Shown: one piece after another, positions 1 through 36,789 of the stretch | Layout: each line of letters begins with the position of its first letter | Position numbering within the stretch: the stretch's first letter is position 1 | Assembly: GCA_001508005.1 (NCBI GenBank) | Contig: LGEZ01000020.1 | Coordinates: forward strand, 1-36,789 | Source: Clostridia bacterium 41_269 | GTDB lineage: Bacteria > Bacillota > DTU086 | Length of the DNA: 36,789 nt | Direction of reading: 5' to 3' | Translations under genes and position numbers: made by a program | Notes under the pieces: generated by a model | Seen by the model: only the letters and a program-made list of their open reading frames with translations | Told to the model about the DNA's origin: nothing | The model's database searches: none

Positions 1-701
1 CCGTTAATTGTTCCCTGAACCTGAACTGCTCCAGCTCTCACAGCCATTATGGAATTGGCAACTGCCAGCTCACCGTCATTGTGGGTGTGAATCCCCACAG
101 GGGTGGAAAGCTCGCTTACCACAGCCCCAACTATTTCTTCCACTTCATGGGGAAGGCTTCCACCGTTGGTTTCGCACAGGACGATCACATCAGCCCCGGC
201 ACTTTCAGCTGCTTTTACAGCTTCCATTGCGTACTGAGGATTGTTTTTATATCCGTCAAAGAAGTGCTCAGCATCAAAGAACACTTCCAACCCGCTGTTC
301 TTTAAAAACCTTACGCTGTCCTCAATCATCCTCAGGTTTTCCTCAAGGGTTGTCCTGAGCGCCTTTTCCACATGGAAGTCCCAGCTTTTACCGAAAATGG
401 CTGCGGTTTTAACCCCCGACTCCAGTATAGCCCTGAGGTTTTTGTCCTCCTCTGCAGGAATGTTGGGCTTTCTGGTGCTGCCGAAAGCTGAAATGACCGC
501 ATGCTGGAGTTTATATTCCTTTATGCGTTTGAAAAATTCCATATCCTTGGGGTTCGAACCGGGCCAGCCCCCTTCAATATAATCAACCCCAAGGGAATCA
601 ATCTTCAAAGCAATTTTAATTTTGTCCTCCAGGGAAAGGCTGATACCTTCCCCTTGGGTACCGTCACGCAGAGTGGTGTCGTAAATGGATACCTTCTTCA
701 T
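1..701 (-). CDS. cimA: (R)-citramalate synthase, partial (C-terminal part outside window)
   Basis: Condenses acetyl-CoA with pyruvate to citramalate, giving a threonine-independent route to 2-oxobutyrate and isoleucine. Only the first 233 codons are inside the window; the gene runs off the left edge. The N-terminus reads [20 protein letters not shown], whose [10 protein letters not shown] form is characteristic of the CimA branch of the LeuA/CimA/HMGL family rather than LeuA itself ([10 protein letters not shown] in the neighbour leuA). Further in, the HTHND metal-binding motif is visible. The ATG lies in an ATGA overlap with the leuB stop, with GGGGAGG just upstream, so translation is coupled. 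It is the last visible gene of the T-box-controlled ilv-leu operon. A 2-isopropylmalate synthase paralogue is the alternative, but the motif and the presence of a separate leuA argue against it. Confidence 0.9.
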
Positions 702-1780
702 GGCTCCTCCCCTTTAACTTTATTTGCAACTAAATCTCCCATTTCTCGAGTACCAACCAGTTTTAACCCTTCGCCCATCAGATCAGCAGTTCGGTATCCC
801 TCATCAAGAACTTCGGCAACTGCCCTTTCAACATCCCGGGCAGCCTCCTCCATATTGAAGGAGAACCTTAGCATCTGAGCGGCAGACAAAATTGTAGCCA
901 GAGGATTGGCAATATTTCTCCCTGCAATGTCAGGTGCTGAGCCGTGAGCCGGCTCATACATAGCCACTTTTCCACCTATGCTGGCAGAGGGAAGCATCCC
1001 TATGGAACCCGTAAGCATAGAAGCTTCATCGGTTAAAATGTCTCCAAACATGTTTTCCGTGACTATCACACTGAACTGTTTTGGGTTGCGGATAAGCTGC
1101 ATGGCACAGTTGTCCACATACATATGTTCCAGCTCAACATCAGGGTATTCTTCACTAATCCTGGTCATCACTTCCCTCCACAGCCTTGAGCTCTCCAGAA
1201 CATTGTGCTTATCAACGGATGTTACCTTCTTTACTGGGCTCTTTCTTGCCATTTCAAAGGCAAGGCGCCCAATACGCTCTATTTCCCAGCTTGAGTAAAC
1301 AAGGGTGTCCACAGCAATCTCCTGACCGTTTTTCTTTTCCCTTTTCTTTTCGCCAAAATACAGTCCCCCGGTGGCCTCCCTTATTACCAAAAAATGGGTT
1401 CCCTCAACAATTTCCCTTTTCAAAGGAGAGCTGTCCACCAGGCTGGGATACAGCTTCACAAACCTCAAATTTGCGTACAGGTCCAGCTCTTTACGAAGTT
1501 TTAGCAGGGAAGCAGCTTCGGGACGAAGATGAACAGGCAAATTGTCCCATTTAGGACCTCCCACTGCTCCCAAAAGTATGGCATCGCTGTCATGGCACAG
1601 TTTTAGGGTTTCATCGGGCAGGGGAACTCCCACAGCATCTATAGCAGCTCCCCCCACAAGTCCTTCTTCAAACTGAAAAGAAACTCCATATTTTTCTCCT
1701 ACCCTTTTGAGTACCTTTACAGCTTCGGGAATTATTTCCACTCCAATTCCATCCCCAGGCAGAACAGCAATTTTATACAT
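698..1780 (-). CDS. leuB: 3-isopropylmalate dehydrogenase
   Basis: NAD-dependent oxidative decarboxylation of 3-isopropylmalate, the third step of leucine synthesis; the enzyme probably also serves citramalate-derived methylmalate. The 360 residues match the usual bacterial LeuB length. The N-terminus is the typical [20 protein letters not shown]. Also visible are GAVGGPKWD, the substrate-binding Arg-rich stretch [18 protein letters not shown], the catalytic Tyr/Lys regions, and the NAD-binding [18 protein letters not shown] near the C-terminus. The start overlaps the leuD stop by 8 bases, and the TGA stop overlaps the cimA ATG, so leuD-leuB-cimA form a coupled block. Nothing is unusual about it. 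Confidence 0.97.
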
Positions 1781-2273
1781 TTTTCTTCATCCTCTCTGCC
1801 ACATACTGCATAAGCCCTCCGGCACTGATAATTTCCCTCATAAACTCAGGGAAGGGAGCTGCTCTATAGCTTTCTCCCCGAGTAAGGTTTATGATCAATC
1901 CCTCTTCGGCATTGACCCTTACCATATCTCCATCCTGAATCCTCTTCGAAGCCTCAGGGCTCTCAAAAATGGGAAGACCAATGTTTATACTGTTTCTGTA
2001 AAAGATGCGAGCAAAGGACTCTGCTATAACACAGGACACCCCCGCCCCTTTTATGGCAAGGGGAGCATGCTCCCGGGAGCTCCCGCAGCCGAAATTTTTC
2101 CCCGCTACAATGATGTCGCCGGGCTTAACCTTTTTGGGAAACTGAGGGTCCGCATCTTCCATGCAGTGCTTCGCCAGCTCCTTGGGATCAGAGGTGTTTA
2201 AATACCTTGCAGGGATGATGGCATCGGTATCAATGTCGTCTCCAAACTTAAAGGCTCTACCTTCAAATTCCAT
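1773..2273 (-). CDS. leuD: 3-isopropylmalate dehydratase small subunit
   Basis: Swivelling small subunit of isopropylmalate isomerase, which converts 2-isopropylmalate to 3-isopropylmalate together with LeuC. At 166 residues it is the short (archaeal/clostridial) LeuD form, paired here with the matching short LeuC. Motifs seen are [16 protein letters not shown] near the N-terminus, [21 protein letters not shown], and the region around [15 protein letters not shown]. The ATG follows the leuC TGA with no spacer, and its ribosome binding site (GAGGTGCGG) lies inside the end of leuC. Confidence 0.96.
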
Positions 2274-3536
2274 TCACCGCACCTCCTCGGGGCTGGCAAT
2301 GCGACCCAGAACGGCACTTGCCGCTGCCACAGCAGGATTGGAAAGATAAACTTCACTTTCGGGATGACCCATGCGCCCAACGAAATTCCGGTTGGTTGTG
2401 GCCACAGCTTTCTCTCCTTTGGCTAATATGCCCATATGTCCCCCCAAGCAGGGACCACAGGTGGGAGTGCTTACGGCACAGCCCGCTTCTATGAAAACTT
2501 CGATAAGTCCCTCCCTCAGAGCTTGAAGATATATTTCCTGGGTCCCCGGAATGATTATTACCCTAACCTCAGGATGCACCTTTCTGCCCCTAAGAATATC
2601 TGCTGCAGTTCTCAAATCCTCCATCCTGCCGTTGGTGCATGAACCGATTACCACCTGATCAATTTTTACATCCCCCACTTCACTGATGGGCTTTGTGTTT
2701 TCGGGCAGGTGGGGAAACGCCACCTGGGGTTCTATTTTGGAAGTATCATACTCATATATTTCTTCATATACCGCATCGGAGTCGCTTTCATAAACATGAA
2801 AACTTCTCTTAACCCGCCCCTTTACATATTCAAGGGTTTTCTCATCGGGTGCAATAATGCCGTTTTTCCCACCAGCTTCTATGGCCATATTGCACATAGA
2901 AAAACGGCTGTCCATACTTAATGAAGAAATGGTTTCTCCGGTAAATTCCATTGCCTTGTATCTTGCCCCGTCCACACCAATATCCCCGATGGTGTAAAGT
3001 ATGAGATCTTTACCGCTAACCCAGGGCTGCAGTTTTCCGTAAAATATAAATTTTAGGCTCGGGGGAACCTTAAGCCAGACTTTACCTGTGGCCATGGCTG
3101 CTGCCATATCCGTGCTTCCCACACCCGTTGAAAAAGCGCCCAGGGCTCCGTAAGTACAGGTATGGGAATCCGCACCAATAACCAGTTCCCCTGGTGCCAC
3201 CAGCCCCTTCTCCGGAAGGAGACAGTGTTCCACTCCCATTTCCCCAATCTCAAAATAATTTTTTATCCCATACTTTCGGGCAAATTCCCTTACTACTTTT
3301 ACCTGCTCAGCCGATGGAATATCCTTATTAGGGGTAAAATGGTCGGGAACCAGGGCAATCTTTTCCCTGTCAAAGACCTCATCAAGGCCCAGCTTCAAAA
3401 ACTCCTTTATGGCTACCGGAGCAGTAATATCATTACCCAAAACCATATCCACATCCGCTTCAATCAGCTGCCCCGGCTCCACAAAATCCAATCCAGCATG
3501 GCGGGCAAGTATTTTTTCCGTTATGGTCATGCCCAT
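2274..3536 (-). CDS. leuC: 3-isopropylmalate dehydratase large subunit
   Basis: Aconitase-superfamily large subunit carrying the 4Fe-4S cluster of isopropylmalate isomerase. About 420 residues is the short LeuC/HacA-like form. Cluster ligands appear in [13 protein letters not shown] and in [13 protein letters not shown]; the active-site region [20 protein letters not shown] is present. I place the start at the ATG of [17 protein letters not shown] because GAGGAGAG sits 8 bases upstream and this is the family's usual first residue. An in-frame GTG 18 bases earlier (position 3554) would place the ribosome binding site inside the gene. It is 44 bases downstream of leuA. Confidence 0.95.
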
Positions 3537-3580
3537 GGGCATCTCTCCTCTCACCTATACCGTAATTTTTTTGAATTAAA

Positions 3581-5116
3581 TTATACTCCGTTTTTTAAGA
3601 TTTCATCCCCTGCTTCATGCATAAGCCTGTTTATAGCACTTATATATGCCCTGGCACTTGCTTCCAGAATGTCGGTGCTTATTCCGCGGCCCATGTACAG
3701 CTTTCCGTTGTACTCCACCTTTACCGTTACTTCACCCACTGCATCTTTTCCACCGGTTACTGCGTTAAGGGAATAATGTGCCAGCTCCACATGAAACCCT
3801 GTCACCTTTTCAATGGCTTTGAAAACAGCATCCACAGGACCGTCGCCGCAGGCTGCATCTTCAATGACTTCTCCATCTACCCTGATACCTACAGCTGCAG
3901 TGGGAACGATGTTGCTTCCTGTATATACCTGAATCTTCTCAAGCTTATATTTTTCGGGAATAGCCCTGACTTCATGGTTGATAATGGCTTCAATGTCTTC
4001 ATCGGTAACCTTCTTTTTCCTATCTGCAAGCTCTTTGAAACGGTAGAATGCCTTGTTGATTTCTTCCTCAGTGAGTTCAAAGCCTAATTCCTCAAGACGC
4101 TTTTTAAAAGCGTGCCTACCAGAATGCTTGCCCAGCACAATCCCATCTGTTTTAATTCCTATGGTTTCAGGATTCATAATCTCATATGTGGTTCTTTCCT
4201 GGAGCACACCGTGCTGATGTATTCCTGATTCATGGGCAAAGGCATTCCTTCCCACAATGGCCTTATTGGGCTGCACAGGCATACCTGTCAGGGCACTGAC
4301 CAATCTGCTGGTGCGGTAAATCTCATTAAGCTTAATGCCTGTGGTGCAGCCGAAGTAATCCTTTCTGGTGGTAAGGGCCATGACCACTTCTTCCAGGGAA
4401 GTGTTGCCCGCCCTTTCGCCGATTCCATTAATGGTGCATTCCACCTGCTGGGCTCCAGCCTCCACGGCAGCGAGGCTGTTGGCAGTGGCCAGTCCCAAGT
4501 CATTATGGCAGTGGACGCTCAAAATGACCTTGTCAATGCCCTTCACTTTCTGCTTTATGCTGGCAATAAACTCACCAAACTCCATGGGAGTGGAATAACC
4601 CACCGTGTCAGGTACATTAATTATACCTGCTCCAGCTTCAATAGCCGCTTCAATTACTTCACAGAGGTAATCAAGGTCCGTGCGGAAGGCATCTTCCGCT
4701 GAAAATTCCACTTCTGCCCCAAAAGATGCAGCATAGCGCACCGCTTCTTCTGCTAGACGAAGAACTTCTTCCCTGGTCTTATTCAATTTGTATTTAAGAT
4801 GGATATCGGAAGTGGCTATGAAAGTGTGTATCCTCGGTTTTTCAGCATGTTTAAGTGCTTCCCATGCCCTGTCTATATCCTTTTTATTTGCCCTTGCCAG
4901 GGCAGCTATAACAGGGCCCTTTACCTCTTCAGCCACTGCCTTCACTGCTTCAAAATCGCCCTGGGATGAAATGGGAAAGCCCGCTTCGATAACATCTACT
5001 TTAAGTTTTGCCAGCTGACTGGCAATTTCCACTTTTTCCCTAACGTTTAAGTTGACTCCGGGAGACTGCTCCCCATCCCTGAGGGTAGTGTCAAAAATAT
5101 AGATCCTTTTTTCCAT
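3581..5116 (-). CDS. leuA: 2-isopropylmalate synthase
   Basis: Commits 2-oxoisovalerate plus acetyl-CoA to leucine. At 511 residues it is the standard bacterial type. The catalytic TIM barrel starts with [15 protein letters not shown] (residues 9-23). The metal ligands are in [15 protein letters not shown] (H202 and H204), followed by [19 protein letters not shown]. The linker contains [17 protein letters not shown], and the C-terminal leucine-sensing regulatory domain covers roughly residues 390-505 with [13 protein letters not shown]. Leucine feedback inhibition is therefore expected. The ATG has GAGGGGATTGTT upstream; the gene starts 25 bases after ilvN. Confidence 0.97.
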
Positions 5117-5141
5117 AACAATCCCCTCTTAATGAATAATT

Positions 5142-5648
5142 TTATTCAATCTCGTACTTGGGTCCCCTGAGCATAGCAACCTTTCCTGTACGCACAACCT
5201 CCAGAATTCCAAAGGGCTTCATGGAACTTTCAATGGCGTTGATCTTGCCTATGTCCCCAGTGGCTTCAATTATTAGGGTGTCCTTACCTATATCCACTAC
5301 CCTAGCCCTAAAAATGTCCACAATCTGCATTATTTCACCGCGCACAGAGGGCTCAGCCTTTACTTTTATCAATATAAGCTCCCGCTCCACATGTTCTTTT
5401 TTGGTTATATCGGAAACCTCAATAACCTCCACCAACTTCTCCAGCTGCTTGGTCACCTGCTCAATAACATATTCGTCTCCCTCAACCACTATGGTCATCC
5501 TGGAAACAGCTGGATTTTCCGTCCTTCCCACAGCCAGGCTGTCTATATTGTATCCCCGCCTTGCAAAAAGGCCAGCCACCCGGGTTAAAACCCCGGGGCG
5601 GTTTTCCACTAGAACCGAAAGGGTATGCTTGTTTTCCACAGGCCTCAC
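5142..5648 (-). CDS. ilvN: acetolactate synthase small (regulatory) subunit
   Basis: Regulatory subunit that gives acetolactate synthase valine sensitivity and full activity (IlvN, called IlvH in many Firmicutes). It has 168 residues, with an N-terminal ACT domain ([34 protein letters not shown], here residues 8-41, positions approximate) and a C-terminal ACT-like half containing [18 protein letters not shown]. The GTG start overlaps the TGA stop of ilvB in a GTGA arrangement, with GAGGGG just upstream in the ilvB tail, so the two subunits are translationally coupled. Confidence 0.96.
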
Positions 5649-7387
5649 CCCCTCAGCATCTTCTTGATGCTGCCTCCGGGCGGCACCATGGGGAATACAT
5701 TTTCTTCTCTTTCTACCCAGAAATCAATGAGTACGGGTTTTTTGGATTCAATGGCCTTTTTGAGTGCGGGGCGCACCTCTTCCTTCTTTTCAACCCTCAA
5801 TGCTTCCATGCCGTAAGCTTCCGCCAGCTTAACGAAGTCCGGTTGACAGCTGAGATCTGTCTGGGAATATCTTCCTCCATGGAAAATTTCCTGCCACTGG
5901 CGAACCATACCCAGATAACGATTGTTTATTAGTGCGATATTTATGGGCAGTTCATATTGAACCACCGTTGCCAGCTCCTGAATATTCATCTGAAGGCTAC
6001 CGTCGCCGGCAATGTCAAAAACTACGGCATCGGGATTAGCAACCTGAACTCCTATAGCTGCAGGAAGCCCAAAACCCATGGTTCCAAGGCCTCCTGAAGA
6101 AATAAAGGTTCTGGGCACCGCTGTTTTATACAGCTGAGCCGCCCACATCTGATGCTGTCCCACTTCAGTAGCTACAAAAGCCTTACCTCCCGTAAGTTCG
6201 CTTATCTGCTCTATAACATATTGGGGTTTGAGTTTTCCATTATCTTTGTATGTTAAGGGATACTGCTTTTTCCATTCCTCAATGGTTTTAAGCCATTGGG
6301 TATTTTTCTTTTCCTGAGTCAGTTCCAAAAGACGAACAAGAACTTCTTTGGCATCTCCTATAACAGGAAAATCCACCGCCACATTTTTGCCTATCTCTGC
6401 AGGATCAATGTCTATATGCACAATCCTTGCATTTTCTGCAAAGGTAGAAACATCCCCGGTAACCCTATCGGCAAAGCGCACTCCTATGCCGATTAAAAGG
6501 TCGCATTGGGAAACAGCATAATTGGCATACACTGTACCATGCATTCCCAGCATACCTAGGGAAAGGGGATGATTTTCTGGAAAGCAGGATTTCCCCATCA
6601 AAGTAGTGGTAACGGGAATATTGAGCTTTTCTGCAAAAGCTAAAAGTTCTTTTTCTGCTTTGGATTTCAGCACACCGCCACCGGCATAGATAACTGGCTT
6701 TTCGGACTGCATCACAGCTTCAGCAACACTACTTATGGTTCCATTTCCGCTCATTACCGGGAGTCTGTAGCCTGGAATTTCAACATCCACCCATGGATTA
6801 TATTCAGCTTCCTTCACTGTTATGTCTTTGGGCAGATCAATGAGCACTGGACCCGGTCTTCCGGTGCTTGCTATATAAAAAGCTTTTTTTAGGGTTGGAA
6901 CTATTTCTTTTACATCTTTAATGAGAAAATTGTGCTTTGTGATGGGCATGGTAATACCCGTAATATCCGCTTCCTGAAAAGAATCCCTACCAATAGCATT
7001 CACTGCTACCTGCCCTGTAATGGCAACCATGGGAACTGAATCCATATATGCATTGGCTATTCCCGTAACCAAGTTGGTAGCTCCAGGGCCTGAAGTAGCA
7101 ATACACACCCCCACCTTACCGGAACTTCTGGCATAGCCGTCCGCAGCATGAGCCGCTCCCTGTTCATGCCGAGTAAGTATGTGTCTGATTTTCTTACTGT
7201 GATAAAGGGCATCGTAAAGGGGCAGCACCGCACCACCTGGAAATCCGAAAATAACTTCCACACCCAGATCTTCTAGGGTTTTTATAACCAGTTCAGCCCC
7301 AGAAAACACTGTTCTGCTCTTCTCTGCCTTTTCCTTTATACTCCCAACCTGCATCACCTCCGACATTCTTTCTGATCTTACAGACAT
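5645..7387 (-). CDS. ilvB: acetolactate synthase large (catalytic) subunit
   Basis: Thiamine-diphosphate enzyme making 2-acetolactate (valine/leucine arm) or 2-aceto-2-hydroxybutyrate (isoleucine arm). It has 580 residues. The N-terminal TPP pyrimidine domain has [17 protein letters not shown] with the catalytic Glu in [17 protein letters not shown]. The C-terminal TPP pyrophosphate domain has the GDGS...NN motif in [19 protein letters not shown] and [20 protein letters not shown]. The start is the ATG at 7387, with AGAGGTGG 6 bases upstream; the first about 25 residues are a non-conserved extension. It lies 33 bases downstream of ilvD. Confidence 0.97.
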
Positions 7388-7420
7388 TCAGACCACCTCT
7401 TTTAATTTTTTAATCCTTAA

Positions 7421-9088
7421 TTACTCGTCAATCTGCAGCACCGCTCCAGTGCTTGCAGATGTTACCATCCGCGCGTATCTTGCTAAATAGCCGGTTTTAA
7501 TTTTGGGTTCCTGCGGCACCCAGTTCTTTCTTCTCTCCTCAAGCTCTTCCTGATCAACCAAAAGCTCCAGCTTCCTTCCTGGAATGTCAATGCTTATAAT
7601 ATCCCCTTCTTTAATCAGGGCTATGGGACCACCTTCTGCTGCCTCAGGGGATACATGTCCTATGGAAGCTCCCCGGGTTGCTCCTGAAAATCTTCCGTCT
7701 GTTATCAGGGCTACCGAACTATCCAGTCCCATTCCCACAACAGCGGCAGTGGGAGTAAGCATTTCCCTCATGCCGGGACCTCCTTTAGGACCTTCCCCCC
7801 TTATAACAATGACGTCCCCTTCTTTTATCTTCCCCGAAGTGATGGCCTCCACGGCTTCTTCCTCGGATTCAAATACCCGAGCTGGTCCCTTGTGAACCAT
7901 CATAGAAAGATCAACCGCCGCCTTCTTAACCACTGCCCCCTCAGGAGCTAGGTTTCCCTTTAATATGGCAAGGCCTCCATCACTGCTGTAGGGATTTTCA
8001 ACAGACCTTATTATTTCCTTATTTAAAGGCTCACAGTTTTCTACATTTTCCCTCAGGGTTTTCCCAGTAACTGTTACAGCATCCCCCTTAAGCATTCCGT
8101 GGGATAGAAGCTCCCACATAACACTGGGTATTCCTCCTGCTTCGTTTAGGTCCTGGATGTAATAATCTCCAGCTGGACTTAATTTGCACAGGTTAGGAGT
8201 TGAACGGCTTATATTATCAAATAAATCAAGACTTAATTCTACTCCCGCTTCCTTTGCCACGGCAGGAAGATGAAGAACCGTATTGGTGGACCCCCCAAGG
8301 GCCATATCCACTGCCACTGCATTATAGAAGGCGTCCTCAGTCATAATGTCCCTGGGTTTTATCTGACGGTTCAAAAGATCCATGATTCTACGTCCTGTCT
8401 CCTTGGCAAGCCTTATTCTGGCTGCATCCACGGCAGGTACTGTCCCGTTTCCCGGCAGCGCCATTCCCAGTGCTTCCGTAAGACAGTTCATGGTATTGGC
8501 CGTAAACATACCAGCGCAGGATCCACAGCCTGGACACGCAGCCCCTTCCATTTCCTTAAGCTCCTTTTCAGAAAGGCTGCCGTTCACAAAAGCCCCAACA
8601 GCTTCAAACATGGTACTCAGGCTAATATTCCTGCCCCTGTATCTTCCGGCCAGCATGGGCCCCCCGCTGACAAATATGGACGGTATATTAAGACGTGCCG
8701 CAGCCATTAGCATCCCAGGAACAACTTTGTCACAGTTAGGTATAAAAACCAACGCATCGAAGGCATGGGCCATGACCATTACTTCAATGGAGTCCGCAAT
8801 GAGCTCCCTGCTGGCAAGAGAATATTTCATGCCAATATGGTTCATAGCAATTCCATCACACACAGCTATGGTGGAAAACTCTACAGGAGTTCCCCCAGCC
8901 ATTCTTATACCTGCCTTCACGGCATCCGCAACTGTGTCAAGATGCACGTGTCCGGGAACTATCTCATTTTGGGAGTTAACCACACCTACAAGAGGCCTTT
9001 CCAGCTCGACATCCGTAAGCCCAAGGGCTTTAAGAAGTGATCTGTGGGGGGCTTTAGAGACCCCTTCTTTGATTCTCCTGCTTTCCAT
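7421..9088 (-). CDS. ilvD: dihydroxy-acid dehydratase
   Basis: Fe-S dehydratase producing 2-oxoisovalerate and 2-oxo-3-methylvalerate, shared by valine, leucine and isoleucine synthesis. About 555 residues is normal for IlvD. Cluster-ligand motifs are [16 protein letters not shown] and [19 protein letters not shown]. The C-terminus contains [20 protein letters not shown]. The start is taken at the ATG of [18 protein letters not shown] because TAGGAG sits 8 bases upstream; an in-frame GTG 9 bases earlier (9097) is possible but has worse spacing. It starts 11 bases after ilvE. Confidence 0.96.
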
Positions 9089-9099
9089 TGATACCACTC

Positions 9100-9984
9100 C
9101 TAATCCTCGTAAATTTTAGGACCGTCAACTTTGGTTAGTTCTCTAAAATCTTTTATGAGCAATTTGGTAATTTCCCCCGGCACTCCGCTGCCTATGGGAC
9201 GGCTGTCAACCTTTACCACCGGTATAATTTCTGCCGCTGTACCCGTCAGGAAACACTCATCAGCAGTATAGACCTCATAAAGGGTGAAAACCTTTTCCTC
9301 AACAGGAATACCCCTCTTAGCTGCCAGGTCCATAACTGTGTTGCGGGTAATTCCCTCTAAAATTCCCAGATAAGCCGGAGGAGTAATAAGGGTACCATTC
9401 TTAACAATAAAGATATTGTCTCCTGTGGCTTCAGCTACATATCCCTCACTGGTGAGCATTAGGGCTTCCAGAACCCCCCTCTGGCTTCCTTCAATTTTTG
9501 CCATTATGTTGTTCAGATAGTTCAATGATTTTATCTGAGGATTTAAAGCTTCCGGAATATTTCTCCTTGTGGAAACCGTTGCCACCTCAAGCCCCTTTTC
9601 ATAAAGCTCTTCAGGATAAAGCTGTATTCCCGCAGCTATACAGAAAACAGTGGGTTTCTCACATTTTTTGGGATCCAATCCGAGATCCCCTTTGCCCCTA
9701 GTTACCACAAGCCTGATGTATGCATCCCTAAGGTTGTTGCGCCTCAAGGTTTCCAAAACAACTTCCTGCATTTCTTCCTTAGTAAGGGGAATATCAAGCA
9801 TTATAGCCCTGGCACCAAAATAAAGCCTGTCCAAATGCTCTTTCAATTTAAATACTCGACCGTGATATGCCCTTATACCTTCAAATATGCCGTCGCCATA
9901 AAGAAGACCGTGATCAAAAACAGAAACCTTTGCCTCCTCTTCAGGAACAAACTCCCCATTTAGATAAACAATTAGCCCCAACAC
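9100..9984 (-). CDS. ilvE: branched-chain amino acid aminotransferase (class IV)
   Basis: PLP-dependent transaminase for the last step of Val/Leu/Ile synthesis and first gene of the operon. It has 294 residues, the usual length. Class IV fold features are [21 protein letters not shown] near residue 21, the Schiff-base Lys at about K152 in [35 protein letters not shown], and the C-terminal [23 protein letters not shown] lies just upstream. The start may be the GTG at 9984 or, with better spacing, the TTG at 9981 ([11 protein letters not shown], the usual family start). A D-amino acid aminotransferase is the alternative, but the operon settles it. Confidence 0.95.
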
Positions 9985-10024
9985 AATCTCCCCCCAAAAA
10001 TTTTTAAATATAACCCTTAATATT

Positions 10025-10069
10025 AAAAAACCTCTCTATCCCATAGAACATATGTTCAGGGACGAGAGG
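10025..10069 (-). terminator. T-box-controlled intrinsic terminator
   Basis: On the minus strand CCTCTCGTCCC (10059-10069) can pair with GGGATAGAGAGG (10031-10042), with a short bulge, followed by six T. Its 5' arm starts just after the T-box bulge sequence, as expected for mutually exclusive antiterminator and terminator folds. Confidence 0.88.
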
Positions 10070-10300
10070 TATCCCGCGGTACCACCCTGATTGCCGCCAG
10101 AGCAACCACTTTTTTGGGATAACGGCTTTTACCGACACCACCTACTGGCCCGCTTTAACAAGGCAGACGTTGGGCGGTGCAACTCCGGAGTGATCTTGTA
10201 TCCAGTATTATTACCGGTCTTCCACCTTAAACCCGGCTCTCTGGAATAAGGGACTGGATACAACATGTCTCCTTCATCATCTTTGACATATATATTTTTA
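10025..10300 (-). promoter_or_regulatory. T-box leader, isoleucine type (AUC specifier)
   Basis: Untranslated leader of the ilv-leu operon that senses uncharged tRNA. The conserved T-box AGGGTGGTACCGCGGGA lies at 10072-10088 on the minus strand. A terminator follows at 10025-10069. Stem I has a 9-bp helix (GTATCCAGT with ACTGGATAC) and the AGAGAG and GGTGGAA elements in its upper part. Below the helix, the 3' side of the internal loop reads AAG-ATC-A before CTCC, so I read the specifier as ATC at 10192-10194, predicting tRNA-Ile(GAU). Under isoleucine starvation the tRNA acceptor end would stabilise the antiterminator and open the whole operon. The specifier is my structural reading; the T-box itself is certain. 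Confidence 0.93.
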
Positions 10301-10306
10301 AGCGAT

Positions 10307-10336
10307 AGTATATATTAATGCGCTAAAGCATGTCAA
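10307..10336 (-). promoter_or_regulatory. promoter of the ilv-leu operon
   Basis: The minus strand carries TTGACA (10331-10336) and TATACT (10307-10312) separated by 18 bases, a near-consensus vegetative sigma promoter. It sits immediately upstream of the T-box stem I, so transcription should begin near 10300. Confidence 0.8.
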
Positions 10337-10378
10337 GGGTTTACTTTAAAAGCATTTTAATTAATTTTATTTTAATTT

Positions 10379-10573
10379 TTAAAGTTTTCCGTAAGAAATG
10401 ATGTTTCTCAAATCATTAATTGGAGCTTCCACGATAAAGGTTTTATCGTATATAGCTTTGAGTACCGCAGTGCACCTACCCTCATCATCCGCCTTAAAGT
10501 CCATGATGCAGAAAATGATATCATCATTGGAGGACTTTCTGACAACCAAATCCCCCACCTTAAAAAGGGTCAT
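10379..10573 (-). CDS. YabG N-terminal-like small protein
   Basis: A 64-residue protein beginning MTLFKVGDLVVRKSSNDDII and continuing with a short beta-rich module ending in VEAPINDLRNI. This resembles, from memory, only the N-terminal domain of the sporulation coat protease YabG (pattern IGDMVARKSY...LIADSDFSDL). The peptidase portion is absent, and the downstream sequence is the ilv promoter and T-box, not a decayed YabG. It may be an independent small protein or a relic of a truncated yabG. The ATG is preceded by GAAGGAGGTG with a short spacer; that site can be covered by a hairpin (separate entry). Role unknown; a spore-related function is a guess. Confidence 0.6.
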   Translation of the reverse strand: MTLFKVGDLVVRKSSNDDIIFCIMDFKADDEGRCTAVLKAIYDKTFIVEAPINDLRNIISYGKL

Positions 10574-10616
10574 AAAAACACCTCCTTCATTACCATTTTA
10601 TGCCTGGAAGGAGGTG
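10574..10616 (-). promoter_or_regulatory. hairpin masking the ribosome binding site of the YabG-like gene; also terminator-like
   Basis: CACCTCCTTC (10607-10616 read on the minus strand) is perfectly complementary to GAAGGAGGTG (10579-10588), a 10-bp stem with an 18-base loop. The second arm is the ribosome binding site of the 64-residue gene, and TTTTTA follows directly. The structure could therefore end transcription coming from the EamA side or hide the ribosome binding site. Both roles are inferred from complementarity alone. Confidence 0.6.
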
Positions 10617-10639
10617 AAGGTTTTCATATTTTTAATATT

Positions 10640-11535
10640 TCAGCGCCGCTGATGGTTAAGATCATTGATCTGTAAAAGAAGGGTGCTTATAAATATGAGG
10701 GCCGCTCCCGCCCACTGCATTAAAGAAAGATCTTCGCCCAGTATCATATGGGCCAGGACAACGGCAAAGGGAAGCTCCACAGTACTTACAATGGAGGCCC
10801 TTGAAGCTCCGATGAGGCTGATGCCGGCATATATCAGAAGGGGCGGAAGAAAACTTGCTGCCACCGCTACCATAAATACATATGTTAAAACCTGGGGCTC
10901 ATGCACCAAAAAAGCCAGCTCCACGGGATTTTGAAACAGCATTAGAAACAGAGCAGAAAAGGTGGTGACATAAAGAGATAGGGTGAGGGGCCCTGTGGTT
11001 GTCAATATATTCTAGCTGTATAGGTTGCTCACAGCACATCCAAAAGCAGCTCCCAATGCCAGAAGAACACCCTCAAGGGACCATTCCGCCTGCCTTAAGT
11101 TTATTATGTCCAGAGTTAAAAGGGAACCCATCAGAGCGGTTCCAAGGGTAATAATCTGTATGGATCCTATTCTCTCTCCCAATATAATTGCTGCCAGGAT
11201 AACAACATATGCAGGAAAAGTAAAAAGAAGCATGGTGGCAAGTCCCGCCTCAAGGCGCTCCAAAGCAAAGTAAAAAAGCAGAGTTGTAACGCAGTTTATA
11301 ACGCCCAGCAAAAAGGAATGAAGGAGCAGCCCCTTTGAAACAGCGGCAGTACCTCTTTTAAACAAAGCCAGCATCCAAAAAAGTGCACAGGCTATAAGGT
11401 ATTGGGCCATTAACAGCTGTTTTGGAGAAATATTAAAGTCATAAACTATTTTTACAATGATAGAGTTTAGTCCAAAAAAAATGCCGCTGCAGTAACCAGG
11501 GCATACCCTAACCAAGGGGGCAACTCCTCCTGCAC
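10640..11535 (-). pseudogene. EamA/DMT-family permease, two disabling lesions
   Basis: Ten-helix drug/metabolite transporter superfamily permease, inner membrane, substrate unknown. Reading the pieces together gives a complete EamA protein: an N-terminal half with FGLNSIIVKIVYDFNISPKQ and AAIILGERIGSIQIITLGTA, and a C-terminal half with FAVVLAHMILGEDLSLMQWA. Two lesions are seen. First, near 11474-11481 a run of eight T breaks the frame; nine T would join the upstream VQEELPPWLGYALVTAAAF segment (GTG at 11535, AAAAGGAGG upstream) to the rest. Second, an in-frame TAG at 11012-11014 (SNLYS-stop-NILTTTG) splits the two EamA repeats; a single C-to-T change of CAG explains it. A sequencing error could explain one lesion but hardly both. 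Confidence 0.82.
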
Positions 11536-11540
11536 CTCCT

Positions 11541-11571
11541 TTTAAAAGGGCTGAAAAAAATTACTTTCAGC
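11541..11571 (-). terminator. possible terminator of the FmdB/radical-SAM pair
   Basis: On the minus strand GCTGAAA (11565-11571) can pair with TTTCAGC (11550-11556), followed by CCTTTT. It begins inside the last codons of the radical SAM gene and precedes the permease pseudogene. The T-run is short, so efficiency is uncertain. Confidence 0.45.
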
Positions 11572-12178
11572 AGCCGCACTGTTCAAGGTCTTTCCTGCTT
11601 CCTCCATATTCCCGTACTTCAAAATCAACTCCCATGGTTTCCGCTATCCTGCGGCACTTTTCCACATCAATTTGGGGAATATCCACCACCGTAACTTTTA
11701 CCTTTGGGATATACTTTTTGCTTTCATTTATGAATTCCAGGAGATGATTGTAGCTTTCAGGACCAAATTGAGGTCGGCAAATCTTATAATATTTCCGAGC
11801 ATTTTCAGCATTGAGGCTTATGGAAACCGCATCCACAATGCCGCAAAGTTCTGGGAGAATGTTTCTGTTGTGGTACAGATTAGCTAAGCCGTTGGTATTA
11901 ACCCTAACCCATGCCTCTTTATCCTTCAGCCATTTGGAAACTTCTTTAACCGCATCAAGGCGGATAAGGGGCTCTCCATAACCGCAAAAAACAACCTCCC
12001 TGTAAAGGGAGGGGTCGCCTATCTCCCCAATTATTTCTTCTACAGCGGGTTCTTTTTTAAGCCACAGGTTGTAACCTGCCACCCCCGGCGCATAGTTTCT
12101 TACACAAAAGCAGCACCTGTTGGTACATCTATTGGTAATGTTTAGATACAAATTGCCATCCATGGTATAAGCAATCAA
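11567..12178 (-). CDS. radical SAM protein, TatD-associated type
   Basis: A 203-residue small radical SAM enzyme. The cluster motif CTNRCCFC (C18, C22, C25, CxxxCxxC) is followed by VRNYAPGVAGYNLWLKKEP. The SAM-binding glycine-rich stretch is VVFCGYGEPLIRLDAV, and VRVNTNGLANL lies further on. The length and the NLYLNITNRC...VRNYAPGVAGYNLWL pattern fit the family described as TatD-linked radical SAM proteins, whose reaction is unknown. The C-terminus ends in CGC. The TTG at 12178 has GAGGTG 7 bases upstream. It lies 11 bases after the FmdB-type gene, probably cotranscribed. No tatD is visible here. Confidence 0.8.
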   Translation of the reverse strand: MIAYTMDGNLYLNITNRCTNRCCFCVRNYAPGVAGYNLWLKKEPAVEEIIGEIGDPSLYREVVFCGYGEPLIRLDAVKEVSKWLKDKEAWVRVNTNGLANLYHNRNILPELCGIVDAVSISLNAENARKYYKICRPQFGPESYNHLLEFINESKKYIPKVKVTVVDIPQIDVEKCRRIAETMGVDFEVREYGGSRKDLEQCGC

Positions 12179-12189
12179 ATTCCAACACC

Positions 12190-12417
12190 TCAGCAGCCGG
12201 CACAGGTGCTGCAGCTTGAACGGGAGCAGCTTCCGCCAGAAGAAACAGCAGACCTCCCACTGCTGCCCCCCGAAATTCTATAATTAAAAGCAGTAAACAA
12301 CTGCTCTATATCGTTTTCTCCACACCGAGGGCAGCTAACCTTATCTTTATTTGAAAGGGATACAAAACGGGAAAACCTGTGCTCACACTTCCTGCATAAA
12401 AAATCATATGTGGGCAT
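12190..12417 (-). CDS. FmdB-family zinc ribbon protein with cysteine-rich tail
   Basis: A 75-residue protein with an N-terminal zinc ribbon (MPTYDFLCRKCEHRFS, then VSCPRCGEND: C8, C11 and the CPRC pair) typical of the FmdB 'putative regulatory protein' family. After the ribbon comes a low-complexity Gly/Ser/Arg tail that closes with SGGSCSRSSCSTCAGC. Ribosome binding site GGAGGGGG precedes the ATG. It sits directly upstream of the radical SAM gene in the same direction. Function is unknown; zinc binding is well supported by the cysteine pairs. Confidence 0.85.
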   Translation of the reverse strand: MPTYDFLCRKCEHRFSRFVSLSNKDKVSCPRCGENDIEQLFTAFNYRISGGSSGRSAVSSGGSCSRSSCSTCAGC

Positions 12418-12467
12418 ATTATCAACCCCCTCCGATAAGAAAATATATCACATATCAACCGCTTTTT

Positions 12468-13574
12468 CTATTTTAACTCCCTAAAACCGGCTATTTCCTC
12501 TTCCTTAATTACCCTTTTTATAAAAGTAAGGGTGTCTTTGGAAAGTTGAACCTCCCTTACTACTCTGACCTTCCCTCTTTCCATCTCAAAAACACGAACG
12601 TCAGGCCTATAAGGAAAGCCCTTGGGTGTTCCCACCACCACACCGGTTTCCCCGGTATTTAATTCTACAAAGGTTCCGATGAGGTACACGGCAATATTTT
12701 CCACAAAAGCTTTTACCAGCTTAATATCATAAAGGTGGTTTCCACTTCCACTTATCAATTCAAAAGCTTCGTGGGGCAAAAAGCTTTTTCTGTAAACCCT
12801 GTCAGAAGTAAGAGCATCGTAAACATCAACCATTCCTGCAATCTGTGCATATTCGTGAATTTCTGAACCTTTGAGCCCCCTGGGATAACCTTCACCGTTA
12901 TATCTCTCATGATGTTCATATGCAACCAAAGCAGAAGGAGCAGGAATATCCTGCACCCTTAAAATTTCGTACCCGTACATGCAGTGCTTTTTTACCTCGT
13001 TGAATTCTTCCTGAGTAAGCTTGTCCGGCTTTTTTAAAATTTCCTCAGGAAGTTTAATTTTACCTAAATCATGAAGAAGAGCCCCCACTCCTAAGCTGTA
13101 CAGCTTGCTACGGGAATATCCCAGGGAAACCCCTGTCAAAAGGGACAGGATGCATACATTGACAGAATGGGCATAGGTATAGTCATCATACGCCTTGATG
13201 TCCAGCAGGTTAACTAGATAGTCCTTTTTTTCCAGTATTTCATTAATTAAGGTTTCCACCATTTTTTCCACAGTTTTCGCCGGTATCTTAGAATTAACCC
13301 CTTTACTTTGAGCTGAAGATATTTCTGTATAGATTTTTTTAATATTTCTCTGAATCTGGAGTTTAGTCTCCGATTTTACTACCTCGATCACTTCCACACC
13401 TTCAAGAAGGGGATCCTCAATGTAAACCGCGGGAATCCCAATGCGCTTCATGCTCAATATATTTTTATATGTAAGCCGCAAACCAGCATTAATGAGCAGC
13501 CGACCCTCGCTATCGTAAACAGGTTTTGCCACCACCATGCCCGGCTGTAAAAAAGGAATGGAAACTTTTCTCAT
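12468..13574 (-). CDS. HD-GYP domain protein, putative c-di-GMP phosphodiesterase
   Basis: About 368 residues. The N-terminal 60 residues (ISFLQPGMVVAKPVYD-type start, here SIPFLQPGMVVAKPVYDSEG) form the small domain usual in clostridial HD-GYP proteins. A linker helix follows, then the HD-GYP domain from about residue 135 to 280. The HD pair is in GALLHDLGKIKLPEEILKKP, and the second half carries HHERYNGEGYPRGLKG followed by IAGMVDVYDALTSDRVYR. All metal and GYP residues are present, so it should hydrolyse c-di-GMP. A short C-terminal domain (VELNTGETGVVVG) resembles the extension seen in many homologues. I prefer the ATG at 13574 over a GTG at 13583 because the GGTGGG site is 8 bases from it. 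Confidence 0.92.
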   Translation of the reverse strand: MRKVSIPFLQPGMVVAKPVYDSEGRLLINAGLRLTYKNILSMKRIGIPAVYIEDPLLEGVEVIEVVKSETKLQIQRNIKKIYTEISSAQSKGVNSKIPAKTVEKMVETLINEILEKKDYLVNLLDIKAYDDYTYAHSVNVCILSLLTGVSLGYSRSKLYSLGVGALLHDLGKIKLPEEILKKPDKLTQEEFNEVKKHCMYGYEILRVQDIPAPSALVAYEHHERYNGEGYPRGLKGSEIHEYAQIAGMVDVYDALTSDRVYRKSFLPHEAFELISGSGNHLYDIKLVKAFVENIAVYLIGTFVELNTGETGVVVGTPKGFPYRPDVRVFEMERGKVRVVREVQLSKDTLTFIKRVIKEEEIAGFRELK

Positions 13575-13769
13575 TACTAACACCCACCGTAAATTAACAT
13601 AACAATTGAATTTTACAATATTCTACATTTTTCTACAATATTTTTATTTAAATAGTTTTTGTTAAACAAGGAATACCTACACTTTTTCAAAAATTTTTGT
13701 CTTATTTATTTTAATTCGTGTTAAAATTTAATCAGCTTTAAATGTCTTCACAAAAAGGAGAGAAACTTT

Positions 13770-14426
13770 ATGAAAAAAGAACTAATTATCCCATTGATTT
13801 TAACGGGATTAGTGTTTTTTCTAGGCTTAGGTGCAAAAGCCCAGGAAACTTTAACGCCTGATTTATTCCAAAAGGAGGAGGCTTCTGCTTCGGGCACCGA
13901 TGAGAATTTACAAAAGGTAGTGAGCATCCCTTTCACTGATATACAGGGCCATTGGGCTGAAAAGGACATAGAAGCGGTATACAGAATGGGCATTTTAACA
14001 GGCATTTCTCCCAACAGATTTGGGCCAGGGGAAGCAATTACAGGGAATGATCTCATTTTTTCTCTGGAAAAACTGTTTGAACAAAAAGTGGGGAAGGAAA
14101 ATAACAGGACTGGAAAATTAAGGGGGCTATTGGAAGTTCCTGCAGAACCTGTGGCAAGAATGAAAGCTGCTTTTGTCATCGAAGAGGCTTTTAAGGTTAA
14201 TGAACTATCCGTAATTACAACTCAAATATATCCCATTTTTGACGATACCAAAAACATTTCCAGAAAAGAATCCTCTGCTTTGAGCTTTGTTTTCAACACA
14301 GGTATTATGAAAGGAAGAACACAAAAAATCTTTGCCCCCAATGATCCCGTCACCAGGGCGGAACTTGCCGTAATTTTAAACAGAACTTTCAGGGTTTTGG
14401 AAATCGCAGAAAAGGTGGGAAAATAA
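13770..14426 (+). CDS. secreted protein with S-layer homology (SLH) domains
   Basis: A 218-residue protein with a signal peptide (MKKELIIPLILTGLVFFLGL, cleavage likely after GAKA, about residue 24). The first SLH repeat spans about residues 55-100 (FTDIQGHWAEKDIEAVYRMG...GPGEAITGNDL). A degenerate middle segment follows (EPVARMKAAFVIEEAF). The last SLH repeat is at about 156-206 (FDDTKNISRKESSALSFVFN...PNDPVTRAELAVIL). It should bind secondary cell-wall polymer outside the membrane. No other domain is present, so it may be a small structural or anchoring factor. The ATG is preceded by AAAAGGAGAG. It is transcribed divergently from the HD-GYP gene. Confidence 0.88.
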   Translation: MKKELIIPLILTGLVFFLGLGAKAQETLTPDLFQKEEASASGTDENLQKVVSIPFTDIQGHWAEKDIEAVYRMGILTGISPNRFGPGEAITGNDLIFSLEKLFEQKVGKENNRTGKLRGLLEVPAEPVARMKAAFVIEEAFKVNELSVITTQIYPIFDDTKNISRKESSALSFVFNTGIMKGRTQKIFAPNDPVTRAELAVILNRTFRVLEIAEKVGK

Positions 14427-14454
14427 AAAAACGGCCAAAACCGGCCGTTAACTA
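14427..14454. terminator. bidirectional terminator between SLH gene and the convergent gene
   Basis: AACGGCC and GGCCGTT form a perfect 7-bp stem around a short A-rich loop directly after the SLH stop codon, preceded by an A-run and followed by TAACT. The arrangement suits termination of the minus-strand gene best and possibly both. Confidence 0.7.
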
Positions 14455-14457
14455 ATT

Positions 14458-15123
14458 TCACCTAAGATACTCCGAAGCAGTGGGAGGATAGAAAAACCAA
14501 ACAATATTGTCATTTATATAAAAGCCCTTTTCATCCCTGCACAAAGCAGCAGAAATTATATCCCCAGGCTTAATATACCGAGCTATAAGTCCTTCAAACC
14601 TTACTATGTACGCAGCATTATTGTCCAAATCTCGCAAAGCAGCCTTATCCCTGAAGGTGTTGATTACCTTAAACCAGCCCTCGGAAACCTCAGTGTGCCC
14701 CCAATCTCCATCCAACCAAAAAACATCATCCACTGCCCTCTTTTCCGCCACTTCCCTTTCCCACATCAATACCCTTTCCACATTGTTTTTTAAAATGCGG
14801 CTTTCATCCTGCTTCCAAGCATCGTAATATTCCACCACACCCTTTTTATCCAGCCACAGGCAGAACTTCTTAAGGGTGGCAAAAAGTCCCTTCATACCGC
14901 TTAGGGAACAACCTATATACTGGCGTAAATACCACCAGCTGAAAAACTCTTCAATATGCTTCCATGACAGCATTCTTAAGTCTCCTGGGCCGTACCTTTC
15001 AAAGTAAAGCTTAAAAAGGGCAAGGTCATTTCCGTACCTTTTTAAGGTATTTTCCTTGACCATTCCAGAATATTCCCTTAAAAATTCTTTTATATAATGG
15101 GTAAATAAATCCTGCCTTTCCAT
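14458..15123 (-). CDS. protein with tyrosine-recombinase core-binding (SAM-like) domain but no catalytic domain
   Basis: A 221-residue protein. Residues 1-90 (FTHYIKEFLREYSGMVKENT, KRYGNDLALFKLYFERYG, then a helix with GLFATLKKFCLWLDKKG) look like the N-terminal DNA-binding module of XerC/phage integrases. The remaining 130 residues contain no recombinase R-H-R-Y signature and instead look like a beta-rich domain (WLDGDWGHTEVSEGWFKVIN, GLIARYIKPGDIISAALC). I do not recognise this C-terminal domain. AAGGGGAA precedes the ATG. It could be a DNA-binding regulator derived from an integrase. No attachment site or other phage gene is nearby. Confidence 0.6.
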   Translation of the reverse strand: MERQDLFTHYIKEFLREYSGMVKENTLKRYGNDLALFKLYFERYGPGDLRMLSWKHIEEFFSWWYLRQYIGCSLSGMKGLFATLKKFCLWLDKKGVVEYYDAWKQDESRILKNNVERVLMWEREVAEKRAVDDVFWLDGDWGHTEVSEGWFKVINTFRDKAALRDLDNNAAYIVRFEGLIARYIKPGDIISAALCRDEKGFYINDNIVWFFYPPTASEYLR

Positions 15124-15196
15124 TGTTCCCCTTATAAACCCATAACTTCTTTTATTTATTATTTACCAAATTTAAATATTTTCCTCCTTGATTATC

Positions 15197-15568
15197 TTAA
15201 AAATCCACGCTTTTATCACTGTAAACAATCCAGTTTGCCAAATCCTTCATGGAACCAATGCTGCATCCTTCAACCATATCTTCTTGGGTAATGGCCCTCT
15301 GCTTACAGCATACACCACAGGCTTTTACCCGTGCTCCCATTCTTATGGCAGATTTCAAAAGCTCTTCTGCATTGGGCATTGCTCCTTCAAGAAGCCCGGG
15401 AAATTCAGGAGTTTCCTGCCCCTTTCGAGCAGCTGCCACCGCATCCCCTAAAAGAAACACATTTACCTCATGCCCTTCTGAAAGCGCTGCAAGAACAAAG
15501 CGCATGGTGTTGTAAAAGGCTTCGCTTCCATAGGGAGCCCCGCTTACCTTAACAGTTATTACAGCCAA
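15197..15568 (-). CDS. DsrE/DsrF-like sulfur-relay family protein
   Basis: A 123-residue protein of the DsrE superfamily: the N-terminal strand VITVKVSGAPYGSEAFYNTM, then GHEVNVFLLGDAVAAARKGQ, then MGARVKACGVCCKQRAITQEDMVEGC. Cysteines C84, C87, C88 and C102 lie where persulfide-carrying cysteines occur in this superfamily, so a sulfur-transfer or redox role is plausible; the partner is unknown. The start is the TTG at 15568, with GGAGG 8 bases upstream; an in-frame TTG 15 bases earlier would overlap that ribosome binding site. It appears monocistronic. Confidence 0.85.
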   Translation of the reverse strand: MAVITVKVSGAPYGSEAFYNTMRFVLAALSEGHEVNVFLLGDAVAAARKGQETPEFPGLLEGAMPNAEELLKSAIRMGARVKACGVCCKQRAITQEDMVEGCSIGSMKDLANWIVYSDKSVDF

Positions 15569-15602
15569 AATAATCACCTCCAAACTTTTATCTTTTTTAT
15601 TT

Positions 15603-15894
15603 TATTAGCCTCTTGCAAAATCCTAAAACCCTTAAAAACATTAGGGTTTTAAGCTTTATTTGAACAGGATTACCTCCACATAATAGAGAAACATCTACTA
15701 TCCGGGCTGACATCTTTTGACCTTGTGTCCTAAAAATCCCATGCTTGTCATGCAGTATGCGGGCTTTTGCAAAGGACGCAACAGGATAAAATGGCTGTGC
15801 CTTACGGCTATTTCCCAGAATACTGTAGTTTCCAAAGTTGACCTCGTGCTACTTTTTTTCCTTTTAACTTCCGTTAGTTTTGCAAATTGCCTAT
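15603..15894. mobile_element. short repeat element, copy A (MITE- or IS-remnant-like)
   Basis: Left 64 bases (15603-15666) match copy B at 21751-21814 with about 3 mismatches. Right 66 bases (15829-15894) match 21845-21910 with about 4 mismatches. The middle 162 bases are unrelated to copy B's 30-base middle. The ends are imperfect inverted repeats sharing TAG-C...TTGCAAAA. Just inside the left end is a hairpin (AAAACCCT with AGGGTTTT) that could act as a terminator for the DsrE gene. No transposase can be read, so it is a non-autonomous or deleted element. Confidence 0.65.
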
Positions 15895-16278
15895 CTTTCA
15901 AGTTTCTTTCAAGGGGATATGTAAATTTTGCCAGCAAATTGGATAGCATTTAATCTTATCTATGTCAAGAAGAGAATTTCCAAATTGTATAGAAAATGGT
16001 ACAGAATGTAATTTAAGGTTAATTAAAAAGTGGACAAAGGCAGAAATAGAAGAAGGGGTCTTAGTAGGGATTTGCTGTCCTGTAGCTGCTTAGTCTACCT
16101 ATCCTTTTGTTAAAAATCTATATCATGGCTATCTTTTAATAAATTCCATATTTTAATTATTTTATCTCTGCTGATGACTTTAATTTATAATAAGGCCTTA
16201 AAAGATTAAGACTTTACTGGAGGAATTTATAGATTTTCAGAGTATTTGGTTTTCTCTAATTATTTTATTATAAGCTTT
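15895..16278. other. gene-free stretch, decayed DNA
   Basis: AT-rich sequence between repeat copy A and the ABC ATPase remnant. I see no open frame with a ribosome binding site, no RNA signature and no convincing promoter. It probably holds the deleted front part of the ATPase gene's neighbourhood. Confidence 0.5.
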
Positions 16279-16419
16279 CTACCATTGACTGTAGTAATTG
16301 TTACTCACAATACTGCCATAAGTGTCATGGCTCACCGGGTTGTGCGCATGCGGAGCGGGAAAATAGTGGAGACTACCGAAAATCAATCCCCAGTACCACC
16401 TGAAAGGATCGAGTGGTAA
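16279..16419 (+). pseudogene. 3' remnant of an ABC transporter ATP-binding protein (LolD/MacB-ATPase type)
   Basis: Only the last about 47 codons survive. From about 16285 the frame reads LTVVIVTHNTAISVMAHRVV followed by RMRSGKIVETTENQSPVPPE and ends at TAA 16417-16419. VTHN is the switch (H-loop) histidine region, and MAHRVVRMRSGKI is the usual C-terminal strand-helix after it. Walker A, Walker B and the LSGGQ signature are all absent. The stop overlaps the ATG of the permease (TAATG), the normal coupling in such operons. The upstream frame is open but unrelated, so the front was removed by deletion or insertion. Confidence 0.85.
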
Positions 16420-18812
16420 TGCATATTATGACCAAAAAACTCTGGCGTGCCATATGGAATACCAAAGAGCAGTTTCTTGCTGTAGTGGCAGTGGTTATGA
16501 TAGGCGTGGCAGTTTACATTGCCATGACCACTGCTTATTTTAACCTGAATCGCTCTCAGGAAGTATTTTACCGCGAGAGCAATTTTGCCGATTACTATTT
16601 TCATGTGGTCAGGGCTCCGCGGCAAATTATAAGACAAATTGAAACTTTGCCTGGAGTAATTAAGGCTACTGGGCGAATACAAAAAGATGTCCCCGTAATT
16701 AAGGAAAATAATCAAAGAGCTATAGCCCGTTTAAAGAGCTATAACCCGTTTAATTAGTTACCCTTTGCCTATGAATGATGAAGTCAACCGCCTTCACTTA
16801 TTAACCGGCCGACTTTTTGAAAAGGACCCGCTGGGCGGCGGGGTTGAGATTTTAGTTGCCCTCAGTAATGCTAAAGCAAACAGGCTCAGGCCTAATGACA
16901 CGGTTACCATCGTTGCCGAAGGCAAAAAGCTCCCTTTAACGGTGGTGGGCACTGCTACCAGCCCGAAGTTTATTTACGTCATGAAAGATCCCGCCAGCCT
17001 GATGCCGGAGCCTGAAACTTTTGGCATATTTATGATTCCCCAAAATCAGGCTGAACAAATTTTGAATATTTCCGGCCAGATTAACCAGGTGGTTGTAAAA
17101 TTAGCTCCTACTGTAACAAAGAAAAAGTGGAGGAGCAAGTTAAGTCCATCCTTGAGCCCTATGGAAACTTGGCCAGTTACCCTCGTGAACAGCAGCTAAG
17201 CCATGCTGCCTTACAGGCGGAGTTGGATGGATTAAAGGCAACCTCCTGTTTTTTACCCCCAATTTTTTATAGCTGCGGCCATTCAATTTATTATGCTGAG
17301 CAGGATGATTAAAGCTCAACGATTGCAGATTGGGGTACTAAAAGCTATTGGATACAGTAACGGTCAAATTATGTATCATTATACTGCCTATGCCCTAGCA
17401 ATGTCCTTTTTGGGGGCCTTATTAGGTACTTTTTTAGGGTTGCTGTTATCCTCGATTATATCCAGAGAGTCTATGCAATGCTTTTTAATTTGCCAGAAGC
17501 AATAGGGGGAGTTAATTTTCAGGTGATATTCTATGGTTTTGTTTTAAGTTTAGGTGTGGGTATCATTGCTGGTCTGGCAGGCTCCCGCAAAATAGCGACA
17601 TTCAATCCTGCTGAATCCATGAGACCCCAACCTCCCAAGAGTGCTGGTAAAGTTGTCCTGGAGTACTGGTCCTGGTTTTGGAAAAAATTGAGCCCTTCCT
17701 GGAAAATGAGCCTCAGAGCTATTGGCCGCAGCAAGGAACGCTTTGGAGTCAGCCTGCTGGGAGTAATTTTCGCTGTAGGTATGCTGGTAGTATCCCTTTG
17801 TGGAAAAGATGCTGTTGATTATCTGCTGACGAATCATTTTTACCGTGAGCAAAGTTATGATTACTTAATTCGCTTCGCTTCTCCTGTTAAGGAACATGAA
17901 CTGTGCAATATTTCCCGTATTGATGGGGTGATAAAAACTGAACCCATTTTTGAAATACCGGTGAGGTTTCATTATAAAGGAACTTCTGAAGAAGGTATTT
18001 TGCTGGGTTTATCTCCTGATGTAACCCTGAAAAAGCTGGTCGGCACTTCCGGTCAGCCATTACAATTACCTCAAGAAGGTATTTTAATCAATGAGAGAGC
18101 CGCATCCAAGTTGGGAGTAAAAGTTGGTGATAAGGTAACGGTTGAGACTCTTCTTGGTTACGGGCCTTCTCATCATGCTGATATAAAAATAGTAGACGTT
18201 AACCGCCAGCTTATTGGTAGGAGTTCTTATATATCCCTTGCTCAGGCCAATCGTATATTGCAAGAAGCTCATCTTGTATCCGGGGCAATGTTAAAGGTGG
18301 ACCCCGGAAAGGCAGAAGTGGTGGAAGAAAAACTAAATGAAACGACTGGTATAACTTCAATACTGAGCTGGAAGAAGGAATTAAATAACTTTAACCAAAA
18401 CCTGGACTCCCTGATATATTCCATATCTATTATGATTCTTTTTGCCGGAGTTCTTGGCTTTGCCATTGTTTATAATGCTTCCATAATCAATTTTGCCGAG
18501 CGCAGGAGAGAGTTGGCTACACTGCGGGTAATGGGTTTTACTACGCGGGAGATCTCCGGTTTGCTGTTTAAGGAAACGCAACTGCTGATTTGGCTGGGAG
18601 TGCCTCTGGGACTTCCCTTTGGGCGTTTAATGGCTGAGGGATATACCCGGGCAGTTAGTACTGATCTTTTTACCTTGCCAGTGGTTATTTATCCTTTAAC
18701 GTATGTTTTTTCTGCCTTAATTGGCGTATTTTTTGCCATGGTAGCTCACTTTTTAGCTGTCAGGGGAGTGAAAAAGATAGATCTGGTAGAAACTTTAAGG
18801 AACAGGGATTAG
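16419..18812 (+). pseudogene. FtsX-like ABC exporter permease, four frameshifts
   Basis: An ancestral protein of about 790 residues, MacB/LolCE/FtsX superfamily, is readable across three changes of frame. Helix 1 is in the ATG-started piece (AIWNTKEQFLAVVAVVMIGV); the periplasmic region follows; the middle helices are near 17290-17600; the second FtsX block ends with FFAMVAHFLAVRGVKKIDLV. Lesions: a 19-bp tandem duplication at 16716-16753 (+1); loss of one base in the A-run near 17122; an indel in the T-run near 17265; an extra GA dinucleotide near 17462-17467. From 17478 to 18812 the frame is intact (444 codons). With the ATPase truncated too, the exporter cannot work. Confidence 0.9.
16716..16753 (+). 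repeat. 19-bp tandem duplication inside the permease pseudogene
   Basis: AGAGCTATAGCCCGTTTAA (16716-16734) is followed at once by the same 19 bases with one G-to-A change (16735-16753). Nineteen is not a multiple of three; removing one copy joins IARL to ISYPLPMNDEVNRL in one frame, so the duplication itself caused the first frameshift. Confidence 0.95.
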
Positions 18813-18824
18813 GGGAGGTAAGCT

Positions 18825-19994
18825 ATGAAACGGAGGAAAAAGATTTACCTGGGACTGGGAATTATAGCCATACTGGCAGTAGGGGCGCTTGTATTTACAA
18901 ACCAGGGGACAGAGGTGGAGACTGTTAGGGTTAAACAGGGTAGTATAACCCGTAAAGTAGTTGATACCGGTTATGTGCAGCCTGTTACTGAATCCAGTTT
19001 ATATGCTACTCAAAATGCCAGGGTGGTTAGAGTTCTGGTAGAAACAGGTCAATCGGTGAAAAAGGGACAAACTTTGGCAATACTCGAAAATAGAGATCTG
19101 GCCATACAAATAAACGAGGTGCGTACTCGGCTGGCCCAGGCGGAAGCCAACGCCAGTAGTATCCGCGCAGCAATGGAGCGTATCCACCTAGAGTTGGAAA
19201 ACGCCCAGGAGAATCTTTCCCGGGTAAAAGAGTTATATATGGCAGGTGCTGCCACCAAAGCAAAATTCGAGGCTGCCCAGTTAAAAGGTGAAACTTACCA
19301 GCAGAGTTTAAAGGAACAGCAGTCCCAGCTGGACAGTATTCTGGCGCAAGTTAGCGGTTTAAGGGAAAATTTAGAGCAACTCACATCCAAAGAGAAGCAG
19401 CTAACGATACGCAGCCCCATTGGCGGTATAATATTGAACCTGCCAATAGAGGAGCATCAGGTTTTGGCTCCCGGTATTCTGTTGGCCACAGTGGCTGACC
19501 CTAATAAGCTTGAGGTCAAGACGGATATCCTGAGTGATGATTTAAGAGAGGTCAAGGTGGGGCAGAAAGTTACTATAACTTCACCGGTATTGGGGGAAAG
19601 AAAATTGGTGGGAAAGGTAAAAGAAATCTATCCTCGGGCAGTAGAAAAGCAATCCTCACTGGGTGTAATCCAGCGCAGGGTGCCGGTTATTATTTCCCTG
19701 AATGATCCGGCTAATTTAAAACCAGGTTACGAAGTTAAGGTGGCAATAGAAACTCTGATCCGTAGCAACGTACTATTAGTTCCCCATGAAGCTGCGCGCA
19801 CCCTGGAGGATGGCCGGAAAGAAGTAATGGCAGTGGTTGACGGGCGAATAAAACGCCGGCTCGTTGAGACCGGAATTAGTGACAATGAGAATATCGAAAT
19901 TATCAGTGGGTTGCAACTGGAGGATGAAATCATTAAAGATGGTAGCTTGGATTTAAAGGATAAAGCGAAAGTTAAGCCGGTTAGGGTGGACTAA
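18825..19994 (+). CDS. HlyD/MacA-type periplasmic adaptor (membrane fusion) protein
   Basis: A 389-residue adaptor that normally links an ABC exporter permease to the outside. It is anchored by one N-terminal membrane segment (residues 7-25, IYLGLGIIAILAVGALVFT). A split lipoyl/barrel-sandwich half motif (GYVQPVTESSLYATQNARVV) comes next, then a coiled coil at about 95-190, then the second half motif (KQLTIRSPIGGIILNLPIEE). A beta-barrel (VGQKVTITSPVLGERKLVGK) and a membrane-proximal domain (GLQLEDEIIKDG) complete it. GGGGAGG precedes the ATG, 12 bases after the permease. The frame is intact although its ATPase and permease partners are broken, so it may be in early decay or serve another transporter. 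Confidence 0.9.
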   Translation: MKRRKKIYLGLGIIAILAVGALVFTNQGTEVETVRVKQGSITRKVVDTGYVQPVTESSLYATQNARVVRVLVETGQSVKKGQTLAILENRDLAIQINEVRTRLAQAEANASSIRAAMERIHLELENAQENLSRVKELYMAGAATKAKFEAAQLKGETYQQSLKEQQSQLDSILAQVSGLRENLEQLTSKEKQLTIRSPIGGIILNLPIEEHQVLAPGILLATVADPNKLEVKTDILSDDLREVKVGQKVTITSPVLGERKLVGKVKEIYPRAVEKQSSLGVIQRRVPVIISLNDPANLKPGYEVKVAIETLIRSNVLLVPHEAARTLEDGRKEVMAVVDGRIKRRLVETGISDNENIEIISGLQLEDEIIKDGSLDLKDKAKVKPVRVD

Positions 19995-20164
19995 AGTGAC
20001 AGAAATAAACGTATTCTTGTTAAAGAACATTCAATGAGATATGGAAGTATATCAAAAGGAGCGTTGAACCGGACAAACTGGTACAATAATTTATGCGATA
20101 GAAAATAGCAATACATCTGACCCTGTTTGTAATTTTGTTAATCTGGCGTTGGGGAGGATATAAT

Positions 20165-21016
20165 ATGAAATTTTTAGCCGCTGCAGTACAGTTGAAAATT
20201 GTGGAAAGGGATCCGGATATAAATCGCTTAAAAGTTAAAGAAGCTGTTGATGAAGCTGCAGGGCATGGGGCATGCTTGGTTGTGCTTCCTGAAACATGGA
20301 CAGCGGGTTTTGGCCCCTCTATAAGCGAACCTTTGACATTTGCGGAAAGAGAAAACGGAGATTCTGTCAACCTTATGAGCAACCTGGCTCGAAAGTATAG
20401 GATATATCTGGTGGGCGGCTCTATCCCGGAGCTAGATGACAGCAACAATGTTTACAACACAGTATTTTTTTTCGGACCAGATGGCGAGAAAATTGGTAAG
20501 TATAGAAAAACTTATCTTTTTTCAACTGGTGAGAATAAAGCTTTTAAACCTGGAAAGGAATTACCTGTTTTCGAAACAGGCATAGGGAAGGTATCCGTAA
20601 TGACATGCTATGATATCCGGTTTCCGGAATTGGCAAGGTATTATGCTCTCAATGGAGCGGAAATAATTGCTGTCACTTCTAATTTTACCACTACTATTAA
20701 CAGAGATTTTCCGAAACCAAAAATTCATCACTGGTCTTATTTGTTATTGGCAAGAGCAATCGAAAACTTTTTATATGTTCTAGCAGCAAACTGCACAGGA
20801 GATGAGGAAAGCAACTATTTCGGGCACTCTTTAATTATTAATCCGTGGGGAGAAATTTTAGATGAGGCAAAGTATGAAGAAAGGATTCTCTACGGGGAAA
20901 TAGATTTGAATTTTGTCCATGAAGTAAGGAAGAGAATGCCGGTCTTTAAGAGCATCAGGCTAGATATATTAAATAAGCTGGGGCAAAGCTCTGGTATTAT
21001 ACAAAAAATAAATTAG
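20165..21016 (+). CDS. carbon-nitrogen hydrolase (nitrilase superfamily), omega-amidase-like
   Basis: A 283-residue cytoplasmic amidase. The Glu-Lys-Cys triad is present: E43 in VVLPETWTAGF, K115 in GKYRKTYLFS, C148 in VSVMTCYDIRFPELARYYAL. The CYDIRFPEL form and the length fit the NIT2/YafV omega-amidase-like branch, which hydrolyses 2-oxo-glutaramate or 2-oxo-succinamate; the exact substrate cannot be told. The start is the ATG at 20165, with GGGGAGG 7 bases upstream; an in-frame TTG-type start 30 bases earlier has no site. The 170 bases before it show no other gene. It stands alone within the repeat-flanked segment. Confidence 0.88.
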   Translation: MKFLAAAVQLKIVERDPDINRLKVKEAVDEAAGHGACLVVLPETWTAGFGPSISEPLTFAERENGDSVNLMSNLARKYRIYLVGGSIPELDDSNNVYNTVFFFGPDGEKIGKYRKTYLFSTGENKAFKPGKELPVFETGIGKVSVMTCYDIRFPELARYYALNGAEIIAVTSNFTTTINRDFPKPKIHHWSYLLLARAIENFLYVLAANCTGDEESNYFGHSLIINPWGEILDEAKYEERILYGEIDLNFVHEVRKRMPVFKSIRLDILNKLGQSSGIIQKIN

Positions 21017-21173
21017 GAAGAGGCTTATAGAAAATTGGGACCTGATAGGTGAGATATGCCCGGGGAGAAAATAATAGTTCCTGATAATGGAACTCTCCAT
21101 GCAAGTGCAGATCCCGGGAGGACGGGTATTCACTAGGGTGGTAGATATATCCAAATATAAGGAGTTTGAATAA

Positions 21174-21205
21174 AAATAGGACCTGAAAGAAGGCCCTATT
21201 ATATT
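21174..21205 (+). terminator. terminator after the amidase gene
   Basis: AATAGGACC and GGCCCTATT form a 9-bp stem with one mismatch around TGAAAGAA, followed by a T-rich stretch. A 28-codon open frame (21087-21173, reading MQVQIPGGRVFTRVVDISKY inside) ends just before it; I could not assign it, and it may be a gene remnant. Confidence 0.6.
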
Positions 21206-21227
21206 TTATGTTCGCTTATTTTTTATT

Positions 21228-21716
21228 TTAGGCAGGTTCTAGTTTGCTTTGTATCTTTCTGATAAGAAATGAGGTTGTGATTCCATATAAAGAATGAATT
21301 CCAAAAAGCCATAAAGCCGATTTGGCTTTTACAGGGCCTTGAATTGTTGGAGCTCTTCTGTTGCCCAAAGATGCAGTGAACATCCATATAATTAGACCAA
21401 AAACAAAACCTGCTGCCAAGTCATTAATTGTTTTTTGTTTTAGATTTTTTTCCTGTTCGGCTGAATTATAATCGCCCATAAGAAGCGCTAAAAGAGAACC
21501 AAAGATACCCCCTATAAGAAAATTGGCTATTGTACCGACAATGTAATTAACTGCTCCCTTTCTTTTTAGCAGGGCTTTTCCTAGGATAAAATCTGTAGCA
21601 ACAGTTATAAGATTGATTTTGGTTAGTTTTAGCTTGTTGGTAATCCAGTTTGAAAGTGTGAGCACTACTGAGCCTATTGCCCCGGCTATGAAACCTATTT
21701 GCAGGTTTTCACGCAT
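21228..21716 (-). CDS. small integral membrane protein of unknown function
   Basis: A 162-residue protein with about four hydrophobic segments: residues 7-25 (GFIAGAIGSVVLTLSNWITN), about 55-80 (NYIVGTIANFLIGGIFGSLL), about 100-118 (AAGFVFGLIIWMFTASLGN) and about 135-152. A basic, Gln/Lys-rich loop sits between the second and third. The pattern resembles small conserved Firmicute membrane proteins (YqhR/DUF-type), but I cannot name the family. No clear ribosome binding site beyond GGAGGAAT upstream of the ATG. It is opposite in direction to the amidase and lies just inside repeat copy B. Confidence 0.65.
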   Translation of the reverse strand: MRENLQIGFIAGAIGSVVLTLSNWITNKLKLTKINLITVATDFILGKALLKRKGAVNYIVGTIANFLIGGIFGSLLALLMGDYNSAEQEKNLKQKTINDLAAGFVFGLIIWMFTASLGNRRAPTIQGPVKAKSALWLFGIHSLYGITTSFLIRKIQSKLEPA

Positions 21717-21750
21717 TTTTATATTATTCCTCCCAGAAATGAGATAACTA

Positions 21751-21910
21751 TATTAGCCTCTTGCAAAATTCTAGAACCCTTAAAAACATTAGGGTTTTAA
21801 GCTTTATTTAAACAGTTGCTTAGGTAGTCCGAAAAAGCCTAATATTTCCAAAGCTGACCTTGTGCTATTTTTTTCCCTTTTAACTTCCGTTAGTTTTGCA
21901 AATTGCCTAT
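21751..21910. mobile_element. short repeat element, copy B
   Basis: Direct copy of the element at 15603-15894 with the interior reduced from 162 to 30 bases. Left end, internal AAAACCCT-like hairpin, right end and the TTGCAAAA-containing imperfect inverted ends are all conserved. The two copies have the same orientation and bracket the decayed exporter, the amidase and the membrane protein. Confidence 0.65.
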
Positions 21911-21982
21911 TTATCTTTTTTATTATAACACCAACAGCAGCATTTAATACTACAAGCCTGCATTTAACAGGATTTGAACAAT

Positions 21983-22005
21983 GGGTATAATTTCTGCTTA
22001 TACCC
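21983..22005 (+). promoter_or_regulatory. palindromic candidate operator upstream of yeiH
   Basis: GGGTATAA, 7-base spacer TTTCTGC, TTATACCC: a perfect 8-bp inverted repeat. It includes the perfect -10-like TATAAT (21986-21991) and contains T-N11-A spacing typical of LysR-type binding sites. It lies about 95 bases before yeiH, which is cotranscribed with a LysR regulator. Confidence 0.45.
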
Positions 22006-22098
22006 CCTTTAAAAATACCAATTACCCCCAGATGCCGGAGCTGATTTATAATATTTCTCGAAAAGAAAAAACAGCAAAGAGAAAGGAGGCAGTAAATC

Positions 22099-23151
22099 AT
22101 GGCAAAAGCTTTATCTGCCGGAGAAGCTAAACAAAAAAGCTTTTTGGACAGTTATGCTAAACTGGTACCTGGAGTTTCCCTCTGCTTCATTATAGGGATA
22201 ATATCATACTTTTTAGGTAAAGAATTTCCCATTGTGGGTGGGGCAGTTTTTGGGATAGTTTTAGGTATGGCACTGAAAAACACATTTTCAATCCCGGAAA
22301 TCATGCAGGCAGGAATAAATTTCACAGCCAAAAAAATATTAAAGGGAGCTATAATTGTACTGGGAGCCGGGCTCAGTCTGGGGCAGGTGTGGAAAACGGG
22401 CATTGAGTCCCTATCAGTTATGATCTGCACTCTGACAGCTGCATACGCCGCCGCCTTTTTATTCAGCAGGCCCTTACATGTTCCTGAAAACTTAAAGCAC
22501 CTCATAGGTACGGGTACAGCCATCTGCGGAGCTTCAGCCATAGCTGCCGTTGCACCCATTATAGAAGCTGATGAATCTGAAATAGCTTATTCCATTTCCA
22601 CAGTGTTCTTCTTCAATGTTCTTGCAGTGCTCATATTCCCAGCACTGGGACACCTGCTGGGGCTTAACGATTACGCCTTCGGTCTTTGGGCAGGAACAGC
22701 GGTAAACGATACCTCATCGGCGGTTGCCGCAGGATACATATACAGCGACAGAGCAGGGGAATATGCAACCATAGTAAAGCTTACAAGAACCACCATGATC
22801 ATACCCATAGCCCTGCTCTATGCCGCCTATATAGCTTCTAAAAAGAAAGCCGAAGCAAAACGAACAGGAACCTCCTTTTCCATGGCAAAAATTTTCCCCT
22901 GGTTCATTCTGGGCTTCTTAGGGGCTTCCCTTCTTAACACCATGGGACTGTTCAATGAAGCTTTTGTCTCCGGCGCAAACTGGCTTGGAAAATTCATGAT
23001 TATAATGGCACTGGTAGCAGTAGGGCTGCAGGCTGATTTGAAGCAGATGCTGAAAACAGGGATACGCCCCATAGCTTTAGGAATGATAGTCTGGTTCGTT
23101 GTTTCAGCGGTAAGCCTAATAGTTCAGCACTACGTCTTCGGTCATCTGTAA
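22099..23151 (+). CDS. YeiH/UPF0324 family membrane protein, putative sulfate or sulfonate-linked exporter
   Basis: A 350-residue protein with about ten membrane segments, inner membrane. Family signatures visible are KILKGAIIVLGAGLSLGQVW, the conserved re-entrant-like stretch HLIGTGTAICGASAIAAVAP, and FGLWAGTAVNDTSSAVAAGY. The final helices include MIIMALVAVGLQADLKQMLK. The family (Cons_hypoth698) is regulated by LysR proteins in other bacteria and has been linked to sulfur compound export, but transport has rarely been shown. AAAGGAGG precedes the ATG. The LysR gene follows at 14 bases, so they form an operon. Mature and intact. Confidence 0.9.
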   Translation: MAKALSAGEAKQKSFLDSYAKLVPGVSLCFIIGIISYFLGKEFPIVGGAVFGIVLGMALKNTFSIPEIMQAGINFTAKKILKGAIIVLGAGLSLGQVWKTGIESLSVMICTLTAAYAAAFLFSRPLHVPENLKHLIGTGTAICGASAIAAVAPIIEADESEIAYSISTVFFFNVLAVLIFPALGHLLGLNDYAFGLWAGTAVNDTSSAVAAGYIYSDRAGEYATIVKLTRTTMIIPIALLYAAYIASKKKAEAKRTGTSFSMAKIFPWFILGFLGASLLNTMGLFNEAFVSGANWLGKFMIIMALVAVGLQADLKQMLKTGIRPIALGMIVWFVVSAVSLIVQHYVFGHL

Positions 23152-23165
23152 GGGAGGAAGGAAAA

Positions 23166-24098
23166 ATTAGATCTTCCAAGTTAATGATTTTTACTGCAGT
23201 GGCAGAAAATAAAAGTTTTTCCAAAGCTGCAAGGGAGCTTTATATTTCACAGCCTGCAGTAAGCCTTAGTATTCAAAAACTGGAAAACGAACTGGGAGTA
23301 ACGTTGTTTAACCGAACTGAACATGGGGTAGAGCTCACCCATGCAGGAATGGTGCTATACAGGTATGCTCGCAAAATTCTTGATTTAACCACTGAAGCAG
23401 AAACAGAAATAAACAGAATAAACGGCATTATAAAGGGTAAACTTACCATTGGAGCAACGCTAACCATTGGGGAGTATGTCCTCCCCGAAATTATTGGGGG
23501 ATTCAAGCAGCTTTTCCCCGAGGTAGAAATCCTCCTGCACGTACAAAATACAGAGGTTATTGTTGAAGAGCTCCTTGCGGGGCATTACGATCTCGCCCTT
23601 ATAGAGGGACTATGCGACAATCCAAGGATCAAGAAAAAGAAATTCCTGGATGATGAAATCGTTCTTATAGCTTCCACCGAGCATCCTTGGAGCAAAAAGG
23701 AAATGGTAACTTGGGACGAAGTCTGCAAAAGCAACCTCATCCTTAGAGAGCCGGGATCCGGCACCAGGCTGATCACGGAAATGGCTCTATCTCAAGCCGG
23801 CGTTGATATTACAAAGTTAAACATCATGATGGAATTGGGAAGTTCCGAAGCCATTAAAGCTTCGGTAGCTTCCAACCTTGGAGTGGCCTTCATATCGAAG
23901 TGGACCCTGGAAAAGGAACTTAAGCTGGAACTTTTAAAAATAATAAAGATCAAAGATTTTAAGATTCAGCGCAGTTTCAACATCATACTTGACAAAAACC
24001 GAAGCGTTTTAACTCACGCAGCAAAGGAGTTTATCAAATACTGCGAGGGGCAGGGTAAAAAGATAATACATAAAAAGTCAGGAGCCTTCTTTATGTAG
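23166..24098 (+). CDS. LysR-family transcriptional regulator (probable AUU start)
   Basis: A 310-residue LysR protein. The N-terminal winged HTH has FTAVAENKSFSKAARELYIS and QPAVSLSIQKLENELGVTLF. The effector domain begins near residue 95 (GKLTIGATLTIGEYVLPEII) and resembles the CysL/CbbR-like branch. Start choice: the first in-frame ATG (23184) has no ribosome binding site, whereas AGGGAGG (23151-23157) lies 8 bases before an in-frame ATT at 23166. That start gives MRSSKLMIFTAVAE, exactly the usual LysR N-terminal length. No in-frame ATG, GTG or TTG lies between. It probably regulates yeiH and itself through the palindrome at 21983. Confidence 0.85.
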   Translation: MRSSKLMIFTAVAENKSFSKAARELYISQPAVSLSIQKLENELGVTLFNRTEHGVELTHAGMVLYRYARKILDLTTEAETEINRINGIIKGKLTIGATLTIGEYVLPEIIGGFKQLFPEVEILLHVQNTEVIVEELLAGHYDLALIEGLCDNPRIKKKKFLDDEIVLIASTEHPWSKKEMVTWDEVCKSNLILREPGSGTRLITEMALSQAGVDITKLNIMMELGSSEAIKASVASNLGVAFISKWTLEKELKLELLKIIKIKDFKIQRSFNIILDKNRSVLTHAAKEFIKYCEGQGKKIIHKKSGAFFM

Positions 24099-24125
24099 CA
24101 GATTAAAGGGCATTTATTCTGAACA

Positions 24126-24159
24126 TAAAAAGTCCCGGAAAAATTTTCCGGGACTTTTG
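24126..24159. terminator. bidirectional terminator between lysR-type gene and rubrerythrin
   Basis: AAAAGTCCCGGAAAA and TTTTCCGGGACTTTT form a near-perfect long stem with A-run before and T-run after, serving both convergent genes. Confidence 0.9.
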
Positions 24160-24181
24160 CTTAAATATTAACTTTAAAATA

Positions 24182-24718
24182 TTAATAATTTTCGCAGAAG
24201 AGCTCAAAATATGCTTGGGGATGCCTGCATGCAGGACATTCCTTGGGAGCCTCGGCTCCTTCATGAATGTAACCACAGTTGCGGCACTTCCACTTAACTA
24301 CTTCTTTCTTTTTAAACACTTCTCCACTGCGGAGATTATCAAGGAGCTTCTTAAACCTTCTTTCATGGGCTTCTTCTACTTCGCCAACTTCTTTAAAGAA
24401 ATCAGCAATTTCATCAAATCCTTCTTCCCTTGCTACCTGTTCAAATTCCTTGTACATTTTGGTCCATTCATAATTCTCTCCTTTGATTGCTTCTTCCAAA
24501 TTTTTCTCTGTATCTCCTATACCCTGAAGATATTTAAAGGCAAGTTTTGCATGTTCTTTTTCGTTGTCAGCTGTTTCCTCAAAAATGGCAGCTATCTGCT
24601 GATATCCTTCTTTTCTAGCTACTGATGCAAAATATGTATACTTATTCCTTGCTTGAGATTCGCCTGCAAAAGCCTCCCATAAATTCTTTTCTGTTCTTGT
24701 CCCCTTTAAATCCTTCAA
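24182..24718 (-). CDS. rubrerythrin
   Basis: A 178-residue cytoplasmic peroxidase that reduces hydrogen peroxide in anaerobes. The N-terminal diiron four-helix domain has ligands in LWEAFAGESQARNKY (Glu), ETADNEKEHAKLAF (ExxH), and EFEQVAREEGFDEIADFFKE followed by EVEEAHERRF. The C-terminal rubredoxin-like domain has KCRNCGY and CPACRHPQAYFEL, giving the Cys4 iron site. Ribosome binding site GAGGG precedes the ATG. It has its own promoter with an operator-like palindrome (separate entry). Length and residues are complete. Confidence 0.97.
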   Translation of the reverse strand: MKDLKGTRTEKNLWEAFAGESQARNKYTYFASVARKEGYQQIAAIFEETADNEKEHAKLAFKYLQGIGDTEKNLEEAIKGENYEWTKMYKEFEQVAREEGFDEIADFFKEVGEVEEAHERRFKKLLDNLRSGEVFKKKEVVKWKCRNCGYIHEGAEAPKECPACRHPQAYFELFCENY

Positions 24719-24760
24719 AACAGAACCCTCCTTTATTAATGTTACTTATTTTTAAACTCT

Positions 24761-24821
24761 TTATTAGGAATGATTATTAATAAGTTAAAATCATTATATT
24801 ATACAACTTTCATTTTTTCAA
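24761..24821 (-). promoter_or_regulatory. rubrerythrin promoter with PerR/Fur-like palindrome
   Basis: TTGAAA (24816-24821) and TATAAT (24793-24798) with a 17-base spacer on the minus strand. Just downstream, at the expected transcription start, 24761-24783 is TTATTA...TAATAA-type AT-rich dyad containing AATAATCATT, reminiscent of PerR/Fur boxes. Peroxide control of rubrerythrin by PerR is known in clostridia; the operator here is inferred. Confidence 0.55.
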
Positions 24822-24872
24822 CCATAAATTAAGCAGTTATGTTTGTAATTTTTCTATTTATTCTCATTATTC

Positions 24873-25612
24873 TCAGCCAAACATTTCCTGCAAAAAAAGC
24901 ATTGTTATAACACCTAGTATCACACCCAGTGTTGCCTGGGTTTCATTACCATGACTGTGGCATTCAGGAATAATATGATCCGAAACCACATAAATCATGG
25001 CACCCGCTGCAAAGGCAAGGCCAAAGGGAAGTATCCGCTGAGAAAAACCACATAGAGACATCCCCACAACGGCAGCTGCAGGTTCCGCAAGACCCGATAT
25101 AAGGGTAATTCCAATAATTTTCATAGGGGATACTCCCTTTTTAGCAATGGGAGCAGCCACTGCCAGTCCTTCGGGGATATTCTGGGCCGCAATGGCCAAA
25201 GCCAGCATCAGTCCCAGCCCCTCAACCCCCGACACAAGTCCCACTCCTACAGCAAGGCCTTCGGGAAGATTATGGAGAATCACCGCCATGACCATGAGCA
25301 GCCCTTTATCAAAACCCTTTTCCCCTTTGAATTCCCTAGCAAAATGGGGATGGAGGTGGGGAACAGCTTTTTCTATAATGAAAACAAATAATGCCGCTGC
25401 TGTTATTCCCAAAATGGTTTTATAAACTCCTCCCTTTTCCAGAGCCGGTATTATGAGGCTGAAGCACGATGCAAAAATCATAACCCCTGCAGCAAATCCC
25501 AAGAGGGCATCATACAAACTTCCAGGTATTCTTCTAAAAAAAAAAGCACCGGCAGAGCTCCGATCACTGCGGCCAAACCTGCCACAGTACTGACAAGGAT
25601 CTTATACAGCAT
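24873..25612 (-). CDS. ZIP-family metal (zinc) transporter, frameshifted at a poly-T run
   Basis: Membrane transporter of the ZIP/GufA type. The intact C-terminal 214 residues carry the two metal-site helices VILHNLPEGLAVGVGLVSG and IAAQNIPEGLAVAAPIAKKG, a His-rich loop (VPHLHPHFAREFKGEKGF), and a last helix ending in LGVILGVITMLFLQEMFG. The natural start is the ATG at 25612 (MLYKILVSTVAGLAAVIGAL, AAAGGGTG upstream). The frame breaks in a run of ten T (about 25537-25546); eleven T would join it to RRIPGSLYDALLGFAAG. It is either a real loss of function, a slippery or phase-variable tract, or a homopolymer sequencing error. Without the upstream part, a TTG at 25517 with no ribosome binding site would be the only start. 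Confidence 0.82.
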
Positions 25613-25687
25613 AAGTAAACACCCTTTAGTTTTAGTTTATTTATCTCTATCTATCCCCTTTTATCTCCTTTTTATTATGTGCAGGTA

Positions 25688-25726
25688 CAAAAAAGATAAG
25701 CCACCTCCCCTAAAAGAAGAGGCAGC
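25688..25726 (-). terminator. terminator of the homocysteine operon
   Basis: On the minus strand GCTGCCTC (25719-25726) can pair with GAGGTGGC (25700-25707) including two wobble pairs, followed by TTATCTTTTTTG. Confidence 0.65.
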
Positions 25727-25734
25727 ATTAAAGA

Positions 25735-26484
25735 TCACAAGGATACCAGTTCTAAATCGCCCCACGCACCGAGATATTTGTCAAGGACAATAACAATTCC
25801 CAGTATCCCCGGGCTTTTACGGGCTAAGGCAAGAACTTTATTTATATCTTCTTTATTCTCAACGCGATTGCACATGGCTGTGGCATAGGCATCAGCCAGC
25901 ACCGCATCCCTGCATACAACCACCACAGCATCCGCAAGGCCGAAGCTCAAAGAATGCCCCACAGTACCGCTTGAAGTGCACACCCCCATTTTTCCTTGAG
26001 GGTCAAGACGAAGGCCCACCTTTTCTGAAAGAGGAGATTTTCCAGCAAAAACGGAGAGAGTAACTGGCTCATGGGAAAAAAGGAAAATATCCCCACCGTT
26101 TTCCACAATGAGTTTTCTGCATCCTACTTCTTTGAGAATCACTTCTCCCACATGCTGGGAAAACAGCCCCGCCACTGCAGCCATAGGCCCTACCTCTGCT
26201 GCTGCAGCAGCTTCGGCCATCTTCCGAACGCTTAGGGGAGCATTTTCTTTCACAGGATAAGGAACAAGGGATGAGGCAAACCCCTCATCCCCCATTATAT
26301 ATTCTTCCAATTCCCAACGCAGTTTCTTTGTCTCCTTTAAAGCCAGGTCCTCTACTTTTCCCTTATATTTATCATACGAATGTGCATCTAGGGCAATCCA
26401 CAGATCCGTTTCCTTTTCCTGCACCTCGAAATAAACTGCGCCATCCCATCCCATATACCGGCGGTAGGTCCTCTCCTGATACAA
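25735..26484 (-). CDS. UPF0280 (COG2122) protein, homocysteine biosynthesis accessory
   Basis: A 249-residue protein distantly related to ApbE-type flavin transferases. Family marks are MYQERTYRRYMGWDGAVYFE at the N-terminus, PMAAVAGLFSQHVGEVIL, VENGGDIFLFSHEPVTL, GVCTSSGTVGHSLSFGLADA and VLADAYATAMCNRV. COG2122 was shown genetically to be needed for homocysteine synthesis from aspartate semialdehyde and sulfide in methanogens; its chemistry is unclear. The start is the TTG at 26484, with TTTGGAGG 8 bases upstream; earlier in-frame codons overlap the NIL-ferredoxin gene without a better site. Last gene of the SAM-riboswitch operon. Confidence 0.88.
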   Translation of the reverse strand: MYQERTYRRYMGWDGAVYFEVQEKETDLWIALDAHSYDKYKGKVEDLALKETKKLRWELEEYIMGDEGFASSLVPYPVKENAPLSVRKMAEAAAAAEVGPMAAVAGLFSQHVGEVILKEVGCRKLIVENGGDIFLFSHEPVTLSVFAGKSPLSEKVGLRLDPQGKMGVCTSSGTVGHSLSFGLADAVVVVCRDAVLADAYATAMCNRVENKEDINKVLALARKSPGILGIVIVLDKYLGAWGDLELVSL

Positions 26485-26509
26485 AATACCAACCTCCAAA
26501 TTAAACCAA

Positions 26510-26929
26510 TTAAACCCTGCTATTGAAGGCAACATTTATAAGCTGAAGAGGGCAGGCACTGACGCACAGCTCGCAGGCAACGCATTTTTCTGGATCAAAG
26601 CTGAGCTTCCAGGTTTCCCTGTCAAGGCTCAGCGCCCCGGAAAAACAGACTGCTGTGCAGGCACCGCAGTGAACGCAGCGGTCCAGATCCACGAATATCT
26701 GTTGGCTCAAAGGTTTTAAAGTTACTCCCTGTTCCTCAAGAAACCGAATTCCCTTGTCTATGTTTTCCTCCTCGGCCTCCAGCTCTATTAAAAGTCTCCC
26801 TTCCTTTCCCGCAGTGATTACGCCTCTTAGGATATTTACCTTTAAATCATAATCCTTAACCAGATGATAAGTTAGGGGTTTGCCAGAAGTCTCCGGGGGA
26901 AACTCCAATATATAGCGTACCCTTTTCAT
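26510..26929 (-). CDS. NIL domain-ferredoxin (2[4Fe-4S]) for homocysteine biosynthesis
   Basis: A 139-residue protein. Residues 1-78 are a NIL domain (a small ferredoxin-fold module also found on MetN) with PLTYHLVKDYDLKVNILRGV. Residues 80-130 form a two-cluster ferredoxin: CVHCGACTAVC (C85, C88, C91, C95) and CVACELCVSACP (C116, C119, C122, C126). In methanogens the homologous NIL/Fer protein works with the COG1900 enzyme in making homocysteine, presumably supplying electrons or sulfur. The ATG follows the COG1900 stop by one base, so coupling is certain. Confidence 0.92.
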   Translation of the reverse strand: MKRVRYILEFPPETSGKPLTYHLVKDYDLKVNILRGVITAGKEGRLLIELEAEEENIDKGIRFLEEQGVTLKPLSQQIFVDLDRCVHCGACTAVCFSGALSLDRETWKLSFDPEKCVACELCVSACPLQLINVAFNSRV

Positions 26930-26930
26930 T

Positions 26931-28115
26931 TTACCCCTCCTCCCTGAATGTTAAAGGGTTCACTGTTTTATCCCTGGGCAGCGTTTCCACAGGAGGTGTT
27001 AAAAGAAACTGGCCTTGCTGTATCCATTCCTTAAGCTTCTGAGCAATTTCCCTGGCTTTATAAATGCTGGATAGGGGTGCTGTGGGAATTCTCCTGCCGT
27101 TTATCACTATTTCCCCCGACTTTAGTTCCTCATAGTTCACTTTGGCAATAACAGGTCTGCTGCGGCTCGGAACACCGTAGTCCAGTACCACCGTATATAT
27201 ATCCCTATCCCTAACTGAAGTGAACCTGACCATCTCTTCGTCCAAAATGGGTATGGGGATACCCACCCCCACAAACAGGGATACCCCGTACTTGTAGAAA
27301 ACTGCTGCCCTCAAAAATTCCGGGCTCATTTCTTTCAGATTGCCTATGAGGCTTAAGGTTCCCGCAGCACCAATGGGAACACCCAGCTCATTTCTTTCCA
27401 CCTTTGATTTGTGCTGGGTTCCATGCCAGGCTACATATCCCCTGGCTCCGCCCAAAAATATTGCCGTACCTATCCCTATAGTTCTGTATTCAGGATCGTT
27501 TAGAAGAGGGCTCAGCTGGCCTGAAGTGGAATAGGTTACGTTTCCAAACCTCGGCAGTAGGACCCCCATATAAGTGTAAAGGGTTCTGTCCGTGGAATTG
27601 GTTGCTGCAGCATAGTTCTGATAAGCATTTCTGGGATTAAAAAGTATAGCTTCGTTTATGGATTCTAAATCAATGTATCCTTCCACCTCTTTGTTGGGGT
27701 AGCAGTCCGTCCTCTTTCCATACGCCCTGAGATAAACCTTTTTACCCCTTACCAGTTCCTCAATGACATGGGCACCGCCGTATGTTTCACCGTTTCTTTC
27801 CGAAAGCTCCGTAGCCCCGAGATAAGCATCCACAGCTGCGATGCCGCCGTAGGCAGGTACATCATTAAGCCAAATCTTCGCCATTTTAATGGGGGGATCA
27901 CTGTGGCCAAAATTGAGAAATACCCCCGATGAACACATGGGACCAAAAGTTCCCGTGGTAACAACATCAACTTTTTTAGCAACTTCCTTAATGCCCTGCT
28001 CTTCCACCATAGGGATTATTTCCTCAGCGGTAACAACCACTGCTTCTCCCTTTTTAATACGCTCATTTATTTCTTCATAAGTCTTCTTAATACCCAACTT
28101 AAAACCCACCCCCAT
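26931..28115 (-). CDS. homocysteine biosynthesis protein (COG1900/DUF39), L-aspartate semialdehyde sulfurtransferase
   Basis: Converts aspartate semialdehyde to homocysteine using a sulfide-derived persulfide, bypassing O-acetylhomoserine. 394 residues, without the CBS pair that some homologues carry. Conserved cysteines are C61 in TFGPMCSSGVFLNFGHSDPP and C138 in YGKRTDCYPNKEV; their 77-residue separation equals that of the pair I recall as essential in the Methanosarcina enzyme. Other marks: GGAHVIEELVRGKKVYLRAYG, GTAIFLGGARGYVAWHGTQH and GLPRF-like LLPRFGNVTYSTSG. The start is uncertain: ATG at 28115 or the TTG 18 bases later (GIKKTYEEI), which has GGGGGTGGG upstream. It starts about 6 bases after the RAMP-like gene. 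Confidence 0.92.
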   Translation of the reverse strand: MGVGFKLGIKKTYEEINERIKKGEAVVVTAEEIIPMVEEQGIKEVAKKVDVVTTGTFGPMCSSGVFLNFGHSDPPIKMAKIWLNDVPAYGGIAAVDAYLGATELSERNGETYGGAHVIEELVRGKKVYLRAYGKRTDCYPNKEVEGYIDLESINEAILFNPRNAYQNYAAATNSTDRTLYTYMGVLLPRFGNVTYSTSGQLSPLLNDPEYRTIGIGTAIFLGGARGYVAWHGTQHKSKVERNELGVPIGAAGTLSLIGNLKEMSPEFLRAAVFYKYGVSLFVGVGIPIPILDEEMVRFTSVRDRDIYTVVLDYGVPSRSRPVIAKVNYEELKSGEIVINGRRIPTAPLSSIYKAREIAQKLKEWIQQGQFLLTPPVETLPRDKTVNPLTFREEG

Positions 28116-28121
28116 ATAGAT

Positions 28122-28988
28122 TTAGACCAGATACCAGATGCCGTTGTGCCCTATTCTGAATTCAGCACTGTTCCCATGGGGATAAATAAGTGTCCCGGGA
28201 ACCCAGTACGCTTCCTCCTGACCGAAATGTACATGTCCCCCTAAATGGTCCACCCGTCCCCTGATGGGCTCCTTCACTCCGTAGATGTTTACAATCTTCC
28301 CTTCTGCGTTGTCAATGAATGCATGGGACAAAAGGGAAGAGGGAACCTCGTAACTTATAATCACCTCGTCTCTTTCGAGAAGAAATCTTATTCCATCTAT
28401 GGAAAATAGAAAATCTTCTCCTTTGGCAGAACCAACTTCCCTAAGCTCTTCCAAAACTATTCTGCCCAATCCGTAATTAATTTCCTCTCCTACCCAAAGC
28501 TGCTTTAAAGCAAGGAGCCAGCTTCTAAAACCTTCCATTTCTGCCCCATTCTTTACGAACACATACCCCACAAGATAATTGTCATTCCCCTTAACTCCGT
28601 CTTTGGGCATAAGAAACTCTGATTCCGAAAGGTTTCGGGGCAGACCGTACTGCATTCCAGCTTTTGAAGATACAAACCGGCCTGAAAAATCCAGCAGAGA
28701 CAAACCCTTTTTCCCGTAGAGAAGGGTGCCCTCAGGGGTAAGTCTGGGGTAAAAAGCATTTACGCCGTCATCGGAAAGGAAAAAGGTGCTGAATTTAAAA
28801 AACTCATCTAAGCGGCGCATATGCCCCGTGGAAGCGCTGCTGTTCCTGGACAGAGAAGCCGCAAAGGCACCCATCATATTGATGGGCGGTATGTAATATC
28901 TGGTTCTTTCAAAGCCCATAGAATCGTTATACCCCACAATAATGGGCGTTTTTATTTTAAAGCTCAGATAATACCCTTTATAAGACAA
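28122..28988 (-). CDS. RAMP-superfamily-like protein, first gene of the SAM-riboswitch operon
   Basis: A 288-residue protein that looks like a CRISPR RAMP (Cas5/Cas7/Cmr/Csm) fold. The first strand is YYLSFKIKTPIIVGYNDSMG. RTRYYIPPINMMGAFAASLS (residues 28-47) matches the 'IPGSSLKGALR' type motif. GEEINYGLGRIVLEEL (167-182) matches the glycine-rich RAMP loop, and YWVPGTLIYP lies near the end. I cannot assign it to a named subtype, and no Cas10 is nearby. Start: the TTG at 28988 has GGAGG 7 bases upstream (MSYKGYYLSFK); a TTG 48 bases earlier has no good site. It stands between the riboswitch and the COG1900 gene, spaced by about 6 bases, so it is cotranscribed with homocysteine synthesis. Its role there is unknown. 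Confidence 0.62.
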   Translation of the reverse strand: MSYKGYYLSFKIKTPIIVGYNDSMGFERTRYYIPPINMMGAFAASLSRNSSASTGHMRRLDEFFKFSTFFLSDDGVNAFYPRLTPEGTLLYGKKGLSLLDFSGRFVSSKAGMQYGLPRNLSESEFLMPKDGVKGNDNYLVGYVFVKNGAEMEGFRSWLLALKQLWVGEEINYGLGRIVLEELREVGSAKGEDFLFSIDGIRFLLERDEVIISYEVPSSLLSHAFIDNAEGKIVNIYGVKEPIRGRVDHLGGHVHFGQEEAYWVPGTLIYPHGNSAEFRIGHNGIWYLV

Positions 28989-29057
28989 TTTTTTTCCTCC
29001 AAAAAGAATTTTTATTTTATTTCTCCAAAAGTCCAAAATAAACTTCTAAATTCAATG

Positions 29058-29087
29058 AAAAACCCCTTCTGGAAATCAGAAGAGGTT
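29058..29087 (-). terminator. riboswitch-controlled terminator
   Basis: AACCTCTTCTG and CAGAAGGGGTT (one wobble-type bulge) around ATTTC, followed by TTTTTC on the minus strand. Its 5' arm CCTCTT is complementary to AAGAGG in the 3' side of riboswitch P1, the expected antiterminator pairing. Confidence 0.9.
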
Positions 29088-29100
29088 TAAATACAATCCT

Positions 29101-29209
29101 CCTCTTATCTCCCAGAATTACTTCTGCAGGATTTGGCACCTTCTAGCCTCTAAGGGCTAGGGTTGCCGGGCTTCACAGGGCCAGTCCCTCCGCCTCTCTT
29201 GATAAGAGG
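29101..29209 (-). promoter_or_regulatory. SAM-I (S-box) riboswitch
   Basis: On the minus strand the aptamer has a 9-bp P1 (CCTCTTATC with GATAAGAGG), the AGAGAGGCGGAGGGACTGGCCC core, the GAAGCCCGGCAACC element, a P3 arm (CTAGCC with GGCTAG), AAGGTGCCAAATCCTGCAG, and GGGAGATAAGAGG closing. These are the conserved S-box core elements in the right order. High SAM should stabilise the downstream terminator and shut off the RAMP-like/COG1900/NIL-ferredoxin/UPF0280 operon, in keeping with feedback on methionine synthesis. Confidence 0.97.
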
Positions 29210-29237
29210 TCATCCACAGTTGTATTTAATTGACACC

Positions 29238-29267
29238 AGTCTACATTACCATTCCTCAAACAGTCAA
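29238..29267 (-). promoter_or_regulatory. probable promoter of the riboswitch operon
   Basis: TTGACT (29262-29267) and TAGACT (29238-29243) with 18 bases between them, ending about 28 bases before the aptamer. The -10 is imperfect; the rest of 29270-29438 holds nothing I can name. Confidence 0.5.
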
Positions 29268-29439
29268 ATGCTCATATAACCCAAATACGCCTATTAAAAT
29301 TTACTTTGCTCCTTATTGCATTTGATTCTTTAAAAATCCTAATAGGATAATCTCTTTTACCCTTTTCCCAAATCATATTCCTAAATTATACAGACTTTTC
29401 TATTTTATTTTTACTCCCGCTTTTTGTTTTCTACAATAG

Positions 29440-29464
29440 AAAAAGGGGAAGTTTATCTCCCCTA
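29440..29464 (-). terminator. terminator of the CARF-HTH gene
   Basis: AGGGGA and TCCCCT pair around GATAAACT, followed by TTTTT on the minus strand, directly after the stop codon. Confidence 0.8.
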
Positions 29465-29465
29465 T

Positions 29466-30353
29466 CTAGTTTGTGACCATGTTATCCTCCTCTTCTTCTT
29501 CCATAAGGGCAAAATATGGAGCAAATTCCGCAATAAGCCTGCTTCTATCCACATTTCCCTCTGTGCAGCCCAACCATTCCCTGAACTTTTCATATACACT
29601 GCGGAGCTGATTGGCAACGGTCTGTTCACTTTTATAAAGCTCCGCTGCAATGGCAGCATTGCCCAACCCCCGGCAGACTAAATATACCACTTCTCTTTCT
29701 GCCTGTGTAAGCCAGTGCTCAATGAACTCCTTTTTTCTTTTCATTTGGCTGGCTCGATTCAACTTTTCATACCAGTGGGCAACTTTGTTTGGGTCATCAA
29801 GCTCCGATACTGTCTCCATCAGTATCTTACCTTCACTCCAGCGAAGCACGGGTATGGGTACAAGCCAAACCCTCTCGCCAGAGGATAAATGAAGGCACCG
29901 TTCTGAACCAGGCTGCCAGCCCTCAGTAATCAAGTGCCAAACTTTATCATCAGGACCAAAAAGAAGCTGGGCAACCACCATGCCCATAATTCCCATAACT
30001 TTGCGGCCGCCGGATATGCAGAAATGCACAGTGCCTTTCTTTCTTAAGCGACGCACTTCACGGTAAAGGGTGCCCATAAGCCCCCGGATATCCCTTTCAC
30101 TGCAAAAATCCTTAACTATCCCTTTGTCTGAAACCACAGGAACGCACCTGAGCTCAATCCCCTTATAAAAGCTTTCCCTTTCAAATTCCTTTTGAACAAC
30201 GGAAAGGGCATCCAGCACCCTTTTTGTATCCGTATAAATAACCACCACTTCATCTATTTTCTCCCCATCTTTAAGCAGGTGATCTAAAGTTATGGTCACA
30301 ACCTGCGGTTCCACCCCTAAAGTAGCAATTAAAGAGCAGTGAGTGCCGGCCAA
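29466..30353 (-). CDS. CARF-type (Cas_NE0113/Csx14-like) sensor fused to LuxR-type HTH
   Basis: A 295-residue two-domain protein. Residues 1-170 follow the Cas_NE0113/CARF-like plan: LIATLGVEPQVVTITLDHLL at the start (nucleotide-binding loop after strand 1), VVVIYTDTKRV, and HFCISGGRKVMGIMGMVVAQ (GGRK motif, residues 115-118) with GPDDKVWHLIT. Such domains bind, and in ring nucleases cleave, cyclic oligoadenylates made by type III CRISPR systems. Residues 215-262 (LTQAEREVVYLVCRGLGNAA plus a TVANQLRSVYEKFREWLG recognition helix) are a LuxR/GerE HTH. I infer a transcription factor controlled by a CRISPR second messenger. The tail is very acidic. Start TTG at 30353 with AGAGGTG upstream. Confidence 0.8.
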   Translation of the reverse strand: MAGTHCSLIATLGVEPQVVTITLDHLLKDGEKIDEVVVIYTDTKRVLDALSVVQKEFERESFYKGIELRCVPVVSDKGIVKDFCSERDIRGLMGTLYREVRRLRKKGTVHFCISGGRKVMGIMGMVVAQLLFGPDDKVWHLITEGWQPGSERCLHLSSGERVWLVPIPVLRWSEGKILMETVSELDDPNKVAHWYEKLNRASQMKRKKEFIEHWLTQAEREVVYLVCRGLGNAAIAAELYKSEQTVANQLRSVYEKFREWLGCTEGNVDRSRLIAEFAPYFALMEEEEEDNMVTN

Positions 30354-30502
30354 AACTGTTCACCTCTATTCCAATTAAATACAATTAAGAAAAAAATGGG
30401 TAATCAGTACGCGTGGAGTTTTAAAAACCCAACCCCCCTCTACTAGTTAATTAAACATATTGACCCTTATATAAAAACCAAGCTTAAATTAAAAAACAAA
30501 AA

Positions 30503-32050
30503 TTAATAACACACAGGGGCAACTCGTATACAGTTCCTCCCCTCCATTTTTGCTCTATAAAGGGCCTCATCGGCTCTGCTCAAAAATGTATTTAAATCTT
30601 CATTTTTTAAAGTATCCAAACCCGTTACCCTAAAGCTAGCCGTGATTTTTATTCGTTTACCTTCATATAATATCTCTTCTTTCTCTATATCTCTTTTAAT
30701 CCTGCTCACCACAGAAAGGGTATCCTTTAATGATGCATTGGGAAGCAGAATAATAAACTCCTCTCCCCCGTATCTGCCGAGAATGTCCCCCGACCTTATA
30801 TTGCGCCTGCATATTTCAGAAACTTTTTTCAAAACAAAATCCCCAGCCTGATGTCCAAATTCATCATTAATGTCTTTAAAGAAATCCAGATCAAAAATCA
30901 CACAGGAAAAACTGCCATTTTGTTTCTTTGCTTTTTCAAGCTCAATTTCGCACCTCTCAAATAAATATCTTCTGTTGTATACACCAGTAAGATCATCATA
31001 GACAGCAAGCCTGTATAGATTTTCCATTGCAAAAATATAATCTGTAACATCCGCTGCCGTGATAAGAAAACCCACCCTATTCCCCTTCTTATCCATCAAC
31101 CTTGAGGCTTTAAGGGAATAGTATCTCTTCTCCACTCTGTCTTCCGTTTCTATATGTACATCCATGCCGTTAAATATTTTTTTAACCAGCTCGTCATTAA
31201 GCACCCTATTAATCTTCTGCCTGCCTCTTTCCCTTTTCAAATTTTTGAATATGCGTTCTGCTGAATCATTGAAATCCACTATATAACCATTAGAATCCAC
31301 AACAATGAGCCCATCTTTTGAGTACTTAAACACCACATCCTTAGCCAGGGGGCGAAGATCAAGTAAATCATACTTAAACATCGCCACAAAAAACATGATG
31401 CAGTATATGCTTCCCACAAAGGGTCCCCAGTCAATGCCATAAGGGGAAACATTGAAAAAATTAAGGAAAAAAGTCAGCCATGGAGGAAGGGAAGCAAAAA
31501 ACATAATTCTGCACTGGGCTTTAAGGAAACCATAGGAATTCCTGCACTGCTTGTAATAAAAATAAGAAGCAACTATCACACTAAAGGTTAAAAAAGCTCC
31601 ATAAACCACATACCAGGGACCTTTCTCAACATAAAGAATGGGAAACAAAAGATCCGTTCTCGCTTCCACACTGGTGTAATACAAATGGTGCCAATCATTG
31701 GTCATGCGGACAATAACAATGGCAGCAGAAAGGGCAAAAATCATTGCTTTTATATAAGGGTTCAAAAATTTTTCCCTGTTGGTATACTGCACAGCAAGGA
31801 GCAGCCAAAGAGCTGGTATAAAGGGCAATCCAATATATTTGAGCGCATTCCACCGCAGCATGCTTTCAAGAGCAGTGGCCCTCAGTTCTAAACCGTATCC
31901 CAAAGAATATACAGCAACTGCTGCACAAAAGCATGCAAATAATTTTGAAATTTCATTCTTTTTAAAAAAGTAAGAATATGCTCCCGTAAAAAGCATTACT
32001 ATAGCAAACGAAAAAAGAAACCCGCTTAAAACAACATTTAGAAGTTCCAC
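30503..32050 (-). CDS. membrane diguanylate cyclase (7TM sensor-PAS-GGDEF)
   Basis: A 515-residue protein. Residues 1-225 form about seven hydrophobic helices like the N-terminal 7TM domain of some histidine kinases (LSGFLFSFAIVMLFTGAYSY first; WHHLYYTSVEAR and GPWYVVYGAFLTFSVIVASY later). A PAS domain follows (about 235-340, DGLIVVDSNGYIVDFNDSAE). The GGDEF domain begins near residue 349 (DDLTGVYNRRYLFERCEIEL) with the active-site loop GRYGGEEFIILLPN. The inhibitory I-site RSGD sits five residues before GGEEF. It should make c-di-GMP and be product-inhibited. The GTG start has no well-spaced site and is uncertain. It sits between two CRISPR-accessory genes in the same direction. Confidence 0.9.
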   Translation of the reverse strand: MELLNVVLSGFLFSFAIVMLFTGAYSYFFKKNEISKLFACFCAAVAVYSLGYGLELRATALESMLRWNALKYIGLPFIPALWLLLAVQYTNREKFLNPYIKAMIFALSAAIVIVRMTNDWHHLYYTSVEARTDLLFPILYVEKGPWYVVYGAFLTFSVIVASYFYYKQCRNSYGFLKAQCRIMFFASLPPWLTFFLNFFNVSPYGIDWGPFVGSIYCIMFFVAMFKYDLLDLRPLAKDVVFKYSKDGLIVVDSNGYIVDFNDSAERIFKNLKRERGRQKINRVLNDELVKKIFNGMDVHIETEDRVEKRYYSLKASRLMDKKGNRVGFLITAADVTDYIFAMENLYRLAVYDDLTGVYNRRYLFERCEIELEKAKKQNGSFSCVIFDLDFFKDINDEFGHQAGDFVLKKVSEICRRNIRSGDILGRYGGEEFIILLPNASLKDTLSVVSRIKRDIEKEEILYEGKRIKITASFRVTGLDTLKNEDLNTFLSRADEALYRAKMEGRNCIRVAPVCY

Positions 32051-32102
32051 CTCTTTTGAAGCGCCCTCCTGTATAATTGTATTCTATTTTTATAACTCTG
32101 CT

Positions 32103-32122
32103 GCCGCTGCTACCCTAGCAGC
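32103..32122 (-). other. stem-loop between Csx15-like and GGDEF genes
   Basis: GCTGCTA and TAGCAGC pair perfectly around GGG, about 55 bases upstream of the diguanylate cyclase start. No T-run follows, so it is not a standard terminator; a strong GGAGGTGA nearby is not followed by a usable start codon. Confidence 0.4.
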
Positions 32123-32165
32123 ATTAAATGTCTTTAAAGGTCACCTCCTACACTTTTAAAGCAGT

Positions 32166-32552
32166 TTAGTCGTACCGCTTTTCCCTTGCCCTTTCCCTAA
32201 CTTCTTGAAGGTTCACAACTTCCGCAACCTCAAACTCCGGGGGAATACTCCCTTCCTTTTGACGCAGGCGCACCACAGGAGGAAAGTAGCCGCACCTTCC
32301 GTGCAGTTCCGCTAATAACACAGCAGTTATTATATTTAATGAAGGAGGGTTAATAAGAATGGGAAGAGACTGCCACTCTTTTGCTGTAAGACCTACCCTG
32401 TCTGCTATATCCACCACCTGCTGAACGATGGGCTTTTGGGGATCAATTTGCGTTTTTATCTCAACAACCCGACTTATTTCCCTTCCGGTTATCTGCTCCA
32501 GCTGTTTTTGATGAGCTTCAGTTAAAGGATGAGAAAAATTAAGCACTATCAA
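32166..32552 (-). CDS. Csx15-like CRISPR-associated protein
   Basis: A 128-residue protein. The start MIVLNFSHPLTEAHQKQLEQ, the centre LTAKEWQSLPILINPPSLNI, then AVLLAELHGRCGYFPPVVRL and VAEVVNLQEVRERAREKR near the end, match the Csx15 family as I remember it; these are CARF-like proteins linked to type III CRISPR and regarded as cyclic-oligoadenylate binding or degrading (ring nuclease) proteins. The start is the TTG at 32552 with AGGAGG 8 bases upstream; in-frame codons up to 32591 belong to the leader. It is first in a possible Csx15-GGDEF-CARF/HTH run. The reaction is not provable from sequence. Confidence 0.78.
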   Translation of the reverse strand: MIVLNFSHPLTEAHQKQLEQITGREISRVVEIKTQIDPQKPIVQQVVDIADRVGLTAKEWQSLPILINPPSLNIITAVLLAELHGRCGYFPPVVRLRQKEGSIPPEFEVAEVVNLQEVRERAREKRYD

Positions 32553-32961
32553 AATCACAGCCTCCTGCATTGAAAAAATAAAATACAGCACTAAAAAGGC
32601 ACTTTCAATATAAAATAATATCCATAATTAACTTTTCATACCATATCCATTAGTTACCCATATTATTAGTAGTTTTTTACTATAAATAATTATTTTCGAA
32701 AATAAGAAAACAACTGACGCTCCTTTTCAAAAATTTTTACCATTTTTCAATTTTTGACATACTCTCTGCAATTCCTGTCCCTATTACAAAATTAACCTGG
32801 TATATAACATATATAATCTGGCCAAGCTTTTTGCAAAGTCTCTACCAGCAAAATCGCCGCTTTGATTTCCAATCAAATTTTAATTAAAAAATATATTGAT
32901 TGAACAGTTTATTCTTACTTGAGAGGAACAAGCGTTTAATAAGAATCAAGGAGTGAAATAA
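32553..32961. other. divergent intergenic region, AT-rich
   Basis: About 400 bases between the Csx15-like gene (minus) and the EEP-family gene (plus). It must hold both promoters; a TTGACA at about 32753 has no good -10 at normal spacing. No gene or RNA motif seen. Confidence 0.5.
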
Positions 32962-33705
32962 ATGGCTTTATGTGTGATTACCTGGAACATAAAAGCAGGG
33001 AAAAACCCAGACGGCAGTTGTCCCATACCAAGAACAGCAAATTTGGACAAAATGGCAAAGGTAATTAAAAATTCCGGAGCTTCAATTGCCAGCCTCCAAG
33101 AAGTAGATGCCTGCACAGCCCGTTCCGGTAGTATTCATCAGGCTGAATATATTGCCAGCAGGCTTTCGATGCTTACCGGTAAAAAATGGTTTTACAGGTA
33201 TATCACTTCTATTAAAATGAATCCAGGATACTACGGCAATGCAATAATCAGCATGTATCCTTTAACAACAGCATTAAGAGTTTTACTGCCTAAAGTAAAC
33301 AGCTTTGAAAATCGCAGCTTTCTTCTAGTCCGCACTGATTTTGACAACGGCTATTTGTATGCAGGAACATTTCACCTGGGATTAAAGGGTGATCAGTCTG
33401 TCCAAGCCCAGCTGATAAAGGATTTGTTAAATAAAAGGGGTTACTCAAACGAGAAACTTATTATAGGTGGAGACTTAAATGATGATGAAAATTCAAAACC
33501 GTACAGCATAATGCTGCACAATGCATTTCCCATGACCGATGCTGGACCTAGGGGAATGGGCACATTACAATGCTTCAAAAATCCCAATAGTCCCAAGATT
33601 GACTTTTGGTTTGTGCGAGGTGTTTCAGTAGATACCTCAAAAAGCCGGGTAATACAGATTGATATATCAGACCATCGTCCCGTAGTAGTTTGCATAAAAG
33701 TTTAA
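32962..33705 (+). CDS. endonuclease/exonuclease/phosphatase family protein
   Basis: A 247-residue metal-dependent hydrolase of the EEP (DNase I-like) fold. Motifs in order: VITWNIKAGKNPDGS (Asn), ASIASLQEVDACTARSG (catalytic Glu), GTFHLGLKGDQSVQAQLIKD (His), LIIGGDLNDDENSKP (Asp/Asn), and IDISDHRPVVVCIKV (Asp-His). All catalytic residues are present. It lacks a signal peptide, so it acts inside the cell; the substrate could be DNA, RNA, or a phosphodiester/phosphoinositide-like compound. AAGGAGTG precedes the ATG. Its position beside CRISPR-associated genes suggests nuclease activity but does not prove it. Confidence 0.88.
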   Translation: MALCVITWNIKAGKNPDGSCPIPRTANLDKMAKVIKNSGASIASLQEVDACTARSGSIHQAEYIASRLSMLTGKKWFYRYITSIKMNPGYYGNAIISMYPLTTALRVLLPKVNSFENRSFLLVRTDFDNGYLYAGTFHLGLKGDQSVQAQLIKDLLNKRGYSNEKLIIGGDLNDDENSKPYSIMLHNAFPMTDAGPRGMGTLQCFKNPNSPKIDFWFVRGVSVDTSKSRVIQIDISDHRPVVVCIKV

Positions 33706-33773
33706 GCCTATTTGCCGCTGTATATGGGAGAAAACCGTTTACCTGATTAACCTGCCGTCCGTAATTTAAAACC

Positions 33774-33799
33774 AAAAACCTGGGCTAAGCACCCAGGAG
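33774..33799 (-). terminator. intrinsic terminator, minus strand
   Basis: CCTGGG and CCCAGG pair around TGCTTAG, followed by TTTTTGG on the minus strand. On the plus strand the hairpin could weakly end the EEP transcript, but it lacks a T-run there. Confidence 0.75.
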
Positions 33800-33995
33800 C
33801 ATTTGCAAATTATTTATAACTATAAACCTTCTATAAAATTTTTTTCATAAGCCTCCTTGACTCCAGATATTTCAATCATTTAACAAATCAACACCTCCTA
33901 ACAAAATATTTCTCTAATAACTTCAGCTGATATTCGCGCCGTTTAAATACAGTATTAAAAATTAAAGAGTTATTCAGCACGCAAGTATTTACCAA

Positions 33996-34028
33996 AAAAG
34001 GGGTCTTTATCATTTTTATAGACCCCTG
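33996..34028 (-). terminator. terminator of the lipoprotein gene
   Basis: AGGGGTCT and AGACCCCT form a perfect 8-bp stem, followed by TTTTTT on the minus strand. Confidence 0.9.
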
Positions 34029-34055
34029 AATTCAAATTTGCGGATTATTTTTATA

Positions 34056-34454
34056 TTAAAATCCAGAAATGTCTTTAATTCTGTACTTGGTAGCATTATC
34101 TTCCATAATTACCGCTTTGAATTTCCATGTGCCGCCAGGCTCAAGATTGTTAGTATTATCTAAAGTGCTTCCTACCTGAGCTCCTGAATCATCATAAAGA
34201 TTTATTTCCACTTGAACATATGAATATTCTTTATCTGTATTATTTTTTACCGTACCAACCACGTACCTTGTACCGAATTCATCTTTCACAATTGACGAAT
34301 CCAGAAGTTCTAAATCAGCTTTTTCACTTTTTGAGGTTTCAGTCGATTTTGCAGGTTCATTGTTCGACTTACTACTTGAACTATCAGTGCATCCTGCAAC
34401 TGCAATAAACATGAGTAAAAGAACAGCAATAAGAACTACCTTTTTTCTTAACAT
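34056..34454 (-). CDS. lipoprotein with FxLYD-like domain
   Basis: A 132-residue exported lipoprotein. The signal peptide MLRKKVVLIAVLLLMFIAVA ends in the lipobox AVAGC (Cys22), so it should be lipid-anchored on the outer face of the membrane. A Ser/Lys/Glu-rich linker (about 23-47) leads to a beta-sandwich of about 80 residues with YVVGTVKNNTDKEYSYVQVE, INLYDDSGAQVGSTLDNTNN and LEPGGTWKFKAVI, the pattern of FxLYD domains. Function unknown. AAAGGGGG precedes the ATG. It stands alone next to the CRISPR array and is not obviously part of that system. Confidence 0.88.
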   Translation of the reverse strand: MLRKKVVLIAVLLLMFIAVAGCTDSSSSKSNNEPAKSTETSKSEKADLELLDSSIVKDEFGTRYVVGTVKNNTDKEYSYVQVEINLYDDSGAQVGSTLDNTNNLEPGGTWKFKAVIMEDNATKYRIKDISGF

Positions 34455-34504
34455 TTAACATTCCCCCTTTTAAATAATCTTCACTTTCTTTTCTTCGCTT
34501 AAAA

Positions 34505-34534
34505 AAAGAATTAAAAAGGCTTTAAGCTGAAAAC
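34505..34534 (-). repeat. degenerate terminal CRISPR repeat
   Basis: The 12 bases ending at 34534 match the last 12 of the repeat with one change (TAAGCTGAAAAC versus TAGGCTGAAAAC), while the other 18 have drifted. It lies 36 bases from the first good repeat, the normal spacer length, so it is a decayed repeat at the old (leader-distal) end. Confidence 0.65.
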
Positions 34535-34570
34535 CCTACCGGAGCTCTCAGAAAGGGTTCCGGGAAGGGT

Positions 34571-36789
34571 GTTTCAATTCCTCATAGGTAGGCTGAAAAC
34601 CCGGAGGAAATGATAGGATAGCTAAGTTGATTGTTAAGTTTCAATTCCTCATAGGTAGGCTGAAAACGTTTTATAACAGCACCTTTTAGATTATTTTGCT
34701 GCTGTTTCAATTCCTCATAGGTAGGCTGAAAACTTCAGTACCTCAACAAGATGATTTGCCGGGGGTTAGGTTTCAATTCCTCATAGGTAGGCTGAAAACG
34801 GCGCTCGGACTGGATGAGAAGACCGAGAAGGACGAGTTTCAATTCCTCATAGGTAGGCTGAAAACGTGCTCAACGAAGCCGGCGCAGAAGGGCACGTCTA
34901 CTGTTTCAATTCCTCATAGGTAGGCTGAAAACGAGGCGGTTCTGGAAGCCGGCGGGAGGTCCATCACCTGTTTCAATTCCTCATAGGTAGGCTGAAAACC
35001 TGACCCCGGGACAGTTCCATAGTCGTGTCCCTTGCGGTTTCAATTCCTCATAGGTAGGCTGAAAACGGTTGGGGGCATCACCTTTACTTTCGTATGAACA
35101 ACGGTTTCAATTCCTCATAGGTAGGCTGAAAACTATATGTCACATGCGTTCCCTTGTAGTGCATTATTAGTTTCAATTCCTCATAGGTAGGCTGAAAACT
35201 AGAGACTAACGGAGGACGCAGAATCTGGCTGGAATGGGGTTTCAATTCCTCATAGGTAGGCTGAAAACCTGCAGATTTGATTTTCAGTCATTGAAAAAGA
35301 AAGGGTTTCAATTCCTCATAGGTAGGCTGAAAACACACGGGAATAAAAGCCGCGCGGAAGCCGAGGCTGTGTTTCAATTCCTCATAGGTAGGCTGAAAAC
35401 TCAGCAGCAACACCATTATTCATCAGCTTATAGAAAGTTTCAATTCCTCATAGGTAGGCTGAAAACAATTTAATAATGAAATAAGAAATGGTCAAACTGC
35501 TGGTTTCAATTCCTCATAGGTAGGCTGAAAACCTTCAAAGCATCAGGGCAATTGAAAACTTTGAACCGTTTCAATTCCTCATAGGTAGGCTGAAAACTAA
35601 AAAATACAGTCATAGGAAAGATGCTTTGAATGGTTTCAATTCCTCATAGGTAGGCTGAAAACCCCACGTCCGCTGCGGTCATGCCGCTGGCCTCGAAGTG
35701 TTTCAATTCCTCATAGGTAGGCTGAAAACGATAGCCCGAAGTGAAGGGAAATAAGCAGATCCGTCGTTTCAATTCCTCATAGGTAGGCTGAAAACTGTCT
35801 TAAAGCGGACGTCCATGCCTGCGGTTTTAACGTTTCAATTCCTCATAGGTAGGCTGAAAACGGGCTCTTCACAAACGATATTTACCCTTGTAGGCTCGTT
35901 TCAATTCCTCATAGGTAGGCTGAAAACTACACGGCATCAATTGCAGTAGCAGCACTGATAACTGGTTTCAATTCCTCATAGGTAGGCTGAAAACTAAAAA
36001 TTCTTCTCGTAAGCTCATTCTATCAACTCCAGTTTCAATTCCTCATAGGTAGGCTGAAAACCCCTTACCCTCTCATCCCTAGAGGATACCCAAGTTTGTT
36101 TCAATTCCTCATAGGTAGGCTGAAAACTTTCAATGCGAGTATCGGCATCCTTGGTTTTTGGGGGTTTCAATTCCTCATAGGTAGGCTGAAAACAAATCCG
36201 CCGGTCCGCTTCCGCAATATCCCCATTCAGTTTCAATTCCTCATAGGTAGGCTGAAAACAGGTTGAAGCCTTTAATGTGATTGGCTACCCTGGCACGTTT
36301 CAATTCCTCATAGGTAGGCTGAAAACACGTCCAGGCTTTACAGACTACACAGGAAGTCTAGTTTCAATTCCTCATAGGTAGGCTGAAAACGAAAGCAAAC
36401 GTCCTGATGATCCTTCAGAATATGGTGTTTCAATTCCTCATAGGTAGGCTGAAAACGTAACATACGGCGCGTCATTTGCAGGGAAGAATGATGTTTCAAT
36501 TCCTCATAGGTAGGCTGAAAACATTGCGGCAGACTTTCAGATTAAAACCGGTGTTCTGGGTTTCAATTCCTCATAGGTAGGCTGAAAACGGCCGTCGCCT
36601 GGGTTGCTGGCGCGTCTGCTGGCGGTTTCAATTCCTCATAGGTAGGCTGAAAACGGAAACAGCCCAGAAACTGCTTGACGACGTACTGGCCCGTTTCAAT
36701 TCCTCATAGGTAGGCTGAAAACGAAAGGGTCCTCTCTATTTATGAAAAACTGCTGGAAGGTTTCAATTCCTCATAGGTAGGCTGAAAAC
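34571..36789 (-). CRISPR. CRISPR array: 34 identical 30-bp repeats, 33 spacers
   Basis: Each repeat on the plus strand begins GTTTCAATTCCTCATAGGTA and ends GGCTGAAAAC, and I find all 34 identical; spacers are 34-39 bases. The last repeat ends exactly at the window edge, so the array may continue. Direction is inferred: read on the minus strand the repeat ends in ATTGAAAC, the crRNA 5' handle common to clostridial type I-B and III systems, and the degenerate repeat is at the left. Leader and new spacers should therefore lie to the right, outside the window. No cas1, cas2, cas6 or effector gene is present here; the nearby Csx15-like and CARF-HTH genes point to a type III system elsewhere. Confidence 0.98.

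Follow-up and report, generated by a model that had tools for sequence, protein, structure and literature searches.

What does a single RAMP protein, built on a fold that binds crRNA in CRISPR effectors, do at the head of a homocysteine operon behind a SAM riboswitch? The question is raised by a window of 36,789 nucleotides, which makes up the whole of contig 29 of the 1.67 Mb draft genome (G000; completeness 95.5%) of Clostridia bacterium 41_269; this genome was searched family by family. A sequence-only reading of the window had offered three answers: a protein recruited into sulfur metabolism, a CRISPR subunit placed under the control of SAM, or a wrong fold call. From the evidence set out below we consider it likely that the gene is an exapted (domesticated) type III-C RAMP, which serves homocysteine synthesis as an accessory repressed by SAM.

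Operon layout and predicted control by SAM

The operon places the RAMP gene between a SAM-I riboswitch and the genes for HcyBio, a NIL-domain ferredoxin subunit and a UPF0280 family protein (Table 1). The joint presence of HcyBio and NIL-ferredoxin (PF01837 and PF09383/Fer4) marks it as a homocysteine (L-ASST) operon. The aptamer scores 96.1 bits against a gathering score of 44.4, which bears out the earlier call of a SAM-I riboswitch heading the operon. It is the sole SAM riboswitch detected in G000, and the leaders of the orthologous operons in two other Clostridia MAGs, G001 and G003 (JAAYIF010000026 and JAAYRB010000065), score 98.1 and 89.1 bits, respectively.

Table 1. Features of the RAMP operon, in window coordinates.
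Feature	Position	Strand	Evidence
Sigma-A-like promoter, TTGACT-18-TAGACT	29238..29267	-	Consensus scan; directly 5' of the riboswitch
SAM-I riboswitch aptamer (RF00162)	29102..29208	-	96.1 bits, E 3.8e-22
Predicted expression platform: terminator hairpin (about 29058-29088) and competing antiterminator	29058..29106	-	Folds and duplexes in three leaders
RAMP gene, type III-C Cmr3-related (Cas5 group)	28122..28988	-	288 aa, TTG start; PADLOC Cmr3, fold search, orthologues
HcyBio/COG1900 homocysteine biosynthesis enzyme	26931..28097	-	PF01837, E 9e-159; conserved TTG start
NIL domain with two 4Fe-4S motifs, ferredoxin subunit	26510..26929	-	PF09383, E 1.8e-16; Fer4
UPF0280 family protein (ApbE-like)	25735..26535	-	NF003323/PRK04334, E 2.5e-75, slightly below the curated cut-off
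Intrinsic terminator closing the operon	25700..25726	-	12-pair stem, T-rich tail

The best supported start of the RAMP gene is the TTG at 28988, which follows a GGAGG and gives the 288-residue protein that had been described before. The orthologues in G001 and G003 begin at the equivalent position, the GGAGG recurs in G001, and a longer reading frame of 304 aa carries 16 additional N-terminal residues that are not conserved. The HcyBio frame is readable from 28115 as well; its conserved start is the TTG at 28097, preceded by its own ribosome-binding site (GGGGGTGGG). The gap of 6 bases previously assigned to the two genes depends on an unconserved upstream ATG and has to be corrected: the distance from the RAMP stop to the conserved HcyBio start is 24 nt in G000 and G001 and 27 nt in G003. 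The proposal that both genes share one terminator agrees with the terminator scan of the window, in which no minus-strand terminator-like site was found between them and one follows the last gene.

Promoter-like consensus matches are no commoner in the window than in shuffles, and the element ahead of the riboswitch recurs in all three leaders (TTGACT/TAGACT in G001 and TTGACT/TAAACT in G003). Behind the aptamer, folding predicts mutually exclusive antiterminator and terminator structures in each of the three leaders. The antiterminator pairs the 3' strand of P1 (29098-29106) with positions 29078-29085, and its duplex energy is -12.6, -12.5 and -13.3 kcal/mol across the leaders. We infer from these sequences that the riboswitch acts on the operon as one transcript. 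At low SAM, the 3' strand of P1 would be free to form the antiterminator, and RAMP, HcyBio, NIL-ferredoxin and UPF0280 would be co-transcribed; at high SAM, P1 would close, the terminator would form and the whole operon would be turned off. Since transcription would thus be confined to low SAM, the RAMP protein is predicted to accumulate, alongside the enzyme, only when the cell needs homocysteine.

Other regulatory leaders were seen at separate loci. A T-box leader (10055-10286, minus strand; 112 bits) precedes a branched-chain amino acid biosynthesis cluster (about 700-9984) in the window. On contig 51 of G001, a complete I-B and III-B locus lies close to a metX-like gene (homoserine O-acetyltransferase, by reading), and a second SAM riboswitch (21220-21331) is situated ~1.4 kb beyond the metX-like gene on the same strand.

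A RAMP protein of the type III-C Cmr3 family

The product of the first gene belongs to the RAMP superfamily, within the Cas5/Cmr3 group and its III-C branch. The PADLOC Cmr3 model PDLC00979 matches residues 18-302 of the 304-aa frame over model positions 2-283 of 287 (E 9e-36), and a second PADLOC Cmr3 model matches at E 2e-32. An AlphaFold model built from 22 sequences reached a pLDDT of 79 and a pTM of 0.82; modelling of the operon RAMPs by themselves, with three rows, reached a pLDDT of only 39, so the fold model leans on the III-C rows of the alignment. With this homologue-aided model, the RAMP fold was recovered in Foldseek searches, where the best PDB matches were all CRISPR RAMPs at a probability of 1.00, led by a RAMP of a type VII complex (E 2e-6) and including type VII, III-D Cas7-Cas5-Cas11, Csm, Csm3 and Cmr chains. 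The glycine-rich loop GxxxxxGxG is present as well, its residues G167, G173 and G175 being invariant in the 22 sequences. That the protein is not a RAMP at all could be argued from the lack of any matching model in Pfam, NCBIfam and PHROG and from a negative PDB search with the single sequence. Yet the homology to III-C Cmr3 was recovered from both sides, and on the PADLOC profile and the fold search this reading is rejected as extremely improbable; the RAMP fold proposed from the sequence has held.

When the three operon RAMPs were used as queries against 399 genomes of the phylum, strong matches (E < 1e-160) were confined to the three operon RAMPs themselves, and the next-best matches appeared at about 1e-20. 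These weaker homologues (E 1e-20 to 1e-4) occupy 19 loci in 18 further genomes. All 19 adjoin other III-C subunits, namely a Cmr5-like and mostly also a Cmr4-like protein; the full six-gene operon is found at 17 of them, and the remaining two are interrupted by contig ends. In the reference III-C operon the large subunit is Cas10c/Csx11, by which subtype III-C is recognized. A scan of plasmids gave two distant cyanobacterial homologues, and the one examined of these, on an Anabaena plasmid, also sits in a Csx11 operon; a scan of viral contigs found no RAMP homologue. The nearest relatives outside the class are Cmr3 subunits of the rare type III-C systems.

In the tree, the operon RAMPs of the three genomes group together on a long stem with a support of 100/100, and with III-B Cmr3 as the outgroup they are joined to the III-C sequences at 100/99. 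Because the III-C sequences without the operon RAMPs were monophyletic in only 12% of bootstrap trees, the tree tentatively suggests, given its long branches, that the operon RAMPs arose from within III-C.

Conservation of the arrangement

The RAMP orthologue is 78% identical in G001, of the same genus, and 44% identical in G003, of the same family. In both genomes a SAM riboswitch lies ahead of the gene and the same three genes lie behind it, so that the adjacency to COG1900, a survey of which had been proposed, is kept in both. Among the four genomes examined of the GTDB class, three carry the RAMP gene, each with the riboswitch and the operon, and these three species, which belong to a small lineage of uncultured anaerobic bacteria, are all draft MAGs, two of them in one genus; neither the RAMP gene nor HcyBio was found in the fourth, G002. 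A wider scan of genome contigs added only the same two relatives. The proposal of recruitment into sulfur metabolism gains from this constant association in all three gene-bearing genomes. The opposing suggestion, that homologues are always found in cas operons and the gene stands here by chance, is rejected: three conserved loci rule out a chance neighbourhood of the RAMP and homocysteine genes.

A SAM riboswitch lies close 5' of HcyBio in 13 of 19 loci from G000 and its relatives and in 10 of the 16 outside the RAMP-carrying family, and at none of these 16 does a RAMP gene stand between the two. A riboswitch directly before HcyBio is thus the common state in the sampled Clostridia, and the RAMP gene is a later addition. 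In the scenario that we favour, a Cmr3-type III-C subunit would have been inserted between the SAM riboswitch and HcyBio of a pre-existing operon in the family ancestor, and would then have been retained as an operon member after the III-C effector was gone.

Relation to CRISPR systems

A different possibility is that the protein, under SAM control, still works as a CRISPR subunit in the Cas5 position, joining in trans a type III effector encoded elsewhere in the genome and perhaps coupling immunity to the supply of SAM. The RAMP core is retained, the stretch 0.3-5.5 kb upstream holds a CRISPR array, a CARF-HTH gene and Csx15, and type III loci are present in G001 and G003, all of which would fit. 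Against this, the protein belongs with III-C Cmr3, and a search that detected two positive controls found no III-C Cas10 (Csx11/Cas10c) in the four genomes of the class. A functional III-C subunit would be encoded with Cas10c/Csx11 and Cmr4/5, and the operon RAMP is not. G001 has a complete III-B locus, in which the six cmr genes are all present and a canonical Cmr3 is among them, and the III-A locus of G003 has its own Csm4; this also rules out that the protein fills a gap in a split III-B or III-A system. In G000 no other RAMP (PF03787), no Cas1 and, above the cut-off, no Cas10 was found; contigs 29 and 17 each end in a CRISPR array, so the assembly may lack a cas locus. The G003 operon, on a contig of 6.8 kb, has no CRISPR genes near it and adjoins glycine-cleavage genes (by our own reading of the translations), so that a link to the upstream block of CARF-HTH, Csx15 and CRISPR array is not needed to explain the operon. 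We conclude that the operon RAMP is probably not a CRISPR subunit, and the idea of a working subunit under SAM control, as the sequence-only reading had also envisaged, appears very improbable.

The upstream block has features of its own. The gene at 29466-30353 (minus strand) encodes a CARF-domain protein with a C-terminal LuxR-type HTH (Csx14/NE0113-like; PADLOC CARF3, E 3e-125), likely a cyclic-oligonucleotide-responsive transcription factor; it is conserved in G001 without adjoining cas effector genes, and a terminator-like hairpin lies between it and the SAM operon. Csx15, a CRISPR accessory protein (32166-32591, minus strand; NF040560, E 1.7e-51), and a GGDEF protein neighbour the CARF gene in an order that G001 shares. 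The CRISPR array (34571-36789, plus strand) runs off the contig end, and an array of the same repeat, with some repeats carrying two fixed changes, ends contig 17 of G000 (53653-56590).

Selection and residue changes

Between G000 and G001, dN/dS is 0.148 for the RAMP gene, 0.039 for HcyBio, 0.064 for NIL-ferredoxin and 0.124 for UPF0280; the RAMP gene is under purifying selection that is looser than that on the catalytic subunits. Its faster evolution relative to HcyBio, together with the loss of several residues conserved in III-C, is what might be expected of a passenger that came to lie behind the riboswitch accidentally and is now decaying without function. However, its dN/dS is far below 1 and similar to that of UPF0280 in the same operon. 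The three species, between which identity falls as low as 44%, all have an intact reading frame and keep its start, its ribosome-binding site and its distance from HcyBio, and we regard a decaying remnant as improbable.

The operon RAMPs share with III-C Cmr3 the residues P15, G19, TR29-30, Y32, G40-A41, E124, G141, G167, G173, G175 and G265. They have changed at H17 (conserved in 18 of 19 III-C sequences), W39 (17/19), A115 (17/19), E233 (18/19) and G168, where the Gly of all 19 III-C Cmr3 is replaced by Glu; a functional III-C subunit would be expected to keep these five residues, all of which are replaced here. Several acidic and aromatic residues are invariant solely in the operon form. 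The computed pI of the three operon RAMPs is 6.2, 6.5 and 5.0, whereas it exceeds 6.5 in 15 of the 19 III-C Cmr3. These changes suggest altered ligand contacts compatible with retained RNA binding, and the lost III-C residues and acidic pI count mildly against an unchanged crRNA-binding role. As the RAMP core is kept while III-C Cmr3 residues have changed, we think that the protein may be a non-catalytic accessory of the homocysteine pathway.

What such an accessory does is divided between two nearly equal options. Slightly short of an even chance is that it may be an RNA-binding factor tuning the expression of sulfur genes or the fate of RNA; scarcely behind is that it may be a partner of HcyBio/NIL-ferredoxin, with the small remainder left to something else. 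In its full form, the proposal that a single CRISPR-derived RAMP has turned into a putative RNA-binding regulator of sulfur amino acid metabolism, with its synthesis limited to times of SAM scarcity, is a tentative one. The variant of domestication in which the RAMP fold no longer binds RNA and instead acts within a HcyBio/NIL-ferredoxin complex, as scaffold or as regulatory subunit, would account for the acidic pI, the loss of H17, W39, A115 and G168, the acidic and aromatic residues peculiar to the operon form, and the close linkage with the enzyme gene that each of the three genomes shows. The TRxY motif and the GxG loop are nevertheless retained, and a pI below 6.5 also occurs in 4 of the 19 III-C Cmr3 and in the III-B Cmr3 of G001 (5.5); this variant, too, is possible but doubtful.

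Comparison with known systems

The closest metabolic counterparts are the SAM-I HcyBio operons of other Clostridia, which have the same riboswitch and the same order of HcyBio, NIL-ferredoxin and UPF0280; the operon described here differs by one extra gene, the RAMP gene, between riboswitch and HcyBio. In methanogens, COG1900 and NIL-ferredoxin subunits (MA1821-22) turn aspartate semialdehyde into homocysteine, according to the parts of the source consulted (PMC12068725), and the same pair is found here. As far as those parts go, the methanogen L-aspartate semialdehyde sulfurtransferase is thought to be feedback-regulated by methionine/SAM through NIL and CBS domains, the CBS domain being carried by COG1900, and no RAMP is described with it (PMC12068725). 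In the window, a Pfam search of the COG1900 subunit matched only HcyBio and no CBS domain, and control by SAM would instead be exerted by the riboswitch.

With III-C Cmr3, the operon RAMP has in common the sequence family PDLC00979, the fold, the TRxY motif and the GxG glycine loop. III-C Cmr3 is part of an effector with Cas10c/Csx11, Cmr1, Cmr4, Cmr5 and Cmr6, whereas the operon RAMP has no adjoining cas effector gene, stands under a SAM riboswitch at a fixed position beside HcyBio, and has lost H17, G168 and other residues. Known reuse of Cas proteins mostly concerns defence, mobile elements and multi-subunit RNA-guided control. Among exapted Cas proteins, the haloarchaeal RAMP (HRAMP) system and the Myxococcus dev operon are similar to the present case in that RAMP or Cas proteins occur outside standard CRISPR immunity, but they retain more than one Cas subunit (Cas5 with Cas7, or Cas5-7-8), whereas here a lone RAMP is found in a biosynthetic operon (PMC8730458). 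In the literature searched, no earlier account was found of a RAMP that belongs to a biosynthetic operon, stands under a SAM riboswitch or is linked to COG1900, and within that scope a lone CRISPR-derived RAMP in a homocysteine operon is a previously unreported kind of reuse. If the proposed domestication is correct, a crRNA-binding fold can enter primary metabolism as a single RAMP in a biosynthetic operon governed by a metabolite riboswitch, and the operon offers a small system in which to study how a RAMP acts outside a CRISPR complex.
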